Positions 1-64,000 of a stretch of DNA of 64,000 bases are shown here, piece by piece. Position numbers and translations under genes: made by a program. The stretch comes from Clostridia bacterium (GTDB lineage Bacteria; Bacillota; Clostridia; Oscillospirales; Acutalibacteraceae), in NCBI GenBank assembly GCA_017631795.1, contig JAGBSO010000022.1, forward strand, positions 62,001 to 126,000, in the 5' to 3' direction. Numbering within the stretch: position 1 is the stretch's first letter; the number at the start of each line of letters is the position of its first letter. The notes below the pieces were generated by a model. That model saw only the letters and a list, made by a program, of their open reading frames with translations, searched no databases and was not told where the DNA came from.

Positions 1-939
1 CCTTTCGGAATCATCAGGAAGTTCATCATATTTTCCTGCAAGGACTGCACTTTTACGAAGATTCTTCAATGCATTTTCATTGTCACCGATTGAAAAATAA
101 AAATGTCCGAGATGACCATAATCATATATCATATTATGCCATAATTTACCGTAATTTCCGTCTGTATAAATAATATTTGCGATATCAATAAGCTTTTCTA
201 TTGCCTCAATATTATATTCTGCAGAAAAATTTTTGTCATAATAGCAATAATGACTGACTGTATTATTAAGCAGAAAAAGAGTTTTTTCAATCAGATTACT
301 GCATGCTTCATAATGCTTCGGCATATCTGAAATGAGCATAGTTGACAGATAATCCTTTGTGTCTATCAGGCAAGGCATTCCGGAAAGGATCTTTTCAGAC
401 TGAATCTGATATTCATTGTTTCCCGTAAAATAAGCTTTTGAATGAAGATGCTCACAGATAAGACGTTTTGACCACATTCTTATGCTGTCATCGGTGCAGT
501 GTTTCTGAATATTCTCGTAAATGGAGATAATCTTTCGGGAATCATTTTCATAATCGGGATTGTCTTTCACATTCTTATGATACATAAGAATTTCCATATA
601 TCTTACAAGAATACGGAAATCAGACGGAAAATCTTTCACCGCCTGCTGAAATTTTTCAAACGTCAGCTGTGCATCTTTTACTTTCATTTTATCATAAAAA
701 TCAAGATATTCCTGTATTTTAATCTGGGCTTCGGATTCATTCATTCCGAGAAGCTCATCAACGCTGACTCTGAAAAATGATGCAATTTCAGGCAGAATGG
801 TGATATCAGGGTAACTTTCTCCCCTTTCCCAATTGCTGACAGTCTGAAAAGTAACACCGAGAAAATCTGCAAGCATTTCCTGTGTAAGCTCATTTTCACG
901 TCTTAATCTTTTGATATTTTCGCCTAAGTAGATAGTCAT
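1..939 (-). CDS. XRE-family transcriptional regulator with helical/TPR-like C-terminal region (partial)
   Basis: The reading frame starts with ATG at 937-939 on the minus strand and runs open to base 1, so the C-terminus lies outside the window. Residues about 6-60 form a helix-turn-helix of the Cro/CI type (ELTQEMLADFLGVTFQTVS, then NWERGESYP). The following 250 residues are helical and rich in Tyr, Phe and Asn. A TPR-like stretch sits near the visible end (YGHLGHFYFSIGDNENALKN), as in Firmicutes XRE regulators whose C-terminal domain senses a ligand or peptide. A promoter lies at 984-1012, and three evenly spaced inverted repeats lie just upstream at 1024-1081, which suggests autoregulation. 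The target genes are not evident; the downstream neighbours lie outside the window. The HTH call is sure, the ligand is unknown. Confidence 0.9.
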   Translation of the reverse strand, partial: MTIYLGENIKRLRRENELTQEMLADFLGVTFQTVSNWERGESYPDITILPEIASFFRVSVDELLGMNESEAQIKIQEYLDFYDKMKVKDAQLTFEKFQQAVKDFPSDFRILVRYMEILMYHKNVKDNPDYENDSRKIISIYENIQKHCTDDSIRMWSKRLICEHLHSKAYFTGNNEYQIQSEKILSGMPCLIDTKDYLSTMLISDMPKHYEACSNLIEKTLFLLNNTVSHYCYYDKNFSAEYNIEAIEKLIDIANIIYTDGNYGKLWHNMIYDYGHLGHFYFSIGDNENALKNLRKSAVLAGKYDELPDDSER

Positions 940-983
940 TGTACTTATCTCCTCTGATTGTATTTATTAACCGGTCTGTCTAT

Positions 984-1012
984 ATAATAACGCACCAGCG
1001 AGCAAAAAACAA
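984..1012 (-). promoter_or_regulatory. Sigma-A type promoter for the XRE regulator
   Basis: Read on the minus strand, TTGTTT (1007-1012) is separated by 17 bases from TATTAT (984-989). It sits about 45 bases upstream of the start codon at 939. Confidence 0.6.
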
Positions 1013-1023
1013 TAAATCAATCT

Positions 1024-1081
1024 TTGAATAAAATTCAAGTTACTTTTGAAAAATTCAAATAATTTATGAATAACAATTCAA
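1024..1081. promoter_or_regulatory. Three phased TTGAA/TTCAA inverted repeats (candidate operators)
   Basis: TTGAA-N5-TTCAA at 1024-1038, TTGAA-N3-TTCAA at 1046-1058 and ATGAA-N6-TTCAA at 1066-1081 have centres about 21 bases apart, i.e. two helical turns. They lie immediately upstream of the XRE promoter and before the terminator of the next operon. A role as binding sites is inferred. Confidence 0.4.
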
Positions 1082-1083
1082 AA

Positions 1084-1114
1084 AAAATACACCCTTTCGG
1101 GTGTATCTTTTTTA
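1084..1114 (-). terminator. Rho-independent terminator of the Gfo/TIM-barrel operon
   Basis: The stem ATACACCC/GGGTGTAT with a TTTC-type loop is flanked by A-runs on one side and T-runs on the other, so it can work in both directions. It overlaps the stop codon of the last gene of the operon. Confidence 0.8.
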
Positions 1115-2077
1115 TGCCCACCACATCTCTGCGGGATTTTCTTTGATAAGAACACGTTTGAGCATTTCAACAGCCTTTGAAAGACCTTCATTCTGGCTCA
1201 TGAGTGAATCTTCATGTTCGATTGAAAGAACATGGTCATAGCCCACAAGACGAAGATTTGAAACGATATCTTTCCAGTATACTTCGTCGTTTCCATAACC
1301 AACAGAACGGAAAATCCATGCACGGTTGATTTCGTCACCATAGGGTTTTGTATCAAGCACACCTGTCTTTGCGGTGTTGTATTTATCCATCTTTGTATCT
1401 TTAGCATGAACGTGGAAAATCGCATCACCAAGAGCTCTGATAACTGCAACAGGCTCCATTCCCTGCCAGATAAGATGGCTGGGGTCAAAGTTTGCACCGA
1501 GCTCAGGACCTACTGCTTCACGGATACGGAGCATTGTGTCTGTGTTATAAACGCAGAATCCGGGATGCATTTCGAATGCAATCTTGTTTACACCGTGTGC
1601 TTTTGCAAACTCAACAGTGTCTTTCCAATAAGGAATAAGGACATCATTCCACTGCCAGTCAAGAATCTTTCCGAAATCATCAGGCCAGGGACATGTTACC
1701 CAGTTGGGATATTTTGCAGTTTCACAGTCACCGGGACAGCCTGAGAATGTGTTTATCTGGTGAATACCGAGTTTTTCTGCAAGAAGGATTGTATTCTTTA
1801 TTGCATCGTCAAAATACTTTGCTGTAGCTTTGTCGGGATGTACGGGGTTGCCGTGACAGCTGAGAGCACTGATTTCAACATCATAATCCTTGATAAGACC
1901 TTTGAATGTGTCAAGCTCCTTGGCATCATTCAGAAGAATCTCAGGATTTGCGTGTGCGTTGCCGGGATATCCGCCTGCACCGATTTCAACAGCTTCAATG
2001 CCGAGTGATTTAAAATATTTGAGAGCTTCTTCAAAAGGAAGATTACTCAGAAGTGTTGTAAATACACCAAGTTTCAT
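1112..2077 (-). CDS. Sugar phosphate isomerase/epimerase family protein (TIM barrel)
   Basis: A 321-residue protein of the AP-endonuclease-2-like TIM-barrel family (xylose isomerase-like, IolE/IolI type). The expected metal ligands are visible: Glu169 (AFEMHPG), Asp198 and His201 (FDPSH), His222/His224 (FHVHAKD) and Glu287 (SIEHED). No signal peptide, so cytoplasmic. It is the last gene of a four-gene operon with two more TIM-barrel paralogues and a Gfo/Idh/MocA oxidoreductase, 12 bases after its neighbour. Family members isomerise, epimerise or cleave (keto)sugars. In gut bacteria such genes beside Gfo/Idh dehydrogenases act on 3-keto-glycosides or inositols, so a role in sugar or glycoside catabolism is inferred. 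The substrate cannot be read from the sequence. Confidence 0.88.
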   Translation of the reverse strand: MKLGVFTTLLSNLPFEEALKYFKSLGIEAVEIGAGGYPGNAHANPEILLNDAKELDTFKGLIKDYDVEISALSCHGNPVHPDKATAKYFDDAIKNTILLAEKLGIHQINTFSGCPGDCETAKYPNWVTCPWPDDFGKILDWQWNDVLIPYWKDTVEFAKAHGVNKIAFEMHPGFCVYNTDTMLRIREAVGPELGANFDPSHLIWQGMEPVAVIRALGDAIFHVHAKDTKMDKYNTAKTGVLDTKPYGDEINRAWIFRSVGYGNDEVYWKDIVSNLRLVGYDHVLSIEHEDSLMSQNEGLSKAVEMLKRVLIKENPAEMWWA

Positions 2078-2089
2078 AGTTTCACCTCA

Positions 2090-2803
2090 TTATTTTACAG
2101 ACATAAGATATTTCATGCTTCTTGTAACATCTTCAAGTCCGTTGGGTACGGGATCATCATTTTCAAGGATAACCCATTCGATGTTATTGTCCTTAGCAGC
2201 TCTGATAACAGCATCAAGATCATTGTTGCCTTCTGTGAGAGCTTTGGGTTTGCCGTCGATACCGTCTTTGATATGAAGAAGAATGATATCATTGATGTTT
2301 TCTGTGATGTACTTGTAGTTATCCATACCTGCACAGAAACTCCAGTATGTATCAAGTTCAAGCTTTACCTTATCTGCAAAAATCTGCATTGCTGTTTTGC
2401 CGTTTTCAAGCACTGTGAATTCTTCTGTGTGGTTGTGATAGTAAGCAGGCACACCGAGTGCTGCACTGCCTCTTGCGAGAAGATCTGCAGCTCTTTCACA
2501 CTCTTCAACTGTATCGTGAGGAGCTCCGCCTGTGCCGACATTAAGCACACCGAGTGTCTTATGGAATGCTACTGTTTCTTCGATATTTTCATCAGAGAAA
2601 CTGTCAACACCGATATGACAGCCTACTGGAACAAGTCCGAGTTCATCGAGCTTTGCCTTGATTGTTTCTGCAGAAAGTCCGTGATAACCTGCGAACTCAA
2701 CACCATCAAAACCGAGTTTTTTTACTTCTTCAAGAATTTTAAGAAAATCATCTCCGCATTTAACCATATCACGGAGTGAGTATAACTGTACTGCGTATTT
2801 CAT
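2090..2803 (-). CDS. Sugar phosphate isomerase/epimerase family protein (TIM barrel), short form
   Basis: A 237-residue TIM-barrel protein of the same superfamily as its neighbours but clearly divergent. Motifs are KYAVQLYSLRD at the N-terminus, YYHNHTEEF (about 121-129), ELD (Asp151), LLHIKDG (His177) and VILEND (Glu214), giving the usual metal site. The start at 2803 is preferred over an in-frame ATG at 2812. An AAGGA box sits 8 bases upstream of it, it removes an unlikely MIN leader, and homologous proteins typically begin MKYAVQLYS. The upstream gene ends at 2809, so the genes are translationally close. Presumed cytoplasmic partner enzyme in the same sugar pathway. Confidence 0.86.
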   Translation of the reverse strand: MKYAVQLYSLRDMVKCGDDFLKILEEVKKLGFDGVEFAGYHGLSAETIKAKLDELGLVPVGCHIGVDSFSDENIEETVAFHKTLGVLNVGTGGAPHDTVEECERAADLLARGSAALGVPAYYHNHTEEFTVLENGKTAMQIFADKVKLELDTYWSFCAGMDNYKYITENINDIILLHIKDGIDGKPKALTEGNNDLDAVIRAAKDNNIEWVILENDDPVPNGLEDVTRSMKYLMSVK

Positions 2804-2808
2804 ATTAA

Positions 2809-3606
2809 TCATCCTTTGTAAATCATCGGGTCGATGTAGTTAATTGTAAGCTTGATGCCCCATTCGCCCATATCACCCTTCCATGTGCCTGAGTGGGGTT
2901 CGATTGAAAGCATACCGTTATATTTGTATTCATAAAGAAGTCCCATAATCTGACGCCAGTCGATCATATCAAGACCTGCGGGAGGATCATCAACATGGTC
3001 ACCATTGATGTTGATTGTGCCCTTGATGTGGAAATGATAGATTCTGTCTGCCCAGTCTTTGATTTCTTCAAGATATTTGCCTGAACCGGAGTTGATGCAG
3101 TGTGAAGGATCGTATTTGATACCGAGATCACGCACACGGCTCATAATTGCAAGCCATGCCTTGGGCTCTCTTACGAAGTTTGACCAGTCGCAGTTGTAAC
3201 ATGCAACTTTGATACCCTTTTCTTTTGCGTATGCACATACCTTTGAAAGGAATTCAACAGCATAATCACAGTTTTCAAAGAAAGATTTGTCTTCAACTTC
3301 ATTTACACCTGTAACGAAAACGGGACAACCAAGCTGAGCACAGACATCAATAAGTTTATATGAATTATTGAGTTCTTCTTCAATAATTGCACCGTTATCA
3401 TCAATCTTATCTGCACCCCATCTGCCGATTGACATAACCTTTACATCGTACTGTTCGCTCCACTTTTTGATATCGGGAATAAGTGCGATAAGATCATCGG
3501 GGTTGTTTTCGTGGTTGTAGCAGAATTCAACTGCATGAAGTCCGAGGTCAGCAAGATGCCTGAAACCCTCTTCACTCCAGTATTCAATCATTCCGAGTGT
3601 CATCAT
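2809..3606 (-). CDS. Sugar phosphate isomerase/epimerase family protein (TIM barrel), third paralogue
   Basis: A 265-residue TIM-barrel protein. Metal-binding motifs are Asp166/His169 (YDPSHC), His191/His193 (HFHIKGT) and Glu236 (SIEPHSG). The usual first ligand region reads YNCDW with Asp140. It has an AGGAG box 8 bases before ATG 3606. It sits between the oxidoreductase (12 bases upstream) and the short TIM-barrel gene. Three diverged members of one enzyme superfamily in one operon imply successive steps (isomerisation, epimerisation or beta-elimination) rather than redundancy. Substrate unknown. Confidence 0.87.
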   Translation of the reverse strand: MMTLGMIEYWSEEGFRHLADLGLHAVEFCYNHENNPDDLIALIPDIKKWSEQYDVKVMSIGRWGADKIDDNGAIIEEELNNSYKLIDVCAQLGCPVFVTGVNEVEDKSFFENCDYAVEFLSKVCAYAKEKGIKVACYNCDWSNFVREPKAWLAIMSRVRDLGIKYDPSHCINSGSGKYLEEIKDWADRIYHFHIKGTININGDHVDDPPAGLDMIDWRQIMGLLYEYKYNGMLSIEPHSGTWKGDMGEWGIKLTINYIDPMIYKG

Positions 3607-3618
3607 TTTAATTTCTCC

Positions 3619-4704
3619 TTAGTTATCAATATAAACAGGTTTACCTGTCTTTGCTGATTCATAGATAGCTTCAAGAATCTGAGTTACTACCATTGCCTGC
3701 TCAGGCTTAACGCACTGCTCACGCTTGCCGAGAACTGCATCAATCCAGATTCTCTGGTCGATGAAAGAATTACTGTCTGAATCGCCTTCATAGAAAGCAA
3801 CACCGCCGCAATCCATATTGGGAGTTTCGATGCACTGTCTGCCGTGTTTTACATAGTTTACACGTACATCGTCAAGAGTATCAATACCGCCCTTGTCACC
3901 GCAGAGAACGAAACATGCTTCTCTTGCTTCAGCAACGTTGAGCGCCCAGCTTGACTCAAGAGTTACAACAGCACCGTTTTCCATTACGATATAGCCGAAT
4001 GCTGAATCTTCAACAGTGAACTTTTCGGGATCCCAGTCACCCCATGCGTTTGCTGTATTTGTCTGGTCTGCAAGTTTTCTGAATGTGTTACCTACAACCA
4101 TCTTGGGTTTGTAGTTATTCATCATCCAGAGAGTAAGGTCAAGAGCATGAGTACCGATATCGATAAGAGGTCCGCCGCCCTGTTCGTATTCATTAAGGAA
4201 AACACCCCATGTGGGAACAGCTCTTCTGCGGATTGCAACAGCCTTTGCGTAGTAAATTTCACCGATTTCACCTGATTCGCAGACTGCCTTTGCATAAAGG
4301 TTTTCACCGCACTGTCTGTTCTGATAACCGATTGAAAGAAGCTTGCCTGTTCTTACAGATGCTTCGTACATAGCCTTAGCTTCAGCATATGTCTTAGCCA
4401 TTGGCTTTTCACACATTACGTGCTTACCTGCTTCCATAGCATCAATTGAAATGAAGCTGTGTGAACGGTTGGGAGTACAAACATGAACAACGTCAATTGT
4501 TTCATCCTTGATAAGTTCTTTATAGTCTGTATATGTCTTTGCATCAGGTGTACCGAATTTCTTTGCAGCCTTTTCTGCTCTTTCGGGAATAATGTCACAG
4601 AATGCAACCATTTCTACTTCGGGAATCAATGCAAGGTTGGGCATGTGCTTTCCGTTTGCAATACCGCCGCATCCTACGACGCCGATTCTTACTTTTTTGT
4701 CCAT
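3619..4704 (-). CDS. Gfo/Idh/MocA family NAD(P)-dependent oxidoreductase
   Basis: A 361-residue protein, the family's usual length. The N-terminal Rossmann fold has GVVGCGGIANGKHMPNLA at residues 8-25. The catalytic-region motif CEKPMAKT is near residue 100, and GGGPLIDIGTHALDL near 180 carries the typical Asp/His pair. It is the first gene of the operon, with a promoter at 4743-4771 and an AAGGA ribosome site 10 bases before the ATG. These enzymes oxidise ring hydroxyls of sugars, inositols or glycosides. Together with three downstream TIM-barrel proteins this suggests oxidation followed by rearrangement or cleavage. A second, separate Gfo/Idh gene lies at 20964. Confidence 0.92.
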   Translation of the reverse strand: MDKKVRIGVVGCGGIANGKHMPNLALIPEVEMVAFCDIIPERAEKAAKKFGTPDAKTYTDYKELIKDETIDVVHVCTPNRSHSFISIDAMEAGKHVMCEKPMAKTYAEAKAMYEASVRTGKLLSIGYQNRQCGENLYAKAVCESGEIGEIYYAKAVAIRRRAVPTWGVFLNEYEQGGGPLIDIGTHALDLTLWMMNNYKPKMVVGNTFRKLADQTNTANAWGDWDPEKFTVEDSAFGYIVMENGAVVTLESSWALNVAEAREACFVLCGDKGGIDTLDDVRVNYVKHGRQCIETPNMDCGGVAFYEGDSDSNSFIDQRIWIDAVLGKREQCVKPEQAMVVTQILEAIYESAKTGKPVYIDN

Positions 4705-4742
4705 AAATACAACATCCTTTCAGGATAAAATTATACATTTAT

Positions 4743-4771
4743 ATAATAAAACAAGAAAATATAAAATACAA
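4743..4771 (-). promoter_or_regulatory. Promoter of the Gfo/TIM-barrel operon
   Basis: Minus strand TTGTAT (4766-4771), 17-base spacer, TATTAT (4743-4748), about 40 bases upstream of the oxidoreductase start. Confidence 0.55.
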
Positions 4772-4806
4772 GTTTTTATTAAAATAAGGGATGTATAAAA
4801 ATATGC

Positions 4807-4845
4807 AAAAAAATTGTGCAGAATCAACAAACTGACTCTGCACAA
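4807..4845 (-). terminator. Terminator of the rsmI operon
   Basis: A 13-base stem with one mismatch (TTGTGCAGA.. pairing with ..TCTGCACAA, 4814-4843) is followed on the minus strand by a T-run. It lies directly after the 200-residue membrane protein gene. Confidence 0.8.
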
Positions 4846-4849
4846 CACA

Positions 4850-5452
4850 TTACAGCACATTCAAAATATACAATCTGATTTTTTCAAAAAATTCTTCGCT
4901 GTTATAGATGTTTCTGAACTTTTCATCAAGCTCTGCAATCCTGTCCTTATCGAAAGAAACATTTTCATTCTTATCATCACACATTGCATACATCTGACCG
5001 ACAACTGACTGAATTTTGTCATAACCGATACTTGCAATTCCGTTGACAGCTGCTTCAGGCAACGGACCGCCGTTATGTCGGAAAAAGAATGAAAGACTTT
5101 CTGCAGTAACATCTTCATCAAAATAAAAAAGTGCATACACTTCCCTGTGCCATTTTTCGGCATTTTCATATTCAGCATCAGGGTTTTCAGATTTTTCAAT
5201 CTGACGCTGCAGTACACACATAACACCCTCACACAGCTCTTTTGCATCGGCAGTTTCAGCTTTTTCAGGGGTAAGAGATTCATATTTTCCGACCAACTCT
5301 GCATATCTTTTAAGCTGCTCATGCTGTTTTTCCATTTTTTCATTTTTTCTTTTTACGGCTTTTGATGCCTTGATGCTGACAAAAACAGTAACTATAATCA
5401 GCACCAACAGCACGAGCCACATATACCAGAATTGAGTCAATGATTCAAGCAT
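4850..5452 (-). CDS. Membrane-anchored hypothetical protein
   Basis: 200 residues. One N-terminal transmembrane helix (about 9-27, WYMWLVLLVLIIVTVFV) is followed by a Lys/Glu-rich probable coiled coil (residues 28-55) and a mostly helical soluble domain containing FFFRHNGGPLPEAAVNG. No recognised catalytic motif. The ribosome site GGAGGG overlaps the last codons of rsmI, with only 2 bases between the genes, so translation is probably coupled. Function unknown; the soluble part should face the cytoplasm by the positive-inside rule. Confidence 0.75.
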   Translation of the reverse strand: MLESLTQFWYMWLVLLVLIIVTVFVSIKASKAVKRKNEKMEKQHEQLKRYAELVGKYESLTPEKAETADAKELCEGVMCVLQRQIEKSENPDAEYENAEKWHREVYALFYFDEDVTAESLSFFFRHNGGPLPEAAVNGIASIGYDKIQSVVGQMYAMCDDKNENVSFDKDRIAELDEKFRNIYNSEEFFEKIRLYILNVL

Positions 5453-5454
5453 AA

Positions 5455-6279
5455 TTATCCCTCCATAAGCGCTTTATAGATATCGCCTTTTTTCATACCT
5501 GATTCTTTTGCGGCTTTTTTAGCAGCTTCGGAAGCAGACATACCTTCTGCAAGATAATTTCTTGCAAGAGTTATTCCGTCAATTTCTTCTTCGGCAATTT
5601 CTTCTTTCTTTTTACCTTCAATGATGAGCACATATTCACCCTTGAGTTTCACACCGTCATATTTCTTTGCGGCTTCACTGAGTGTTGTATGTTCAACAGA
5701 CTCATGAATTTTAGTAAGCTCTTTGATAATTGCGATTTTTCTGTCACCGAAAAAGTCAAGCATATCACGCAGTGTTGCAGCAAGTTTATGGGGTGCTTCA
5801 TAGAAAAACATTGTGCGTCTTTCATCTTTGACTTCTTCAAGATGTTCACGTCTTTTCGGCTTATTGCCTGTAAGAAATCCTTCAAATGTGAATCTGCCCA
5901 CATCCATACCGCTGATTGCGGCAGCTGTGATTATAGCTGAAGGTCCCGGCACGGAAACAACATCAATTCCATGTTCATGACAAAGTGCAACAAGGTCTGT
6001 GCCGGGGTCTGAAATTGCAGGCATACCTGCATCTGTAACCAACGCACAGTCTTCACCGTCAAGAATGCGTGAAATGATATGAGAGCTTTTCTGAGCTTTG
6101 TTATGCTCATAATAGCTGACCATAGGTTTTTTTATTTCAAAGTGATTAAGAAGCTTTACAGTGACTCTGGTGTCCTCTGCAGCGATAAAATCAACTTCTT
6201 CAAATGTTTTTACGGCTCTGGGAGAAAAATCACCCAGATTTCCGATGGGAGTGCCCACAACATAAAGTTTTCCGCTCAT
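5455..6279 (-). CDS. rsmI: 16S rRNA (cytidine(1402)-2'-O)-methyltransferase
   Basis: 274 residues, the normal size for RsmI of the tetrapyrrole-methylase fold. Visible motifs are GTPIGNLGD (about 9-17), AEDTR (about 34-38), TDAGMPAISDPG near 100 and PGPSA near 130. RsmI uses S-adenosylmethionine to methylate the 2'-OH of C1402 in the ribosomal decoding centre. It lies directly downstream of a TrmN6/YabB-like methyltransferase. That order is also seen around yabB-yazA-rsmI in Bacillus subtilis, which supports both calls. Housekeeping, cytoplasmic. Confidence 0.95.
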   Translation of the reverse strand: MSGKLYVVGTPIGNLGDFSPRAVKTFEEVDFIAAEDTRVTVKLLNHFEIKKPMVSYYEHNKAQKSSHIISRILDGEDCALVTDAGMPAISDPGTDLVALCHEHGIDVVSVPGPSAIITAAAISGMDVGRFTFEGFLTGNKPKRREHLEEVKDERRTMFFYEAPHKLAATLRDMLDFFGDRKIAIIKELTKIHESVEHTTLSEAAKKYDGVKLKGEYVLIIEGKKKEEIAEEEIDGITLARNYLAEGMSASEAAKKAAKESGMKKGDIYKALMEG

Positions 6280-6295
6280 TATAAAAATCCTTTTC

Positions 6296-7027
6296 TTATT
6301 TTCTGTATGTGCCGATTATTTTCAGCATTTCGGGTGACTCTTTTCCGTCTGCACCTTCAATATGAAGCTCAGGCTCAACTGTAACACCCGGATTTCTGCC
6401 CAGCTTACCTTCAACAAGCACAAGCCACGGTGCAAGACCGTCACGCTGAGAAACAAAACGGATGCGTTTGGGTTCAATTTTCACTTTCTGCATAGCACAA
6501 GTGAGTTCAAAAAGTCTTTCGGGACGGATACACATGCAAAGTCTGCCGCCGAATTTCAGAAGCTTTGATGCAGCTGTGCATACATCGTCAAAACCGCATG
6601 TTATGCCGTGTCTTGCAATTTTTGCACTTTCTTCAATGCTTTCGATACCTGCATTGACTTTTGTGTAAGGCGGATTCATCGTTACAACATCAAAATGACC
6701 TTTCGGAAATTCTTTCGGTAAATTTCTCAGGTCACAATTGAAAGGATGAATTTTTTCAAGATTATTCATCTCAATTGAACGGCAAAGCTGTTCATAACCG
6801 TTTTTCTGAATCTCTGCTGTATAAATCTCTTTACAAAGACCTTCTCGTACCCAATAAAAAGGAATTATTCCGCATCCTGTTCCGAAATCACATGCAAGTG
6901 CCTTTTTTGAAGGAGATGCAAATGAAGCCAACAAAAGCGCATCAGTCCCGAAGGTGTGTGCCTTCGAGACTATGAGTTTAAGTTCGTTATTTATATATTC
7001 AATATGTTCGTTTTCGTTAATTTTCAT
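6296..7027 (-). CDS. tRNA1(Val) adenine-N6-methyltransferase family protein (YabB/TrmN6-like)
   Basis: A 243-residue class I methyltransferase. The SAM-binding motif CDFGTGCGIIP is at about 47-57. NPPY at 118-121 is the hallmark of N6-adenine or N5-glutamine methyltransferases. The N-terminus (MKINENEHIEYINNELKLIV) is typical of the YabB/TrmN6 family, so the start at 7027 is chosen over an in-frame upstream ATG at 7090. A weak AAAGAAA box precedes it. The first 11 bases overlap the end of the upstream dockerin gene, suggesting coupling. Probable target is A37 of tRNA-Val; the exact target is inferred from family and from the rsmI neighbour. Confidence 0.85.
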   Translation of the reverse strand: MKINENEHIEYINNELKLIVSKAHTFGTDALLLASFASPSKKALACDFGTGCGIIPFYWVREGLCKEIYTAEIQKNGYEQLCRSIEMNNLEKIHPFNCDLRNLPKEFPKGHFDVVTMNPPYTKVNAGIESIEESAKIARHGITCGFDDVCTAASKLLKFGGRLCMCIRPERLFELTCAMQKVKIEPKRIRFVSQRDGLAPWLVLVEGKLGRNPGVTVEPELHIEGADGKESPEMLKIIGTYRK

Positions 7028-8672
7028 ATGTTTCTTTAAAATGATCGAGAATTGCAGCAACTCGCAATGTTTTTCTTGCATCAGCGGCATTTACTTTTCC
7101 GTCAAGATTAACGTCTGCAGCTGTGTAATACACACCTGTAAGTTCTTCAATTTTTGCAGATGCACGAAGAATAAGTCTGGCATCAGCTGCATTTATTTTT
7201 CCATCAGAATCTATGTCACCGGTTACACTTATATAGTAGTTTGTGACATCGCCTTCAGGAGATTCATGATTCAGTCTGCAACCTGTTGTTATATAATCTT
7301 CTTCATTCAGCATGATATTGTTTTCATCATAAACAACAAATGAACTGCTGTTTGTAAAACATGCAAGAAAATCACCGATAAGCATGTTTTTTGCCACATT
7401 TGAAATAATAAGATTTTCGTGATCGACTTTTATAACAGTATTTTCAACGGGGATGATTTTATGAATTTTGTTTGAAATCTGAGAATCATCACCGATATTT
7501 CCGTTTCCGTTGCTTTCACCGAAAACAATAACTGTTACATACTCATTTCCGCATTCGGTACAGATATATTTTACCTGTGCTGAGAGACCGTCTGCTGATT
7601 CTTTTATAACTTCATAAGTATCAGGATATACGTGACCTGCTTTTCCGATCATTGTGGAAACAGAAGCTTTTCCGCAAAGTGTACACACTTTGTGTTTGAG
7701 ACCTGTTGATGAACATGTTGCTTCTTTTGTGACAATCCACTCATCAGAATATGTATGAGCATCGGGAGCAAGATTAATGGGCAATACATCTGTTCTTTCA
7801 TCACAATAAATGCAATGTTTTGACATTTCACCCGCTGATATACAATCAGCTTCTTTATCTATGGTATATTCATCAGAGAAAGTATGTTTATCAGGCATTA
7901 CGGGAATTGATGCTTCATCAAAAGGAGCATCACAGACTGTACAATGTCGTGATATCACACCTTCTGATATACAGGTTGACTCTGTATCAATTGTCCATTC
8001 ATCGCTGAGTGTATGTTTTCCCGTAGCAGGTACAACTCTTCTCTCTGCTTCATTGCCGCATATATCACAATTTGTGACCATTATTCCGTCTTTTGCACAT
8101 TCGGGAAGCACGATGACTTTCCACTGTGAATTTTCAGTTATCACATGTTTTTCACTGTCTGCAGGAATTTCTTCTTCACCGAAATATCCGTTACAATGCT
8201 TACACTCATAAGCTTTCACACCAGCTGTAAGACATGTTTCGGGAGTTACCACAACATATCCGCCTTTTGCAGTATGTGCATCAGGCTCAGCAGGAACCTC
8301 TGTTACTTCAGCAGCAGAATTACAGCCTGAACAGATTCTGAACTTAACACCGGGTGTGACACAAGTGGGTTTAGGATCATAAGTCCAATAAGATGATAAC
8401 TGTGAATGATTATCGGGATCTTCAGGAATTGTGACAATATCCTTGGCACTGCAAATAACACAGCTTCTGTACTTTGTGCCTGTTGATGAACAATTTGCAG
8501 GTTTTGCGATTATATACTCACCGCCGTTTGCATAAACATGATTTTCACATGAGTCACTACCTGCCATTGCATTTTCAGAAACTGTATCAACATCAACAGT
8601 CACAGCACCGATAATTACGATGCAAAGCACTGCTATTATTCCTGTTGCGATAAAACTTACAAAACGTTTCAT
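7017..8672 (-). CDS. Secreted dockerin protein with eight CxxC repeats
   Basis: 551 residues. N-terminal signal/transmembrane segment (KRFVSFIATGIIAVLCIVII), then about eight repeats of roughly 45 residues, each with TC-x3-G-x5-C-x2-C followed by a Pro-Asp/His spacer. The last repeat is degenerate. A small beta domain follows (about 390-470). It ends in a type I dockerin with two calcium-loop halves, GDIDSDGKINAADARLILR and ADVNLDGKVNAADARKTLR. The dockerin should attach the protein to a cohesin scaffold outside the cell. The CxxC repeats could bind metal or form disulfides. Start 8672 is chosen over 8681 because GGAGG lies 9 bases before it. Oddly, it leads an operon with two RNA methyltransferase genes. 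Confidence 0.85.
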   Translation of the reverse strand: MKRFVSFIATGIIAVLCIVIIGAVTVDVDTVSENAMAGSDSCENHVYANGGEYIIAKPANCSSTGTKYRSCVICSAKDIVTIPEDPDNHSQLSSYWTYDPKPTCVTPGVKFRICSGCNSAAEVTEVPAEPDAHTAKGGYVVVTPETCLTAGVKAYECKHCNGYFGEEEIPADSEKHVITENSQWKVIVLPECAKDGIMVTNCDICGNEAERRVVPATGKHTLSDEWTIDTESTCISEGVISRHCTVCDAPFDEASIPVMPDKHTFSDEYTIDKEADCISAGEMSKHCIYCDERTDVLPINLAPDAHTYSDEWIVTKEATCSSTGLKHKVCTLCGKASVSTMIGKAGHVYPDTYEVIKESADGLSAQVKYICTECGNEYVTVIVFGESNGNGNIGDDSQISNKIHKIIPVENTVIKVDHENLIISNVAKNMLIGDFLACFTNSSSFVVYDENNIMLNEEDYITTGCRLNHESPEGDVTNYYISVTGDIDSDGKINAADARLILRASAKIEELTGVYYTAADVNLDGKVNAADARKTLRVAAILDHFKETYEN

Positions 8673-8697
8673 ATGTATCATCCTCCATATATAAAAT

Positions 8698-8726
8698 ATA
8701 TTATCATGTTACATCTGTTAAGTCAA
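8698..8726 (-). promoter_or_regulatory. Promoter of the dockerin-yabB-like-rsmI operon
   Basis: Minus strand TTGACT (8721-8726), 17 bases, TAATAT (8698-8703), with GGAGG and the start codon immediately downstream. Confidence 0.7.
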
Positions 8727-8746
8727 CAAAAATAAAGAAAAACATA

Positions 8747-8775
8747 TTGTACATAATTGGCTTTTATGTTATGAT
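8747..8775 (+). promoter_or_regulatory. Promoter of the RluA-family gene
   Basis: TTGTAC (8747-8752), 17 bases, TATGAT (8770-8775). It lies downstream of alternative in-frame start codons and so supports the start at 8792. It is divergent from the dockerin promoter 20 bases away. Confidence 0.5.
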
Positions 8776-8791
8776 TGTCTGCGGTGATAAT

Positions 8792-9445
8792 ATGGTTAAA
8801 ATTCTGTTTGAAGACGAGCATATCATTATCTGTGAAAAACAGGTCGGTATGCTGTCTGAAGATTCAGCATCAGATGAAAGTCTGCCCAATATCCTGAAGA
8901 AACTGACAGGCGGCGAAATTTACACTCTGCACAGACTTGATAAGCCTGTGGGCGGTGTTATTATGTATGCAAAAACAAAAATAAGTGCCGCTGCTTTTTC
9001 AGCAATCATTGCAGAAAATAAACTTGAAAAAACTTATCTTGCAGTAACAGACGGTCACATTGAAAAAAAGACCGGCGAGATGCGCGATCTTTTATTTAAA
9101 GATTCACGCAAAAACAAAACTTTTGTTGTAAAACGAATGAGAAAAGGTATAAAAGAAGCCGTTCTGAATTACGAAGTCTTGCAGGAATCAGATGCATTAT
9201 CGTTTGTAAAAATCAAACTTGTGACAGGAAGATCACATCAGATAAGAGTGCAGTTTGCATCACGCAAAACTCCTCTCACCGGTGACGGAAAATACGGCAG
9301 CAGAAACAACAGATGTTCAATTGCATTGTGGTCACATTCACTGTCATTCACACATCCGCTGACTTCCGAATCAATGACCGTTTCTTCACTTCCTGACATA
9401 AATATTTACCCATGGAGTGAATTCAGAAAAGAAAGTGAAATGTAA
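8792..9445 (+). CDS. RluA-family RNA pseudouridine synthase
   Basis: 217 residues. The catalytic Asp50 lies in LHRLDKPVGGVIMYAK, a variant of HRLD-x2-TSG. The second signature is GRSHQIRVQF near 150, followed by PLTGDGKYG. There is no N-terminal S4 domain, so this is a short RluA-type enzyme. Such proteins isomerise uridines in rRNA or tRNA; the site cannot be told from the sequence. MVKILFEDEH is taken as the N-terminus because a promoter overlaps the longer frame. Its last 23 bases overlap the convergent gene on the other strand. Confidence 0.88.
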   Translation: MVKILFEDEHIIICEKQVGMLSEDSASDESLPNILKKLTGGEIYTLHRLDKPVGGVIMYAKTKISAAAFSAIIAENKLEKTYLAVTDGHIEKKTGEMRDLLFKDSRKNKTFVVKRMRKGIKEAVLNYEVLQESDALSFVKIKLVTGRSHQIRVQFASRKTPLTGDGKYGSRNNRCSIALWSHSLSFTHPLTSESMTVSSLPDINIYPWSEFRKESEM

Positions 9446-9848
9446 GTTCTTTTCCGCATTTCGGACATGTTATCTGCTTTCTGTGTTTACCCTTTTTCAG
9501 TCTGAGAAATTCACCGCAGCCTTTGCATGTTCTGAATCTGTGAGTTTTAAAGAATTTCAAACGCAATTTCATGTGTTCAATATAGGGGTTCCATGCATTG
9601 AGAAACTGCTCAAATCTGAAATTTTCACTGTATCTCTTCTGCAGATTTTTTGACAAAACACGGAAAACCGCATATGCAAGAACAGCATACTGCAAAACAG
9701 TTATTACAATATAACCTATTAAAAAATATCTGAAAAATATTTTTATGAAGCACAATGCTCCGTAAATCACAACAAGGCCTGTTGTCAATTTATCAATTCC
9801 GTTTCGTCCTGCCATAAAATTCCTGAGTTTAATAAGAAAATTCTGCAT
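9423..9848 (-). CDS. Membrane protein with C-terminal zinc ribbon
   Basis: 141 residues. Two hydrophobic helices (about 24-40 and 43-60) are followed by a basic linker and a C-terminal zinc ribbon CKGCGEF...CPKCGKEL, likely cytoplasmic. Similar small proteins are widespread hypothetical proteins in Clostridia. The partner is unknown. It converges on the pseudouridine synthase gene and overlaps it by 23 bases. Confidence 0.75.
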   Translation of the reverse strand: MQNFLIKLRNFMAGRNGIDKLTTGLVVIYGALCFIKIFFRYFLIGYIVITVLQYAVLAYAVFRVLSKNLQKRYSENFRFEQFLNAWNPYIEHMKLRLKFFKTHRFRTCKGCGEFLRLKKGKHRKQITCPKCGKELTFHFLF

Positions 9849-9885
9849 TTTTTCACTCTTTTCTGTATCTGTTCATATAATATAA

Positions 9886-9914
9886 TTGACATTATTAAAA
9901 AATAATATTATAAT
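9886..9914 (+). promoter_or_regulatory. Consensus promoter of cysK
   Basis: TTGACA (9886-9891), 17 bases, TATAAT (9909-9914): a perfect sigma-A consensus, 33 bases before the cysK start. Confidence 0.9.
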
Positions 9915-9947
9915 TTATTAGTATATGTTTGTTATGAGGTGTATATT

Positions 9948-10874
9948 ATGATATACAACAATATTCTTGAAGCAATGGGAAGCACTCCCCTTATAAGACT
10001 TTCAAAAATCGTTCCTGAAGATTCAGCAGAAATCCTCGTAAAGTATGAAGGTCTTAATGTGGGCGGTTCAATCAAAACAAGAACCGCTTTCAATATGATT
10101 AAAGAAGCTGAAAAACAGGGCAAAATCAACAAAAACACAATCATCGTTGAGCCCACAAGCGGCAATCAGGGCATCGGTCTTGCACTGGTAGGTGCAGTCA
10201 GAGGATATACAACTAAAATCATTATGCCCGACTCTGTAAGTGTTGAAAGAAGAAAACTTGTTGAGCATTATGGTGCTGAAGTTATTCTTGTGCATGACGA
10301 CGGCAACATCGGTGAATGTATTGAAAAATGTGTTCAGACCGCAATGGACATGGCAAAGGAAGACAGCAGAGTCTTTATTCCTCAGCAGTTTGAAAACGAA
10401 GCTAATCCGACTGTACACAGACATCACACAGCTCTGGAAATTCTTGAACAGACAGCAGGTGCAATTCACGGATTCTGTTCAGGTATCGGCACAGGCGGCA
10501 CAATAACAGGTATCGGTGAAGTCCTTAAAGCTCAGAATCCTGACATTGAAATCTGGGCTGTTGAGCCTGAAAACGCTGCAATTCTTGCAGGCGGAAACAT
10601 CGGCACACACCTTCAGATGGGTATAGGTGACGGTCTTATTCCTCCGATTCTCAACACAAATATTTACAATGACATCTGCATTATTACCGACGATGAAGCA
10701 ATAGGCACAGCTAAGGCACTTGCTAAAGAAGAAGGACTTATGTGCGGCATTTCAAGCGGTACAAATGTTGCAGCCGCATTGAAACTTGCAAAAAAACTCG
10801 GCAAAGGAAAAACAGTTGTAACAGTTCTTCCCGACACTGCAGAAAGATATTTCTCAACACCGCTTTTTGATTAA
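9948..10874 (+). CDS. cysK: Cysteine synthase A (O-acetylserine sulfhydrylase)
   Basis: 308 residues, the typical CysK length. The PLP lysine is Lys43 in NVGGSIKTRTAFNM. The substrate-loop motif PTSGNQG is at 69-75, the phosphate-binding loop GIGTGGTITG near 177-186, and the C-terminal ERYFSTPLF is characteristic of CysK. It makes L-cysteine from O-acetylserine and sulfide. Start 9948 is preceded by GAGG; an upstream in-frame GTG at 9939 overlaps that box and is rejected. It is a single-gene unit with its own consensus promoter and terminator. No cysE or T-box leader is visible. Confidence 0.95.
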   Translation: MIYNNILEAMGSTPLIRLSKIVPEDSAEILVKYEGLNVGGSIKTRTAFNMIKEAEKQGKINKNTIIVEPTSGNQGIGLALVGAVRGYTTKIIMPDSVSVERRKLVEHYGAEVILVHDDGNIGECIEKCVQTAMDMAKEDSRVFIPQQFENEANPTVHRHHTALEILEQTAGAIHGFCSGIGTGGTITGIGEVLKAQNPDIEIWAVEPENAAILAGGNIGTHLQMGIGDGLIPPILNTNIYNDICIITDDEAIGTAKALAKEEGLMCGISSGTNVAAALKLAKKLGKGKTVVTVLPDTAERYFSTPLFD

Positions 10875-10898
10875 TCAATACATTATATTAAAATACCT

Positions 10899-10933
10899 GC
10901 CGGATGCATTTCTGCATCCGGCTTTGTTTTTTG
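10899..10933 (+). terminator. Terminator of cysK
   Basis: Perfect 10-base stem GCCGGATGCA/TGCATCCGGC (10899-10922), 4-base loop, then TTTGTTTTTT. Confidence 0.92.
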
Positions 10934-10976
10934 TAAGTATATTATATTCTGTATTTATTTAATAAACATTTAAAAA

Positions 10977-13481
10977 TCAGATAGTTTCAAGATTTGCAGA
11001 ACATCTGAGAATAAGTCTTGCATCTGATGCATTAACTGAATTATCCTTATTCACATCTGCTGCAACAAGTCCGTCTGCAGTCAATTCTCCGATTCTTGCT
11101 GAATAGCGCAGTACAAGTCGGGCATCAGCCGCTGTTATCTTCTCATCGCCGTTGACATCACCCGGCATCACATCGATAACTGTTATTTCTGCAGAAAATG
11201 CAGATGCGATACTGTTTGCAGAATCTTTTACAGCACAGAAAATTTTATAAATGCCTTTTTCTGAGAATGTTATAACACTTTCAGGATTCTTCGAATAAGC
11301 ACCGTTTTTGATGATCTTATTATCTTTGAAGACCGTAAAGCAGTACAATAAGTTGCCTGTACCGCCTGATGCTTTTATTTCACATGTGATCTGACCATCT
11401 GTTTTCACTTTCAATTCACTGACATTGACAACATCTATACCTAATGCACTGTAAACAGCAACTTCTTCAGAACTGATCTCTTCAGATGAAGAATATGAGT
11501 CTTCAAGATAAACTTTCAGAACATAAGTACCTGATTTTTCAGGAATATATGAAAGTGTATTGAGGATTGATGATCTTTCAAACAGCAATTCACCGTCGTG
11601 ATATACGGAATACATATAAAATACGGAATCAGAATCAGAAACTGCATGAACTGTCCATGTTATTTTTTCGTATGCATATGTATATTCATCGACGTCGCTT
11701 TTTACCGAATCAAGCTGCAATTTATTATGAACAACAAAATTTCCGCTGTAACCGTCAATTTCCCTTTCATCACTTGTCAGAACTTCAACATAGAAATAAT
11801 ATACACCGGGGTTTTCAGGCGAATAGCTGAATGTATTCTTTGTTGTATGATGTAACTGTGAATAGATTTTTTCTCCGGCATCGTTATACAAAGAAAACTT
11901 ATACATGCATGTAACATCAGCAGAAACAGCAACCGAACATGTTACAGGATTTCCTGTCTGAACAAAATCATCACTGAGTCTGATTGATTCGATTTTAACG
12001 GGAACAACTTCTGCCGTCACTTTCTCTGCATAATCAAGAGAAATCCAGCCTTCTTTTCCGTTATAGGATATTTTTCCCCATCCGCTGAGAATATCAGTTA
12101 CGATAACAACTGTACCGTTACTGAGCATTCCGATAACATCACCATCAACAGCAGATTTTCTGACATTCAGCGCTGAGGCGGTAATTTTATATTCAACAGG
12201 TTCAAAAGGAGTTTCTTCGGGCGGGTCTTCTATGGGCGTTGCTGAATAATTACCGTTTATAATTATGTATGTTCCGTCAAATGAAGATCCGTCTTCTTGG
12301 GATGATGATCGGAATTTCATATCAGAAGCCTTAACATAATAACCTTCCTGAGTTTTCAGCCATGCTGCACCTACGGAATTGACACCTGAATGGGTTATAT
12401 AAAGAAGTGCTCCGTTATCAACATAAGCTATAATATTGTTACCTTCAGAGGGTTCAAGGCGCAAAGGTGTTTTTGTGTCATTCTTCGCACTTACAACATA
12501 TGTAGAATTTTTGGTTTCGGCAGTATTTCTGAATTTGACAGTTTCAGCAGAATATGCATCATATGCCGTAAGATTGCTGCTGAAAATATAGTGTCCTGTA
12601 TTTGTCTTGTACCAGGAAGCACCGAAATTATTTTTACCCTGATATGTAATGTACAGAATTGTTCCTTTTTCAAGACGTTTATAGAGATCACTGCTTCCGC
12701 TCGGGTAATGTCTGAGTGCAGTTCCGCCTGCGGATTCATCAGAAACAACATAATAAGAGTATATTTTTTTCTTTGTTGAGTTAAAGACATCAACATCCGC
12801 TGTCGGATCATACTTATTGTTCACATCAGGATCTGCAGGCGGTTTATCATCTGCAAAAAAGTTATCATCTTCAACTGAAACCGAAGGAGATGAAACATAC
12901 CAATATGCGGTAAGATTTTCAATCTGCTCATCCTGAGTTTCACCCACAATAGTGGATTCTATAAGCGGAATTCTGCCTTCAGGTGCATTCTGAGCAGGGT
13001 CAGAAACATAAAATGTGTCATATTTCTTATTATAATCACAAAGCAGAACAGCGTGACTCTGTCCTTTTGTTCCACCGTTATAAATTACGATACCCTGAGG
13101 ATTTTTTTCCAGCAAATCTAACAGTTCTTCTTTATTATCAACTTCAGCAGAAAAATATCCGTGACCTATAGTTATATTATAACAAGTATAGTACCAACGA
13201 AGACCTGTTCCTTCTATCCACGCAACTTCGCGTATATTTTCCTCAGTTATATTTTCCCAATCATCAAATTCGGAACAGATTGCAGTTCTGCGCATGAGCA
13301 TTGCAGCACTGGCAAGGGTACATGTTACGGAAGTCTGCTGTTTCAGAAAAACATTCGATGTATTAAGATCAGTATAAGTTACAGCAGATGCTGTTATTGA
13401 TGACGGCATAAGTCTGAACGGAGTAAATACAGTTAAAATTACCAACAAAATGCTCATAAAGCATTTAATATATTTTGACAT
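10977..13481 (-). CDS. Secreted C39-like peptidase with SH3 domains and dockerin
   Basis: 834 residues. A signal peptide (about 1-32) leads to a C39-like papain-fold domain with Cys54 (SVTCTLASAAML), His143 (GQSHAVLLCDY) and Asp161 (YVSDPAQ) as a plausible triad. Two SH3-like units follow (TALRHYPSG... and TPLRLEPSEG...). Next come a canonical bacterial SH3 (LNVRKSAVDGDVIG...GWGKI) and three Ig-like segments with repeated Y-x-F patterns. The C-terminus is a type I dockerin (GDVNGDEKITAADARLVLR, ADVNKDNSVNASDARLILR). The expected role is hydrolysis of peptides or cell-wall crosslinks while docked to a cohesin. Ribosome site AAAGG lies 6 bases before the ATG. Monocistronic, with its own promoter. 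Confidence 0.85.
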   Translation of the reverse strand: MSKYIKCFMSILLVILTVFTPFRLMPSSITASAVTYTDLNTSNVFLKQQTSVTCTLASAAMLMRRTAICSEFDDWENITEENIREVAWIEGTGLRWYYTCYNITIGHGYFSAEVDNKEELLDLLEKNPQGIVIYNGGTKGQSHAVLLCDYNKKYDTFYVSDPAQNAPEGRIPLIESTIVGETQDEQIENLTAYWYVSSPSVSVEDDNFFADDKPPADPDVNNKYDPTADVDVFNSTKKKIYSYYVVSDESAGGTALRHYPSGSSDLYKRLEKGTILYITYQGKNNFGASWYKTNTGHYIFSSNLTAYDAYSAETVKFRNTAETKNSTYVVSAKNDTKTPLRLEPSEGNNIIAYVDNGALLYITHSGVNSVGAAWLKTQEGYYVKASDMKFRSSSQEDGSSFDGTYIIINGNYSATPIEDPPEETPFEPVEYKITASALNVRKSAVDGDVIGMLSNGTVVIVTDILSGWGKISYNGKEGWISLDYAEKVTAEVVPVKIESIRLSDDFVQTGNPVTCSVAVSADVTCMYKFSLYNDAGEKIYSQLHHTTKNTFSYSPENPGVYYFYVEVLTSDEREIDGYSGNFVVHNKLQLDSVKSDVDEYTYAYEKITWTVHAVSDSDSVFYMYSVYHDGELLFERSSILNTLSYIPEKSGTYVLKVYLEDSYSSSEEISSEEVAVYSALGIDVVNVSELKVKTDGQITCEIKASGGTGNLLYCFTVFKDNKIIKNGAYSKNPESVITFSEKGIYKIFCAVKDSANSIASAFSAEITVIDVMPGDVNGDEKITAADARLVLRYSARIGELTADGLVAADVNKDNSVNASDARLILRCSANLETI

Positions 13482-13516
13482 AATCCACCTTTAATATTCA
13501 TAATATTACAATTTAA

Positions 13517-13545
13517 TTTTAATTTATTTAAGTAAGAATGTCAAG
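13517..13545 (-). promoter_or_regulatory. Promoter of the C39-like dockerin gene
   Basis: Minus strand TTGACA (13540-13545), 17 bases, TAAAAT (13517-13522). Confidence 0.75.
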
Positions 13546-13556
13546 TGAAATATAAT

Positions 13557-13585
13557 GAAAAAAGCAGGTGCAAAAGCACCTGCTC
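13557..13585 (-). terminator. Terminator of the giant secreted-protein gene
   Basis: Perfect 9-base stem AGCAGGTGC/GCACCTGCT (13563-13584) with a 4-base loop, followed on the minus strand by a T-run. Confidence 0.9.
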
Positions 13586-13597
13586 TGTTATTGAATT

Positions 13598-16500
13598 TTA
13601 GCCACCAAATAACTGGTTGAAGAATGCACTGATCTTCGCAAAGAATTCCTGGATAAGCTTGATAAGTCTTGCAAAACCTGAAAGTGTTTCATTGGGAGGA
13701 CCACCGTCATCCATGAGAGCACTGACGTAAGTTGTGATGTTGTCAAGATCTTCAAACATATCAATAATGCTGAAATCAACTCTCTTGAAGCGTTTGCCGA
13801 GTTCACCTGCGATGGGAACGAGCACCTTAATAATGATGTAAAGAAGATTCATTACAATATCAGGAGCTTCAGCTTCGTTTGCCTTCATGTTGAGGTATGA
13901 GAAAATTTCACGGATAAGATCATCATTATCATCTTCGTCATCAAGCTGTGCAAAACCGACAAGGAAGTTTGCAATGTTTTCTGCATTATCTTCATAGAAC
14001 AGCGTATCTGTAACAAGTCTGAAGATAAGTGTTATCAGATCAGCACCGCCTGCAGTGTCAAGGTAAACATATTTATTACCTGCTACAGATGTCTTACCTA
14101 CAATTGTACCTGCACAAAGAGTTGTAAGGTCAAGGTAAGGAAGCTTGATGCTGAGTGTACCTACAGCATAAACGTCTTCTGTTACTGTTACAGTTTCATA
14201 TTTACCGATAACGTTGCCGTCTTCATCGTACTCTTCGTTACCGTTTGCATCAAGAATGGGAGTGAATACTTCTTCTTCAACTTCCTTTGTTCCGACTACA
14301 AGGTTTTTATTCTCGATATCAAATGAAAGTGCTTCACCGAGAACGCCGTCAAGCAGCTGGTTAACAACCTGGTTAAAGTCAACGTCAAGAGGAATTGAAA
14401 GATTGAGAGCCATGTCACCGATACGAAGGTTTGCAAGAAGTGAATTTACAATAGGATATGCATCAACCAACGGTGAAAGGATATCAAGAAGTACGTATGC
14501 AAAGTGAGCAATGTTGTTTACAAGACCGTTAAGACCACCGACTGAAATGAAGAACAGAAGGTTGGGAATAAGATTGAGAACAACATCAATCGGGTTTTCA
14601 AATACTTTTTCGACAAGTCCGATAATGGGCTGGAACAGATAATAAATTGTATCACAATTTTCAGCTGTTTCTGATGTGCCGTTGAAAGCCTTTTCAAAGT
14701 ATGACTTGAAGCTTATAAGTCCGTCTGTTGCACCGAGTGTTTCCATAAGAGGAATCCATGCATACTGATAAACTTCATAGCTGGGGATGTTGACAAGACC
14801 AACGTCACTGAGTTTGGGATTACCGTCTGCATCGTAAATAGTGTTACCGTTTGCATCTTTCATCTCATGTCTGAGAAGCATAAGGTCATCACCAAGGAAG
14901 ATAAACTTGATAAGAATTGCGAAGGGTGAAAGAACTGCTGATGCAGCTTTAAGGAAGATTTCAGAATCTGAACAAATACTATTGATCTTAGGATTATTGT
15001 AACCCCAATCGTATGCATAAAGGTTTACAATTTCTTCTTCGGGTTCTTCAGTACCTTCTTCAGTTCCGTCTTCTGTACCTTCTGTTTCATCGATTGTTTC
15101 AACATCTTCTTCTACTTCTTCTTCAGTTTCTTCATCTTTTACAACAACGCCTGTCTTGAAGAATGTTGCATCAGTGAATTTATCTGCTTCTTTAGCTATA
15201 GCAAGAAGTTCCTGATATGTTTCTATATCATTAGGATTGTTTCTCAATGAATTTTCTGCATCCTGATAGAGTTTTTCTGCTGCTACGCTTTCTTCGATGA
15301 GAACATTATAAACTGATTTGAGAATAACTTCATTTCCGTTTTCGTCAAGAACAACGTCACCGTTTTCATCAAGAAGTTTGCTGTTTGATTTGATTCCTTC
15401 ACCGAATTCATAAAGAAGAGCTTCAGCAACTGCACGCTTAGACAGTTTTACACCGAGAGCTGCATCAAGAATTCCGAGGATATCGATGCTTCCGCCGAGA
15501 TCTGAAAGAAGACCGTAAAGCATTGATGCAAGATCACTGATCATATCGTTTGTGAAGAGCATGTCACTGACAAGATCCTCAAGGAATCCGCCGAGTGAAT
15601 CCATACCGTCCATCTTGAGCATTGCAAATACATCTTCTACAATCTGATCAAGATTGTCAACAATGTATTCAGCCTTATCCTTTGACCAGTTTTCTGTGTA
15701 AAGAATTGCCGTACCGTATGCAAAGTCATTATGCTCTTCTGCAGCTGAAATAATTTCATTTGCATGGTAGTCGATGGGATATATATCATATGTATAATCC
15801 TCACCCTTTACAACATCACCGCCGAGCACCTGCCAGAGTGAACCGAATTCGTTCTTATAGAACAATTCAAGAAGAGCTGCGATCGCTGCATCAGGATTAA
15901 GAGCAACATTATTAATGATATCTATAATTCTGAGACCTGCAAAGAGTTCACCGTAAAGTGTCTCCTGATCAAGTCCGAAAACGTCAAGCAATGTGTAATC
16001 ACTTGTGAAGCTGCTGCCTGAGAAAGGTCTGTACATAAGGGCTGTAAGTGCATATCTGAGAAGGAACAGGAATACAAGACCTTCAGTTTCTACAGCTTTC
16101 TGCCCTTCACCGATCTGAACATCGATATAATAACGGGTATTTGCAGGCCAGTTACCGTTGTTTGTTTCAAGTGCAGTATATCTGCCTGAAGAAATTTGTT
16201 TAACTGTACCGATTGCCTGAAGCTTATAGTCCATGATGGGAGGAAGTGCAGCTTTTTCAGAAAGAGTTACGGGGTCACATACATAGCTGTAATCGCCTGA
16301 CTCAAGAATGTCTGCAGGAATGTATTCTTTACCTGCAACTTTATAAGTTACACTGACTTCTTCATCGTCAACTATTTCAGTTACTGTGTATTCATAATAT
16401 TCACGAACTGCTTCGTTGAAAGCAATCATCTGTTCTTCGTCACGTTCAGTTACAACCTGACCCTTCCAGTTTTTCCAACCGATTTCGTTACGAAGAGCAT

Positions 16501-19189
16501 ATTCAGTCAATTCTCCGTTAGCATCAAGACCAGAAATCTTTGTTGAGAACCAGTCTTCACTATAATACAAGCTCATTTCACCGTTTGCACTTATATATGC
16601 TTCAGTTACGGGAACATTGTGAATATCCGGATCATATGTTGCCATGCCGGGTTTATAAACAGCTGATCCGTCTTTTTCAGAATAACCGACAAGAGGAATA
16701 CCTGTATCAACACTAAGACCGATAAGCTCTATGATACCCTGAAGAGAATCAAGGAATCCGACAGTATCTTCACCGAGCAAATCGCCAAGCTTAAGAGTAT
16801 AAACTGAAACTTTTGCACCGAAAAGAATCGCATGAGAAATCTTGATGGGAATTTCGATACCGTTTACGATTTTGGGAACCGCACCTGTAGTAAGGAAATA
16901 TGACAGGTTGGGAAGAAGATTGAATACTGTGCTGATGGGGTCAGCAAGAACAGTATTTGTAGCCCAGTTAAGAAGAGGATTAAGAATACCATTGTTCAGG
17001 AAGTTTGAAATTGTATCAGGTCTTCTTGATCCGTCTGATTTGATAGCAGCTGCTGCTGTTTCAAATTCCTTACCTGTAAGAAGTCCGTGATCATCTTTAT
17101 TGATTCCGAGAACTTCAAATACAGGAAGCAGTACCTTATTATAAAGGTTATGGACAATATCACCGTCGTTAAGAATAAGTGAAAGCGGTGTTGCAAGAAC
17201 GTTGGCAACTTCAATTGTTGAGTCTGTGTCACCAAGAAGAACACCGAGCAACGGAGCAAGAGGTGCAAGAACAGCATCAAGAGCCATAAGGAATTTATCC
17301 TTATTACCGTTTATGTTCCATACCATCTTGGAGAAGTCAACATCTTTCCAACGGTCACCGCAGTAACCGTCTCTTTCAGCACCGATTGCATAGTAATCAC
17401 CGGTGTCATGAAGACCTGATTCTGTAATACCGCCCTTTGCCGCTTTAAGGTGATCATGCATATTCTTGAATTCAGGGAATGTTGTTGTATATCCGTACTG
17501 AGCATCAAGATATCCGTATCTGTTCCATACATATGCCATACCTGCAGGAGTAAGAGTAACACCGATACTTGCAAGAGCTGCATAGATAAGTGACTGCCAA
17601 CCTGCGCCTTCATTAACAACTGCTCCAACCAAACCACTAAGGTCGATGCCATCAACAGCGTTTGCCAATGTATCGTTAATAAATTCGTCAGTAAGAAGAT
17701 CGTCAAGAAGTCCGCAGACCATGGGATAAACCAGTTCAAGAAGCATATTGACAATGCTGTCCTGATAAAGCATGTCTTCAATAAAGAGCTGAAGAACCTG
17801 CTGAGGAGTCTTTGCCTGCTGTGCCTTGACAGGATCTGACAGAGTAAGGAATGACTTTACAACGTCACCAAGCTTTTCATTAGTAAGAAGGCTGTCGATT
17901 GTATCTACAATTGATGTAACCTTTTCTGAGTCAACCTGATATACTTCAGGTTTTCCGTTATTGTCGAGATACTTTTCATAAGTATGTTTGGGCCAGTATG
18001 TAGCATCATGACCGTCATCGGGATTTGCGATGGGTTTAAGCTGAGTCACAAGATGCATATAACTGTATGCAGCCTGACCGAAAACAGCAAGTTTTGCGTC
18101 ATTTGAGATAGAGCTGAATAAATCATAGTCGCTCATTATATCTTCATAATCAGCACTGATAAGCTGATCATTTGTTACAGTCTTAAGGTAACAGGGAGCA
18201 TAAAACTTCTGGAAATAAACTGTAAGCTTAGACTGCATTGTTACGAGCTGTCTTCTGATATTATTAGCGGGGTCAGTATCATCTGTTACTTTGTAACCGC
18301 CGTTATAATACTGAGGAGTCAGACCTGAATCATCATACTGTCTTTCTGTTGACCATTCAATAGTAAGATGTTTTACAGTAAGAGACTGATTTACAAGAGT
18401 TTCTGTTGTAAGAACAGTGTCGATATCTGTATGACAATGGAATGCATAGCTGTGGAACCAGCTGCCTGAGTTTACAGATGTGCAGTTACCGTTGAAATAA
18501 TCAATGATTGTTGCAACATTACAGTATTCGAAAAGAGTAATGTAATTGTTACCATCACCGAATTCCTCTTTCCATTTTTCGTCAACATTGAGTTCTTTTA
18601 CTTCACCATCAACAACTTTGTAAGTTTTTTCAGGTGAACGACCGATGATCTTACCGACTGCGTCCTCAACGTATGTATAACCGTCAAGGAAGAGATATTC
18701 GCCGTCATCACCCTTTGTGAACATAAGAGTGTTTGCAACCTCTTCAGCAATCATGGGAATTGTGTAGAGACCTACACCGTATTCTTTACTCATGACACTA
18801 TCAACAATTGCAAGATAATCCAATGCAGCTTCTCTGATTAAGCCCTTTGAGTTATCCTTTGCTGTTACCATGTGATCATAAGCAATTGCACGGATAGGAT
18901 TCTCCTGTTCATCTGCATAGACATACTCATCTGATGCATTTGAAAGTTCGTAATGATCCATGTCGCCAACGATTGATGTTGCGGGGTAACCGTTTGCATC
19001 GGTATCAACAACGAATTTTGAAGTATAGCCTTCTGTAACAATGCTATACTTGAAGAATGAATAAGCAAGTTCTCTGTATCTTTCATTCAGTGCATCATCG
19101 GCTGCAAAAGCAACAAGACTTACAGATGATGCTGAAAAAATCATCAGTACTGAAAGAAAAACACACAAGGTCTTTTTCAAAATCTTCAT
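13598..19189 (-). CDS. Giant secreted protein of unknown function with internal duplication
   Basis: 1863 residues. A signal peptide (MKILKKTLCVFLSVLMIF...VAFAADD) starts the protein. No transmembrane helix, LPXTG, SLH or dockerin is seen. Two related Leu/Pro-rich modules lie at about 633-800 and 1406-1600. They share LPVFEVLG/IPLMETLG, then NPLL..or QPII.., then ADPISTVFNLLPNLSYFL versus ENPIDVVLNLIPNLLFFI, then LKLGDLL versus LRIGDMAL. An acidic Glu/Thr-rich linker (EGTEDGTEEGTEEPEEE) lies near 1375. The C-terminus is a Phe-rich amphipathic helix ending FFNQLFGG. Similar large proteins occur in gut Firmicutes, but no activity is known to me. Monocistronic: promoter 19305-19333, AAGGAGG ribosome site, own terminator. 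Confidence 0.8.
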   Translation of the reverse strand: MKILKKTLCVFLSVLMIFSASSVSLVAFAADDALNERYRELAYSFFKYSIVTEGYTSKFVVDTDANGYPATSIVGDMDHYELSNASDEYVYADEQENPIRAIAYDHMVTAKDNSKGLIREAALDYLAIVDSVMSKEYGVGLYTIPMIAEEVANTLMFTKGDDGEYLFLDGYTYVEDAVGKIIGRSPEKTYKVVDGEVKELNVDEKWKEEFGDGNNYITLFEYCNVATIIDYFNGNCTSVNSGSWFHSYAFHCHTDIDTVLTTETLVNQSLTVKHLTIEWSTERQYDDSGLTPQYYNGGYKVTDDTDPANNIRRQLVTMQSKLTVYFQKFYAPCYLKTVTNDQLISADYEDIMSDYDLFSSISNDAKLAVFGQAAYSYMHLVTQLKPIANPDDGHDATYWPKHTYEKYLDNNGKPEVYQVDSEKVTSIVDTIDSLLTNEKLGDVVKSFLTLSDPVKAQQAKTPQQVLQLFIEDMLYQDSIVNMLLELVYPMVCGLLDDLLTDEFINDTLANAVDGIDLSGLVGAVVNEGAGWQSLIYAALASIGVTLTPAGMAYVWNRYGYLDAQYGYTTTFPEFKNMHDHLKAAKGGITESGLHDTGDYYAIGAERDGYCGDRWKDVDFSKMVWNINGNKDKFLMALDAVLAPLAPLLGVLLGDTDSTIEVANVLATPLSLILNDGDIVHNLYNKVLLPVFEVLGINKDDHGLLTGKEFETAAAAIKSDGSRRPDTISNFLNNGILNPLLNWATNTVLADPISTVFNLLPNLSYFLTTGAVPKIVNGIEIPIKISHAILFGAKVSVYTLKLGDLLGEDTVGFLDSLQGIIELIGLSVDTGIPLVGYSEKDGSAVYKPGMATYDPDIHNVPVTEAYISANGEMSLYYSEDWFSTKISGLDANGELTEYALRNEIGWKNWKGQVVTERDEEQMIAFNEAVREYYEYTVTEIVDDEEVSVTYKVAGKEYIPADILESGDYSYVCDPVTLSEKAALPPIMDYKLQAIGTVKQISSGRYTALETNNGNWPANTRYYIDVQIGEGQKAVETEGLVFLFLLRYALTALMYRPFSGSSFTSDYTLLDVFGLDQETLYGELFAGLRIIDIINNVALNPDAAIAALLELFYKNEFGSLWQVLGGDVVKGEDYTYDIYPIDYHANEIISAAEEHNDFAYGTAILYTENWSKDKAEYIVDNLDQIVEDVFAMLKMDGMDSLGGFLEDLVSDMLFTNDMISDLASMLYGLLSDLGGSIDILGILDAALGVKLSKRAVAEALLYEFGEGIKSNSKLLDENGDVVLDENGNEVILKSVYNVLIEESVAAEKLYQDAENSLRNNPNDIETYQELLAIAKEADKFTDATFFKTGVVVKDEETEEEVEEDVETIDETEGTEDGTEEGTEEPEEEIVNLYAYDWGYNNPKINSICSDSEIFLKAASAVLSPFAILIKFIFLGDDLMLLRHEMKDANGNTIYDADGNPKLSDVGLVNIPSYEVYQYAWIPLMETLGATDGLISFKSYFEKAFNGTSETAENCDTIYYLFQPIIGLVEKVFENPIDVVLNLIPNLLFFISVGGLNGLVNNIAHFAYVLLDILSPLVDAYPIVNSLLANLRIGDMALNLSIPLDVDFNQVVNQLLDGVLGEALSFDIENKNLVVGTKEVEEEVFTPILDANGNEEYDEDGNVIGKYETVTVTEDVYAVGTLSIKLPYLDLTTLCAGTIVGKTSVAGNKYVYLDTAGGADLITLIFRLVTDTLFYEDNAENIANFLVGFAQLDDEDDNDDLIREIFSYLNMKANEAEAPDIVMNLLYIIIKVLVPIAGELGKRFKRVDFSIIDMFEDLDNITTYVSALMDDGGPPNETLSGFARLIKLIQEFFAKISAFFNQLFGG

Positions 19190-19210
19190 ACTTTACTTGT
19201 CCTCCTTTTT

Positions 19211-19228
19211 ATTTTGAAAATTCAAAAT
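19211..19228. promoter_or_regulatory. Inverted repeat in the leader of the giant-protein gene
   Basis: ATTTTGAA-AA-TTCAAAAT lies in the transcribed leader, just upstream of the ribosome site. It could be an operator or an RNA hairpin; nothing further supports a role. Confidence 0.3.
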
Positions 19229-19304
19229 ACGGAAAATTCAGAGCAGCCTGCAAAAACTCGTTCACAAAATATTTACAAACCGCACCATAATATAGTCCAT
19301 GCTT

Positions 19305-19333
19305 ATTATATAAAATATTATAAAATTTTTCAA
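19305..19333 (-). promoter_or_regulatory. Promoter of the giant secreted-protein gene
   Basis: Minus strand TTGAAA (19328-19333), 17 bases, TATAAT (19305-19310). This leaves a leader of about 110 bases. The rest of 19229-19430 is AT-rich with no gene seen. Confidence 0.7.
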
Positions 19334-19432
19334 TAAGATTTTGAAAAAAAATTTTAGCAAAACAAGTTTTTGCATTTTTACACAGAAAGCTCCATGATAT
19401 TTTATGAATAATGATGAAAAACTAAAAAATGC

Positions 19433-19461
19433 TTGATTTTTTTTATAAAAAGTAGTATCAT
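19433..19461 (+). promoter_or_regulatory. Promoter of tRNA-Leu
   Basis: TTGATT (19433-19438), 17 bases, TATCAT (19456-19461), 16 bases before the tRNA. Confidence 0.6.
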
Positions 19462-19477
19462 CTATCAGTAAATCAAT

Positions 19478-19564
19478 GCCGGTGTGATGGAATTGGCAGA
19501 CGTGCCGGACTCAAAATCCGGTGGTAGCGATACCGTACCGGTTCGACCCCGGTCACCGGCACCA
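19478..19564 (+). tRNA. tRNA-Leu (anticodon CAA)
   Basis: The acceptor stem GCCGGTG/CACCGGC is followed by discriminator A and an encoded CCA (19562-19564). The anticodon loop is CTCAAAA inside CCGGA/TCCGG, giving anticodon CAA, which reads UUG. The T arm contains GGTTCGACCCC, and a long variable arm (GGTAGCGATACC) marks a class II tRNA. A terminator follows within 8 bases. Confidence 0.97.
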
Positions 19565-19571
19565 AACATTG

Positions 19572-19598
19572 AACCTTGTCGTATGACAAGGTTTTTTT
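19572..19598 (+). terminator. Terminator of tRNA-Leu
   Basis: Perfect 9-base stem AACCTTGTC/GACAAGGTT with a GTAT loop, followed by a T-run. Confidence 0.92.
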
Positions 19599-19622
19599 AT
19601 TAATTTTCAAGGACGATTATCA

Positions 19623-20162
19623 ATGAAAAAAGTTGTAATTCTTAATGCATCACCAAGACATGACGGAAACAGCAATCATTTGGCAGATCTGTTTTTATCA
19701 AAATGCAACTGCGAAATCATATCATACAACATGTATGATGAAAACATTGCCCCCTGCATTGCATGTAATTTATGCTCAAAATCGGGAAAGTGTTTTTCGG
19801 ATGACTGCAAACACATTATCGACGACATTTTTTCCAGTGATTATATTGTTTTTTCAACACCGATTTACTGCTACTCATTCCCTGCTCCGATGAAAGCTTT
19901 TCTGGACAGACTGCAGCCGTATTACAGTGATGAAAAATATAAAAATCCCGCCTTTGACCGTAAAGGCTTTGTACTTGCCTCCTGCGGAAAAAGCGGAAAA
20001 TTCGGAATTGATGTTATTGAAAAACAAAGCAGAATAGCCTTTATTGAACTTTCTGCTTCGTTTGAAGGAATTTTTTTATTTTCAGATACTGACAAGCGAT
20101 CAGCATTAACAACTGATGAAATTTGTAAAGTAAAACAGCTTGCAAAAGATTTTTTCAATTAA
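19623..20162 (+). CDS. Flavodoxin-fold NAD(P)H-dependent FMN reductase / iron-sulfur flavoprotein
   Basis: 179 residues. The N-terminal FMN-binding signature is VVILNASPRHDGNSNHLADL. A compact Cys cluster follows (PCIACNLCSKSGKC, about 47-60) and STPIYCYSFPAPMKAFLDR near 80-98, as in iron-sulfur flavoproteins and multimeric flavodoxin WrbA-like proteins of anaerobes. It should carry electrons or reduce small molecules in the cytoplasm. The gene ends 4 bases inside the convergent PHP gene. A larger relative with two such domains is at 54764. Confidence 0.85.
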   Translation: MKKVVILNASPRHDGNSNHLADLFLSKCNCEIISYNMYDENIAPCIACNLCSKSGKCFSDDCKHIIDDIFSSDYIVFSTPIYCYSFPAPMKAFLDRLQPYYSDEKYKNPAFDRKGFVLASCGKSGKFGIDVIEKQSRIAFIELSASFEGIFLFSDTDKRSALTTDEICKVKQLAKDFFN

Positions 20163-20827
20163 GGTCTTTTAAGCTCATACTTTCCTGAAAGAAGCTCTGC
20201 TCTGAACTCTTTTACATCTTTTACAAAACGGTTGAATGACACACCGCCCCTTGCGAGATCTTCATATTCATGAAAATCCGAACCGGAGGTTGTTATGAAA
20301 CCGTGTTTTTTTGCCCAGATTTCAGCCATATTGTTGGATGAATCATGTCTTTTATTGCCGTTATAAATCTCAACACCGTCAATATAACGGGGATTGGTGA
20401 TGTTTGAATCAATTCTGAAGGGATGTGCCTGAATAACCGTGAGCTGATTCACTTCTGCAACTTTTTTAAACTGTTTTGCGGTCATTGAAACAATGTCTTC
20501 ATGGTCATAAAGAAACTGTTCATCAACACCGTAAACAAGATAGTCGTTATCATTCTCAGGAAAACGCAATTCGATACCGAGCATTACAGAGAATGTTTCT
20601 GTTTCGCATTTTTTTGCATTTCTGTATCCCCTGAGAAAATAGTCAACTTTATCTTTCCATGTTTCTCCGGGATATTTTTTTTCAAAACATTCAAGTGTGA
20701 AGTGGTCTGTGACAACAACACCTGAATATCCTGCATTTTTATAAAGTTCCACAGCCTCTTGTGCGCTTATATGTGCGCATGTACTGACATCTGCTGTGTG
20801 AAAATGTGCTTCGTACATATAATTCAT
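20159..20827 (-). CDS. PHP-domain phosphoesterase family protein
   Basis: 222 residues with the four PHP metal motifs in order: HFHTADVSTCAH near the N-terminus, VVTDH near 37-41, IQAHPFR in the middle and GSDFHE near 185. The family includes histidinol phosphatase, nucleoside 3',5'-phosphatases and polymerase PHP domains. This single-domain form is probably a soluble phosphoesterase of unknown substrate. GAGG lies 8 bases before ATG 20827. Converges with the flavoprotein gene. Confidence 0.85.
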   Translation of the reverse strand: MNYMYEAHFHTADVSTCAHISAQEAVELYKNAGYSGVVVTDHFTLECFEKKYPGETWKDKVDYFLRGYRNAKKCETETFSVMLGIELRFPENDNDYLVYGVDEQFLYDHEDIVSMTAKQFKKVAEVNQLTVIQAHPFRIDSNITNPRYIDGVEIYNGNKRHDSSNNMAEIWAKKHGFITTSGSDFHEYEDLARGGVSFNRFVKDVKEFRAELLSGKYELKRP

Positions 20828-20899
20828 ATTTCTTACCTCACTTTTCTGTTATTATAAAACGCTCTGCTTATTTTTGCAATAATATTTCTTAAAAAAAAC

Positions 20900-20928
20900 T
20901 TGAAATATATTCAATACTCTGTTAATAT
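20900..20928 (+). promoter_or_regulatory. Promoter with overlapping inverted repeat upstream of the second Gfo/Idh gene
   Basis: TTGAAA (20900-20905), 17 bases, TAATAT (20923-20928). The -35 overlaps TTGAA-ATATA-TTCAA (20900-20914), the same palindrome as at 1024-1038. Confidence 0.45.
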
Positions 20929-20963
20929 TAATTCAAATAAAACAATATACGGAGGAAAATTTC

Positions 20964-22031
20964 ATGAATAAATTAAAAGCCGCAGTTATCGGCGTTGGCA
21001 GCATCAGCCAGGAACATATCAACGGTTACATAAACAATCCCGATGTTGATCTTTACGCATTCTGCGATATAAACGAAGAAAGACTTTATCAGAAAGCTGA
21101 AATGTACGGCGTGGATAAATCAAGATGTTTCACAGACAAGGATGAAATGTTCAGAGCGCTGCCCGAAATCGACATTGTAAGTGTTACAACATGGAACAGT
21201 GCACATGCAGAATGTTCAATTGCTGCACTCAACGCAGGCAAACACGTTATCTGCGAAAAGCCCATGGCAATGAATGCCGAAGAAGCTATGGCTATGAAAG
21301 AAGCTGCTGACAGAAACGGTAAAGTTCTTCAGATCGGTTTTGTAAGACGTTTCGGAAATGACTGCAAAGTTGTAAAGGACTTTATCAATGCAGGTAATTT
21401 CGGCGATATTTACTACGCAAAAGCAACATATCTCAGAAGAAACGGTAATCCCGGCGGTTGGTTTGGTGACAAATCACGTTCAGGCGGCGGTCCTCTTATT
21501 GACCTTGGCGTTCATGTTATCGACCTTGTAAGATATCTTCTCGGTTGTCCTCAGCCCGTATCAGTTTACGGTGCAACATTCCAGAAACTTTTCAACAGAC
21601 CTGATACAATCAAGACAAAAGGCTACAAAGCTGCCGATGCTAAGAAGGGTGACATCTGCGACGTTGAAGACCTTGCATCTGCAATGATCCGTTTTGATAA
21701 CGGTGCTGTACTGAGCATTGAAGCTGCATTCTCACTCAACATCAAGAAACCCGAAGGCGATATTCAGCTTTTCGGCACAAAAGCAGGCTGTAAACTTGAT
21801 CCTCAGGTTGAAATCTATACAGAAATGAACAATTATCTTGTCAATGTTGATTTTGACGAAGATACCGCTCTTTCATTTGACGGTCTTTTCCAGAACGAAA
21901 TCAATCACTTTGTTGATTGTGCAATGGGCAAAGCTGAGTGTATTGCACCTGCACAGCACGGTGTTGACATGATGCGTATTCTTGACGCTGTTTACGAATC
22001 AGCAAGAACAGGTCACGAAGTAATTCTCTGA
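20964..22031 (+). CDS. Gfo/Idh/MocA family oxidoreductase
   Basis: 355 residues. Rossmann motif VIGVGSISQEHINGY near residue 10, ICEKPMAMNAEEAMAM near 95-110, and GGGPLIDLGVHVIDLVRYLL near 175. It resembles the enzyme at 3619 but is clearly a separate subgroup. NAD(P)-dependent dehydrogenase for a sugar or cyclitol, cytoplasmic; the substrate is unknown. It has its own promoter, GGAGG 8 bases before the ATG, and overlaps the next gene by one base (TGATG). Confidence 0.9.
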   Translation: MNKLKAAVIGVGSISQEHINGYINNPDVDLYAFCDINEERLYQKAEMYGVDKSRCFTDKDEMFRALPEIDIVSVTTWNSAHAECSIAALNAGKHVICEKPMAMNAEEAMAMKEAADRNGKVLQIGFVRRFGNDCKVVKDFINAGNFGDIYYAKATYLRRNGNPGGWFGDKSRSGGGPLIDLGVHVIDLVRYLLGCPQPVSVYGATFQKLFNRPDTIKTKGYKAADAKKGDICDVEDLASAMIRFDNGAVLSIEAAFSLNIKKPEGDIQLFGTKAGCKLDPQVEIYTEMNNYLVNVDFDEDTALSFDGLFQNEINHFVDCAMGKAECIAPAQHGVDMMRILDAVYESARTGHEVIL

Positions 22032-22876
22032 TGTTCGGATATATAAGAACTCACCGTCCTGAGCTGAAAGTCTGTGAGGACGAAACATACAAAGGAATTT
22101 ACTGTTCACTTTGCAAAGAACTCGGAAAAAGGTATGGCGTTATGTCACGCCTTTTTTTGAGTTATGACTCAACATTTCTGGCTCTGGCATTGATGGCTCT
22201 GTCTGAAGAAAAATTATGTTTCAATCAGAAGCGATGCCCCTTCAATCCTGCAAAAAAATGCAATTTCTGCACAGGTGAACATGACGAAATTGCTTATGCT
22301 GCCGACATTTCCGTTTTATTGCTGTATCACAAAATACGTGACAACATCAAAGATTCAACACTATTTAAAGCAATTCTGTATAGGATATTATTGGTACTGA
22401 TTATCCGTTCATATAAAAAAGCTGAAAAATTGCGTCCCGATGCGGCAATAATAATAAAAGAATACATGCAGATGCAATCAGACGTGGAAGAAAAGCAATC
22501 AGACTCAATTGATGAAGCAGCTGAGCCTACAGCTATACTTCTGGGCAAACTGTATTCTCATAATGAAACAGATTCTGACAAAAAAAGAGTGCGTGAACGA
22601 GTGGGCTATTGTCTTGGCAGATGGATCTATATGATTGATGCATTTGATGACATCGAAAAAGACAGAAAATCAGGTAATTACAATCCGTTCCTTTTAAGCG
22701 GTCAGGACAATTATGAAAAAATCAAAGGCGATCTGCTTATGACTGCAGGTGAACTTGCAAAAGCATATGACCTGCTTGAAATAAAAAAATTCGGCGGTAT
22801 CACAAAAAATATCGTCTATGACGGTTTATATTATGAAACACTGAAAGTTTACGAGAGGAGGAAATCTGATGAATAA
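22031..22876 (+). CDS. DUF5685-type helical protein
   Basis: 281 residues, apparently all helical. The conserved N-terminus MFGYIRTHRPELKV is followed by YCSLCKELGKRYG and a second Cys pair region (CPFNPAKKCNFC). A Asp-rich segment near 200 (YMIDAFDDIEKDRKSG) recalls the Asp-rich helix of prenyl-chain enzymes, but no second such motif is evident. I assign it to the DUF5685 family from these patterns. It is translationally linked to the Gfo/Idh gene upstream (1-base overlap) and to the J-like gene downstream (8-base overlap). Function unknown. Confidence 0.75.
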   Translation: MFGYIRTHRPELKVCEDETYKGIYCSLCKELGKRYGVMSRLFLSYDSTFLALALMALSEEKLCFNQKRCPFNPAKKCNFCTGEHDEIAYAADISVLLLYHKIRDNIKDSTLFKAILYRILLVLIIRSYKKAEKLRPDAAIIIKEYMQMQSDVEEKQSDSIDEAAEPTAILLGKLYSHNETDSDKKRVRERVGYCLGRWIYMIDAFDDIEKDRKSGNYNPFLLSGQDNYEKIKGDLLMTAGELAKAYDLLEIKKFGGITKNIVYDGLYYETLKVYERRKSDE

Positions 22877-23477
22877 TCCCTATGAAATTTTAGGCGTATC
22901 GCAGAATGCTACTGACGATGAAATAAAAAACGCATATCGTGAAAAAGCAAGAAAACTGCAGGAACAGGACTACGGTCCCCTTTCTGATATTGCAGACAGA
23001 AAAATGCAGGAACTTGATGATGCCTACGATGCAATCATCACTCAAAGACGTTCCGGAGGTTATTCCTCACAAAACACATATTCAACATATTCAGGCAGTT
23101 CATATTCTCCCCCGACTTATGCTGAAATCAGAGAGCTGATCAGAAAAAACCTGCTTGATGAAGCACAGATTATGCTTGACAACATCCCCGAAACATCAAG
23201 AATTGCCGAATGGTTCTACTTGCAGGGCATGATTCAGCAGAAAAAAGGCTGGACAAATGCTGCTTATGACAACTACACAAAAGCTTACTCGATGGATTCT
23301 TCAAATCCCGAATATGCAAGAGCTTTTCAGGGAATAAACAACCAGAGAAACGGCGGATACAGAACATCTTCAGGAAGAAAAGATGATGACTGCGGTTTCT
23401 GCAGTATATGTCAGGGACTTATCTGCGCAGACTGTTGCTGTGAATGTATGGGCGGCGACTGTATACCCTGTTGTTAA
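22869..23477 (+). CDS. J-domain-like protein lacking HPD, with Cys-rich tail
   Basis: 202 residues. Residues 2-60 match the J-domain pattern at the start (NPYEILGVSQNATDDEIKNA, then YREKAR). The loop that should hold His-Pro-Asp reads REKARKLQEQDYGPLSDIAD, so the DnaK-activating motif is missing. A low-complexity Ser/Tyr/Thr linker (60-85) leads to a helical repeat region with TPR character (DEAQIMLDNIPETSRIAEWF; GWTNAAYDNYTKAYSMD). The last 30 residues hold 11 cysteines (CGFCSICQ...CADCCCEC...CIPCC), a probable metal site. Ribosome site AGGAGGAAA precedes the ATG. Function unknown; partner of the flanking genes is inferred from the operon. Confidence 0.8.
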   Translation: MNNPYEILGVSQNATDDEIKNAYREKARKLQEQDYGPLSDIADRKMQELDDAYDAIITQRRSGGYSSQNTYSTYSGSSYSPPTYAEIRELIRKNLLDEAQIMLDNIPETSRIAEWFYLQGMIQQKKGWTNAAYDNYTKAYSMDSSNPEYARAFQGINNQRNGGYRTSSGRKDDDCGFCSICQGLICADCCCECMGGDCIPCC

Positions 23478-23489
23478 GAGGTTCATGCC

Positions 23490-24029
23490 ATGAGAAACAG
23501 TGCTAAAACTGCCATGGGCGGTATGATTGCTGCACTTTCGCTTACAATCATGTTACTTACTGCAGTTATCCCCTATCTTCAGTATGCACTTCCTGCAATG
23601 TCAGGTGCATTGCTCGTGCTGATGGTTATAGAAATCAGCAAAAAATGGGCTTTGTGTACCTATGCGGCAGTGAGTATACTCTCTTTTCTGATTCTTCCGA
23701 ATAAAGAAGCGGCAATGGTCTATTGTGCGTTTTTCGGAATATATCCCATTCTGAAACCTGTTCTTGAAAGCAAGATAAAAAGCAACACTCTTTGCTGGAT
23801 TCTTAAAGCAATTTTTTTCAACATTGCTGCGATTGCATCATACTCGGTAATCATCTACATCTTCGGCATTCCGCTTGAAGAAACGGATGAGCTCGGGAAA
23901 TGGGGCATTCCAATTCTTCTTGCAATGGGAAATGTGATGTTTGTGCTTTATGATATCTGCATCACAAGAGTTGTAACCCTTTATCTTAAAAGATGGCAGA
24001 AAAAATTCAGAAAACTTTTCAAACGCTGA
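23490..24029 (+). CDS. Integral membrane protein, ECF S-component-like
   Basis: 179 residues with about five to six transmembrane helices and a basic C-terminal tail (LKRWQKKFRKLFKR). The N-terminal MGGMIAALSLTIMLLTAVIPYL resembles S-components of energy-coupling-factor vitamin transporters, but no substrate motif is seen and no ECF ATPase is nearby. Last gene of the 20964-24029 operon, 12 bases after the J-like gene. An MATE-independent small transporter or a membrane anchor are both possible. Confidence 0.7.
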   Translation: MRNSAKTAMGGMIAALSLTIMLLTAVIPYLQYALPAMSGALLVLMVIEISKKWALCTYAAVSILSFLILPNKEAAMVYCAFFGIYPILKPVLESKIKSNTLCWILKAIFFNIAAIASYSVIIYIFGIPLEETDELGKWGIPILLAMGNVMFVLYDICITRVVTLYLKRWQKKFRKLFKR

Positions 24030-24033
24030 AAAA

Positions 24034-24058
24034 AAACCACCCTTCGGGGTGGTTTTTA
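24034..24058. terminator. Bidirectional terminator
   Basis: Perfect 9-base stem AAACCACCC/GGGTGGTTT with a TTCG tetraloop, flanked by A and T runs, between two converging genes. Confidence 0.93.
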
Positions 24059-24064
24059 CAGTTT

Positions 24065-24499
24065 TTACAGGAAACAACGGATATCAATTGCAAGCTGCTC
24101 TTCAAGATTTATAAGTCTTTTTGTTATATCTTTTGAAATTTCATCTGCCGCTTTGTATTCATTGAGATATTTATTGAGTGATTTGACCCCCATATTGCAT
24201 CCGTCTGTTATAAGGTCTGCAATTGTGGCATCAGACTCTTTCATTTTGAGCTTCATGTTTGTTTTCATCCATGACATTGTCTTTGCAACGGGATTGGGGT
24301 CTTTACCGTCATCTTTGTATTTATCAAGAAGCTCCTGAATCTCAACATTAAGCTTTTCATGTTCAATTTTGCAGTTGCTCAGGCATTTTCTGAGTGCATC
24401 TGAATCAACATACTCAATAACATCATCAATTGATGCCGTACCCATTTTTACGCCTGCATCACATTCACGAAGCAATTTTATTGTGTCATTTTCTATCAT
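24065..24499 (-). CDS. Helical hypothetical protein, ferritin-like/DUF2383-like
   Basis: 144 residues, predicted four-helix, charged and without signal peptide. Recurrent features are ECDAGVKMGTASID near the N-terminus and ADLITDGCNMGVKSLNKYLN in the third helix. Similar small proteins in Clostridia are grouped with ferritin-like DUF2383 families; this link is tentative and no di-iron ligand set is clear. It has an AGGA box 10 bases before the ATG, and is 48 bases downstream of the sialidase-like gene, perhaps in the same transcript. Confidence 0.6.
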   Translation of the reverse strand: MIENDTIKLLRECDAGVKMGTASIDDVIEYVDSDALRKCLSNCKIEHEKLNVEIQELLDKYKDDGKDPNPVAKTMSWMKTNMKLKMKESDATIADLITDGCNMGVKSLNKYLNEYKAADEISKDITKRLINLEEQLAIDIRCFL

Positions 24500-24547
24500 A
24501 ACAGGTCATTCCTTTCTGTTTTTATATAAAACAGTATTCCCTGCTAT

Positions 24548-25507
24548 TCAGATTTTAACCGCTCTGAATTTAAGATTCACATAATATTCTTCATCTGTAT
24601 CTGTTGTGTCTTCGTAAATAATATATGCGGTGTCATTTTTTATGCACAAATCAGAATATCCGCCGCAACAATCAATTTTTAATTTTTTTATTGTTTTAAA
24701 ATCATCTGTTGTGATTTTAAGAGTAAGATTTCTTCTTTCTGTCTTATCATCGCAATTTGTATGGCATACTGACTTCCCTGAATTTATCATACTTCCCTGA
24801 CAAACCGGGTCGGAAAATCTTTTATCAGCCCCCATAATCTGCCAGTCTGATATACCGTCAGGACTTTTTGCAAAAAAACGAAGTCTGCAATCATTCTCAT
24901 TACGGATTGACATAACAACAGAATCATCACTCAGCAACGCTGCTGCACATTCACTGGGATTCACAAGGATATCATAGTTTATTATTTCACCCACACACCA
25001 GGTTATTCCGTTGTCTTTACTGTACAATGTCGAAACAAATGACGGTCTGTGGGCTTTTTTGTTTTCATTGTTGAGAGCAAACCAGACAGGAATAATCATT
25101 GTGCCGTCACACAAAGTCAGACCGTGCCCCGGTCCGAGTGCAACAACAGTATGCTCAATATGGTCAAAAACTTCTGTTATTTCAACTGGTACAGACCAGT
25201 TTGCACCGTCATCTGTACTGACGGAATGAAAAACTCTTTTATAGTTTTCGCAAAAAAGAAAATGCAGAGAATCACCGTCTGCAATCATAACGGGATTGTT
25301 GAGAGTCTGTCCTTCACCACTGATTATTTTGACAGTCTGCCATGTTTTGCCGTCATCTGTACTTCTTACTATCTTTATATCAATTTCAGACCAATCGGAA
25401 TCGGACTTGCGGGATTCATAATATGCCAGAAATGAACCAAATCCCGTGCAGACTATGCCCGGGATCCGATGATGATAATATTTTCTGCCGTGATTTTCTA
25501 TAATCAT
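24548..25507 (-). CDS. Sialidase/BNR-repeat family protein, intracellular
   Basis: 319 residues of a six-bladed propeller type. The sialidase Arg motif is seen as HHRIPGIV (about 12-19). Asp-boxes are STDDGKTW, STDDGANW and SKDNGITW. Further motifs are NPSECAAAL, SIRNEN, a distal Arg (ERRNLTL) and GGYSDL with the likely nucleophile Tyr. No signal peptide, so it should act in the cytoplasm on imported sialosides. Its start lies 3 bases after the N-acetylneuraminate lyase gene ends. GH33-type exo-sialidase is the best reading; a non-sialidase BNR hydrolase remains possible. Confidence 0.8.
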   Translation of the reverse strand: MIIENHGRKYYHHRIPGIVCTGFGSFLAYYESRKSDSDWSEIDIKIVRSTDDGKTWQTVKIISGEGQTLNNPVMIADGDSLHFLFCENYKRVFHSVSTDDGANWSVPVEITEVFDHIEHTVVALGPGHGLTLCDGTMIIPVWFALNNENKKAHRPSFVSTLYSKDNGITWCVGEIINYDILVNPSECAAALLSDDSVVMSIRNENDCRLRFFAKSPDGISDWQIMGADKRFSDPVCQGSMINSGKSVCHTNCDDKTERRNLTLKITTDDFKTIKKLKIDCCGGYSDLCIKNDTAYIIYEDTTDTDEEYYVNLKFRAVKI

Positions 25508-25510
25508 AAA

Positions 25511-26380
25511 TTACAGCAAGGGAAGAATTTCTTTTTCGATGATCTTCTTTTCTTCTGTTGTAAGCTCTCTGAAAGGCTTTCTGCAGTTGCCGAAATCAAA
25601 TCCGAGCTGATTGAGAACTTCCTTCTGAGCAGGCATGAGTTCAATGCTGAACAGAGTTTCAACAACCTTGTTGATATCGTGCTGAATTTCACGTGCTTCT
25701 TCAATTTTTCCTTCTTTTACAAGCTCCATGATTTTTACAAACTTGTTTGCCATGAAGTTATATGTGCTGCCGATACCACCGTCTGCCCCCATGACAATAC
25801 CGCCAAGGAACATTTCATCAAAACCGTTGAGTGCAATTTTTTCGGGATATTTAGCCTTTACACGTTCAAGTGTGAAGAAATCGCTTGATGTGTGCTTGAA
25901 GCCGAGGAATTTATCATTTTCAAAGAACTGATCAAATTCTTTTATAGTCATTGTGACGCCTGTATTCATGGGGAAATTGTAAACAAACATGGGAATATTC
26001 ACACTGTCTGCAACACCGAAATAATAGTCCTTTATTTCATTGAAAGTCATCTTGTAATAGAAAGGTGCAACAGATGAAATAGCATCTGCGCCGACCTTTT
26101 CTGCGTGTTTTGCAAGGTCGATTGCTTCATTCTGATTAAGAGTACCGATATGAGCAATAATTGTCTTATCCTTTGCAATTGCTCTTACTGCTTCGAGAAG
26201 ATACTTTCTCTCATCTGTTGTCATATGAAATGCTTCTGCAGTTGAGCCGCCTACATAAAAACCTGAAACGCCCATATCAATATTGTGTTTTATGAGTTTT
26301 TCAAGAGCAGCATCGTTGATTTTATCATTTTTATCAAAGGGAGTAAGCTGAGCTGTGAAAATGCCTTTAAAATTTGCCAT
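25511..26380 (-). CDS. nanA: N-acetylneuraminate lyase
   Basis: 289 residues of the DapA/NanA TIM-barrel family. GGSTAEAFHM near 47, YNFPMNTG (catalytic Tyr) near 137, the Schiff-base Lys in GFKHTSSDFFTLERV near 163, and GIGSTYN near 207. These last two are characteristic of N-acetylneuraminate lyases rather than dihydrodipicolinate synthases. It splits sialic acid into pyruvate and N-acetylmannosamine. Start 26380 is preferred over GTG 26389, since AAAGGTG is correctly placed only for it. Led by a TTGACA promoter and followed by the sialidase-like gene. No nanE or nanK lies in the window. A 2-keto-3-deoxy-fuconate aldolase role, as for DapA homologues in fucose loci, is less likely. Confidence 0.87.
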   Translation of the reverse strand: MANFKGIFTAQLTPFDKNDKINDAALEKLIKHNIDMGVSGFYVGGSTAEAFHMTTDERKYLLEAVRAIAKDKTIIAHIGTLNQNEAIDLAKHAEKVGADAISSVAPFYYKMTFNEIKDYYFGVADSVNIPMFVYNFPMNTGVTMTIKEFDQFFENDKFLGFKHTSSDFFTLERVKAKYPEKIALNGFDEMFLGGIVMGADGGIGSTYNFMANKFVKIMELVKEGKIEEAREIQHDINKVVETLFSIELMPAQKEVLNQLGFDFGNCRKPFRELTTEEKKIIEKEILPLL

Positions 26381-26423
26381 ATTTATCACCTTTATTTCAG
26401 TTTTCAGAATTTCTGTATTTTAT

Positions 26424-26452
26424 ATCATAACACATGAAATACAGGGTGTCAA
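26424..26452 (-). promoter_or_regulatory. Promoter of the nanA operon
   Basis: Minus strand TTGACA (26447-26452), 17 bases, TATGAT (26424-26429). Confidence 0.75.
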
Positions 26453-26454
26453 TT

Positions 26455-26646
26455 TTATTCTTTGAATTCAGACAGAAAACTGAGATATTCCGCATATTTA
26501 TGAGGTCTGACGGGACGTATAAACGGCGGTGTGTGAAAGTATAACAACAGACATTCCCCTATATTTTTATAATTATCAACAAACTCATATCCTGCCAATT
26601 CTCCGTTCCGTATACGCTGTTTGATTCTGTTGTGATAGGGATACAT
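26455..26646 (-). CDS. Small conserved-type hypothetical protein
   Basis: 63 residues, rich in Tyr, Arg and Pro (MYPYHNRIKQRIRNGEL at the start, LYFHTPPFIRPVRPH in the middle). A strong ribosome site AAAGGAG lies 8 bases before ATG 26646, and the frame fits between two promoters, so it is judged real. I recall similar 60-residue proteins in Clostridia but no function. It lies just upstream of, and on the same strand as, nanA. Confidence 0.65.
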   Translation of the reverse strand: MYPYHNRIKQRIRNGELAGYEFVDNYKNIGECLLLYFHTPPFIRPVRPHKYAEYLSFLSEFKE

Positions 26647-26715
26647 TACATTCTCCTTTCGGATGTTTATCTGACATGTTTTTTATTTAAAACAGATGTT
26701 TTTATTTCTGTTTTA

Positions 26716-26744
26716 TTGTTTTTTCTTCATCTGTATGGTATTAT
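26716..26744 (+). promoter_or_regulatory. Promoter of the fucosidase/UxaAB operon
   Basis: TTGTTT (26716-26721), 17 bases, TATTAT (26739-26744), 31 bases before the GH29 start. Confidence 0.5.
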
Positions 26745-26775
26745 AAAATATAATAGAAATTCAGGGGTGAAACTA

Positions 26776-28251
26776 ATGACAACACAGGAATATCTGCGTC
26801 TGATTGATGAAGTAAATGAAAACGGAAAATATAAAGCAGACTGGACTTCCCTTGCAAAACATAAAGTGCCTGAATGGTATATGCACGATAAACTGGGTGT
26901 ATTCATTCATTGGGGTATTTACTCTGTACCCGCATTCGGTAATGAATGGTATTCAAGAGGAATGTATGACAAAAGTGTTCGTGAATTTGAGCACCACAGA
27001 AATACATGGGGACCTCAGGATAAATTCGGATATAAAGATTTTATTCCGATGTTCAAAGCAGAGAAATTCGATGCTGAAAAGTGGGTTTCTCTTTTCAGAA
27101 AAGCAGGCATGAAATATGTTATGCCTGTTGCCGAGCATCATGACGGTTTTGCCATGTATGGAACTGAGTTCAACCGTTGGAATTCGGTAGAAATGGGCCC
27201 TTGCAGAGATGTTGTGGGTGAACTCAAGGCTGAATGTGAAAAGCAGGGACTTGAACTTTGTGCATCAACTCACCGTGCAGAGCATTACTTTTTCATGAAT
27301 CCCGGCAGACTCTGCGACAGCGATGTGAATGATGAAGAATATGCAGATTTCTACGGACCTGCTGTTTACTGTGAAGAATTTGCCCCCGAAATCATACATA
27401 TAACAACTGCAGACACATACTCAAAGGGTGCAAGCAAGGAATGGCTTGAAGACTGGCTTGTACGCACTTGTGAGCTTGTTGACAGATATCATCCGTCAGT
27501 TTTATATTTTGACTGGTGGATTCACAATCACTCTTTCAAACCTTATCTCAAAAAGCTTGCGGCATATTATTACAACCGTGCAGAAGAATGGGGCAAGGAA
27601 GTTACTATCAACTACAAGCATGAAGCATTTCCGCCGAATGTTGCAACATTTGATGTTGAACGCGGTGCATTGACCGGTATTTCACCGATTTACTGGCAGA
27701 CAGACACTGCAATCGGCAAATGCTCATGGGGATACCGATTTGACAATGAATACAAGAGTTCAAGACAGGTTATCTGTGACCTTATCGACATCGTTTCAAA
27801 AAACGGAAATCTGCTCATAAACATCGGACCGAAAGCAGACGGCACAATCACCTACGAAGAAACTCAGGTGCTTCTTGACATGGGTGAATGGCTCAGCATC
27901 AACGGTGAAGGTATTTACGGTACTACTTTCTGGAAACAATTCGGTGAGGGTGAAGTGAATGCTGAAGACGGATTCTTCAAAGACGGTGATGAAAAGGCTT
28001 TCACAACCGAAGACTTCAGATTCACATACAAAGACGGATATCTTTATGCTTTCCAGATGCGTCCGTCTGAAACAGTAAAAATAAAAACTCTCAGAAAACA
28101 TAATCCTCATGATTATCTGATTGAAAGCATTGAGCTTCTGGGCTGTGATGACAAAATCGATTTCACAAGAGATGAAGAAGCTCTGACAATAAATCTCAGA
28201 AACAAATTCAGCAGCGATCTGCCGATTTGTTTCAAAATAGCAATAGGGTGA
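26776..28251 (+). CDS. Alpha-L-fucosidase, GH29, intracellular
   Basis: 491 residues. GH29 signatures are KLGVFIHWGIYSVPAFGNEW near 37, AEHHDGFAMY near 120 and YFDWW with the nucleophile Asp246. No signal peptide, so cytoplasmic. Start 26776 (AGGGGTG box 6 bases upstream) is chosen over a longer frame whose first 48 residues cover the promoter region. It removes terminal L-fucose from oligosaccharides. First gene of a tight six-gene operon (26776-34020), so its released sugar is likely the substrate of the next enzymes. A second GH29 of a different subgroup is at 59734. Confidence 0.9.
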   Translation: MTTQEYLRLIDEVNENGKYKADWTSLAKHKVPEWYMHDKLGVFIHWGIYSVPAFGNEWYSRGMYDKSVREFEHHRNTWGPQDKFGYKDFIPMFKAEKFDAEKWVSLFRKAGMKYVMPVAEHHDGFAMYGTEFNRWNSVEMGPCRDVVGELKAECEKQGLELCASTHRAEHYFFMNPGRLCDSDVNDEEYADFYGPAVYCEEFAPEIIHITTADTYSKGASKEWLEDWLVRTCELVDRYHPSVLYFDWWIHNHSFKPYLKKLAAYYYNRAEEWGKEVTINYKHEAFPPNVATFDVERGALTGISPIYWQTDTAIGKCSWGYRFDNEYKSSRQVICDLIDIVSKNGNLLINIGPKADGTITYEETQVLLDMGEWLSINGEGIYGTTFWKQFGEGEVNAEDGFFKDGDEKAFTTEDFRFTYKDGYLYAFQMRPSETVKIKTLRKHNPHDYLIESIELLGCDDKIDFTRDEEALTINLRNKFSSDLPICFKIAIG

Positions 28252-28257
28252 TAAATT

Positions 28258-29463
28258 ATGAAAACTTACGGTACATATTTTCAGAATGACAAAGATCTGC
28301 CCATAAAATACGGTGAGATCAATCTCATAAATCCCGACAGACAGCGTCTCAGAGGCGAACCTGCACTCAAGGGAATTGAAGCTTATCCTGTTTTTCAGGG
28401 GTTCTGCGGTACTGATTTCGAGCTTATGAAAATGGGCAGAGACAACAAGCTTTCAGCAAAATTTCCTGAGGGTGAAAACAGACTCATAAACGGACACGAA
28501 GGCGTTGTATGGGTACCGTCAGAGAACAGATTTGCAATTGTTCTTATCCGTGGCGGTGACAGCTGGGACCCCACAAGATACACCGAAGACGAAACATATT
28601 TTGAATACGGTTGCGACGGCGCAGACGGTCTTTTCTGTGACAAAAATTATTTCAACCCCGACATGCTTCTGCATCTGCCTGAAAAATATGAAGGCATGAC
28701 AAAATTACCCCTTTCCGTTGCAAAAAGACTTTCATTTGCTGACCCTTACGCATGTGCTGTTTTCCAGCTTGAAAGAATGGAAGACCTTGGTGCTGCTCAG
28801 AATTTCCGTGTTGAAATGGCAAAGCACAAATGCTCTGAAGAAGAAGCAAGAAACCTTGCAAAGGAAAATATTTTTACAAAGACAGTTGTATTCGGTCTTG
28901 GTATGACAGGACTTTTCATTGCAGATCAGATAAGAAGAAATCATCCCGATGCTCAGATTCTTTTTGTGGGCAGAAGTGATGAAAACTGCAAAAAGGTCAC
29001 ATTCTCAAAGGAAATTGCAGGTGCGGATTATCTCTCAACTGCAGGACTTTCTGAAGAAGAAACTGCTAAGGCAATAATTGAAAAACTCGGCGGCAGAGCC
29101 ACAATGTTTGTCGGCACAAGCGGCAGTAACGTTGAGCACCGTGTTGCTTTTCAGCATAAAGTGCTCGGTTGCAACGGTATTTATAACAGTTTTTCTCTGG
29201 GACCCGTTGTGCAGTATGACACAATGCCTTTCGGCTTCGAAAACCATCTGATTTTCGCTTCAATCAACTTCCGTCAGGCTCATATGGAAAAGGCAATTGA
29301 CGTGCTTGTTGACAGCAGATATGACGAAGTTGTTGAGCTTATTGAAAAAGATGAGTTTATCTCAAATCCGCTTGATGCGTATGAAAACAAGATTTTCTGC
29401 AAGGGTGCACCCCTTAAGACTGCAGTTATCTGGAACAAAGATTACATAAAGGAAGATGAATAA
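28258..29463 (+). CDS. Medium-chain zinc dehydrogenase, glucose-1-dehydrogenase-like
   Basis: 401 residues. The catalytic zinc site is suggested by FCGTDFELM (Cys) and NGHEGVV (His, Glu). The segment RGGDSWDPTRYTEDETYFEYG replaces the usual four-Cys structural-zinc loop, as in archaeal-type glucose dehydrogenases. The Rossmann motif GLGMTGLF lies near 217. Such enzymes oxidise an aldose at C1 to the lactone. Beside a fucosidase and a lactonase-like amidohydrolase, L-fucose or another hexose is a reasonable substrate, but this is inferred. It starts 7 bases after the fucosidase. Confidence 0.82.
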   Translation: MKTYGTYFQNDKDLPIKYGEINLINPDRQRLRGEPALKGIEAYPVFQGFCGTDFELMKMGRDNKLSAKFPEGENRLINGHEGVVWVPSENRFAIVLIRGGDSWDPTRYTEDETYFEYGCDGADGLFCDKNYFNPDMLLHLPEKYEGMTKLPLSVAKRLSFADPYACAVFQLERMEDLGAAQNFRVEMAKHKCSEEEARNLAKENIFTKTVVFGLGMTGLFIADQIRRNHPDAQILFVGRSDENCKKVTFSKEIAGADYLSTAGLSEEETAKAIIEKLGGRATMFVGTSGSNVEHRVAFQHKVLGCNGIYNSFSLGPVVQYDTMPFGFENHLIFASINFRQAHMEKAIDVLVDSRYDEVVELIEKDEFISNPLDAYENKIFCKGAPLKTAVIWNKDYIKEDE

Positions 29464-29464
29464 T

Positions 29465-30484
29465 ATGAAAGCAATTGTTATCCCCAATCCCAACGAAATC
29501 GAAATCAGAGATATTCCGATGCCCGAAGTAAAAGAGGGTGAAGCACTCCTTAAAGTGAAATATGTCGGCATATGCGGTGCTGACGTGGCTTCTTTCACAG
29601 GGAATCAGCCTTTCACCACATATCCCAGAATCCCCGGCCATGAGTTTTCTGCAGAAATCGTTTCAATTCCCGAAAACGACAAAGGACTCAAAGCGGGTGA
29701 TATCGTAACATGCAATCCTTATTTCAACTGCGGTGAATGTTATTCATGCGAAAGAGGATTTGTAAACTGCTGCACAGACAATCAGACCATGGGTGTCCAG
29801 CGTGACGGTGCTTTCTGCGAATACATCTCAATGCCCGTTGAAAGAATCTATGACGGCAAAGGTCTTTCCGCACAGGAACTGGCACTTATCGAACCCTTTG
29901 CAATTTCTCAGCACGCAGTATCACGTGCAACAATAAAAGAAACAGACAATGTTCTCATTATCGGTGCAGGTCCTATCGGTCTTTTTGCTCTTCTTGCAGC
30001 AAAGCAGAAATGCAAAAGAATTGTTGTGGCAGATATTCTTGACAACCGTCTTGCTCTTGCAAAGGAATACGGTGCAGATGCAGTTGTGAACACAAAAACT
30101 CAGTCTCTTGAAGAATTCACAAAAGAATTTACAGACGGCAACGGTTTTGATGTATGTATCGAAGCATGCGGTGCACCCGAAACATTCCTTGGCTGTATTG
30201 ATAATGCTGCATTTGCCGCAAACATCATTCTTATCGGTAACGGCAAAAGAGAGACAAATTTTATTCATTCAATTATCCTCAAAAAAGAGCTTAACATCCA
30301 CGGCAGCAGAAATGCTTTAAAGGATGATTTTATCAACAATATTGACATCGTTGCAGGTAAAAAAGCTGATGTTATGAAAATGGTCAGCGGTATTTATGAC
30401 ATGGAAAATGCACTTGACGCATTCAAAGCATTGGCAAACAACGACGGCACACTTGCAAAACTTCTTATAAAAATAGGTGACTGA
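29465..30484 (+). CDS. Zinc-dependent alcohol/polyol dehydrogenase
   Basis: 339 residues, the standard MDR length. Catalytic zinc site in CGADVASF and PGHEFSAEIV. Structural-zinc loop with four Cys (CGECYSCERGFVNCC, about 93-107). Rossmann motif IGAGPIGLFALLAA. It resembles sorbitol, threonine and galactitol-phosphate dehydrogenases. Start ATG 29465 gives the standard MKAIVI N-terminus; an ATG at 29456 inside the previous gene is possible. Substrate in this operon is unknown: perhaps a keto-deoxy acid or polyol intermediate. Confidence 0.85.
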   Translation: MKAIVIPNPNEIEIRDIPMPEVKEGEALLKVKYVGICGADVASFTGNQPFTTYPRIPGHEFSAEIVSIPENDKGLKAGDIVTCNPYFNCGECYSCERGFVNCCTDNQTMGVQRDGAFCEYISMPVERIYDGKGLSAQELALIEPFAISQHAVSRATIKETDNVLIIGAGPIGLFALLAAKQKCKRIVVADILDNRLALAKEYGADAVVNTKTQSLEEFTKEFTDGNGFDVCIEACGAPETFLGCIDNAAFAANIILIGNGKRETNFIHSIILKKELNIHGSRNALKDDFINNIDIVAGKKADVMKMVSGIYDMENALDAFKALANNDGTLAKLLIKIGD

Positions 30485-30485
30485 A

Positions 30486-31802
30486 ATGAAAGAAACAGTA
30501 ATTCAGTTTGGTGAAGGCAATTTCCTGAGAGGATTTTTTGATTGCTTTCTTGATGTGATGAACAAAAAAGGGCTTTATGACGGCAAAGCTGTTGTGATTC
30601 AGCCCAGAGAAGGCGGAAAATGTGCGCTTCTCAATGCTCAGGATTGCAATTATAATCTCTATCTCAGAGGTATAGAAAACAATGAAATAAAGCAGGAGCA
30701 TCATTTTATTGAGTCTGTTTCAAGAGGCATTGACCCCTATAAAAATTTTGATGAATACATGGCTCTTGCAGAAAATCCTGATTTCAGATTTGTTGTTTCA
30801 AACACAACAGAAGCAGGAATTGCATTTGATGAAAGCTGCAGTTTCAATGATACTCCCTGCAAAGGATTCCCTGCAAAACTCACTCAGCTTCTTTACAGAA
30901 GATATAAAAACGGTCTTGACGGTTTTGTCTTCCTGCCCTGCGAGCTTATCGACAACAACGGTGATGAGCTGAAAAAGTGCATTCTGAAATATGCAAAGCT
31001 CTGGAATCTTGAAACAGAGTTTGTCAATTGGTTCAATGAGAAAAACACATTTGCAAACACTCTTGTTGACAGAATCGTTACAGGATATCCGAATGATGAA
31101 ACAAAAGATATCCACCCCGACGACAAATTCCTTGACACAGCTGAAATTTTCCATCTGTGGGTTATTGAAGGCGATTTTGAAAGTGAATTACCCCTTAAAA
31201 AGGCAGGATTCAATGTCATCTGGACAGATGATGCAAAGCCTTTCAAAAAAATAAAGGTAAGAATTCTCAACGGTGCACACACTTCCCTTGTGGCAGGTGC
31301 ATTGCTTTCAGGCATTGAAACTGTCGGAGAAGCGATGAATAACGAAGTTACATATTCATTCCTTAACAAAGCCATGAAAGAAGAAATTCTGCCCACAATC
31401 GGTGAAAATGATGAAAGCATTTCCTTTGCAAACAGCGTTTTTGACCGTTTCAGAAATCCTTTCATCCAGCACAAATGGCGTTCAATTGCGCTCAATTCAG
31501 TAAGCAAATTCTCCGTGCGTGTGCTTCCCACACTTCTCGAATACAAAGAAAAATACGGTGCATACCCCAAGTGCCTTACAATGGCTCTTGCATATCTTCT
31601 TTATTTCTACAAAAACGATACTCCCGAAGATGCAGCACAGGTCATTGAAACAATGAAAAATGACGGCATTGCCGATATTCTTGCAAACACAGAATTGTGG
31701 CAGGCTGACCTTTCAGAAATGACAGAAACCGTTACTGAATACTACAACAAAATTGATGCACTCGGTGCAAAGGATGCAATGAAATGGATACTGTCAGAAT
31801 AA
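30486..31802 (+). CDS. uxaB: Tagaturonate reductase / mannitol dehydrogenase family protein
   Basis: 438 residues, somewhat shorter than E. coli UxaB. N-terminal QFGEGNFLRGFFDCFLDVM binds NAD(H). KVRILNGAHTSLVAG near 257 holds the catalytic Lys/Asn/His set of the long-chain mannitol dehydrogenase family. UxaB reduces D-tagaturonate to D-altronate. The next gene is UxaA-like, which fits, but there is no uxaC isomerase here, and the operon begins with a fucosidase, so a related 6-deoxy or keto acid substrate is possible. Overlaps both neighbours (stop at 31802, uxaA start at 31784). Confidence 0.82.
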   Translation: MKETVIQFGEGNFLRGFFDCFLDVMNKKGLYDGKAVVIQPREGGKCALLNAQDCNYNLYLRGIENNEIKQEHHFIESVSRGIDPYKNFDEYMALAENPDFRFVVSNTTEAGIAFDESCSFNDTPCKGFPAKLTQLLYRRYKNGLDGFVFLPCELIDNNGDELKKCILKYAKLWNLETEFVNWFNEKNTFANTLVDRIVTGYPNDETKDIHPDDKFLDTAEIFHLWVIEGDFESELPLKKAGFNVIWTDDAKPFKKIKVRILNGAHTSLVAGALLSGIETVGEAMNNEVTYSFLNKAMKEEILPTIGENDESISFANSVFDRFRNPFIQHKWRSIALNSVSKFSVRVLPTLLEYKEKYGAYPKCLTMALAYLLYFYKNDTPEDAAQVIETMKNDGIADILANTELWQADLSEMTETVTEYYNKIDALGAKDAMKWILSE

Positions 31803-33157
31803 ACGAGAAAGACAATGTCTGTGTAAACCTTGAAACAGGGCATAAAATCGCTCTCTGCGATATTCCCGAAGGTGCAGACATTATAAAATACGGTTTTCCT
31901 ATCGGCTATGCTACCGAAAACATCAGCAAAGGCGACAGTGTGCATTCCCACAACATGAAAACAAAGCTTGGCGATATTCTTTCTTATGAATACAAGCCTG
32001 ATTTCAAAAAGCCTGCACCTGAAGAGCCTTTCACAATCAATGCCTATATCCGCCGAAACGGTGACATAGGCATCAGAAACGATATCTGGATTGTGCCCAC
32101 AGTCGGTTGTGTAAACAGCATTGCAAAACAGCTGAGCGAAAAAACAGGAGCAATCTGTTTCTCTCATCCTTACGGATGCAGTCAGCTCGGTGACGACAAC
32201 AAAGTTACTCAGCTTGTGCTCAGAGGTCTTATCAATCATCCGAATGCAGGCGGTGTGCTTGTGCTCGGTCTCGGGTGTGAAAATAACAATATTCCCGAAA
32301 TGCAGAAAGTGCTCGGCACATGGGACGACGAAAGAGTTAAATTTCTTTCCGTTCAGGACTGTGAAAATGAACTTGAAAAAGGCATTGAACTCATCAAAGA
32401 ATTAAAGAATACTGTTTCTCAGGATAAACGTCAGGCGGTGCCCGTTTCAAAGCTTAAAATCGGTCTTAAATGCGGTGGCTCGGACGGTTTTTCGGGTATT
32501 ACCGCAAACGCTGTTGCAGGAATAGTGACAGACAGAATCTGCGCTATGGGCGGTACAGCAGTCCTCACGGAAGTACCGGAAATGTTCGGTGCGGAAACAG
32601 TGCTTTTTGACAGATGCGTAAACAAAGAAATCTTTGAAAAAAGTGTAAAGCTTATCAATGATTTCAAGCAGTATTTCAAAGATCACGGTGAACCTGTTTC
32701 GGAAAATCCGTCTCCCGGCAACAAAGAAGGCGGTATCACGACTCTTGAAGAAAAATCTCTCGGATGCGTGCAGAAAGGCGGTACTGCGCCGATTGTTGAT
32801 GTGCTCGATTACGGAGATACTGTCTGCAAAGCGGGTCTGAATCTCCTGAACGGACCGGGAAATGACATTGTGTCAATCACAAATCTTTCTGCTGTCGGAT
32901 GTCACCTTGTACTGTTCACAACAGGCAGAGGCACTCCGCTCGGAGGTGCTGTGCCAACAATAAAAATCGCATCAAATGACACCATTGCAACTAAAAAGAA
33001 ACATTGGATTGACTTTTCTGCTTTCGGTTTCAACAAGCAGGAAAAAGCCGATGAATTACTGAATCTTATCAAAAAAGTTGCAGACGGTGAATTGACAAAA
33101 AATGAAATCCAGGGCAATCGTGAAATTGCAATTTTTAAAGACGGAGTAACATTATGA
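31784..33157 (+). CDS. uxaA: Altronate dehydratase family protein (UxaA-like)
   Basis: 457 residues, full two-domain form. N-terminal SAF domain (about 1-75), then the large dehydratase domain with RNDIWIVPTVGCVN, SHPYGCSQLGDD, LGLGCENN, KCGGSDGFSGITANA, SPGNKEGGITTLEEKSLGC and TTGRGTPLGG. These Cys/His/Glu residues form the iron-dependent active site. The family removes water from altronate, galactarate or related sugar acids to give 2-keto-3-deoxy acids. In Campylobacter a split UxaA homologue lies in the oxidative L-fucose locus, so L-fuconate is a plausible substrate here. Overlaps uxaB by 19 bases. Confidence 0.87.
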   Translation: MDTVRINEKDNVCVNLETGHKIALCDIPEGADIIKYGFPIGYATENISKGDSVHSHNMKTKLGDILSYEYKPDFKKPAPEEPFTINAYIRRNGDIGIRNDIWIVPTVGCVNSIAKQLSEKTGAICFSHPYGCSQLGDDNKVTQLVLRGLINHPNAGGVLVLGLGCENNNIPEMQKVLGTWDDERVKFLSVQDCENELEKGIELIKELKNTVSQDKRQAVPVSKLKIGLKCGGSDGFSGITANAVAGIVTDRICAMGGTAVLTEVPEMFGAETVLFDRCVNKEIFEKSVKLINDFKQYFKDHGEPVSENPSPGNKEGGITTLEEKSLGCVQKGGTAPIVDVLDYGDTVCKAGLNLLNGPGNDIVSITNLSAVGCHLVLFTTGRGTPLGGAVPTIKIASNDTIATKKKHWIDFSAFGFNKQEKADELLNLIKKVADGELTKNEIQGNREIAIFKDGVTL

Positions 33158-34020
33158 TTATTGACGCTCATGCACATTTATGGAAAAAACAGAACGGAAT
33201 TGTAAACGGAAAGCCTGTTTTTGATGTAGGCGGCGGAAAAAGCAACTTCGGCGGTGAAATCCGTCAGATGATGCCCGCATACATGACTGACGGTGAAAAC
33301 AGTGAAGAAAGATTCCTTGCAAACATGGATTATGCACGTGTCAGCGGTGCTGTTATCACTCAGGAATATATCGACGGCAATCAGGATGAATATCTTCTTT
33401 CATGCAAAAATGACAGATTGAAAATCTGCGCTCTGTATGAAGAAAAACCGCTGGGCGATATTTCTGCTTTTGACGGAATAAAACTTTGTGCAGGCCGTCT
33501 TGCAGACAAAAATCTGCTCAATCATCTGCATCCCTTTGAAGTTGCCGCTGAAAAGGGAAAATTCATATCAATTGACCTTGCAGACGGTGCTGAGCAGACT
33601 GACATGATGCAGAAAATCGCAGAAATGTTCCCCGACCTGAGAATTGCAGTAGGTCACTTCGGTATGGTTACCCGTGACGGATGGCTCAGCCAGATAAAAC
33701 TTGCAAAGAATAAGAATGTGTTTATTGAAAGCGGCGGTATCACATGGCTTTTCAACAGCGAATTCTACCCCTTCCCTTCTGCTGTTGATGCAATCAATGA
33801 AGCGGCAGACCTTGTAGGTTTTGAAAAACTTATGTGGGGCAGCGATTACCCACGCACAATGACAGCAATCACTTATAAAATGAGTTATGATTTTGTTGAA
33901 AAGACAACCAAAATCTCAGAAGCAAACAAAAAACTCTTCCTTGGTGAAAATGCTGTTAAATTCTACGGTTTCGGCAATCTGACCGTGCCCGAAAAAATCA
34001 GAAATATGGTTGAAGATTAA
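33154..34020 (+). CDS. Amidohydrolase_2 family protein, lactonase-like
   Basis: 288 residues, TIM barrel. Metal motif DAHAHLW at 4-10, VGHFG (His) near 167, and LMWGSDYPRT (Asp) near 229. Related proteins include L-fucono- and L-rhamnono-lactonases and decarboxylases (COG3618/COG2159). With the upstream dehydrogenase it would open a sugar lactone to the acid that the UxaA-like enzyme dehydrates. Starts 4 bases inside uxaA and ends the operon, followed by a strong terminator. Confidence 0.82.
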   Translation: MIIDAHAHLWKKQNGIVNGKPVFDVGGGKSNFGGEIRQMMPAYMTDGENSEERFLANMDYARVSGAVITQEYIDGNQDEYLLSCKNDRLKICALYEEKPLGDISAFDGIKLCAGRLADKNLLNHLHPFEVAAEKGKFISIDLADGAEQTDMMQKIAEMFPDLRIAVGHFGMVTRDGWLSQIKLAKNKNVFIESGGITWLFNSEFYPFPSAVDAINEAADLVGFEKLMWGSDYPRTMTAITYKMSYDFVEKTTKISEANKKLFLGENAVKFYGFGNLTVPEKIRNMVED

Positions 34021-34040
34021 ATAATACAACTCACAAAAAA

Positions 34041-34068
34041 ACGAGCAGAGTTTTCTCTGCTCGTTTTT
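34041..34068. terminator. Bidirectional terminator
   Basis: Perfect 10-base stem ACGAGCAGAG/CTCTGCTCGT with TTTT loop between the converging amidohydrolase and esterase genes. Confidence 0.92.
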
Positions 34069-34072
34069 ATAA

Positions 34073-34879
34073 TTATACAACAAAATACACTTCTGCATAA
34101 TTTTCAATAATATTTCTTGCCTGAATTTTAGCTTCGGGGTCTTTATCGAGTGCATGACCTGAGTTTTCATAAACCAGAAAATCATTTTTCACACCTGCGT
34201 TATGAAGTTTTTCAAGGAAATCATGTATGTGCGATGGTGGAATAAGTTCATCCTTTTTTCCGTAAAAAACTGCAGTGGGAATGCATTTTTCCGAAACATA
34301 CTCTGCGGGAGAAATCTTTTTAAGTGCAGTCTGCGGTATCTCATTCAGGAATGTTTCTTTTGTAATCCTGACACCGCTGCATTTTGAAAGAATATCATAT
34401 TTCCAGTCTTCAAATTCACCCGATATACCAAGCAGAAAATCAGATGCAGAGCAATCAACGGGCGGACAATAGACACAGGCTGCAACAGGATTCACTGCCG
34501 CATCACTTTTTCTTGTGTAAACATAAAGCAGTGCAAGATGAGCTCCTGCAGAGCCGCCTGACAGAATCAGTTTATCAATGTTAAAGCCTTGCTTTTCACA
34601 TTCATTTTTTATGGTTTTAATTGCTGATGTTATGTCATCAAGCTCTTCTGAAACATGTATTTCTTCCGAAACATAGCGATAATTTATCGAAGCGCAGATA
34701 TATCCCAGACTGCAGAAATGCTGTGCATCTTCCGAATGGGCACTTTTGTCTCCGCTGTGCCATCCGCCGCCGTGAATATAAAGAATTACGCCTGATTCTG
34801 ATTTTGCATTATCCGGGAAAAATATATCAAGCTTATGTCTTTCGTGGTCTCCATAGGAAATGTCTGTCAGAATAGTCAT
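34073..34879 (-). CDS. Alpha/beta hydrolase, esterase/lipase-like
   Basis: 268 residues. The oxyanion-hole motif HGGGWHSGD lies near 35, the nucleophile Ser in LSGGSAGAHLAL near 107 (GxSxG), Asp in FYGKKDELIP near 205 and His in NSGHALD near 245. No signal peptide, so cytoplasmic. Likely a carbohydrate or small-ester esterase (BD-FAE type) that deacetylates imported glycans. The start is one of two adjacent ATGs (34882 or 34879); the second has the better spacing to GGGGA. Directly follows the WbsX-like gene and overlaps its end. Confidence 0.82.
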   Translation of the reverse strand: MTILTDISYGDHERHKLDIFFPDNAKSESGVILYIHGGGWHSGDKSAHSEDAQHFCSLGYICASINYRYVSEEIHVSEELDDITSAIKTIKNECEKQGFNIDKLILSGGSAGAHLALLYVYTRKSDAAVNPVAACVYCPPVDCSASDFLLGISGEFEDWKYDILSKCSGVRITKETFLNEIPQTALKKISPAEYVSEKCIPTAVFYGKKDELIPPSHIHDFLEKLHNAGVKNDFLVYENSGHALDKDPEAKIQARNIIENYAEVYFVV

Positions 34880-34881
34880 CA

Positions 34882-36012
34882 TCAATCCCCTGTGAATACT
34901 TCTTTTATGGCTTCAAGATAACCGTAACCGTAAAGATCATCGGGCTGAAGATAGCTCGTTTCTGTCCATTCATTCCAGCTGTTTACAGTAATAAACGGTG
35001 CATTTATCTTTCCGTTTTCAATTGCTGAATCAGTCAGCGCCTTGATTTTTTCGCAGGCTGTCTTAAAGTTTCCGGGAGTATTGTTTTCAACAACACCGGG
35101 AACAAAATTCTTGAATCTTACATTATTATCCCAGCCGACGGAAATATTAGGATAATACGGGATATTGATGCTGTCGGCAGCATCTTTATAAGCCTGTGCA
35201 TAGCTTTCTGCAATATCATTGAAATCACCGTCAAAATCGGTTATTCCGCCCCAGCTGTAATTTGTAACAGAATCAACACCAAGGTAATCATACATCTCGG
35301 CAGAAACTACGCCCTTTTGTGAATCTTCGTCTTTAAGCCAGTTGAAGACACGGTTTCTCCAATGAACAACCTGAAAATGCAGTCCACTGAAGCCTGCCGC
35401 AACAACTTTTCTGCGGAATTCTTCAAGTCCTTTTTTGCATTCATCACTTGTTCCGAATGAACGGATGAAATTATCAATATCAAAAATCATGTAAACGGGA
35501 CAACCGTCTATGCAGTAATAATTTTCCTTTTTGAAATACTTTTCGATTGTTCTGTCGCAAATTTCAGAAAAGATCTGCGGAGTTACAACACCTGACCATA
35601 TAACTGTGTCAAGGTCATTATCCGAATTGCGTTTATCCCACAGATGTGTTGCATTGTGGTTTGCCCACATAAGGCAGAATTTCATCTTTGTGTTATTTCT
35701 TGCTTTAAGAAAACCGTCATTCAGGCAGTTTTCAAGAAACGGTCTGTTATCATACCAATACCAGTCATAAATAAAGACATTCACACCGTGTTCAACAGCA
35801 CAGTCTATCTGCATTTCCATAACACGGCTGTCTGCTTCATTCACATAACCCCATGTGGGGATACGAGGCCATCTGCAACCCTTGTAGCCTCTGTCTGTCA
35901 TGACTTTTACAGTCTGCCATTCGCCGTATCCTTCAGGCCAGAAAATGCGTGTACGGGGTTCATCACCCGTATATGACGGCCATACAAATGCTGCAATATC
36001 ATATTTTTTCAT
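34882..36012 (-). CDS. GH99-like / WbsX domain protein
   Basis: 376 residues, a single TIM-barrel-type domain as in the Glyco_tran_WbsX (GH99-like) family. Typical features are FVWPSYTGDEPRTRIFWPEG at the N-terminus, VNVFIYDWYWYDNRPFLENC near 75-95, CLMWANHN near 115, and VNSWNEWTE near the C-terminus. Family members are endo-acting mannosidases or polysaccharide-modifying proteins. No signal peptide, so it would act in the cytoplasm. It pairs with the esterase in one operon and lies beside a GH38 mannosidase on the other strand, suggesting mannose-containing oligosaccharides. Substrate not proven. Confidence 0.82.
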   Translation of the reverse strand: MKKYDIAAFVWPSYTGDEPRTRIFWPEGYGEWQTVKVMTDRGYKGCRWPRIPTWGYVNEADSRVMEMQIDCAVEHGVNVFIYDWYWYDNRPFLENCLNDGFLKARNNTKMKFCLMWANHNATHLWDKRNSDNDLDTVIWSGVVTPQIFSEICDRTIEKYFKKENYYCIDGCPVYMIFDIDNFIRSFGTSDECKKGLEEFRRKVVAAGFSGLHFQVVHWRNRVFNWLKDEDSQKGVVSAEMYDYLGVDSVTNYSWGGITDFDGDFNDIAESYAQAYKDAADSINIPYYPNISVGWDNNVRFKNFVPGVVENNTPGNFKTACEKIKALTDSAIENGKINAPFITVNSWNEWTETSYLQPDDLYGYGYLEAIKEVFTGD

Positions 36013-36066
36013 ACTGTTTCCTCATTTCTGTTTTTCAGCAACATTTTTATTAAAATTATCAGTAAT

Positions 36067-36096
36067 ATATTATCATAAGACCTGATTATTTTACAA
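36067..36096 (-). promoter_or_regulatory. Promoter of the WbsX-like/esterase operon
   Basis: Minus strand TTGTAA (36091-36096), 18 bases, TAATAT (36067-36072). Confidence 0.45.
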
Positions 36097-36150
36097 TAGC
36101 AAACATAAAAATTCAAAGCAATAAATACAAAAAAATTAAAGTAAAAAATG

Positions 36151-36179
36151 TTGATTTGTGTATTTTGATATATTATAAT
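36151..36179 (+). promoter_or_regulatory. Promoter of the GH38 gene
   Basis: TTGATT (36151-36156), 17 bases, TATAAT (36174-36179), 43 bases before the ATG. It supports the shorter start at 36222. Confidence 0.7.
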
Positions 36180-36221
36180 AAGCATATCAGCAAAAACCGT
36201 TTTTGGAAAAGGAGTAAAAAA

Positions 36222-38642
36222 ATGGACAAGAAGTTTTATCTGATTGCAAATGCACACCTTGACCCTGTGTGGCAATGGCGTGTGCCTGAAGGATTATCAC
36301 TTGTGAAATCAACTTTCCGTTCAGCTCTTGACAGAATGAACGAATTCCCCGATTACACATTCACAAGTGCCTGTGCAAGCTATTATAAATACATAAAACT
36401 CAGCGAGCCTGAAATGTTTGAAGAAATCCGTAAAAGAGTTGAAGAAGGCAGATGGGCAGTTGTCGGCGGCATGTGGGTACAGCCCGACTGTAACATTCCG
36501 TCAGGTGAAGCTTTCTGCCGTCATATGTTGTATTCTCAGAAGTTCTTTAAGGAGAATTTCGGATTCGCAGTCAAAACAGGCTACAATGTTGACTCATTCG
36601 GTCATAACGGAATGTTGCCGCAGATTCTGAAAAAATCAGGCATTGATAACTACATTTATCAGAGACCTGACAACAGACTGGAAAAACCTGATCTCCCCTT
36701 TGAAAATCTTCATCTGTGGAAAAGTCCCGACGGCAGCATTATCAACTGTTTCCATATTCCTGACGGATACGGCGGAGATGTTCACAAAGAACGTCTTGAT
36801 GACCACTACTACAATAAAAATCAGCCTATGATGGTATTCTTCGGCGTGGGAAATCACGGCGGCGGACCGTCTAAGGAACATCTGAAAAACGCAGATGCTC
36901 TTATAGAAAAAGGCGATTTCAAATATTCCGTTCCCGATGAATACTTTGAAGAAACAAAAGATGTCCCCATGCCGCTTGTTGCTGAAGACTTGCAGCATCA
37001 TGCAAGCGGATGTTACAGCGCAAACAGCAGAATAAAAGAACTCAACAGACGTGCGGAAACAGAGCTTGTCACCGCAGAAAAGCTTGATGTTCTTGCAAAC
37101 ATGCTGACAGGTTCAGCTGTTCACTCAGCAGAGATTGAAAAAGCATGGGAAAGAGTCATGTTCAATCAGTTTCATGATATCCTTGCAGGCTGTTCAATCA
37201 AGGAAGCATATACAGATGCGGAAAGTGCATTCGGTTATGCACGTGAAACTGCACTGGGTATAAACACTTTTGCGGCACAGAGAATTTCATGGAGAATAAA
37301 AACAACTGATTTCCTTGACGCAGATGTCAGCGAAATGAGAGCCCGAATGTGGTACAGAAACGGTGAAGGTTCACCTATGGTTGTTTTTAACTCGCATTCA
37401 TTCCCTGTCAAATCCATTGCACAGTTCGGTGATCAGGGTGTTTCAAAAGTTCTTGATTCTACAGGAAAAGAAGTTCGTCTGCAGAAAGTGCGTGCACCTT
37501 ACACAGACGGTGATCATGTAAATAAAACCATTTTTGAGGCTGAAATACCCGCTTTCGGATACGGGGTATATTATCTGTACCATTGGGATGAAAATGCGGT
37601 TAAAGAGCATACCACAGACCTTTCGGCAACAGACAATACTCTTGAAAACAGCAAAGTAAAAATCGTATTCGATAAAAACACAGGTGCTGTTTCTTCTTAT
37701 ATTCTCAAACAGGATAACAATGAGTTTGCATCGGGTCTTCTCGGCAAGGCTGTTGTTTGCGAAGATTTCGAAAATGATACATGGGGTCACAGAGTTTTTG
37801 ATTATAACATTGATATCGGTTCATTCGGTGACGGCACTCTTGAACTTATCGAAAACGGCCCTGTAAGAGCCACAATCAAGTCAATTGCAAAATACGGAAA
37901 TTCCGTACTTACAAGATATTATTCGCTTTACAGCAACAGCGATAAACTCTCAGTCAGAACTGTTCTTGACATGGATGAACAATACAAATCCGTCAAGCTT
38001 TCATTCAAAGCTGCTGTTGACAATTCAACCGTTACATATTCAATGCCTTACGGTTTCATCGAAAAGCCTGCAAACGGTCAGGAAGAACCGTCTCATGCAT
38101 GGTGTGATATCTGCGACAATGACGGCAGAGGTCTTGCACTTCTCAACACAAGCAAATACAGTTTCTGTTCAATCGGAAATGATCTGAGAATGATGATTGC
38201 AAGAAGCTGTGCTTATCTTGACCATTTCGGTCAGCACAGCCGTGACAGTGAAATGGAATTCCTTGACAAAGGTGTGCAGGAATTCACATACGAAATCGTT
38301 CCGCACACAGGCAAGATCAATTCCGGACTTTTCAGAATGTCTGAAGTGCTAAACAATCCCCTGCAGACACATCAGGAAACTCATCACGACGGTAATCTGC
38401 CGCAGTCATATTCTGCTATTGATATTGACAAGGAAAATATCATTGTCACTGCAGTAAAACAGGCAGAAAACGGTGACGGCATCATAATTCGTGTAGTTGA
38501 AACAGACGGAAAACAGACGGATGCAACCGTTGATTTCACCGCAATCAATGCAAAATTCTCAATGAGCTGGAAACCGCAGGAAATCAAAACAATCCGCATA
38601 ACTGCTGACGGAAAAATTGAAGAATGTCTGATTACTGAATAA
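36222..38642 (+). CDS. Alpha-mannosidase, GH38, intracellular
   Basis: 806 residues. The N-terminal catalytic domain has the zinc ligands in NAHLDPVWQWR (His12, Asp14) and the nucleophile Asp124 in NVDSFGHNG. QFHDILAG near 325 is the usual end of the catalytic region, followed by the middle three-helix bundle and a beta-rich C-terminal domain. No signal peptide. It trims alpha-linked mannose from oligosaccharides such as N-glycan fragments in the cytoplasm. AAAAGGAG lies 7 bases before ATG 36222. Single-gene unit, divergent from the WbsX-like operon. Confidence 0.92.
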   Translation: MDKKFYLIANAHLDPVWQWRVPEGLSLVKSTFRSALDRMNEFPDYTFTSACASYYKYIKLSEPEMFEEIRKRVEEGRWAVVGGMWVQPDCNIPSGEAFCRHMLYSQKFFKENFGFAVKTGYNVDSFGHNGMLPQILKKSGIDNYIYQRPDNRLEKPDLPFENLHLWKSPDGSIINCFHIPDGYGGDVHKERLDDHYYNKNQPMMVFFGVGNHGGGPSKEHLKNADALIEKGDFKYSVPDEYFEETKDVPMPLVAEDLQHHASGCYSANSRIKELNRRAETELVTAEKLDVLANMLTGSAVHSAEIEKAWERVMFNQFHDILAGCSIKEAYTDAESAFGYARETALGINTFAAQRISWRIKTTDFLDADVSEMRARMWYRNGEGSPMVVFNSHSFPVKSIAQFGDQGVSKVLDSTGKEVRLQKVRAPYTDGDHVNKTIFEAEIPAFGYGVYYLYHWDENAVKEHTTDLSATDNTLENSKVKIVFDKNTGAVSSYILKQDNNEFASGLLGKAVVCEDFENDTWGHRVFDYNIDIGSFGDGTLELIENGPVRATIKSIAKYGNSVLTRYYSLYSNSDKLSVRTVLDMDEQYKSVKLSFKAAVDNSTVTYSMPYGFIEKPANGQEEPSHAWCDICDNDGRGLALLNTSKYSFCSIGNDLRMMIARSCAYLDHFGQHSRDSEMEFLDKGVQEFTYEIVPHTGKINSGLFRMSEVLNNPLQTHQETHHDGNLPQSYSAIDIDKENIIVTAVKQAENGDGIIIRVVETDGKQTDATVDFTAINAKFSMSWKPQEIKTIRITADGKIEECLITE

Positions 38643-38652
38643 TCACACAAAA

Positions 38653-38683
38653 AAATCCAACACCGAAAAGTGTTGGATTTTTA
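38653..38683. terminator. Bidirectional terminator
   Basis: Perfect 11-base stem AAATCCAACAC/GTGTTGGATTT with a CGAAAA loop, between converging genes. Confidence 0.92.
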
Positions 38684-38698
38684 TTTGCTGAAATTATT

Positions 38699-40021
38699 TT
38701 ACTTTATGACATTGTAGATTTCTACTGCAACTTCTGCTCTTGTAACAGTCTTGAAAGCATTGCCTGAAAGCACAAGTTTCACGGCTGAAACAAAGAACTT
38801 GAACATATCAACAAAGCTTGCATCGCCTGAAAGATTGAATAATGCTTTGCTGAGATTAAGCTTTGTAACTTCATCTGCGCTGTCTGTTACTGCGTATGTG
38901 CCTGTAACATTATTAAGGATTTCTGACAATTCAGCCATTGTGATTTTAGCATCTGCACCGAAAGCTGTTTCATCAATGCTGTTCATATATCCGTTGAGAT
39001 ACATATACTCAGCAGCTTTATAATAAGGTGCTCTGATTGAAACGTCTGAGAATGAGAATCTTGCATCGGGAAGTTCTTCAAGAATTCTGTCTGCAATGTG
39101 TCTGTGACCTGCTTTTGTGGGATGGCAAATTTCAACAACAGTACCTGTTGTGTCAACATAGACATAACCGTATTTTTCCTGATTGTCGATCATGTGCTTG
39201 TTACCGTAAGCAATCATTGCATCTTCAAACAGCTTTGATACAGCATCAGGCTCTGAAACAACATCAGGTGCACCTTCTTCTGTCTTAAGGTATGTGGGGA
39301 ACATGCCGACTGCAACAACTGTTACATCAGGATTGTTTTCATAGATGTATTCAATGATGTATTCCCAGTTTTTATTAAGGTTTGAGAAAGCATAATAAGC
39401 TGCTTCGGGAAGAACTGCTGCGATATCGTCAAGAGCATTGAGATAATCTGCAAGTTCAATGATTTTGCCGATGATATCATCTTCAAAAGTTGCTTTTTCA
39501 AGGAACTCTCTGAGCTGAGTTCTGAACTCTTCAGGAAGACGATTTGCGAACTGAACATCTTCAAGAGTCCAACCGAGATATGCACCCCAGTCATTACCGC
39601 CGATACCGATAATGATAAGATCTGATTCTGCAATACCCTGACGCATTTCAGGAGATTTTGCAAGGATTTCATCTTTGGGTGTACGAGGAACCTCAGTGAA
39701 AAGATAAGGATCATCTACGGGATTGTAGTTATCATCAAGCATGCAACGAAGCTCGATTGTTCTGAAACCGGGACAAGCCATAGGAAGGAATTCTGCACCG
39801 AGATCATCTGCAACGTATGCTGCATAAGAATCATCAACTCGAGTGAATTCGCTCATTTCATCGCCGTAATCAGTGAATCCGCTGGCTTCACTGTCACCGA
39901 GAAGCATTACTTTTTTGTATTCATGATACTGTTTTTCACCGTCAGCCGCAAAGCACACGAATGAACCTGAAACAAGTATAAGTGTGAGCAGAACAGCTAT
40001 TGTTCTTTTCAAAGTTTTCAT
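38699..40021 (-). CDS. Secreted SGNH hydrolase with SLH-like C-terminus (copy 1)
   Basis: 440 residues. A signal peptide (TLKRTIAVLLTLILVSGSF) ends before AADGEK. The SGNH domain has catalytic Ser44 in LLGDSEASGF, block III GIGGNDWGAY, and the C-terminal His in EICHPTKAGH, where Glu replaces the common Asp of the DxxH block. After FSFSDV (about 335) come SLH-like segments (YKAAEYMYLNGYMNS... and TRAEVAVEIYNVI). Probably an esterase that deacylates or deacetylates cell-surface or dietary polysaccharide, held in the wall. Tandem paralogue of the next gene; the two leaders are almost identical in DNA. Confidence 0.85.
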   Translation of the reverse strand: MKTLKRTIAVLLTLILVSGSFVCFAADGEKQYHEYKKVMLLGDSEASGFTDYGDEMSEFTRVDDSYAAYVADDLGAEFLPMACPGFRTIELRCMLDDNYNPVDDPYLFTEVPRTPKDEILAKSPEMRQGIAESDLIIIGIGGNDWGAYLGWTLEDVQFANRLPEEFRTQLREFLEKATFEDDIIGKIIELADYLNALDDIAAVLPEAAYYAFSNLNKNWEYIIEYIYENNPDVTVVAVGMFPTYLKTEEGAPDVVSEPDAVSKLFEDAMIAYGNKHMIDNQEKYGYVYVDTTGTVVEICHPTKAGHRHIADRILEELPDARFSFSDVSIRAPYYKAAEYMYLNGYMNSIDETAFGADAKITMAELSEILNNVTGTYAVTDSADEVTKLNLSKALFNLSGDASFVDMFKFFVSAVKLVLSGNAFKTVTRAEVAVEIYNVIK

Positions 40022-40039
40022 GGTTTTCTGCCTCCGTTA

Positions 40040-40086
40040 AACAACAAATGTATGGCAACATCATAACAGACAATGTTACCATACAT
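40040..40086 (-). terminator. Terminator-like hairpin between the SGNH paralogues
   Basis: A 13-base stem with one wobble (40049-40061 with 40073-40085) is followed on the minus strand by TTTGTTGTTT. Partial read-through into copy 1 is possible, since no strong separate promoter was found. Confidence 0.65.
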
Positions 40087-40094
40087 CAATTACA

Positions 40095-41417
40095 TTATTT
40101 TATAATCTGATAGATTTCGATTGCAGCTTCTGCTCTTGTGACAGCCTTGAAACCGTTACCTGACAATACAAGCTTAATCATTGCAATAAAATGTTTGAAC
40201 AGGCTGATAATACCAGTGTCACCTGAGATATTATACACAGCATTAGAAAGTTCAAGCTTTGTGACTTCACTTGTGCTGTCTGTTACAGAATATGAACCTG
40301 TAACCTTATTGAGAATTTCTGAGAATTCAGCCTTTGTGATCTTTGCATCACCGCCGAATGTTGTTTCGCTGATGCTGTTCATGTAACCGTTGAGATACAT
40401 ATATTCCATTGCACCGTATGCGGGGTATTTGAATTCAACGTCTGAGAATGAGAATCTTGCATCGGGAAGAGCTTCGAGGATTCTGTCTGCAATGTGTCTG
40501 TGGCCTGCTGCTGTGGGATGAGCAGTTTCAACGATTGTACCTGTTGTATCAACATAGATATAACCGTACTTTTCCTGATTGTCGATCATGGGCTTGTTGC
40601 CGTTGTCAATCATCATCTGTTCAACTTTGACTGCAAGAGGATCGGGCTCTGCAACGTTATCAGGCTCACCTTCGGGAGTTGAAAGAGTTGTGTTGAACAT
40701 ACCGACTGCAACAAGAGTTACATCAGGATTCAATCTGTAGATGTCTTCTACAATAATAGGCCAGTTCTCGTTAAGAGTTGAGAATGCGTATTCGATTGCT
40801 TTGGGCATGATTGCAAGGAATTCCTCAACAGCATTGAATGTCTGAGCAAGCTCAACCATTGTTTTGATTACATTGTCTTCAAGAGAAGCTTTTGCAAGAT
40901 ATTCTCTGAGAGCAGCTTCAAATTCTTCGGGAAGAGGATGGTCTTCGATGAAGTCTTCCATAACCCAGCCGAGATATGCGCCCCAGTCATTACCGCCGAT
41001 TGCGATAGTGATAAGGTCTGCTTCTGCAATAGCCTGACGCATTTCATCTTTTTTTGCCAAGATTTCTTCAGCTGAATGATGAGGTACTGCTTCAAAAAGA
41101 TAGGGATCGTTTGAAACATAGTCATCTTCAAGCATTGTACGAAGTTCAATTGTTCTGAAACCGGGACATGCCATGGGCGTATACTGTTCAACACCAAGGT
41201 CTTTTGCAAGGTATGCAGCATATGAATCTTCAACATAAGTGAATTCACTCATGATGTAATCATAATCTCTGAAACCGCTTGCCAGGCTATCGCCTAAAAG
41301 CACAGACTTAGTGTATTTGTGGTACTGTTTTTCGCCGTCAGCCGCAAAACACACGAATGAACTTGAAACAAGTATAAGTGTGAGCAGAACAGCTATTGTT
41401 CTTTTCAAAGTTTTCAT
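40095..41417 (-). CDS. Secreted SGNH hydrolase with SLH-like C-terminus (copy 2)
   Basis: 440 residues, collinear with copy 1. Signal peptide, catalytic Ser in VLLGDSLASGF, IAIGGNDWGAYLGW, and ETAHPTAAGH near 320 (again Glu in place of Asp in DxxH). SLH-like segments follow (YGAMEYMYLNGYMNSI; KAEFSEILNK; TRAEAAIEIYQII). It keeps the canonical GDSL, unlike copy 1 (GDSE). Likely secreted, wall-associated esterase. Promoter at 41450-41478 and a GGAGG box before the ATG. Confidence 0.85.
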   Translation of the reverse strand: MKTLKRTIAVLLTLILVSSSFVCFAADGEKQYHKYTKSVLLGDSLASGFRDYDYIMSEFTYVEDSYAAYLAKDLGVEQYTPMACPGFRTIELRTMLEDDYVSNDPYLFEAVPHHSAEEILAKKDEMRQAIAEADLITIAIGGNDWGAYLGWVMEDFIEDHPLPEEFEAALREYLAKASLEDNVIKTMVELAQTFNAVEEFLAIMPKAIEYAFSTLNENWPIIVEDIYRLNPDVTLVAVGMFNTTLSTPEGEPDNVAEPDPLAVKVEQMMIDNGNKPMIDNQEKYGYIYVDTTGTIVETAHPTAAGHRHIADRILEALPDARFSFSDVEFKYPAYGAMEYMYLNGYMNSISETTFGGDAKITKAEFSEILNKVTGSYSVTDSTSEVTKLELSNAVYNISGDTGIISLFKHFIAMIKLVLSGNGFKAVTRAEAAIEIYQIIK

Positions 41418-41449
41418 GGTTTCTTGCCTCCATTTTTCTAGTTATGTAC

Positions 41450-41478
41450 ATGTTAACACTATACATATAGAATGTCAA
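41450..41478 (-). promoter_or_regulatory. Promoter of the SGNH pair
   Basis: Minus strand TTGACA (41473-41478), 17 bases, TAACAT (41450-41455). Confidence 0.6.
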
Positions 41479-41667
41479 TATATTTTGTTAACAAATTGTA
41501 AAAACTTAACAACAAAATCAACAATTCGTTACCGACTTGAACATATATATCAGCACGGGCAACAGGTTGATACTTTATGAAAAAAATTCAATTCTGCGGT
41601 TATTTTCTTTTTCTGAACGATCTGCTATTATAATATACACAGATAAACAGCAAACGGAGGGCAAACT

Positions 41668-42195
41668 ATGGATATAAAAAAAGTCGGCGAACAGATAGCT
41701 TTATTGCGTAAAGCAAAAGGCATCACACAAAGCGAACTGGGTGAAAGAATCGGTGTTTCTTTTCAGGCTGTAAGCAAATGGGAACGTGGCGAAACATTGC
41801 CCGACACAGCCATTCTTCCTGATCTTGCAAACATACTTGAAACAACGGTTGATTTTATATTGCTCGGCAGTGAAAAAATTGTCGGATACAAGGGAAAATG
41901 TTCTGTCTCAGACATAAAAAAAGGGCTTGACTGCATTAAAAAAGCAGGTGAATATCTGGGAACAGACAATCTGCTCTACCGTGCTGCAATCAAAGGCATA
42001 AATACAGAGCTGAACACTGATATTGAGCCTGCATTTACCGATGATTACATTTACGAAGCATTCCTTGCGGAAGCAATCATCCAGAATCTTTTTTCAGGAT
42101 TATATATTGATATCACCGATGTCAAAAACAATTTCAGACACGAACATTTCAAGAAAATTGTTATAGATTACTGCAACAGACACGGAATAAAATAA
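41668..42195 (+). CDS. XRE-family transcriptional regulator
   Basis: 175 residues. Helix-turn-helix at about 8-60 (GITQSELGERIGVSFQAVSK, then WERGETLPD), followed by a helical C-terminal domain with no recognised ligand motif (FTDDYIYEAFLAEAIIQNLF). GGAGG lies 8 bases before the ATG, and a TATAAT lies near 41627-41632. It ends with its own terminator, but sits directly upstream of the pilus operon, so it is a candidate pilus regulator. This is inference from position only. Confidence 0.88.
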   Translation: MDIKKVGEQIALLRKAKGITQSELGERIGVSFQAVSKWERGETLPDTAILPDLANILETTVDFILLGSEKIVGYKGKCSVSDIKKGLDCIKKAGEYLGTDNLLYRAAIKGINTELNTDIEPAFTDDYIYEAFLAEAIIQNLFSGLYIDITDVKNNFRHEHFKKIVIDYCNRHGIK

Positions 42196-42200
42196 CACAG

Positions 42201-42228
42201 AAGACCGGGAAACAGTTCCGGTCTTTTT
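42201..42228 (+). terminator. Terminator of the XRE gene
   Basis: Stem AAGACCGG/CCGGTCTT extended by GAA/TTC with one bulge, then T-run. Confidence 0.85.
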
Positions 42229-42294
42229 GTTTGGTCAGGAACAGAATATTGTAAATATATAAAAAAAATTATAAATAAATTATGAATAAAAATA

Positions 42295-42323
42295 TTGATT
42301 TTTTCTGCAATTAATGCTAAAAT
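42295..42323 (+). promoter_or_regulatory. Promoter of the pilus operon
   Basis: TTGATT (42295-42300), 17 bases, TAAAAT (42318-42323), 61 bases before the first gene of the cluster. Confidence 0.55.
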
Positions 42324-42383
42324 CATAGTGAATATATATTTATTTTTTATATTATACTCACATATGGAAAGCAAGATGATCGG

Positions 42384-42866
42384 ATGACCGACAAAGAACT
42401 CAGAAAACTCAGCAGACTTGAACTTCTCGAGCTTTTACTTAAAGAAAGCAGTGAGAATCAGAAACTGCGTGAAGAACTTAACAAATTAAAAAGCGAAAAC
42501 AAGATTGAAAAAACTGCTGAAAGACTTACGGAAACTGCAGACAATCTTGATTCATCAATACAAAATATTGAAACTATCATACAAAATCTGATTGCAGACA
42601 AAAATACTGAATCAGCGAAAGATTCCGAAGCAGAATCTGAAACTGAAGTTATTGACGAAACGGAAACTACCGACAATCCCGAATCCGATATTCAAAAGCA
42701 AAAAAAGAATTCGGAAGACGCAGATATATACAGACGTTTTATGCAGTTTTTCTATTACAACAGAAACAACCTTGTTTTTCTTCCCGATGACCTGCGTAAA
42801 GACGTAACAAGACGTTTATCTGAGATCATGGAAAATGCACAGTCAAAAAAATCAGACGATGATTAA
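42384..42866 (+). CDS. Coiled-coil hypothetical protein at the head of the pilus operon
   Basis: 160 residues, very acidic and Lys-rich. The N-terminal coiled coil (TDKELRKLSRLELLELLLKE, to about 60) is followed by a low-complexity acidic linker (about 70-115) and a short C-terminal helical part (YRRFMQFFYYNRNNLVFLP). No signal peptide or transmembrane segment, so cytoplasmic. It is 32 bases upstream of the signal peptidase gene and appears to be part of the pilus transcript. Homologous small proteins accompany pilus loci in other gut Clostridia as far as I recall, but the function is unknown. Confidence 0.7.
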   Translation: MTDKELRKLSRLELLELLLKESSENQKLREELNKLKSENKIEKTAERLTETADNLDSSIQNIETIIQNLIADKNTESAKDSEAESETEVIDETETTDNPESDIQKQKKNSEDADIYRRFMQFFYYNRNNLVFLPDDLRKDVTRRLSEIMENAQSKKSDDD

Positions 42867-42898
42867 CTGACTTTTGTTTTATCAGGAGCAACTTTCAA

Positions 42899-43492
42899 AT
42901 GGCAAGAAAAAAATCTGTAAAATCTTTTGCTTTTCCTACAGTTGAGCAGATCGAAAAGGAAATTGCAAGAGAAAAATATAACCGCAAATATAAAAAAGTG
43001 CTCAAAAGCACAATGGCTTCGCTGATTGTTGTTGCAGCTATTGCAGTGCTTATTGCAACACTCGCACTTCCTGTTCTGCAAATCAAAGGAAGCAGCATGG
43101 AGCCCACTCTGAATGATGAAGAAATCGTCATTCTTCTGAAAACACCAAATCTGAAAAGAGGTCAGCTATGCTGCTTTTCTTATCAGAACAAACTGCTGAT
43201 TAAACGAGTAATCGGTATACCCGGTGACAGTATATCCATACACGAAGACGGAACGGTTTATCTTAACGGCAGTGCACTGGACGAGCCCTATGTAATAGAC
43301 AAAGCATTGGGTGAATGCGATATCAATTTCCCCGTGAATGTCACGGATAATCACTATTTCATTCTCGGCGATCACAGATCAACATCCATCGACAGCAGAA
43401 ACTCTGTTGTGGGACTGATAAGTGAAGAACAGATTGTGGGAAGAATCTTTTTCCGTATCTGGCCGTTTGAATCAATAGGCCATGTAGAATAA
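42899..43492 (+). CDS. lepB: Signal peptidase I of the pilus locus
   Basis: 197 residues. One N-terminal membrane helix (about 36-60), catalytic Ser66 in KGSSMEPTL, Lys102 in LLIKRVIGIPGDSI, and the closing box GDHRSTSIDSRNSVVG near 157-172. AGGAG lies 10 bases before the ATG. Signal peptidase I enzymes inside sortase-pilus operons (SipA type) either mature or chaperone pilins. Here both the Ser and Lys are kept, so it should be active, unlike SipA of group A Streptococcus in which catalytic residues differ. Confidence 0.92.
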   Translation: MARKKSVKSFAFPTVEQIEKEIAREKYNRKYKKVLKSTMASLIVVAAIAVLIATLALPVLQIKGSSMEPTLNDEEIVILLKTPNLKRGQLCCFSYQNKLLIKRVIGIPGDSISIHEDGTVYLNGSALDEPYVIDKALGECDINFPVNVTDNHYFILGDHRSTSIDSRNSVVGLISEEQIVGRIFFRIWPFESIGHVE

Positions 43493-43530
43493 CAAAACAA
43501 AAGACACTGATTGAAAGGAGGCGGCAGATA

Positions 43531-46500
43531 TTGACAGATTTCAACAATGAATTTCTTGAAGAACACAAGCATTTCAGAATAAAAAATAAAAAACTGTATT
43601 TCACATTCCTGGTATCTGCTGTCCTTGTTGCAATTATAGTTTTCTGGTGTCTGAAACTTGTCGGCATCACCATTACGGGCGATGCATTCTGCGGACTTGA
43701 TGAACACTCTCATTCCGAAGAATGTTACGACACACAGCTCATATGCAACTCTTCAGATGAAGAAATGTCAATCGGTGCAGGCGGAGACATTCACAATCAC
43801 GACAACTCCTGCTACAACAACATTCTCATCTGCACAAAAACAGAGCACACACATTCATCTGAATGTTTTCCCGATAACACAGCTGATGTCGAAACGGTAA
43901 GCGACTGGCTGAGTACATTCAGCGATGTTGAGATAACAAACAGTGTATCAGACAACATTACAGCAATTGCCGTTACACAGATAGGTTACAATGAAAGTGT
44001 GCGCAATTTTGAGCTTGACAGTACCGGAAACAAACACGGTTACACACGTTACGGTGAATGGTACGGCAATCCTTATGCCGAATGGAATACATTATTCGTA
44101 TCATTCTGTCTTAACTATGCAAACGCAAATGATTCCGATTCTCTTGAAAGTGCAAACGCAGAAATAATGAGAACGGAATGGGATAAAAAGCATATTTATT
44201 CTTCTGCTGAAAACTATCATGCTCAAAAAGGTGACATTGTATTTTTTGACCTTGATTCCGACTCAAAAGCTGACCGCACAGGCATTGTGCTTTATAACGG
44301 TCCGGAAACACTTGTAGTTATTGAAGGCGATGTGCAGGGCACAGCCGACAAAGTTGTTTACACAGACAGAGAAAACATTATCGGCTACGGTATGACAAGT
44401 GAGCTTTACGCTGCAAACCATCTTACCGAAAGCACATCTCAGGAAGACACATCTTCAGATAAATCAGAAAAGACTGATTCTTCGGGAATTGTCAAGCACT
44501 ATATCAAACAAGAAAATACCGGCAAAACAGAAAATACAGCTAGTACCACACAGTCTCAGTCAGAAAAACAGGATATATTCAACAGCGGACCGCTTACCAC
44601 ATTCTCAACTACGAGATCAACCATTGATTACACTTATCATCTTGAAGGCGAGCTTGTTGATGCGGTATTCAAAGATCAGGCAGGTGAGATTCTCGGGAAC
44701 GGATCATCTGTCTATATAGGTCAGACCTATACCGTTTCGCTTGAATTCTGCGAAATCAATACGGGCAGCAACTGGATTCAGTTCAGACACAATGAAGACG
44801 GTTATCTGACTTATCACATTCCTGAAAGTATTCACTGCGAACCTTTTACAAGCTGGCATCCTATCTCTGCCACAACAGAAAACGGCACAATTGAAAACGT
44901 AGGTGAATATTTTGTTGATGAATCCGGTCTTCTCCGTGTAAAATTCTTCAACGACGAAAACGGTGTCAATTTCGTTGAAAAATACACAAACGTTGACTTC
45001 TCTATCGATTTTGATGCAACCGTTGCGTCAACCCAGTCAGGTTCATCAACAGAAGTTGTTTTCAATGACAAAATCAAAGTCAACCTTACTGTTGACGGTA
45101 CTGCTGCGATGAGCGTTTCAAAAACACACGGAGAATATGACAGCGAAACTCATACAATGGAATATACTATCAGAGTTGAATCCACAAAAGGTGTTGTAAA
45201 AGATCTTGTTATTGATGACCAGATATGGGATACACATTTTACACTCAGAGATACCATTCTGGTGACCGACCTTGACGGAAATATTCTTGATCCGCAGCCT
45301 GTAGTCAGCAACCATCCGTCACATAACAGCGGTGCAGACGAAGGATTCCGTATTTCAGGTTTCCCCGATTTCCAGCAAGGTCAGGGATTCCTTATCACTT
45401 ACAAAACTCAGATATATGATTATCTGCTTTCAAATGAATCTGTCAGTTTATGGAACGGTCTTGACTCTACCGCAAAAGACACAATCGGAAACACCTTATA
45501 TCAGTGGTCTGAAGACTGGACCAGAATAGAGCTTGAAAAAATCTCAAAAGACGGCAAACAATCTGTTCTGACAGATTCAGCAGGCAACACAATTCCCGTA
45601 ATTGAATGGGAAGTTGCAATAATCAAAAACAACCACAATCTTCAGGGCACCGTTGTTATTGACACACTCGGTGAAGGTCTTGCCTATTACACAGACAAGA
45701 GCATTCATATCAGGCGTTATGACGAATGGGGCAACAGACTTTCTGATGTAAATCTGAGCTGGAATGATGTTACAATCAACGGCAACTCAATGAGTTTTGC
45801 ACTTCCTGACGGATATGCATTTGATATATTCTACTACACCACATATGAAGACCTTGATGACGGCGAAGAAAAACACTATACAAACAGTGTAAAAGCAACC
45901 ATCAACGGTAAAGAAGAAACTGCAGGCGGCGCTGCCGATGTTGTAGGTTTCATTCCGAGAGTAGGAAAAAGTGCAAGCGGTGACGACGGAGAATACATAT
46001 ACTTCACAATTGAAGCTGATGTTCCCTCCGTTATAAAAAACTGGGGTAATTTCTATCTTACCGACCTTTCGGCATTCTGGAGTTACAATAACGATGTCGG
46101 TTACCTTTACGTAGAAAACAATCCTGAAGACGTTGTCATTACAGCAACAACAGAAAGCGGACAGACAATAACGTTCACACCGTATGTTGAAGGCGGTCCG
46201 ATAGAAAACACATATATTCTCGTTGCCCCTGCAGGCGGAGATCAGTATCACAGTTTCAACATCTTTTTCAACACAGCTGTTGCGGATATACCGTCATCAA
46301 AGTGGATTCTGGATGAAAATTCAACACTTACAATCACATACAAACTCCCCTTTGATTCAAAAACAGGTATCGAATGGGAAGGTGAACTCACAGGCGGTAT
46401 CACAGTGGAAGATGCACTGCTGAACGGTTATACTCTGGCAAATGAAGCTTTCCTGAACTATACAGATGTTATCAGCGGAACAGGCGTTGCAAGTTATGAC

Positions 46501-47964
46501 TATTCCCCCCTGATTACAAAAAAAGCAGTTGTAAAAGACAACGGAACAATTGATTATACTGTTGTTTTCCGTAATACAATTCCCGGTTCTTACGGTTCTT
46601 CGGGATATATCAACAGCACAACAGATATGCTGTACTTCAATGATACTTTTGATGAACGTCTTGAATATGTTCCCGGATCACTTAAAGTAACATGTTACGA
46701 TCCCTGGAGAAACTACTTATGGCTGAATAAATACACATACAACGGAACGGTTTCAGGCAATTCAATGAGTATTCCTGCAAATCAGATACTGTTTTCAGAA
46801 TCAAATCCTGAAGCTTCAGCCATAGGTTGGGGAAATCTCAGCGGCATGAATACACTGCAGAAATATTATCAATGGACAAATGCAGGCGGTAACTATGAAT
46901 TCACTTACTCACTGAGAGTCAAAGATGAATATCTTTACACAACTGAACACGCAATGTTTGAACTTGATAATACGGCAGAACTGACATGGGATAAAGACGG
47001 TTCATCCGGTCCTGTTACGGAAACGGCAGAATATGAAACAGGTCTTATTGACAAACATGTTGTACAGCAAGGTACGAATCTTGACTTTGATATTCATATC
47101 AACAGAAGAGCTCTTGATATTCTTGAAGGTGTTGACACACTGACCATTGAAGACACAATGACTCACAACCTTTCTGTTTATTGGGATACGATCAGACTGC
47201 TGTATGAAGATCCGAACGGAAACTGGATAAACTTTGCAAGTGAAGAAAGTCAGTACTCATATTCGGTAACATATGACCCGCCGAACAACAAGCTGACATT
47301 TGTCATTCCCGACAGTCTTCATATAAGAATAGACTACAGCACACTGATTACAGAGAACGGTCTCGTTTCTGTAAACAATGCCGTAAAAATCGACGGTAAA
47401 GCTGAAGTTTCCGATATAATTGATGCAATATTCAAGGTTGAGGAACACAGCGGCGGTGCTTCCGGTTCGATACACAACATCACACTTCTCAAACAGGACG
47501 GAGTTACGGACCATCCTCTTCCCGGTGCAGTTTTCCTGCTTTACGGACCTATGGGTGACCCTGATGCCGTATTACCTGACGGAGTGTCACGGAGCATTGT
47601 TGCAGATAACGGTAAAGTCCTCGGTTATATCGGAATTTACACAACAGGTGACGACGGTACAGTCGAAATTGAAAACCAGTATCTTACCATGGGCGGTCCT
47701 TATGCGTTGGTTGAAAAAACTGCCCCGGCGGGATACGAGCTTCCTGACAGTCCCACATATTTCTATTTTTATGAAACAGACCCTGACGGAATAATCCAAT
47801 CCGTTACAACGCTGATAACCATTGAAAACTTTACGGGCAGTTTTATAATCCCCGAAACAGGCGGTATCGGCACTTTCCTTCCGGCAACAATCGGTTTTGC
47901 ATTGACCGCAGCTCCGATTTTGTATAGCATAATTCGTCGTAAACGGGAAAGGAGGTTTTTATAA
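43531..47964 (+). CDS. Large pilus-tip-like adhesin with IPETG sorting signal
   Basis: 1477 residues. TTG start with AAGGAGG 10 bases upstream. Transmembrane/signal segment at 21-47. Then three Cys/His modules (HSHSEECY, HNHDNSCY, HTHSSECF; 58-112). An amidase (CHAP/NlpC-like) domain follows at about 145-285, whose normal catalytic Cys and His are replaced (WNTLFVSFC and ADRTGIV). Long beta-rich stretch of Cna-type domains follows with a prealbumin-like domain near the end (LPGAVFLLYG; LVEKTAPAGYELPD = E-box). The sorting signal IPETG is at 1440-1444, with membrane helix and RRKRERR tail. Sortase would attach it at the pilus tip. Major pilin is next. Confidence 0.88.
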   Translation: MTDFNNEFLEEHKHFRIKNKKLYFTFLVSAVLVAIIVFWCLKLVGITITGDAFCGLDEHSHSEECYDTQLICNSSDEEMSIGAGGDIHNHDNSCYNNILICTKTEHTHSSECFPDNTADVETVSDWLSTFSDVEITNSVSDNITAIAVTQIGYNESVRNFELDSTGNKHGYTRYGEWYGNPYAEWNTLFVSFCLNYANANDSDSLESANAEIMRTEWDKKHIYSSAENYHAQKGDIVFFDLDSDSKADRTGIVLYNGPETLVVIEGDVQGTADKVVYTDRENIIGYGMTSELYAANHLTESTSQEDTSSDKSEKTDSSGIVKHYIKQENTGKTENTASTTQSQSEKQDIFNSGPLTTFSTTRSTIDYTYHLEGELVDAVFKDQAGEILGNGSSVYIGQTYTVSLEFCEINTGSNWIQFRHNEDGYLTYHIPESIHCEPFTSWHPISATTENGTIENVGEYFVDESGLLRVKFFNDENGVNFVEKYTNVDFSIDFDATVASTQSGSSTEVVFNDKIKVNLTVDGTAAMSVSKTHGEYDSETHTMEYTIRVESTKGVVKDLVIDDQIWDTHFTLRDTILVTDLDGNILDPQPVVSNHPSHNSGADEGFRISGFPDFQQGQGFLITYKTQIYDYLLSNESVSLWNGLDSTAKDTIGNTLYQWSEDWTRIELEKISKDGKQSVLTDSAGNTIPVIEWEVAIIKNNHNLQGTVVIDTLGEGLAYYTDKSIHIRRYDEWGNRLSDVNLSWNDVTINGNSMSFALPDGYAFDIFYYTTYEDLDDGEEKHYTNSVKATINGKEETAGGAADVVGFIPRVGKSASGDDGEYIYFTIEADVPSVIKNWGNFYLTDLSAFWSYNNDVGYLYVENNPEDVVITATTESGQTITFTPYVEGGPIENTYILVAPAGGDQYHSFNIFFNTAVADIPSSKWILDENSTLTITYKLPFDSKTGIEWEGELTGGITVEDALLNGYTLANEAFLNYTDVISGTGVASYDYSPLITKKAVVKDNGTIDYTVVFRNTIPGSYGSSGYINSTTDMLYFNDTFDERLEYVPGSLKVTCYDPWRNYLWLNKYTYNGTVSGNSMSIPANQILFSESNPEASAIGWGNLSGMNTLQKYYQWTNAGGNYEFTYSLRVKDEYLYTTEHAMFELDNTAELTWDKDGSSGPVTETAEYETGLIDKHVVQQGTNLDFDIHINRRALDILEGVDTLTIEDTMTHNLSVYWDTIRLLYEDPNGNWINFASEESQYSYSVTYDPPNNKLTFVIPDSLHIRIDYSTLITENGLVSVNNAVKIDGKAEVSDIIDAIFKVEEHSGGASGSIHNITLLKQDGVTDHPLPGAVFLLYGPMGDPDAVLPDGVSRSIVADNGKVLGYIGIYTTGDDGTVEIENQYLTMGGPYALVEKTAPAGYELPDSPTYFYFYETDPDGIIQSVTTLITIENFTGSFIIPETGGIGTFLPATIGFALTAAPILYSIIRRKRERRFL

Positions 47965-48054
47965 TCTCCCAACCGCAAAAAAATACGATTGCGACGGAGA
48001 ATGCAATAAATTCAGAAATAAATTGCAAATTAAAAAAAGAAAGGATGTTACTTC

Positions 48055-49509
48055 ATGAAAAAATTATTTGCAGTTTTATTGGCAATCGCTCTCGTTCTCT
48101 CAATGGGAACAATCGCTCTCGCAGCAGACACAGGCACAATCACAATCACTAATGCCGTTGACGGTGCAGACTACGAAATCTACAAGATGCTCGGCTTTGC
48201 TCCTTCAAACGCAGCAGGTGACAAAGGTATCTACACAATCGAAGCAGGTTGGGAAAATTTCTTCAGCACAGCACCTGCAACAGATTACTTTGTAGTTACA
48301 GAAAATGCAGGACAGAAAACTGTATCAGCTAAAGAAGGTGTTACTGCAGTTGACCAGACTCTTGCAAAGGCAGCTATCGCTTATGCAGAAGAAAACAGCA
48401 TTGCAGCAACAAAGACTGAAACAGCAGCAGGCGAAACTGTTGAATTCACAGGTCTTGCACTCGGCTACTATGCAATTGATACTTCTCTCGGTACTCTTTG
48501 CGCTCTTACAAACACAAATTCAGACTTCACAGCAGTTGAAAAGAACGAAAAGCCTGACATCGACAAATATGTTCAGGAAGACAGTGAAATGGCAAATGCT
48601 GACGAAGGCTGGGGCAAAGTAAACGATGCTGACATCGACCAGAAAGTCAACTACAAATCAACAGTTACTGTTGGTCTCGGTGCTACAAATTATGTAATGC
48701 ACGATACAATGGAAGCCGGTCTTACATTCAACAATGACGTTACTGTTGAGCTTGCTGACGGCACAGCAGTTGCAGCAACAAACTACACTGTAGTTTACCC
48801 CGCAACAGACGGTCATACATTTGATGTAAAATTCAACAATGATTTCATCGCAGGTCTTGCACAGGGTACAGAGTTCACAGTTTACTACTCAGCAACTCTT
48901 AATGAGAATGCAAACATCGTAACAGACGGTAACGACAACACTGTTTACCTTTCATACGGTGAAGACAGCACATGGGAAACTGCTGAACACAAGACAACAA
49001 CTTACACATGGAAGATGGATGTTCTCAAGTACACAATGGACGGCACAAACAAAGTAAGCCTTGCAGGTGCTAAATTCCAGCTTCTTGACAAAGACGGAAA
49101 CGCAATCACTTTCACACAGGTTGCAGGTGCAGCTGTTCCCACATACAAGGTAGATGCTGAAGGTACTGTTACAGAAATCACAACTGATGAAAACGGTAAA
49201 TTCGAATTCGTAGGTCTTGATGAAGGCACATACAAACTTCACGAAACAGAAGCTCCCGAAGGTTACAATAAACTCGCAGCTGATATCGAAGTTGTTATCA
49301 CAAGCACATATGATGAAGCAGCTCTTACAGCTACATACAAAATTAACAGTGCAGATCCCGCAACAATCGAAGTAGAAAACAAGACAGGTGGTCTTCTTCC
49401 CGAAACAGGCGGCATCGGTACAACAATCTTCTACGTTATCGGCGGTCTTCTTATGGTAGCAGCAGCAGTTCTTCTTATCTCAAAGAAGAGAATGGCTGCA
49501 ACAGCATGA
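48055..49509 (+). CDS. Major pilin (LPETG backbone subunit)
   Basis: 484 residues. Signal peptide (KKLFAVLLAIALVLSMGTIA), an N-terminal pilin domain with EKPDIDKYVQEDS and WGKVNDADI near 165-195, and a C-terminal Cna_B domain with the E-box HETEAPEGYNK near 400. LPETG lies at 448-452, followed by a hydrophobic helix and KKRMAATA. Unusually rich in Ala/Thr and with biased codons, as for an abundant secreted protein. Sortase C joins subunits by isopeptide bonds. No clear YPKN pilin lysine motif is seen (VVYPATDG sits at the similar place). Starts 90 bases after the tip gene with AAAGGATG as ribosome site. Confidence 0.92.
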   Translation: MKKLFAVLLAIALVLSMGTIALAADTGTITITNAVDGADYEIYKMLGFAPSNAAGDKGIYTIEAGWENFFSTAPATDYFVVTENAGQKTVSAKEGVTAVDQTLAKAAIAYAEENSIAATKTETAAGETVEFTGLALGYYAIDTSLGTLCALTNTNSDFTAVEKNEKPDIDKYVQEDSEMANADEGWGKVNDADIDQKVNYKSTVTVGLGATNYVMHDTMEAGLTFNNDVTVELADGTAVAATNYTVVYPATDGHTFDVKFNNDFIAGLAQGTEFTVYYSATLNENANIVTDGNDNTVYLSYGEDSTWETAEHKTTTYTWKMDVLKYTMDGTNKVSLAGAKFQLLDKDGNAITFTQVAGAAVPTYKVDAEGTVTEITTDENGKFEFVGLDEGTYKLHETEAPEGYNKLAADIEVVITSTYDEAALTATYKINSADPATIEVENKTGGLLPETGGIGTTIFYVIGGLLMVAAAVLLISKKRMAATA

Positions 49510-49516
49510 AGGAACC

Positions 49517-49534
49517 CTGAATCAGAGGATTCAG
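49517..49534 (+). other. Small hairpin after the major pilin gene
   Basis: CTGAATC/GATTCAG with a 4-base loop lies 8 bases after the stop codon, not followed by a T-run. Confidence 0.4.
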
Positions 49535-49585
49535 ATAACGAAAAAACTGACAGTGAAAGCTGAAACTGACGGTTAACAACAAAAT

Positions 49586-49611
49586 CCCTGCCGGTTTAAT
49601 CACCGGCAGGG
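49586..49611 (+). promoter_or_regulatory. Strong hairpin without T-run between major pilin and sortase C
   Basis: Perfect 10-base GC-rich stem CCCTGCCGGT/ACCGGCAGGG with a 6-base loop. It is followed by TGAAAATTG, not a T-run, so it is unlikely to be a simple terminator. It may stabilise the 3' end of a processed pilin mRNA or lower sortase expression. Confidence 0.6.
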
Positions 49612-49692
49612 TGAAAATTGAAACTCTGACCGTTATTACCGAAAATCGGTGATAACGTTGAGAGCTCCAAAATAAGTACAAGAGAGATTATT

Positions 49693-50565
49693 ATGGATAA
49701 AAATAAAGAAAAAACCAAAAAGAAAAAAAAGGGATACGCCTCCACTATAATTCTTGTCTCGATATTTCTTGTAGGACTGTGTATTCTGCTTTATCCGACA
49801 ATAAGCGACTTCTGGAACGAAAAGAGACAATCACAGGCAATCATCAACTACGATGACCTGATTGTTGACCTGACTCCGGAGGATTATTCGGAATATTTCA
49901 GCAAAGCAAATGAATATAACCGTAAACTCAGCCTTATTTCTTCTCCGTTTTTAGGTCACAAGAGTCTTGAAAATGAATATTACGACACTCTTGACGTAAA
50001 CGGTGACGGAATGATGGGTTATATCACTATCGAAAAAATCAAGATTCAGCTTCCGATTTATCACGGCACAAGTGATAAAGTACTCAATTCAGCCGTAGGT
50101 CATGTTGAAGGCTCAAGTCTGCCTGTCGGTGGTGCAGGTACTCACAGTGTGCTCTCTGCACACAGAGGTCTGCCGTCTGCAAAACTCTTCACAAATCTCG
50201 ACAAACTTGAAATCGGAGATATATTCACAATCCGTATCCTTGACAAAACAATAACTTATCAGGTGGATCAGATTCTTATTGTTCTTCCCGATGAAGTGAA
50301 AGATCTTTATGCTGTGCCCGGTGAAGACTACTGTACTCTTGTCACCTGCACACCATACGGCATCAACACTCACAGAATGCTTGTAAGAGGCAACAGAATT
50401 GAAAACATTGAAGAAGAAAAGAAAGTCAATGTTATCACGGAAGCATACCGCATTGATCCTCTTATTGTAACTCCTGCAGTTGCGGCACCGATGCTCGCAA
50501 TACTGCTGATATACCTGCTGGTAAAATCAGCAAAAGAAAAGAAAAAAGGTAAAAAAGAAGACTGA
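49693..50565 (+). CDS. srtC: Class C (pilin-polymerising) sortase
   Basis: 290 residues. N-terminal transmembrane helix (about 18-34) after a Lys-rich leader, MGYITIEKIKIQLPIYHGT near 108-125, catalytic His157 in SAHRGLP, Cys219 in TLVTCTPYG, and Arg228 in THRMLVRG. A second hydrophobic helix (about 257-277) near the C-terminus and a Lys-rich tail mark class C. The lid motif reads SSPF (83-86) where DPF/DPW is common. It polymerises the LPETG major pilin. Coded after the pilin and before the minor pilin gene. Confidence 0.93.
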   Translation: MDKNKEKTKKKKKGYASTIILVSIFLVGLCILLYPTISDFWNEKRQSQAIINYDDLIVDLTPEDYSEYFSKANEYNRKLSLISSPFLGHKSLENEYYDTLDVNGDGMMGYITIEKIKIQLPIYHGTSDKVLNSAVGHVEGSSLPVGGAGTHSVLSAHRGLPSAKLFTNLDKLEIGDIFTIRILDKTITYQVDQILIVLPDEVKDLYAVPGEDYCTLVTCTPYGINTHRMLVRGNRIENIEEEKKVNVITEAYRIDPLIVTPAVAAPMLAILLIYLLVKSAKEKKKGKKED

Positions 50566-50593
50566 GTTCTGAAAAAGAAAGGTGGAAACACAG

Positions 50594-51559
50594 ATGAAAA
50601 CTAAAAGATTTTTTGCATCACTACTCTTTTTAATAATGACTGCAACCATGTGTTTCCATGCATTCTCCCCTGTTGCATCTGCATTCTCTGATGAAACAGG
50701 CAGTATCTCACTGACAATCACTGATTCACAGACAGATGAAACGGTGGAAAATGTCGCTTTTCATTTATATCATGTAGCAACTGCTCGTAAACTAGGAACA
50801 GGCATAACATACAAATACAACGATCCCTATGACGAATGTAACATGCAGATGCGCAGTTTTCAGAATGAACATCTTCCATTGCATCTTCTGGTTTTCGCAG
50901 TAGAAAGATCCCTGAATTATACAAGGCTGGTATCCGACGCAAACGGAAACATTGTTTTTGATAATCTTACCCCCGGTGCCTATCTTATTGTACCTGATTA
51001 TGAAACAACACCTCATTTTACTATATCACCCTTCATTGTCAGCACACCGCTTTATGACGAAGTATCCGGCGAATGGGTATTCGATATCAATGCAACACCG
51101 AAAATCGAATACAGAGTTCCCACAGACACTCAGGAAATGACATATATCACAGTAAAAAAGCAATGGGAAAGCAAAACAGAAAATCCCGACTCGGTAACTG
51201 TCAGTCTCCTGCGTGATTTCAGAAAAGTTGAAACCGTCACACTCAGCGAAGAAAACAACTGGTCATACAGATGGGATAATCTTTCAAAAAAATATGCGTG
51301 GAATGTCATTGAAGAAAATGTACCTGACGGATATATAGTTTCCTATGACACTTCATCAAATACAGTTGTTATAACAAATGAAAAACCATTTGATGATGAA
51401 ACAACAACAAAACCCGAAGATACAACAATTCCTGATGAACTCATCGAAACAGGACAGCTCAACTGGCCTGTGCCTGTGCTTGCAACAGCCGGACTGCTGC
51501 TATTCAGTCTCGGTTGGGCAATGCTGAATCTCGGCAAAAAGACAAATGAAGAGCAATAA
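50594..51559 (+). CDS. Minor / base pilin with LIETG sorting signal
   Basis: 321 residues. Signal peptide (TKRFFASLLFLIMTATMCFH), then a Cna_B-like domain (SLTITDSQTDETVENVAFHL; DNLTPGAYLIVPD) and a second beta domain (TVKKQWESKTENPDSVTVSL... AWNVIEENVPDGY). The sorting signal LIETGQLNWPVPV is at 283-295, with a membrane helix and KK tail. The ETGQLNWPVP form differs from the ETGGIGT of the other two pilins, typical of wall-anchored base pilins. Start 50594 is preferred over GTG 50582 because GGTGG is well placed. Probably used by the second sortase. Confidence 0.85.
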   Translation: MKTKRFFASLLFLIMTATMCFHAFSPVASAFSDETGSISLTITDSQTDETVENVAFHLYHVATARKLGTGITYKYNDPYDECNMQMRSFQNEHLPLHLLVFAVERSLNYTRLVSDANGNIVFDNLTPGAYLIVPDYETTPHFTISPFIVSTPLYDEVSGEWVFDINATPKIEYRVPTDTQEMTYITVKKQWESKTENPDSVTVSLLRDFRKVETVTLSEENNWSYRWDNLSKKYAWNVIEENVPDGYIVSYDTSSNTVVITNEKPFDDETTTKPEDTTIPDELIETGQLNWPVPVLATAGLLLFSLGWAMLNLGKKTNEEQ

Positions 51560-51575
51560 TTGCAGGAGAATATAA

Positions 51576-52169
51576 ATGAAAAAAAAGTTTGCTGTTACTT
51601 TTATGGTATCAGGGATTATATGCATCTGTGTTGCCGTTGCAATTCTGATATACAATAATGCAGAAAGCAAAAAAGCTCAGCAGTACGCCGTGACAGTTAT
51701 GGACTCTATTGTGAATGTCATAAGCGAAAATGAGCAGTTGGATTATGAACAAGACCCGTTTGATACAGATATGCTCACAACAGAAATTGACGGATATGAA
51801 TATATCGGATATCTGCTGATTCCCAGAATCAATATGGAATTGCCCGTAATGGCTCAGTGGGATTATACAAGACTCAAGCTCTCCCCTTGCCGATACTACG
51901 GTTCTGTCAAAACAGACAATCTTGTGATTGCCGCTCACAATTACAGAAGTCAGTTCGGATATCTGGGCAATCTAACAGAAGGTGACATCGTGATGTTTAC
52001 GGATATGGAAGGCAAAACATTCACATATGAAGTTACTGTTGTTGAGCTCCTTCAGCCGACTGATACCGGCAAAGTAAAAGATACGGGCGATGATCTTATT
52101 CTTTACACCTGCAATTACAGAGGCGATGCAAGAATAACGGTAAGATGTTGCCGCGCAGGAAATCAATAA
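51576..52169 (+). CDS. Sortase family protein, last gene of the pilus operon
   Basis: 197 residues. N-terminal membrane helix (8-26), IGYLLIPRINMELPV near 77-91, catalytic His121 in AAHNYRSQFG, Cys179 in LYTCNYRGDARITVR and Arg190. Single membrane helix with no C-terminal helix, so it is not class C. It fits a housekeeping-like or pilus-anchoring sortase that attaches the base pilin to peptidoglycan; class is uncertain (class B/D-like). Ribosome site GCAGGAG. Its closeness to the minor pilin supports the base-anchoring role. Confidence 0.85.
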   Translation: MKKKFAVTFMVSGIICICVAVAILIYNNAESKKAQQYAVTVMDSIVNVISENEQLDYEQDPFDTDMLTTEIDGYEYIGYLLIPRINMELPVMAQWDYTRLKLSPCRYYGSVKTDNLVIAAHNYRSQFGYLGNLTEGDIVMFTDMEGKTFTYEVTVVELLQPTDTGKVKDTGDDLILYTCNYRGDARITVRCCRAGNQ

Positions 52170-52174
52170 AGCTG

Positions 52175-52200
52175 TCTCCCCGCATCTGTGGGGAGATTGT
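52175..52200 (+). terminator. Terminator-like hairpin after the pilus operon
   Basis: 7-base stem TCTCCCC/GGGGAGA with an 8-base loop; the T-run is weak (TTGTTATAT). Confidence 0.6.
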
Positions 52201-52206
52201 TATATA

Positions 52207-52235
52207 TTGAAAAATTCATTATCAGATGTTATAAT
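52207..52235 (+). promoter_or_regulatory. Promoter of murQ
   Basis: TTGAAA (52207-52212), 17 bases, TATAAT (52230-52235), 31 bases before the chosen murQ start. Confidence 0.75.
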
Positions 52236-52266
52236 TTTTAAAGATACAGAAATCGGAGTGACGGAT

Positions 52267-53181
52267 ATGAATACGGAACTTTCAAAATTAGATACGGAAA
52301 AACGAAATTTGCGTTCAATGAATATAGACTCATTGTCCACGGCAGACATGGTAAAACTTATCAACTCAGAAGACAGACTCTGTGCTGAAGCGGTGAATGC
52401 TGTATTATCAGAAACTGCACGCAGTATTGACATCATTTATGATAAACTTCGTTCAGGCGGCAGACTTTTTTACTGCGGTGCAGGCACTTCGGGACGTCTC
52501 GGTGTGTTGGATGCAGCAGAATGTCCGCCCACTTACGGTGTTGATCCCGACCTTGTTGTAGGATTGATCGCAGGTGGTCAATCTGCAATTCTTAAAGCTG
52601 TTGAAGGTGCAGAAGATAACGCTCAGCTCGGTGTTTCTGATTTAAAAGAACACAATTTCTCGGCTGATGATGTTCTTGTGGGAATCGCAGCAAGCGGCAG
52701 AACTCCTTATGTAATCGGTGCAATGAAGTATGCACGGAATACCGGTGCACCTGTAATTGCACTGGTCTGCTGCAACAACAGCGAGATGTCAGAACATGCT
52801 GATATTACCATAGCACCTGTACCGGGTCCTGAAGTTATCACAGGCTCATCACGCATGAAAAGCGGAACCTGTCAGAAAATGGTTCTTAACATGATATCTA
52901 CAGGCGTAATGATAAAACTCGGAAAAGTATACAGAAATCTGATGGTTGACGTAAAAGCAAGTAATAAAAAACTGTTGCAGAGAGCAGTTTCCATTGTTTG
53001 CACCGCAACAGGAGAAAATGAAGACCTTGTCAGGGAAACGCTTGAAAAATGTGATTATCATTGCAAGACAGCTATTATAATGTTGCTTCTGAATGTTGAC
53101 GTAAATACAGCACATCAGGTGCTCGAAGATTCAGAGGGACACATTGCAACAGCAATCAGAAAATATAAAGGTGATGACTGA
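52267..53181 (+). CDS. murQ: N-acetylmuramic acid 6-phosphate etherase
   Basis: 304 residues, the standard MurQ size. Sugar isomerase (SIS) fold with FYCGAGTSGRLGVLDAAE near 80-97, GVDPDLVVGLIAGG, GIAASGRTPYVIGAM near 145-160, and GSSRMKSGTCQKMVLN. It cleaves the lactyl ether of MurNAc-6-phosphate to give GlcNAc-6-phosphate and lactate. Start 52267 (GGAGTGACGGAT before it) is chosen because a promoter lies in the upstream frame. Followed by a one-base overlap with the kinase gene. Works in recycling of cell-wall sugars; no PTS importer (murP) is here. Confidence 0.95.
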   Translation: MNTELSKLDTEKRNLRSMNIDSLSTADMVKLINSEDRLCAEAVNAVLSETARSIDIIYDKLRSGGRLFYCGAGTSGRLGVLDAAECPPTYGVDPDLVVGLIAGGQSAILKAVEGAEDNAQLGVSDLKEHNFSADDVLVGIAASGRTPYVIGAMKYARNTGAPVIALVCCNNSEMSEHADITIAPVPGPEVITGSSRMKSGTCQKMVLNMISTGVMIKLGKVYRNLMVDVKASNKKLLQRAVSIVCTATGENEDLVRETLEKCDYHCKTAIIMLLLNVDVNTAHQVLEDSEGHIATAIRKYKGDD

Positions 53182-54089
53182 TGACATATTACTGCGGATG
53201 GGATGGAGGCGGCAGCAAAACAAATGTATGCATTACAGATGAATGCGGTGTTGTGCTTTCAGAAAAAACTTTCGGTCCGATCAATCTGAACGGAACTTCG
53301 GAAGACACAGTCAGAGAGTCTGTACGTAGCTGCGTTGATTTCATGAAGTCCTTCACAGGAAGTCTGACTGATTGTAAAGGTCTTGTTATAGGCATGGCAG
53401 GAGTCAGCAATCATGCAACCGCTGATTTTGTGCAGAATACAGTGCGTGTTTACGGCTATAACGGAAAACTTCAGCTTTTGGGTGATCATGAAACTGCACT
53501 GCACGGAGCAATAAACGGTCATGGTGCAATTCTGATTGCAGGGACAGGCTCAGTATGCTTCGGACGTGACAAAAACGGTGAAAATTTCCGTTGCGGAGGT
53601 TACGGACACCTGATTGATGACGAAGGAAGCGGATATGCAATCGGAAGAGATATACTGATTGCAGTGACACATGCTTATGACGGACGAGGACCTGAAACAT
53701 GTCTGTCAGAATATGTATATGAGAATCTTGATATCAGAAATCATAACAGCATGATTTCATGGTTGTACTCACCCGAAACAGACAAAAAACAGATTGCCGC
53801 ACTGGCACCGCTGTTATTACCTGCTCTGGCTCAGAACGACACAGCGGCATTACAGATTGCAGAAAAGGCTGCTAAGCATCTGGCCTCACTTGTGATATCA
53901 GGAATGAAAAAGGCTGATATAAAGACAGGTGAAGTTGCATTGATGGGAAGCATCCTGACTCATTATGATTCAATCAGAAACAAAGTGTCAGAACTTATTA
54001 AAAACGAATTACCGCAGATAAATATAATTAACCCGAGAAACAGCCCTGCAAAAGGAGCTGCTGATTTAGCAAGGGAATTATTTATGTAA
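53181..54089 (+). CDS. BadF/BadG-family N-acetylhexosamine kinase
   Basis: 302 residues of the ASKHA fold. GWDGGGSKTNVCITDECG near 6-23 (phosphate 1), GLVIGMAGVSN near 68, AGTGSVCFGRD near 115 (phosphate 2), GGYGHLIDDEGSGYAIGRD near 130, and a Gly-rich C-terminal segment. It likely phosphorylates N-acetylmuramic acid and/or GlcNAc (MurK-like), feeding MurQ. It is coupled to murQ by TGATG. This replaces a phosphotransferase import step. Confidence 0.87.
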   Translation: MTYYCGWDGGGSKTNVCITDECGVVLSEKTFGPINLNGTSEDTVRESVRSCVDFMKSFTGSLTDCKGLVIGMAGVSNHATADFVQNTVRVYGYNGKLQLLGDHETALHGAINGHGAILIAGTGSVCFGRDKNGENFRCGGYGHLIDDEGSGYAIGRDILIAVTHAYDGRGPETCLSEYVYENLDIRNHNSMISWLYSPETDKKQIAALAPLLLPALAQNDTAALQIAEKAAKHLASLVISGMKKADIKTGEVALMGSILTHYDSIRNKVSELIKNELPQINIINPRNSPAKGAADLARELFM

Positions 54090-54094
54090 AACAG

Positions 54095-54122
54095 AAACCA
54101 CCGCTTTGAACGGTGGTTTTAA
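54095..54122 (+). terminator. Terminator of the murQ operon
   Basis: Perfect 9-base stem AAACCACCG/CGGTGGTTT with 7-base loop, ending in a T-run. Between here and 54220 no gene is seen. Confidence 0.88.
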
Positions 54123-54221
54123 TTCTTTCTGTTACTCACGATAGATTTATCAATTAATATATTTTCCTTCATATTCACACATCCTTTAAACTTATTATAC
54201 ATAACATACAAAGAATTACAA

Positions 54222-54243
54222 TCGGGGGCGGGTGCCCCACCCG
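54222..54243. repeat. GC-rich hairpin next to the AT-rich inverted repeat
   Basis: CGGGTG/CACCCG with CCC loop within a run of G. It abuts the inverted-repeat element that follows. Confidence 0.5.
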
Positions 54244-54245
54244 AC

Positions 54246-54356
54246 ATTATTCATTATTAATTATTCATCAGCTTTGCGGCTTCATTATTCATTCGAAAAT
54301 CCATTCTTTTTAATGAATAATGAATGATGAATGATGAATATTGAAGAATGAATAAT
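54246..54356. repeat. AT-rich MITE-like inverted repeat
   Basis: Terminal arms ATTATTCATT (54246-54255) and AATGAATAAT (54347-54356) are perfect complements. Inner arms TTCATTATTCATT (54281-54293) and AATGAATAATGAA (54312-54324) are also perfect. No coding content; ORFs here are chance. Looks like a small non-autonomous repeat. Confidence 0.6.
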
Positions 54357-54363
54357 ACAAACA

Positions 54364-54394
54364 AAAATCCGCCCACTGTCGTGAACGGATTTTC
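54364..54394 (-). terminator. Terminator after the tRNA-Ser 3'-end fragment
   Basis: 8-base stem AAAATCCG/CGGATTTT, T-run on the minus strand, directly downstream of the 54397-54419 fragment. Confidence 0.6.
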
Positions 54395-54396
54395 GT

Positions 54397-54419
54397 TTGG
54401 CGGAGACGGTGGGATTCGA
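54397..54419 (-). repeat. Duplicated 3' end of tRNA-Ser (fragment)
   Basis: 23 bases identical to 54542-54564, the CCA end, acceptor 3' strand and half the T arm of the intact tRNA-Ser. The rest of a tRNA is absent, so it is not functional as tRNA. Separated by 145 bases from the intact copy, like an attachment-site duplication. Confidence 0.75.
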
Positions 54420-54513
54420 CGGCTGTCGCTTCGCTTTGCCGTCGGCAACAATTTTGTTCACCTTCGGTGAGAAGGGTTCGAATCCCTTTGACTGAGATTT
54501 TTTTTGAATAATA
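54420..54513. other. Structured non-coding spacer between the tRNA-Ser 3'-end repeats
   Basis: Contains the hairpin CGACGGC/GCCGTCG, a second hairpin TTCACC/GGTGA and a T-arm-like GGGTTCGAATCCC. No gene is seen. It is part of the 145-base unit between the two 23-base direct repeats. Confidence 0.5.
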
Positions 54514-54514
54514 T

Positions 54515-54541
54515 AAAAAAGACTGTGCGTTTGCACAGTCC
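54515..54541 (-). terminator. Terminator of tRNA-Ser
   Basis: Stem GACTGTGC/GCACAGTC with a 4-base loop, then a T-run on the minus strand, 1 base after the tRNA CCA. Confidence 0.85.
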
Positions 54542-54542
54542 T

Positions 54543-54631
54543 TGGCGGAGACGGTGGGATTCGAACCCACGTCCCTCAAGGGGCATCATGATTTCGAGTC
54601 ATGTCCGTTATGACCACTTCGATACGTCTCC
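54543..54631 (-). tRNA. tRNA-Ser (anticodon CGA)
   Basis: Minus strand: acceptor GGAGACG/CGTCTCC with discriminator G and encoded CCA. The anticodon loop CTCGAAA in ATGA/TCAT gives anticodon CGA, reading UCG. The long variable arm (GCCCCTTGAGGG region) is typical of class II tRNA-Ser, and the T arm is GTGGGTTCGAATCCCAC. Its terminator follows directly. Confidence 0.95.
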
Positions 54632-54728
54632 ATGTATTAAGATGCTTTGTTATTTTATCAAAGTATCACCATTTTGTCAATACTTATGTATTGAAGCAAC
54701 TGATTTTCCGATAAGCTCAAAAGCAAAC

Positions 54729-54759
54729 GGATTGCAGAATCCCTGTTTCTGCAATCCGC
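54729..54759. terminator. Terminator-like hairpin after the double flavoprotein gene
   Basis: Long stem CGGATTGCAGAA pairing with TTCTGCAATCCG, loop about 6. The T-run is good on the plus strand and weak on the minus strand, which is the direction of the flanking gene. Confidence 0.5.
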
Positions 54760-54763
54760 ATTT

Positions 54764-56113
54764 TTATTTCTTTTTATCCATATCGTCAAGCACTTTTTTA
54801 TAGGGCATTACCATACCTTCATTCATCATATTGCCCATTTTTGCTTTAATTTTTTCAGATGAATTGAGTGCGCCCACAAGATACATCAGCATTGTTGTGC
54901 CTTTTTTCTTCTGGGGGAAATCATACTGTCCGTGTGATTTGAAAAATTTGTGGTCAGCCTTCATGAGACCTCGCATCTGATAAATAAGGTCACGGAAGAT
55001 TCTCATTCCGCCTACACCGTAGAAATTCTGCGGCTGAGTATTCTTGTTTTCAAGTGCATATACAAGTGAATCTGCAAGCTTATCTATTTCATAATCGGGA
55101 TTTTTTTCATCTGTTGCAAAGCCTGCAAGAATATTTCCGCCGACCTGTGCTCTGCCTTCAAGTATTGTCTGCAGATTGACTTCCCTGCTGTATTCACCGC
55201 TGATAAGATAACCGACGGGCATGCCGATTGTAACTGTTCTGTGACCGTTACAGAACTGACGGTCATCATACATCTTGAATATTGAACCCATTGAATGATC
55301 TTTGATTCTGAAAGCATAGATAATTGCATCTGCAGTCTGGATTTCATTTCTGAGAAAATCATCAAATCCGTCCTTATATACACATTTTCCGTCTGATGCA
55401 CAACGGAAACATCCGAGACATCCTCCCTTGAACGGATATTCCCTGATATTGATAATGCGTGTTTTAACAGGAAGTTTTGCTCTGAAACGGCATATCATTG
55501 CACCGAGCTGTGCGTCATCTTCTGCAAGGTCTGCAACAATCACGACATTGCCTTTTTTGTTATCATTGTCTGCATCAGCAGGAGTAACTTCTGCACTTTT
55601 ATAAGAAGAATCACCGTAAAAAGCAGGTTCATAATAATCCTTTTCAATGCTCCAGCAAAGATGATCGAAGAAATTTTTTGCTTCTTTTCTGCCCTTTTCT
55701 GTTGTAAGGTCATCCATGTCTGCAGAAAGACCTCTGACATACTTCATGCCCATGTCATCGCAGTTTTCCTGAATATATCTGTGTGCGGTAACATCATAGA
55801 AATGCTTTGACGTTGTTATCTGAGTGGCAAATTTACCTTTGACATCAACATTATTCTCTTTCATCAGTTCAACAAAACGATGAAGCTGACAAGTAGCGAT
55901 AAATGTATATACAGGATATGAAAACAGCAGAACATCGGCAGATTCAATCTTTGCCTTTGATTCGCTGAAATTTTTTTCAATAGCCTTGATTCTCTGTCCC
56001 ACATGAATGATTTCAAAATCATGTCCGGGATAAAGTTTCTGAAGATAAAGAACTGTATGTAAAGTTATGCTGTATTTACCTTTGGGGCTTCCGTTGAGTA
56101 CAAGAATTTTCAT
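54764..56113 (-). CDS. Double flavodoxin-fold protein (FMN reductase-like fusion)
   Basis: 449 residues. Residues 1-150 form one flavodoxin-type domain (ILVLNGSPKGKYSITLHTVL; FSYPVYTFIATCQL). Residues about 180-400 form a second (VVIVADLAEDDAQLGAMICR; GCLGCFRCASDGKC cysteine cluster; AIIYAFRIKDHSMGSIFKMY). The tail (400-449) is Lys-rich and Met-rich. The second half matches iron-sulfur flavoproteins with a Cys cluster. It should be a soluble NAD(P)H-dependent oxidoreductase or electron carrier; substrate unknown. Promoter at 56142-56169 and AAAGGAG box. Confidence 0.8.
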   Translation of the reverse strand: MKILVLNGSPKGKYSITLHTVLYLQKLYPGHDFEIIHVGQRIKAIEKNFSESKAKIESADVLLFSYPVYTFIATCQLHRFVELMKENNVDVKGKFATQITTSKHFYDVTAHRYIQENCDDMGMKYVRGLSADMDDLTTEKGRKEAKNFFDHLCWSIEKDYYEPAFYGDSSYKSAEVTPADADNDNKKGNVVIVADLAEDDAQLGAMICRFRAKLPVKTRIINIREYPFKGGCLGCFRCASDGKCVYKDGFDDFLRNEIQTADAIIYAFRIKDHSMGSIFKMYDDRQFCNGHRTVTIGMPVGYLISGEYSREVNLQTILEGRAQVGGNILAGFATDEKNPDYEIDKLADSLVYALENKNTQPQNFYGVGGMRIFRDLIYQMRGLMKADHKFFKSHGQYDFPQKKKGTTMLMYLVGALNSSEKIKAKMGNMMNEGMVMPYKKVLDDMDKKK

Positions 56114-56141
56114 TGTTAATCTCCTTTGATTTTATAATATT

Positions 56142-56169
56142 ATTATACATCAAAAACAATATATGTCAA
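56142..56169 (-). promoter_or_regulatory. Promoter of the double flavoprotein
   Basis: Minus strand TTGACA (56164-56169), 16 bases, TATAAT (56142-56147). Confidence 0.75.
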
Positions 56170-56173
56170 ACTA

Positions 56174-56202
56174 TTGTTTTGTTTTTTCAGTTCTGTTATA
56201 AT
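56174..56202 (+). promoter_or_regulatory. Promoter of the 56225 membrane protein
   Basis: TTGTTT (56174-56179), 17 bases, TATAAT (56197-56202). It argues against the longer start at 56174. Confidence 0.65.
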
Positions 56203-56224
56203 ATTAATAAAGGAAGTGATATTT

Positions 56225-56887
56225 TTGGCAAGAGAAAGCATGAGAATCTGGTTTGCCAAAGGAAACAGGCATCGTTATCTGACATATATCACAGCAATTT
56301 TTTTCATTATACTCGTTGCAGAAAAATTTACCGAATGTATATCCGCAGAATTCTGGCAGGGATTGTCAGCATTTGATTTAGAGATGTCTTTCGGCGATTT
56401 GTTCAGCATTGTTGTATATTCGTCAATGTCGGTTCTTATTCTTTCAAAAGCAGATTATAAATATCTGCTTATTCCGGACGGATTGCTGTTTCTGTCAAAA
56501 CTCATTCATGTAATTGAGGGGTTTGACCATCTGTTTCCGCTTACCGACAATGATATTCTGACAAAAATAACCGCAATTGAAGAAATCGTTGACAATTTTC
56601 TGTTTATGGTTTTTCTTACGATATTCTTTTCGGGAAAACTGCTCAAACATCTTGCAGGACATATAAAATTCCTGATTCCTTATGTATGTGTGCTGTCATT
56701 GTTTCTGATTTTTCCCACCACAGTTGTGATTGAAACAATAAAAGCACTGATTGAAGCAGAATTCTTCTCATATCCGGTATCCGTTATGACATTCAATTTT
56801 ATAAAAGCTGTTTCAAAAGAAATTTTTCTTGATATTCCGTATTTCTTTCTTGTACTGATGGTGTATTACAAACCGAAAAAACACTAA
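56225..56887 (+). CDS. Multi-pass membrane protein, unknown
   Basis: 220 residues. Five to six hydrophobic helices (for example YLTYITAIFFIILVAEKF; LFSIVVYSSMSVLILS; FLMVFLTIFFSG; FLIPYVCVLSLFLIF; IPYFFLVLMVYY) separated by short loops with no family motif. AAGGA lies 10 bases before the TTG at 56225; an ATG at 56240 is an alternative start. No domain recognised. Function unknown; likely a small integral-membrane protein. Confidence 0.6.
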   Translation: MARESMRIWFAKGNRHRYLTYITAIFFIILVAEKFTECISAEFWQGLSAFDLEMSFGDLFSIVVYSSMSVLILSKADYKYLLIPDGLLFLSKLIHVIEGFDHLFPLTDNDILTKITAIEEIVDNFLFMVFLTIFFSGKLLKHLAGHIKFLIPYVCVLSLFLIFPTTVVIETIKALIEAEFFSYPVSVMTFNFIKAVSKEIFLDIPYFFLVLMVYYKPKKH

Positions 56888-56919
56888 AAAAAGGGATGTA
56901 AATTTACATCCCTTTTTTT
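56886..56919. terminator. Bidirectional terminator
   Basis: Perfect 10-base palindrome GGGATGTAAA/TTTACATCCC flanked by runs of A and T, between converging genes. Confidence 0.92.
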
Positions 56920-56925
56920 GTTGTA

Positions 56926-59058
56926 TCAGAATTTTGTTATTGTACCGGCATCGTATGCAAAGGGCACAAAGCCTGTTTTAAGTGCGGGACTGTTTTCTGC
57001 AAGAGTAAAATCTCTGTTCTCGGCATCTCTGAAAAGCGGATTTTCAAAAACTGCATTGTTATAATAGCCTCTTGCTGTCATGACAACGAGTGTATGTCTT
57101 TCAACAACTTTCATTGATTTGCCTGAATAGACATTGCCGCCGTTTTTATAATCCCAGTAAAGATTACTGTCATCCTTGAACCAGTTTTTCTTGACAGAAT
57201 CCTTATACATTACTGTGTTATCACCCACAAGAATGTTATTTGTAAGGGTAAGTGAATTATGGTCTTCATGTCTTGTGACGATAAACTGACCTTCACCGCC
57301 GAAAGCAAAAATATTGTTTCTTACGATATTTTCCTTACCGTAATGCTGATGGAAAGTCTGTGATGAGCAGTCATAAACAAGATTGTTTTCAACTGTGATA
57401 CCGCTTGAACCTTCGTCAAGGTAGATCCCCCATCCGCCGTAACCGTATGCGCCTTCATCACAGCCAACATTATAAATTATATTGCCTGAAAGAACCGTAT
57501 CGGGCTGAATACCGAGTGTATAGATACCGCCCATATCTGAAAGCCATCCGTTGCCGATATTATAGATAAGGTTATCCTTTACCTGAATGTTGTTTGTGGG
57601 ATTATCTGAATATCCCCAGTTCCAGCCTACGGAAACACCTGTATACCAACCGTCATGGATTTCGTTGTTTGAAAGTTCACAGTCAATCGCATGAGTAAGA
57701 AGAATACCGATTGCGTTATTGAAAAGTCTGCCGTAGAAACCGATGTGACAGTCCCTTATGTTGATATTCTTTGTGGTTGCGGGAACAACAAAATCACCGT
57801 CAATAAAAACTGCGTTACCGCCGATTTCATTGAATTTACAGGTTGTGATGTTGCAGTTTTCCGATGCCTTGCTGAACTTCACTGCTGTGTATGAAATGTT
57901 TTCAAAAAGGCAATCTGTAAAATTGATACCCTTTGATGCAACGATGTTGATAGCGGCAGGAACTTCGTATGCAGCCTGCGGATGTTCACCGCCGTATGCG
58001 ATATTATCATACAAAGGATGAGTTTCATCAAAAATATCACTGAAGAATGTACCGTCAACGGGATTCCAGTCTGAGTTTATAAAATCAATACCCTGAAACG
58101 CAATGTTTTCTGCATTATTGAAAGTGAAGAACTGTTCTGTTCTGCCTGCGAAAAGAACTGTGTTATCAACAGTATCGCCATCTTCGGGGATGTAATAGAG
58201 CTTCTGTTCAGCTCTGTCAAGATACCATTCACCGGGAAGAGAAAGTGCTTCTTTTACATTTTCAAAAATATAGTTATCATCGACTCTGAGAGTCATGGCT
58301 GTTGGCTTTGTTGTTTCGATTCTGCCTGTTTTCACATCGACTGAATGAAGCGGAAGATGTTCATCGCACCAGTAGTGCATAACCTTGACTTCAACATCAC
58401 CGATGTTTGCAAAATTGAGAAGATTTTCCTTATGTGCATAAAATGCAAGACCATGTGTGAAGAATTCAACATTCCATTCAGAAGCAATGCCTTCGTCTGT
58501 TGCGGGATCTGCAATTTTGAACACATCATTCTTGGGATACTGTGAACGTGAAAGTCTTCTGTTGCCTTTAAAAAGTGAACGGAAATAGTCATCATCGCTG
58601 TTTATGGCAACATCTGAAACAAATGCTCTGACACCGTTGATTGTTGTTTCTGACCAGTCAGAAACTGCCTTTGCACCTGTGAATTCAACCTTTTCATCGG
58701 GATATGAACGGTAAAGAACATTCTGTCTGTCTGCCTGTGTGAAATCCACTGTTTCATCAATAAAATATGTGCCTTCTCTGAACCAAACGGTAACAGCATC
58801 ATCACCGTCTTTTGTTTTTGCAAGTTCCTTTGCTTTTGCAAGAGTTTTTACAGGTGAATCGGGAGTGCCTGAATTATTGTCATCACCATCGGGTGAAACC
58901 ATAATATCATCTGCACTGAAAATGAATTCACCTTCGTCAAAAACAACCTGTTCTTTTATTTCAGGCTCAGTGAAGATACCTTCAACAGGTGCAGCAGGTG
59001 AAAAAATCATTGTAAACCATGTCATCATTGCTGTGAAGAATGCGATAATTTTTGCCAT
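56926..59058 (-). CDS. Secreted right-handed beta-helix protein, GH141-like
   Basis: 710 residues. N-terminal hydrophobic signal (AKIIAFFTAMMTWFTMIFSP), then about residues 50-120 with DIMVSPDGDDNNSGTPDSPV and WFREGTYFIDETVDFTQADR, as in GH141 proteins. A long right-handed beta-helix follows with repeated NN-I and G-G motifs (YTAVKFSKASENCNITTCKF; YTGVSVGWNWGYSDN; GIYLDEGSSGITVENN). The family includes alpha-L-fucosidases and xylanases; the second fucosidase gene in the operon favours fucose linkages. This is the one glycosidase candidate in the window predicted to be secreted. Last gene of the 60744-56926 operon. Confidence 0.8.
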   Translation of the reverse strand: MAKIIAFFTAMMTWFTMIFSPAAPVEGIFTEPEIKEQVVFDEGEFIFSADDIMVSPDGDDNNSGTPDSPVKTLAKAKELAKTKDGDDAVTVWFREGTYFIDETVDFTQADRQNVLYRSYPDEKVEFTGAKAVSDWSETTINGVRAFVSDVAINSDDDYFRSLFKGNRRLSRSQYPKNDVFKIADPATDEGIASEWNVEFFTHGLAFYAHKENLLNFANIGDVEVKVMHYWCDEHLPLHSVDVKTGRIETTKPTAMTLRVDDNYIFENVKEALSLPGEWYLDRAEQKLYYIPEDGDTVDNTVLFAGRTEQFFTFNNAENIAFQGIDFINSDWNPVDGTFFSDIFDETHPLYDNIAYGGEHPQAAYEVPAAINIVASKGINFTDCLFENISYTAVKFSKASENCNITTCKFNEIGGNAVFIDGDFVVPATTKNINIRDCHIGFYGRLFNNAIGILLTHAIDCELSNNEIHDGWYTGVSVGWNWGYSDNPTNNIQVKDNLIYNIGNGWLSDMGGIYTLGIQPDTVLSGNIIYNVGCDEGAYGYGGWGIYLDEGSSGITVENNLVYDCSSQTFHQHYGKENIVRNNIFAFGGEGQFIVTRHEDHNSLTLTNNILVGDNTVMYKDSVKKNWFKDDSNLYWDYKNGGNVYSGKSMKVVERHTLVVMTARGYYNNAVFENPLFRDAENRDFTLAENSPALKTGFVPFAYDAGTITKF

Positions 59059-59069
59059 AATACTCTACC

Positions 59070-59732
59070 TCAGATCCATTCAAATTCGTGACCGCCGGCA
59101 CCTAGTTCAAAATGATACTTTGCAATGCCGAGATCCATTTTTGCATAAGGGCCGAAAAGTGCTTTTGCTTTGACTTTGTTATCATCAACCAATGTGAAGT
59201 GAAACTTCTGCTGATTCATTGCAGTCGGTGCTGTCAGCACAGCATCCATACCTGCTGCGAACCACCCGGGCATTTCACCTTTCACCGTACAAAGCTCCGA
59301 AAGGGGTTTGTTTTTATGTTCTCTGCCGCTGTGAACACCGTAACCGACGGAAATCACAACCTGCAGTTTTTCACCTTTTTTGCAGATGTATTTTGTTTTA
59401 CCTTTGCTGAATGTCAGAGCAACCCAGCATGTGTTAAGACCGAGCATCTGACAAAGAAGAACAAGCTCTTCTCCGTAATATCCGATTTCTTCGCTTCTGC
59501 CGTTTTTTGAACAGATTGCGATGTAATCGGTACAACCCGAAAAATGTCCGTAGGATGCCATTGCACCTGTAAAAGCTTCGGGTTCGTTTGTCACAAACTG
59601 AATATCAAGTCCTGATTCTTCGTTTATTGCTGCGATTGCTTTTTCAATTTCTGCAATTTTTTCGGGTTCAATGGGTTGGTCTGTATAACGTCTGACAGAA
59701 TGTCTTTCTTTCATTGCCTGTAATATATCCAT
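59070..59732 (-). CDS. Nitroreductase family protein
   Basis: 220 residues, one-domain NfsA/FRP-type. KERHSVRRYTDQPIE at 8-22 is the N-terminal FMN motif. GYYGEELVLLCQMLGLNTCW near 82-101 and FAAGMDAVLTAPTAMNQQKF near 160-180 are family motifs. It should be an FMN-dependent, NAD(P)H-linked reductase in the cytoplasm. Its start overlaps the ribosome site AAGGAG at the end of the fucosidase gene, only 1 base between stop and ATG. Its role beside fucosidases is unclear; perhaps redox maintenance or aglycone reduction. Confidence 0.85.
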   Translation of the reverse strand: MDILQAMKERHSVRRYTDQPIEPEKIAEIEKAIAAINEESGLDIQFVTNEPEAFTGAMASYGHFSGCTDYIAICSKNGRSEEIGYYGEELVLLCQMLGLNTCWVALTFSKGKTKYICKKGEKLQVVISVGYGVHSGREHKNKPLSELCTVKGEMPGWFAAGMDAVLTAPTAMNQQKFHFTLVDDNKVKAKALFGPYAKMDLGIAKYHFELGAGGHEFEWI

Positions 59733-59733
59733 A

Positions 59734-60744
59734 TCAGAACTCCTTTGCTGCTTTGAGTAAAATTTCCTGAGAGAATGACGGGATTCTACCGAGTCCGTCA
59801 GGTCCTACATTCAGAAGATAGTTGACCCCCATGGAATTGAGTCTGCGTCTTCGTTCAACGACTGTTTCGGGTGAAATCCAGTTCTGATCATAGTATTTAT
59901 ATCCCCATGATGAATTGAGCGTACCTGCCGTTTCATAAAGACCGTAGGGTGAATATTTAAAACCGTCAAGACTGTTGGGATCAATATCTTCTGCCTGAGA
60001 CGGTTTTTCGGTCGGATATTCATTATCACCGAGAGAAACATAGTCATAAGCACCGTTGCCGATTCTTGAATTTATAAGGCAATCGGGCTGATAAGATTTC
60101 ACAAGTTTATTGAGTTCAAGGCTCTGCCCGGGAGTGATTGTATGTGGGACATCAAACCATACAAGGCACAGGTCACCGTAATTTGTGAGAATTTCCTTAA
60201 CCTGCGGTTTGATTTTTTCTTCAAAACAGATGCTGAAATCTTTTTTTTCCCTTTCGGGGAAATCCCAGCTGTTATCCCATGAAACACCAGAACAACCTGA
60301 AAATTTGTCATATCCGCCACCGTGGAAATGATGCCAGTCAAGCTCCTGAGAATAATAAAGTCCGAATTTCAGACCGTGTTTATAACAAGCTTCAGCAAGC
60401 TCTCCCACAACATCCCTGCCGAAAGGTGTTGCATCAACAATATTATATTTATCAGCCTTTGAATGAAACATTGCAAATCCGTCATGATGCTTGGATGTGA
60501 ACACAAAATATTTCATTCCGCTGTCCTTTGCGAGTTTTATCCATTCATCTGCATTGAAATAAACGGGATTGAAACATTTCGCAAGATTTTCGTATTCCGC
60601 ATTGGGAATTGCCATAAAACTCTGAATCCATTCGGCATAATCATTGACTCTGCGGTTTTTATACTCACCTGCAAGAAGCGAATAAAGTCCCCAATGGGCC
60701 ATCATGCCGTATCCGGCATCTGCGAACCATTCTCTGTTATCCAT
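59734..60744 (-). CDS. Alpha-L-fucosidase-like, GH29, intracellular (second copy)
   Basis: 336 residues, catalytic domain only. GMMAHWGLYSLLAGEYKNRR near 13-32, FTSKHHDGFAMFHSK near 82-96, and the nucleophile Asp198 in LVWFDVPHT. The C-terminal GVNYLLNVGPDGLGRIP is typical of GH29. No signal peptide. It belongs to a different GH29 subgroup from the gene at 26776, probably with different linkage preference. Start 60744 is preferred over 60756 because the promoter's TATAAT lies only 4 bases from the latter. First gene of a three-gene operon. Confidence 0.88.
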   Translation of the reverse strand: MDNREWFADAGYGMMAHWGLYSLLAGEYKNRRVNDYAEWIQSFMAIPNAEYENLAKCFNPVYFNADEWIKLAKDSGMKYFVFTSKHHDGFAMFHSKADKYNIVDATPFGRDVVGELAEACYKHGLKFGLYYSQELDWHHFHGGGYDKFSGCSGVSWDNSWDFPEREKKDFSICFEEKIKPQVKEILTNYGDLCLVWFDVPHTITPGQSLELNKLVKSYQPDCLINSRIGNGAYDYVSLGDNEYPTEKPSQAEDIDPNSLDGFKYSPYGLYETAGTLNSSWGYKYYDQNWISPETVVERRRRLNSMGVNYLLNVGPDGLGRIPSFSQEILLKAAKEF

Positions 60745-60760
60745 AATTATCACCATGTTT

Positions 60761-60789
60761 ATTATAAATCAAAAAATAACAAAACGCAA
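60761..60789 (-). promoter_or_regulatory. Promoter of the second fucosidase operon
   Basis: Minus strand TTGCGT (60784-60789), 17 bases, TATAAT (60761-60766). Confidence 0.6.
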
Positions 60790-60811
60790 CAAAAATATAT
60801 GCAGAATAATA

Positions 60812-60840
60812 TTGAATCGGGAATATTTTTATAGTATAAT
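60812..60840 (+). promoter_or_regulatory. Promoter of the AGCS symporter
   Basis: TTGAAT (60812-60817), 17 bases, TATAAT (60835-60840), 30 bases before the start. Confidence 0.75.
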
Positions 60841-60870
60841 GTCGTGCAGAAAAACTGAAAGGAAAAAATT

Positions 60871-62271
60871 ATGTTTGAACAGATTATATCATCAGTAAAC
60901 AATGCTTTGTACAGCTACATTCTCATTATTCTGCTTGTTGCGGGCGGTTTGTTTTTCACATTCCGCACTAAATTCGCCCAATTCAGACTCTTCAAAGAGC
61001 AGATAAAAGCCGTAACAGAAAAACCTGCAGACGGCAAGGGCGTTTCATCATTCCAGGCACTTATGGTTTCGACAGCATCAAGAGTCGGCACAGGCAACAT
61101 CATCGGTGTTTCAACTGCACTGTGTCTCGGCGGTTTCGGCTCTGTTTTCTGGATGTGGGTAATTGCAATAATCGGCAGTGCATCTGCACTCATTGAAAGC
61201 ACACTTGCACAGATTTATAAGAAAAAAGGTCCTGACGGTTGTTACGGCGGACCTGCTTATTATATTGAACAGGCACTTCATTGCAGACCGCTTGCAGTTG
61301 TCTTTTCAATTTTTCTTATACTTACATACGGTTTCGGATTCAATATGCTCGCGTCATACAATCTGCAGTCAACCTTCTCATCATATTCATTCTACGATGC
61401 AAAAACAACCCCCTGGATTATCGGTCTTGTTATTGCACTGCTTGTTGGATACTGCCTTATCGGTGGCGGAAAAAGAGTTGTTAAAGTCACAAGTTTTCTC
61501 GTTCCTATAATGGGTGTTGCATATGTGCTGATTTCTTTGCTTATTGTTGTTCTCAATGCAAAGGAAATTCCCTCTGTTTTTACTGAAATTTTCAAAGGTG
61601 CATTTGACCTTGAAGCAATTTTCGGCGGTTTCAGCGGTTCATGTGTAATGTACGGAATCAAGCGCGGTCTTTTTTCAAACGAAGCAGGTGTAGGCTCTGC
61701 GCCCAATGCATCGGCATCCGCTGATGTCAAACATCCTGTAAAACAGGGACTTGTGCAGGTGCTTTCCGTATTTATCGATACTGTTCTTATCTGCTCAGCA
61801 ACAGCGTTCATGTGCATGTGCTCAGGTGTTGAACCCACAGCTGAATTATCAGGTGCGCCTTTTGTGCAGGCTGCTCTGTCTCAGACTCTCGGCAAATTCG
61901 GCCCTGTTTTCATAACTGTTGCGATGATTCTCTTTGCATTCACAACTCTTCTCGGAAATCTCTATTATGTTGACCAGTGTGTTGCTCATATTTTCAAAAA
62001 AGTTCCTTCAAAGAAAGTTCAGCATGCATATCATATTATTGCTGCAATTGTTATTTTTGCCGGTGCGGGTCTGAGTGCAGACATGCTCTGGAATATTGCA
62101 GACATCACAATGGGTGCGATGACACTTATCAACATGCCTGTTATCTTTATACTCAGCAAATATGCGATAAGAGCAATAAATGACTATGTAAAACAGAGAA
62201 AAGAAGGACTTGAACCCGTTTTTAAGGCAAAAAATATTGACCTTCCCCATGATGTTGATTACTGGAAATAA
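60871..62271 (+). CDS. Sodium:alanine/glycine symporter (AGCS family)
   Basis: 466 residues with about ten to eleven transmembrane helices. Family signatures are RVGTGNIIGVSTALCLGGFG near 70-89 and GPDGCYGGPAYYIEQALHC near 118, and FSNEAGVGSAPNASASA near 275. It uses the sodium gradient to bring in alanine or glycine, or D-alanine. AAAGGAA lies 7 bases before the ATG. Single gene with promoter and terminator. No neighbour links it to a specific pathway. Confidence 0.93.
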   Translation: MFEQIISSVNNALYSYILIILLVAGGLFFTFRTKFAQFRLFKEQIKAVTEKPADGKGVSSFQALMVSTASRVGTGNIIGVSTALCLGGFGSVFWMWVIAIIGSASALIESTLAQIYKKKGPDGCYGGPAYYIEQALHCRPLAVVFSIFLILTYGFGFNMLASYNLQSTFSSYSFYDAKTTPWIIGLVIALLVGYCLIGGGKRVVKVTSFLVPIMGVAYVLISLLIVVLNAKEIPSVFTEIFKGAFDLEAIFGGFSGSCVMYGIKRGLFSNEAGVGSAPNASASADVKHPVKQGLVQVLSVFIDTVLICSATAFMCMCSGVEPTAELSGAPFVQAALSQTLGKFGPVFITVAMILFAFTTLLGNLYYVDQCVAHIFKKVPSKKVQHAYHIIAAIVIFAGAGLSADMLWNIADITMGAMTLINMPVIFILSKYAIRAINDYVKQRKEGLEPVFKAKNIDLPHDVDYWK

Positions 62272-62273
62272 AA

Positions 62274-62312
62274 AAGCACGGAGCAGCAGAAATGTTGCTC
62301 CGTGTTTTTTTA
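62274..62312 (+). terminator. Terminator of the AGCS gene
   Basis: Perfect 9-base stem CACGGAGCA/TGCTCCGTG (62277-62304) followed by a run of seven T. Confidence 0.92.
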
Positions 62313-62430
62313 CAATAATTCCCATGCATTTTGCGTAGGGCGGCTTGCCTTCAAGCCGCCGCAAAGTTTGCTGAAAATCCAACTGCGGCTTGAGGGCAAG
62401 CCGCCCTACGTTGGTTAATATAAATTATTG
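62313..62430. repeat. Long inverted-repeat (MITE-like) element
   Basis: Outer arms CAATAATT (62313-62320) and AATTATTG (62423-62430) are perfect complements. Inner arms of about 27 bases (62334-62363 and 62384-62410; core CGTAGGGCGGCTTGCC) pair with only one mismatch and a 3-base bulge. GC-rich core in an AT-rich setting, no coding content, and it ends 1 base from the stop codon of the next gene. Confidence 0.8.
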
Positions 62431-62431
62431 C

Positions 62432-63556
62432 TTAAATATCAATTTTAACCCCGTTCACTTCAACCGCATCATTAACACAGATCATTATGTATTTCACACC
62501 GTTTATAATCTGAGTTGAGACAAGGTCTGTTCTTTCCGGATTGACTTTGATTGAAACGTCTGCCATGCTGACTTCAAATTTCTTTGTATCTACGATTGAT
62601 TTCGGTTCAAGCTCTGCATTTGAGCCGAACTGTTCTTCAAACTTTTCGCCGAATTTTTCAACCTTTTCTTCATCGACACCACAGTATTCGAGAACCGTTT
62701 TAAGCTTTGATTTTGAAAGTTTAAGCGGTTCTTCCTGCTTTGTATCTTTATGTTCCTGTATCATTTCGCTTATCTGGTCATGAACGCTTCTGACAACCTG
62801 AAAATCACATTCGCCTTCAAGTGATTCACGAAGACAGGAATCGAAATTATCTTTCTGTTCGGGTGCAGACATAGGCATATCAGCATTGAAAACATTCTTT
62901 ATAAAGGCAGGATGAATGTTTGCAATATCCTTTGTATAATAGAGAACATTGTAAATATTTGTTGCTCTGTCATCAAAACAGGGAAACATAAAACCGATTT
63001 CGGGTTTGCTGATCATTATATGCTCATCAATTGCCTTGATTGCACTGTCACTTGGTCTGTAACTCAGACCTGCTTTAAGAGGCTTCACAGGGCAGACACA
63101 GCACACGAAATATGAAAAAACTTCTGAAGAATCTTCTGCAAATTCACCGTCTTTTGCTTTTGTGTACACATCATAGTTATCACCTGCAATAAGAATGATG
63201 TAACTGCCGTCAAGATGTGTGCTTTCAGCTATTTTTTCAAACAGAGTGATAATCGGCTGTTCTTCATTGAGTTTTGTGTTTTTAAGAGCCATAAGAAGTT
63301 TATGCTCTTCACTTTCCATAACCTGCTGTGGTGTGTATTCAAGGTTTATAAGATTTGTACCCATACCGCCTGAAAGAGTTTTTTTCATAATTGCAAGAAG
63401 CTGCTCGGATTCATCTTCGGTACAGCTTGACATGGGCTGTTCAAAAAGTTTTACTATTTCACCTTTTTCATTCACAAGGCAACCCTTGACACTGAAAATA
63501 GTATTTTTATTCGGTCTGAATCTTCTTTTAATTTCTCTTAATTCTTTATCTGTCAT
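62432..63556 (-). CDS. DUF4317 family protein
   Basis: 374 residues. The N-terminus KELREIKRRFRPNKNTIFSV, the middle LIAGDNYDVYTKAKDG and FSYFVCCVCPVKPLKAGL, and the late GEKFEEQFGSNAEL plus VKYIMICVNDAVEVNG match DUF4317 as I recall it. No signal or membrane segment, so cytoplasmic. Found widely in Clostridia with unknown function. AAAGGAG lies 8 bases before the ATG. It has its own promoter. Confidence 0.83.
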   Translation of the reverse strand: MTDKELREIKRRFRPNKNTIFSVKGCLVNEKGEIVKLFEQPMSSCTEDESEQLLAIMKKTLSGGMGTNLINLEYTPQQVMESEEHKLLMALKNTKLNEEQPIITLFEKIAESTHLDGSYIILIAGDNYDVYTKAKDGEFAEDSSEVFSYFVCCVCPVKPLKAGLSYRPSDSAIKAIDEHIMISKPEIGFMFPCFDDRATNIYNVLYYTKDIANIHPAFIKNVFNADMPMSAPEQKDNFDSCLRESLEGECDFQVVRSVHDQISEMIQEHKDTKQEEPLKLSKSKLKTVLEYCGVDEEKVEKFGEKFEEQFGSNAELEPKSIVDTKKFEVSMADVSIKVNPERTDLVSTQIINGVKYIMICVNDAVEVNGVKIDI

Positions 63557-63583
63557 TTTTAATTTCTCCTTTATGTGAGATGA

Positions 63584-63613
63584 ATTATATCATATAAACA
63601 CATACGGAATCAA
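63584..63613 (-). promoter_or_regulatory. Promoter of the DUF4317 gene
   Basis: Minus strand TTGATT (63608-63613), 18 bases, TATAAT (63584-63589). Confidence 0.6.
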
Positions 63614-63672
63614 TCGAAAAAATGAAAAACCTGATTTTTTATGATAACAGAAAATTGTTTACAAAACTATGT

Positions 63673-63701
63673 TTGACTTATTCATAATGATATTTTATAA
63701 T
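63673..63701 (+). promoter_or_regulatory. Promoter of the aldo/keto reductase gene
   Basis: TTGACT (63673-63678), 17 bases, TATAAT (63696-63701), 24 bases before the ATG. Confidence 0.85.
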
Positions 63702-63725
63702 AGGACTAAGAGGAGATGATATAAA

Positions 63726-64000
63726 ATGGATTATCTTGGTAAAGACATTAAAAAACTCGGATTCGGACTTATGCGTCTGCCCATGAACGGCGATAAAATT
63801 GATATTGAACACACCAAAGCCATGGTTGATGAATTCATGGCAAAAGGTTTCACTTATTTTGACACAGCATACGTTTACGGTGAAGACGGTGCCAGCGAAA
63901 AAGCTGCAAAGGAAGCTGTTGTTGACAGATATCCCAGAGAAAGTTTTCAGCTTGCATCAAAACTTCCCATCTGGTGCTGTAAAACAAAAGAAGATTTGCA
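63726..64000 (+). CDS. Aldo/keto reductase (partial, N-terminal part)
   Basis: The first 91 residues are visible; the gene runs off the window. The start MDYLGKDIKKLGFGLMRLP is typical of the iron-sulfur-linked aldo/keto reductases of Clostridia, and FDTAYVYGE contains the catalytic Asp and Tyr of the family. GGAG precedes the ATG. Reduces carbonyls with NADPH; substrate unknown. The C-terminal ferredoxin-like extension, if any, is not in view. Confidence 0.88.
   Translation, partial: MDYLGKDIKKLGFGLMRLPMNGDKIDIEHTKAMVDEFMAKGFTYFDTAYVYGEDGASEKAAKEAVVDRYPRESFQLASKLPIWCCKTKEDL

Follow-up and report, generated by a model that had tools for sequence, protein, structure and literature searches.

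The breakdown of L-galactose has been elucidated for no more than a handful of bacteria. In Bacteroides (Phocaeicola) vulgatus the L-galactose pathway, reportedly described by Hobbs in 2014, is said to involve BVU_0219/0220/0222, with gene roles that reportedly include a lactonase. Known L-galactose dehydrogenases are aldo-keto reductases (AKR). According to the cited portions of PMC12632266, BVU_0219 clusters with known L-galactose dehydrogenases, the lguABCDEF genes of Luteolibacter LG18 constitute a dual L-glucose/L-galactose pathway, and the authors found no organism having the six orthologues without lguG. As a minor side-chain sugar, L-galactose is freed from corn-bran xylan by BACOVA_03438 (excerpt of PMC4491172) and from red-algal porphyran by BpGH29 (excerpt of PMC12316285). 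Our search of the open-licence literature returned neither an MDR-type L-galactose dehydrogenase nor L-galactose catabolism in Clostridia.

Operon layout and family assignment of its products

In the window (the whole stretch of 64,000 nucleotides that was analysed), six genes occupy positions 26776-34020 of the + strand (Table 1), separated at one junction by a 6 bp gap and overlapping at the remaining ones by 4 to 19 bp. Coordinates, overlaps and family matches (Pfam/NCBIfam) all agree with the six-gene operon of the original prediction, and its grouping, within one operon, of an intracellular glycosidase with enzymes that would oxidize an aldose, hydrolyse the lactone and dehydrate the sugar acid is likewise supported. 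A promoter/terminator scan gave 37 promoters versus 28.7 expected, little beyond chance.

Table 1. Genes of the operon and the convergent neighbouring gene
Product	Position	Strand	Basis
GH29 glycosidase, probably exo-alpha-L-galactosidase	26776-28251	+	Pfam Alpha_L_fucos 337 bits; BpGH29 structures
DH401, 401-aa zinc MDR, glucose-dehydrogenase type	28258-29463	+	2cd9 profile, motifs, predicted fold
MDR342, zinc dehydrogenase, proposed L-galactonate 5-dehydrogenase	29456-30484	+	ADH_N+ADH_zinc_N; RspB 4ilk; LgoD
UxaB, D-tagaturonate reductase	30477-31802	+	Mannitol_dh; NF002969; E. coli UxaB
UxaA, D-altronate dehydratase, single full-length chain	31784-33157	+	GD_AH, PF20629/PF04295; E. coli UxaA
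Amidohydrolase-2 protein, proposed L-galactono-lactonase	33154-34020	+	PF04909 (Amidohydro_2); Foldseek
BD-FAE-type esterase, convergent to operon	34073-34885	-	PF20434 115 bits

The first dehydrogenase, DH401, has no Pfam or NCBIfam match at E<=0.001. Nevertheless, its CGTD and GHE motifs, a profile match to the archaeal glucose dehydrogenase 2cd9 (hmmsearch, E 2.3e-4) and its AF2 model (pLDDT 76, pTM 0.81; Foldseek top structures 2b5w, 3wid and 2cdb) identify it as a zinc MDR dehydrogenase of the glucose-dehydrogenase type, and residues C50, H80, E81, R239 and S240 are invariant across 23 DH401 homologues. Alignment of the model by VIA-align ended in a tie between sorbitol dehydrogenase (Z 24.8, rmsd 3.4, 322 aligned) and glucose dehydrogenase (Z 24.7, rmsd 3.6, 329 aligned), so that the fold alone names no substrate. 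We propose that DH401 acts as an L-galactose 1-dehydrogenase, with NADP+ as the probable cofactor.

MDR342 appears by homology to belong to the LgoD/RspB superfamily and branch of zinc MDRs, sharing 34.7% identity with E. coli LgoD and 33.9% with RspB (also its best PDB match), values that cannot separate the substrates; its proposed role is that of a zinc hexonate 5-dehydrogenase converting L-galactonate to D-tagaturonate. The fold of the amidohydrolase is closest to COG3618/PDC-hydrolase lactonases (Foldseek first matches 4i6k and 4dlf, COG3618), its NCBIfam L-fuconolactonase match being weak (30 bits, cut-off 400), and we propose an L-galactono-lactonase function for it. UxaB matches the NCBIfam tagaturonate reductase model at 521.7 bits (cut-off 359) and is 41.8% identical to its E. 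coli counterpart; for UxaA, identity with the E. coli enzyme reaches 52.6% in an alignment of 468 columns. The operon thus contains both enzymes able, by homology, to take D-tagaturonate to KDG.

For the window GH29, the best PDB matches are 7ljj, 7snk and 7lnp (BpGH29 exo-alpha-L-galactosidase), scoring 440 bits over the full catalytic length versus 230 for the best fucosidase, suggesting that it is probably an exo-alpha-L-galactosidase. Its homolog in L074 (48% identical) displays the same preference (BpGH29 378, fucosidase 206), and the opposite pattern is seen with a second GH29 of the window (59734-60756), which scores 476 with the fucosidase AlfC and 94-96 with BpGH29. From the ATG start, preceded by a G-rich ribosome-binding-like stretch, no signal peptide was seen. 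On the other hand, the GH29 cluster of BpGH29 also includes fucosidases (cited part of PMC11189522), and two residues before the aligned nucleophile the window enzyme has Tyr where BpGH29 has Trp, so that the assignment of the pocket to L-Gal or L-Fuc is not settled; being ambiguous, the comparison of active-site residues was dropped as proof of L-Gal specificity. In GH95 proteins encoded near the operon, Thr occurs in 7 of the 8 distinct loci spanning the position at which, in the cited part of PMC4491172, the alpha-L-galactosidase BACOVA_03438 has Thr and a fucosidase has His.

Conservation of the operon and its probable tie to the galacturonate pathway

The DH401 family is encoded in 307 stretches of GTDB genomes. 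Relatives of DH401 are present at 80 named loci (a ruminant host is given in 39 of the record titles), 61 of which have at least 6.1 kb of downstream DNA; of the latter, 57 retain both MDR342 and the amidohydrolase and 37 all five catabolic genes, which argues against a chance assembly. The full operon is present in 14/22 fetched loci (15/23 including the window), and the triad of DH401, MDR342 and amidohydrolase without UxaB/UxaA occurs in 5/22 fetched and 20/61 named loci; these two samples share contigs (e.g. L070 = L108, L069 = L106), and their counts overlap and are not additive. The location of the UxaB-UxaA pair around the triad varies (L122, L133, L139, L141), and GH29 is absent from the operon of L087, the most closely related locus.

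In genomes of the taxonomic family, DH401 gave 27 matches; discarding four that were weak and partial (E 4e-4 to 7e-4) left 23 carriers. All 23 encode exactly one UxaA (PF20629 protein), compared with any UxaA at all in 80 of the 375 genomes without DH401 (Fisher p 4e-15, uncorrected for phylogeny). In the genome of the window the operon copy is the sole UxaA (one match). In 7/23 carriers, however, the only UxaA is encoded outside the operon on another contig (in G779 it adjoins UxaC and another UxaB), suggesting that the product of the operon feeds the galacturonate pathway. UxaC is present in 23/23 carriers (in the window's own genome on contig C26) and Eda in 22/23, the exception being a genome that is 82% complete. 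Eda of the own genome is above the cut-off and located away from the operon, and a KdgK-like PfkB homologue, likewise encoded elsewhere in that genome, was found in L019, with 73-84% relatives adjoining Eda in L246-L249. These genes, together with the 53% identity of UxaA to E. coli altronate dehydratase, leave the non-phosphorylative ending of the pathway envisaged originally without support.

L-galactose as the probable substrate, and its competitors

We consider this operon, with a probability of roughly three in four, to be an L-galactose release-and-catabolism unit. The GH29 enzyme would cut terminal alpha-L-galactose from imported oligosaccharides inside the cell, DH401 would oxidize L-galactose at C1 to the lactone, and the amidohydrolase would open it to L-galactonate. 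Oxidation at C5 by MDR342 would yield D-tagaturonate, re-reduced by UxaB to D-altronate (a net C5 epimerisation), which UxaA would dehydrate to KDG; KdgK and Eda, encoded away from the operon, would complete the conversion to pyruvate and glyceraldehyde-3-phosphate. UxaB, UxaA, KdgK and Eda would be common to this route and galacturonate breakdown. Among aldohexoses, oxidation at C1 and C5 leads to D-tagaturonate only from L-galactose (or the rare D-altrose). UxaB and UxaA are by homology D-tagaturonate and D-altronate enzymes. The substrate and each of the reactions are inferred. The recurrence of the triad without UxaB/UxaA, being just the three-step set required for reaching D-tagaturonate, also favors L-galactose, as do the BpGH29-like GH29, the Thr of GH95, and the single UxaA of every carrier together with its UxaC and the Eda and KdgK homologues. 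Two other sugars were rejected: D-arabinose on chemical grounds (at C5 a pentonate lacks the secondary alcohol that MDR342/UxaB would epimerise), and D-galactose, suggested by GH110/GH35 neighbours, whose oxidation at C1 and C5 would give the mirror-image L-tagaturonate that the shared UxaA should refuse.

Several observations count against L-galactose. DH401 and the amidohydrolase have no close characterised relative, and GH29 is missing from the closest relative locus. FucI adjoins the operon in 5/80 loci and also in L121, and GH110 follows it in 12/80. Family GH110 is known for blood-group-type glycans, in which one would expect L-fucose rather than L-galactose. The neighbours of the 80 loci (GH29-like of at least 43% identity, 12; GH110, 12; GH95, 8; FucI, 5) could also be read in favor of L-fucose, although the GH29/GH110/GH95 enrichment is indicative only, as the control (33 loci, 545 kb) is not a random sample but was retrieved on account of FucI, Eda, UxaA and kinase genes. 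As to the source glycan, grass-xylan side chains would be our guess given the adjoining esterase, which might possibly de-esterify imported oligosaccharides; its relatives occur near 3/80 DH401 loci.

L-fucose is 6-deoxy-L-galactose and is released by GH29 and GH95 families, and some L-galactose activity of the Burkholderia and Campylobacter fucose dehydrogenases (cited part of PMC6946681) indicates that promiscuity between both sugars occurs. By the same C5-epimerising chemistry, L-fucose would pass through L-fuconate (DH401, amidohydrolase), a 5-keto-6-deoxy acid (MDR342), 6-deoxy-D-altronate (UxaB) and a 2-keto-3,6-dideoxy acid (UxaA) to an unphosphorylated aldol split into pyruvate and D-lactaldehyde. 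We regard this as unlikely, and give as little credence to its extension in which one enzyme set serves both sugars and DH401 defines a novel family of MDR enzymes oxidizing L-galactose and L-fucose at C1; the L-fucose literature searched describes no route of this kind via 6-deoxy-tagaturonate and 6-deoxy-KDG analogues. The operon has no NanA/DapA- or Eda-type aldolase (tblastn with NanA and Eda seeds over 80 loci detected only a window-type NanA in L087), and C5 epimerisation brings no benefit where C6 cannot be phosphorylated. The DapA-family gene at 25511-26389 was rejected as a deoxy-acid aldolase: it best matches N-acetylneuraminate lyase (NF003164 344 bits, cut-off 281; PDB lyases), adjoins a sialidase-like gene and is missing from other loci except L087. 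Moreover, the absence of FucI/FucK/FucA noted originally holds within the window but not for the genome, where FucI (equivalog, 1030 bits, cut-off 775) adjoins a rhamnulokinase-type FGGY kinase on contig C39, outside the operon, and where UxaC and class II aldolases are found (best models rhamnulose-1-P aldolase; one 408-aa tandem protein below all cut-offs). As far as gene presence goes, this is what the original prediction itself named as its refutation. With the closest GH29 structure being that of an L-galactosidase, L-fucose as the main substrate is no longer favored.

That the UxaA-like enzyme dehydrates L-fuconate itself, within a non-phosphorylating L-fucose pathway, is quite improbable. 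Such a pathway is known (L-fucose dehydrogenase, lactonase, L-fuconate dehydratase, and an aldolase or 4-dehydrogenase/hydrolase), and a reference title links altronate-dehydratase-family proteins to L-fucose pathways (both from the cited part of PMC11199699). Nevertheless, UxaA is the only altronate dehydratase of a genome that has UxaC, no DapA-type L-KDF aldolase is present in the operon, and MDR342 and UxaB, conserved as they are, would be reduced to side enzymes without a role. The original view of UxaB as unusual is valid only against the Campylobacter L-fucose scheme; next to MDR342 in an L-galactose route it is expected. Finally, the presence of UxaC and a single UxaA in 23/23 genomes would suit an operon in which UxaB/UxaA serve pectin-derived galacturonate only and DH401, MDR342 and the amidohydrolase are unrelated. 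This we deem highly improbable: the triad remains together where UxaB-UxaA sit elsewhere, the position of that pair around it varies, and UxaA is retained in 7/7 carriers having it outside the operon versus 80/375 other genomes.

Comparison with described systems

If L-galactose is the substrate, the conserved and unannotated DH401 family would let herbivore-gut Clostridia use this sugar, its recruitment from a different superfamily would be a non-orthologous replacement of the first enzyme, and 'fucosidase' labels on GH29 genes beside UxaA/UxaB may conceal L-galactosidases. Among solved structures BpGH29 is the nearest to the window GH29; it belongs to the Bacteroides plebeius porphyran locus, and its substrates are oligosaccharides of algal porphyran (cited part of PMC12316285).

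The E. coli set LgoD-UxaB-UxaA (NC_000913; 35%, 42% and 53% identity) follows the same order of C5 oxidation, reduction and dehydration, but the route begins at L-galactonate and its genes are scattered. In Luteolibacter, LguA, LguD, LguC and LguB carry out the steps proposed for DH401, MDR342, UxaB and UxaA, respectively. LguA, however, groups with GALDH_ARATH and BVU_0219 and not with MDRs, LguE (Eda) is part of the cluster whereas Eda is outside the operon here, and the cluster as described has no lactonase or glycosidase gene (all from the cited portions of PMC12632266). Like that of B. vulgatus, the pathway proposed here would oxidize the aldose, open the lactone, oxidize C5 to reach D-tagaturonate and then rely on galacturonate enzymes, and the three dedicated B. 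vulgatus genes correspond to the triad. It differs in that the proposed first enzyme is a zinc MDR and not of the AKR type, and in that the same operon frequently also holds UxaB/UxaA and a gene of the GH29 L-galactosidase type.

Operon layout and gene content of the genome

The six genes of the operon are separated by gaps of no more than 6 bp or by short overlaps. Their Pfam/NCBIfam assignments are GH29, zinc MDR (MDR342), tagaturonate reductase (UxaB), altronate/galactarate dehydratase (UxaA) and amidohydrolase-2, with the 401-residue dehydrogenase DH401 having no Pfam or NCBIfam match at E≤0.001. Genes for a NanA-type lyase and a sialidase-like protein diverge from the operon, and a BD-FAE-type esterase gene is convergent with it.

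Features in the window and at comparison loci (L-numbers; window positions unless a locus is given)
Location	Strand	Feature
24548-26389	-	Small sialic-acid unit: sialidase-like BNR protein (319 aa) adjoining N-acetylneuraminate lyase with NanA-type motifs
26776-34020	+	Six-gene operon
38699-41417	-	Tandem pair of 440-aa GDSL-lipase-like paralogues, signal regions near-identical; Pfam on the first
42899-52169	+	Gram-positive pilus-type cluster: signal peptidase, large repeat surface protein, pilin backbone with LPXTG anchor, sortase-like genes; Pfam covered 48055-49506
52207-54089	+	Probable amino-sugar recycling pair: SIS-domain (MurQ-like) gene, then BadF/NagK-like kinase
59734-60756	-	Second GH29
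L087:8388-10001		Manganese-catalase gene in the place of GH29 (closest relative locus)
L069:6609-8080		GH29 beside operon split across two overlapping reading frames by a frameshift or an error of assembly
L117, L118, L130, L150-L154, L156, L161, L165		GH110-type gene (GLAA-B barrel; alpha-1,3-galactosidase family) after or near operon

A DH401 profile built from 23 sequences (homologues sharing 66-88% identity with the window copy) weakly matched the Sulfolobus and Haloferax glucose dehydrogenases (E 2.3e-4 and 1.7e-3). For its predicted model (mean pLDDT 76, pTM 0.81), Foldseek placed glucose dehydrogenases 2b5w, 3wid and 2cdb best (E 4.7e-14), and a second structure aligner gave a tie of glucose dehydrogenases and sorbitol dehydrogenase. 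C50, H80, E81, R239 and S240 are invariant in the profile; by motif, the first three form the predicted zinc site, and by analogy R239 and S240 presumably occupy the NADP-type position. Residues 99-128, conserved and of low confidence in the model, stand where classic MDRs have the structural-zinc lobe.

The original prediction had noted the absence of canonical fucose genes. This holds within the window but not genome-wide (2.47 Mb, 54 contigs, 97.6% complete), since an L-fucose isomerase with an adjoining FGGY kinase (contig C39) and rhamnulose-1-phosphate-type aldolases are encoded elsewhere. One UxaC (C26), UxuA and Eda (C31) and a KDG-kinase-like PfkB (C44) also lie outside the window.

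Conservation of the operon and its link to the galacturonate pathway

The class sample of 391 genomes yielded DH401 once, in the window's own genome, and the family sample of 398 yielded it in 23, excluding four weak partial matches. Of the 22 other family loci, 14 show the full gene order DH401-MDR342-UxaB-UxaA-amidohydrolase; one lacks UxaB, five lack UxaB and UxaA, and two have DH401 alone. Among named GTDB genomes, 307 stretches encode DH401 relatives and 80 were retained as loci. Sixty-one of these extend 6.1 kb or more downstream; MDR342 and the amidohydrolase are both present in 57, and the five genes together in 37. The UxaB-UxaA pair is upstream at L122 and L139, follows the amidohydrolase at L133 and is divergent at L141, whose contig stops sooner. 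DH401-MDR342-amidohydrolase is the core and UxaB-UxaA a movable module. GH29 is an optional member, as the L087 operon lacks it.

Each of the 23 DH401 genomes encodes a single PF20629 protein (UxaA) and one UxaC, and 22 have Eda; PF20629 occurs in 80 of the 375 DH401-less genomes of the same draw (Fisher p 4e-15; p 3e-5 for the seven DH401 genomes with UxaA outside the operon, both ignoring kinship among genomes). At L235 (contig C50 of family genome G779) the sole UxaA of the genome is flanked by UxaC and another UxaB. Since this UxaA and UxaB share no more than 52% and 40% identity with the window enzymes, two lineages of UxaB/UxaA appear to replace each other. With a single UxaA common to both routes, the operon product must, by deduction, be D-tagaturonate or D-altronate. 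The only aldohexose giving these by C1 and C5 oxidation is L-galactose (or D-altrose), which is where the deduction points.

Associated glycosidases and the L-fucose alternative

Residues 18-488 of the operon GH29 align with BpGH29 (7ljj) at 440 bits, versus 230 for the best fucosidase, and the GH29 of locus L074 behaves alike (378 versus 206). The second window GH29 is a useful internal contrast, its sequence being closest to fucosidase AlfC (476 bits; BpGH29 94-96). BpGH29 is described as an exo-alpha-L-galactosidase acting on porphyran oligosaccharides (PMC12316285). Because it shares a sequence cluster with fucosidases (PMC11189522), and because Tyr precedes the aligned nucleophile in the operon GH29 versus Trp in BpGH29, L-galactosidase specificity of the former is only putative. 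Among GH95 proteins near the operon, 8 distinct loci cover the diagnostic position; 7 have Thr there, and a single genome (L070/L108) has His. Thr is the L-galactosidase state under a rule that its authors call tentative (PMC4491172).

That the operon serves L-fucose, as originally predicted, or both L-galactose and L-fucose, has a low but real probability. In its favour, a coverage rule places FucI close to the operon at 5 of the 80 named loci, with L121 in addition, and a GH110 gene comes after the operon at 12 of the 80; endo-alpha-GalNAc-ase-like and GH35 genes are also neighbours (control loci for this comparison were a non-random draw). Such neighbours look like enzymes for host glycans, from which one would expect fucose.

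Comparison with known L-galactose routes

Membership in an L-galactose pathway is supported for the later steps, with L-galactose as the candidate substrate. MDR342, UxaB and UxaA of the window are 35, 42 and 53% identical to E. coli LgoD, UxaB and UxaA. The proposed route would be the same after the first step as in B. vulgatus and Luteolibacter (PMC12632266), and would share its LgoD-UxaB-UxaA steps with E. coli, whereas the proposed first enzyme here comes from another superfamily. The present system also differs from the known routes in lineage and in having a GH29 L-galactosidase-type gene inside the operon.

Follow-up and report, generated by a model that had tools for sequence, protein, structure and literature searches.

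Pilus tips set what a gut bacterium first touches, and the sortase pili of commensal Clostridia have been little studied. Known sortase-pilus tips bear vWA or thioester heads. The locus described here, part of a window of 64,000 nucleotides (the whole stretch of DNA that was analysed), raises the question of what an amidase-like head that has lost its catalytic residues is doing on a large pilus protein.

The pilus operon and its large LPXTG protein

The protein is encoded within a cluster of pilus genes with the following features.

42384..42866, + strand: 160-aa coiled-coil-like protein, opening the conserved neighbourhood (relatives found by phmmer close to the tip gene in 37 of the 80 named loci)
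42899..43492, + strand: signal peptidase I (Peptidase_S26) of the pilus operon (PF10502, E 5.8e-34; TIGR02227, E 1.6e-35)
43531..47964, + strand: large LPXTG pilus-tip-like protein, 1477 aa (TIGR04226, LPXTG_anchor, SpaA PF17802)
48055..49509, + strand: backbone pilin of the SpaH/EbpB family, LPETG (NF033902, 97.5 bits, cut-off 95)
49693..50565, + strand: class C (pilus-polymerising) sortase (NF033745, 270 bits, cut-off 160)
50582..51559, + strand: minor/basal pilin-like protein (SpaA and Cna_B domains, Pfam)
51576..52169, + strand: second sortase, SrtD-like (PF04203, E 3.1e-18; NF058671 below its cut-off), under the class cut-offs

The genes run in the order signal peptidase, tip, backbone pilin, SrtC, minor pilin, second sortase; a class C (polymerising) sortase adjoins LPXTG pilins, as in SpaA-type pilus operons, and the operon is conserved among 80 named loci (S26 peptidase in 69/80, backbone pilin in 63/80 and SrtC in 55/80). 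Class C sortase, LPXTG backbone, minor pilin and signal peptidase are likewise found together in SpaA/SpaH-EbpB operons, and the counterpart of their SpaC- or RrgA-type tip is here also a large LPXTG protein with an Ig-like stalk. Gene order and size fit, and from them we infer that the 1477-aa protein serves as the large subunit, of tip type, in a SpaA-like sortase pilus. The parts of this protein are as follows.

43531..43680, + strand: N-terminal signal/hydrophobic segment, residues 1–50 (KNKKLYFTFLVSAVLVAIIVFWCLKLVGITITG)
43690..43869, + strand: three C-x4/n-HxH-x3-C(Y/F) units, residues 54–113, seen in the sequence and belonging to no Pfam or NCBIfam family
43885..43908, + strand: DxE....W linker (D119, E121, W126) from the last repeat to the head, from the alignment
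43945..44397, + strand: CHAP/NlpC-like pseudo-amidase head, about residues 139–289 (AlphaFold2, Foldseek, head alignments)
44086..44088, + strand: Asn186 (AAT) at the catalytic Cys position, within EW-N-TLFVSFC
44107..44109, + strand: Cys193, invariant in dead and intact heads alike
44275..44277, + strand: Arg249 (CGC) at the catalytic His position, within SKAD-R-TGIV
44323..44331, + strand: E265-G-D267, where the EGN of intact heads has become EGD
44581..47778, + strand: stalk, with Pfam and NCBIfam matches to fimbrial/isopeptide (995–1153) and SpaA-fold (1316–1416) domains and a weak collagen-binding-type match (687–794)
47848..47946, + strand: IPETG sorting signal (TIGR01167)

The gene does begin with TTG, as the sequence-only reading had noted, and a strong Shine-Dalgarno sequence precedes it (AAAGGAGG). 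The further suggestion that TTG lowers the dose relative to the pilin found no support and was rejected because relatives do not share one start codon: reading 5' of the shared N-terminus gives ATG in L064, L066, L068 and L078 and TTG in L005, L007 and L083.

The head, its altered catalytic positions and the Cys/His repeats

The AlphaFold2 model of the head has a mean pLDDT of 92.5 and predicts a papain-like NlpC/CHAP fold. A Foldseek search with this model returned 7cfl, 4hpe, 4csh and 5d74, matching NlpC/P60 and CHAP peptidoglycan hydrolases; the best PDB match was 7cfl (E 3.4e-4) and those that followed were mostly hydrolases of the same fold. In sequence searches against solved structures the head profile matched only 7cfl, and weakly, and the whole tip protein had no relative. 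NLPC_P60 is sub-threshold in the window protein (14.1 bits, Pfam cut-off 23), and no CHAP match above the Pfam cut-off was found at the tip gene or elsewhere in its genome. The head shares fold and motif order with CHAP (PF05257) and NlpC/P60 (PF00877) hydrolases such as C. difficile Acd24020 (7cfl), the CHAP domain of LysK (4csh) and Ly7917 (5d74), whereas it has neither their catalytic Cys nor their catalytic His, reads EGD for EGN and lies under both Pfam cut-offs.

Relatives were counted in a non-redundant alignment of 89 Cys-less (dead) heads and 15 intact heads, eight of the latter repeat-bearing. Against the aligned intact columns the window head has lost the Cys and the His and has Asp in place of Asn, and these losses are not chance, because 15/15 intact members retain the full Cys/His/Glu/Asn set there. 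The sequence-only reading had named Asn186 and Arg249 as the replacements, proposed the amidase-like fold and placed the head on a pilus protein; the replacements are borne out by the intact homologues, the fold by the model and Foldseek, and the setting, a sortase-pilus LPXTG protein, by the operon and LPXTG anchor. The Pfam scan of the tip protein gave no match to a vWA or thioester head, and it differs from SpaC/RrgA-type tips in bearing a CHAP-like pseudoenzyme together with Cys/His repeats. Thioester-domain tip adhesins (Cpa, TIE proteins) carry an N-terminal head on an isopeptide-domain stalk and are sortase-anchored; the window protein shares all three features with them but has a head of the CHAP/NlpC fold.

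The three HxH..C(Y/F) modules that had been described upstream of the head are present, with HxH at residues 59–61, 88–90 and 106–108, and each additionally has a preceding Cys. Family-wide, 438 HxHxxxC units were counted, and an upstream Cys is found in 425 of them, mostly 4 or 7 residues off; the repeat unit is therefore C-x4/7-HxH-x3-C, which matched no Pfam or NCBIfam model. Judged from sequence, each module resembles a unit of four ligands (C,H,H,C), a putative metal or disulfide tie, with four co-conserved ligands per unit as in zinc-type Cys/His repeats. The isolated six-unit array of L108 was modelled with a pLDDT of 49, and the units adjoining the head were modelled better. In the linker, D119 and E121 are invariant and W126 is 99% conserved in the 89 dead heads; all three are invariant in the eight intact repeat-bearing heads and unconserved in repeat-less homologues.

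Dead and intact relatives

The residue at the catalytic Cys position of the 89 dead heads is Ser in 47, Asn in 26, Asp in 14 and Ala in 2. The catalytic His is kept in 9/89, and position 267, Asn in 15/15 intact heads, is Asp in 76/89 dead ones. Variation is seen at the positions of His249 and Glu265, and those of Trp213 and Asn267 are altered, so the groove has changed and cannot be read as the ancestral substrate groove simply carried over. The eight repeat-bearing relatives with the entire Cys/His/Glu/Asn set have a pilus operon of the same kind (intact members L126, L131, L157, L158, L159 and L161 in an operon of the same type, L160 with altered gene order), and the family thus offers a natural comparison of intact and disarmed amidase heads in the same operon slot. 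The Pfam CHAP cut-off is attained by intact sister proteins; L120, at 38.7 bits, is also over it despite Asp at the Cys position, and an automatic 'CHAP domain-containing' label can therefore fall on a Cys-less protein and make metagenome enzyme counts misleading. Searches of plasmid and phage collections yielded just distant CHAP genes and one mislabelled 'phage' record.

In the tree, the repeat-bearing clade has an SH-aLRT of 99, with the intact members branching near its base, and the dead clade (104 rows) has an SH-aLRT of 83. Two Cys losses suffice within the repeat-bearing family, one ancient and one recent in L058/L162, and with modest support (83) the sequences suggest a single ancient loss in the ancestor of most of the family. 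Head dN/dS in dead pairs is about 0.07–0.25, which indicates purifying selection. The head is frequently more conserved than the stalk, and in one pair its identity is 97–98%, dropping to 42–59% over much of the middle of the protein. Since some 90 distinct relatives share the disarmed head, it has been preserved over a long time, probably for a task other than cutting, and is not a random defect.

Possible roles of the disarmed head

Taking fold, residue losses, operon, ancestry and constraint together, we hold with about even confidence that this is an ancient pseudo-amidase head retained as a non-catalytic, probably binding, module of the pilus. The head would descend from a cysteine amidase or peptidase of the NlpC/CHAP kind, with a single loss of the catalytic Cys in the ancestor of most of the repeat-bearing family. 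Ser, Asn or Asp would then have taken the place where the catalytic helix once began, the positions of the His and the Glu would have been freed and the final Asn would have become Asp, with purifying selection preserving the fold, Cys193 and the contact between head and Cys/His repeats. The head would now act as a conserved, non-cutting module for binding or docking at the pilus's leading end, and its most natural ligand would be the substrate of the ancestral enzyme, cell-wall peptide, either from its own cell or from a neighbour. An earlier suggestion that the fold was repurposed to bind peptidoglycan or mucin stands in part: a non-catalytic role fits conservation in about 90 relatives under purifying selection, but a head often more conserved than its stalk does not resemble the head of a host-specific mucin adhesin. 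The variable mid-stalk is a better candidate than the head for host-specific adhesion.

The dead head may instead be a stable, protease-resistant N-terminal cap with disulfide- or metal-tied repeats that binds nothing, an explanation that we regard as rather unlikely. Among the conserved head positions are many that probably lie in the core (Q150, Y182, W185, F189, C193, G234, F238 and G266); the conserved residues may serve the fold and not form a binding surface, and a purely structural cap would predict identical conservation; the replacements at residue 186 are small, polar and tolerated at a helix start, and the invariant DxE....W ties the repeats to the head. A cap need not, however, hold R173, N159, E155 and S156 invariant, as they are throughout the dead heads, and the newly conserved Asp267 suggests more than a scaffold, neither point being decisive.

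A role like that of degenerate LytM factors, in which the dead head would direct an active wall hydrolase or help the pilus to pass the wall, is improbable. Catalytically inactive LytM domains govern hydrolases in Gram-negative bacteria (PMC10336132, PMC8416486), degenerate LytM factors such as EnvC, NlpD, ActS and DipM also show a peptidoglycan-hydrolase fold outliving its catalysis (PMC8360153, PMC10336132), and the intact heads found in operons of this kind suggest that the ancestral function was to cut the wall at the fibre's leading end. LytM factors are, however, of another fold family and regulate division and envelope in the Gram-negative periplasm, whereas the window protein is a pilus subunit of gut Clostridia; no dedicated hydrolase gene was identified within the pilus operon, and covalent incorporation into the pilus would take the head away from the wall.

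Cryptic catalysis through another nucleophile (Cys193, Ser or Asp at position 186, or a metal) is very improbable. Cys193 is invariant in 89/89 dead heads and position 186 is almost always polar, but Cys193, seven residues along the same helix, is just as invariant in intact heads; it therefore brings no rescue of catalysis and is ruled out as a replacement nucleophile. The His position is lost in 80/89 dead heads with no other His newly conserved in its place, and the alignment with intact relatives shows no substitute nucleophile. Sequencing error or a decaying pseudogene in one genome, to which the incompleteness of the source genome (54 contigs) might point, has a negligible chance and is refuted by the tree and by the same losses in about 90 distinct relatives with open frames and dN/dS well below 1.

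More tentatively, the binding reading might extend to a class of gut Clostridia sortase pili with an amidase head at the leading end, a minority of them cutters and most of them repeat-clamped pseudoenzymes binding peptidoglycan or neighbouring cells; the C-x4/7-HxH-x3-C metal or disulfide repeat would, as part of this, be previously undescribed. In the library of papers searched, neither such a head nor the repeat unit is described, nor are pili with dead CHAP heads, and a seemingly close report on C. difficile (PMC6814731) concerns other proteins.

Within the same genus, a second dead CHAP domain occurs fused to a GH25 lysozyme that keeps its motifs, an arrangement that fits dead CHAPs as wall-targeting modules.

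A CHAP-fold head on a candidate pilus tip protein

The gene with the disarmed amidase motif is the third in a row of seven.

First gene: 160-aa coiled-coil-like protein
Second gene: signal peptidase I (PF10502, TIGR02227)
Third gene: 43531–47964, plus strand, large LPXTG protein of 1477 aa with a TTG start and AAAGGAGG ahead of it
Fourth gene: SpaH/EbpB backbone pilin
Fifth gene: class C sortase
Sixth gene: minor pilin with SpaA and Cna_B domains
Seventh gene: second sortase, SrtD-like

The row makes up a standard SpaA-type pilus operon. Judged by its size and the gene order, the large LPXTG protein fits the role of a candidate tip subunit. It contains a fimbrial isopeptide domain and closes with a SpaA-fold domain followed by an IPETG sorting signal. 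Residues 54–113 hold three C...HxHxxxC(Y/F) units, and Asn 186 (AAT) and Arg 249 (CGC) stand at the places of the amidase-motif Cys and His; the sequence-only reading of both residues, the three HxH units and the TTG start was correct on all checkable points. The comparison covered 80 named Clostridia loci, most of them in metagenome-assembled genomes from the ruminant gut. A signal peptidase lies near the tip-type gene in 69, a backbone pilin in 63 and a class C sortase in 55; several of the contigs end early. A record from human faeces, deposited as 'Bacteriophage sp.' (MT835974.1), is actually a bacterial sortase-pilus operon that holds signal peptidase, backbone pilin, SrtC and minor pilin, together with a tip protein of this family having Asp at the Cys position. 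Adjoining the operon in the window (38699–41417, minus strand) is a tandem pair of secreted GDSL-type esterase-like proteins, each of 440 aa, which share 67% identity; the one scanned has a weak S-layer-homology-like C-terminus.

The sequence of the window protein is below the Pfam cut-offs for both CHAP and NlpC/P60. An AlphaFold2 model of residues 51–303, built from a 104-sequence alignment, has a mean pLDDT of 92.5 and a pTM of 0.82, and the top Foldseek matches of the N-terminal head in the PDB (C. difficile Acd24020, CD630_03720, LysK CHAP, Ly7917 and PlyGRCS) are peptidoglycan hydrolases of this fold, which bears out the CHAP/NlpC-like assignment first made from the sequence alone.

Upstream of the head, the family contains 438 HxHxxxC units, with an upstream Cys in 425 (at a spacing of 4 in 237 and 7 in 116) and Tyr or Phe after the last Cys in 331. 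The consensus is therefore C-x4/7-HxH-x3-C(Y/F). It occurs in 1 to about 16 copies and has no Pfam or NCBIfam match in the window protein and no Pfam match in the four relatives scanned. Its four co-conserved ligands would suit a zinc site, with oxidised Cys pairs equally possible; structure prediction of the array by itself gave no confident model. Since a DxE....W motif after the last repeat is conserved in intact and dead repeat-bearing heads and not in repeat-less ones, repeat and head probably form one structural unit.

Loss of the catalytic positions and its ancestry

Relatives of the head were found in 63 of 200 genomes of the family, 60 of 394 of the order, 10 of 391 of the class and one of 398 of the phylum, the window's own, in searches whose thresholds differed and whose counts include repeat-less hydrolases; the repeat-bearing form seems to be a trait of Clostridia. 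After redundancy was reduced at 85%, all Cys-bearing heads (8/8 repeat-bearing, 7/7 repeat-less) also have His, Glu and Asn. The Cys is absent from 89 heads (Ser 47, Asn 26, Asp 14, Ala 2), which keep the His in 9 cases (commonly replaced by Arg 20, Thr 19, Ser 17 or Ala 13) and the Glu in 52, and have Asp for Asn in 76. The four positions therefore behave as one unit, complete in intact heads and released in dead ones, and alignment with the Cys-bearing relatives fits the proposal of an apparently dead amidase, Cys and His both being replaced in the window head.

Replacements at position 186 are almost solely Ser, Asn and Asp. The position opens the former catalytic helix (model residues 136–146, corresponding to 186–196), and a helix readily accepts small polar side chains in its first turn, so that this choice can reflect helix retention rather than new chemistry. 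Cys 193, seven residues further along the same helix, was rejected as a substitute nucleophile because it is equally invariant in intact heads.

A quick-mode maximum-likelihood tree places the repeat-bearing proteins in a single clade (SH-aLRT 99), near the base of which branch the intact L039, L126, L131, L110, L043, L055, L009, L010 and L105. One group holds 104 dead proteins (support 83). The head of L033, tallied as dead in the tree through a scoring miss, is intact. The pair L058/L162 has Ser for Cys, yet retains His, Glu and Asn and is sister to the intact L009; this is a second loss, apparently a recent one. With a separate loss in L003, outside the repeat-bearing clade, three Cys losses suffice overall. 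Intact-head proteins at L126, L131, L157, L158, L159 and L161 occupy the same kind of operon, as does L160 with a different gene order. Together with the basal branching, this argues that a presumably working amidase already on the pilus was later disarmed, and disfavours capture of a stray domain. At L157, from the genome of L009, the tip frame stops after 581 aa (5912–7655) and a second frame (7636–10587) bears the LPETG end, reflecting a frameshift, an assembly error or a split gene.

Constraint on the head and its possible role

When closely related dead proteins are compared in pairs, dN/dS is about 0.07–0.25 for the head, broadly similar to the 0.13–0.20 of the stalk where measurable. 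Several pairs nevertheless show a clearly better conserved head. L072 and L074 are 97–98% identical at the N-terminus, dropping to 42–59% over much of the middle, and in L117/L132 and L141/L119 the head dN is 0.13–0.19 versus about 0.66–0.68 for the stalk, which suggests stalk recombination or fast diversification. Residues D119, E121, A147, Q150, E155, S156, N159, R173, Y174, G175, Y182, W185, F189, C193, F238 and G266 are invariant in dead heads, whereas among 179 columns ranked by conservation the His position comes 128th. A conserved head on a variable stalk would be the reverse of the usual host-specific adhesin head, and points to a ligand or partner constant between hosts.

A separate dead CHAP-like domain was found in the window's own genome, with counterparts at L164, L165 and L167.

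G000:C31:45773–46402, minus strand, CHAP-like domain of L003/L163

All of these have Ser or Ala at the Cys position and Leu, Ser or Asn at the His position, and are fused to SH3-like and GH25-type lysozyme domains, with a dockerin-like end on the copy in the window genome. Three genomes of the window's genus and one other member of the family keep this fusion, which would make sense as wall targeting.

The analysis demonstrates the fold, the residue losses, the operon, the ancestry and the selection on the head. Beyond that, we infer that SrtC would carry the window protein to the fibre tip, where the repeats may hold rigidly a head devoid of hydrolase activity that could serve for binding or docking. 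That it binds some ligand is about an even call. Cell-wall peptide would be the first candidate, because of the ancestral substrate and the lysozyme fusions, although peptidoglycan in particular is a tentative choice; a purely structural cap is an equally doubtful alternative. The pilus operon and the head fold are of known kinds; the literature searched, with incomplete coverage, yielded no description of sortase pili that bear a pseudoenzyme head of CHAP type together with this repeat. Among intact-head relatives, possibly adhesive modules are present at L110:7296–16571 (BspA-type leucine-rich repeats) and L131:6903–12839 (a ricin-type lectin domain).
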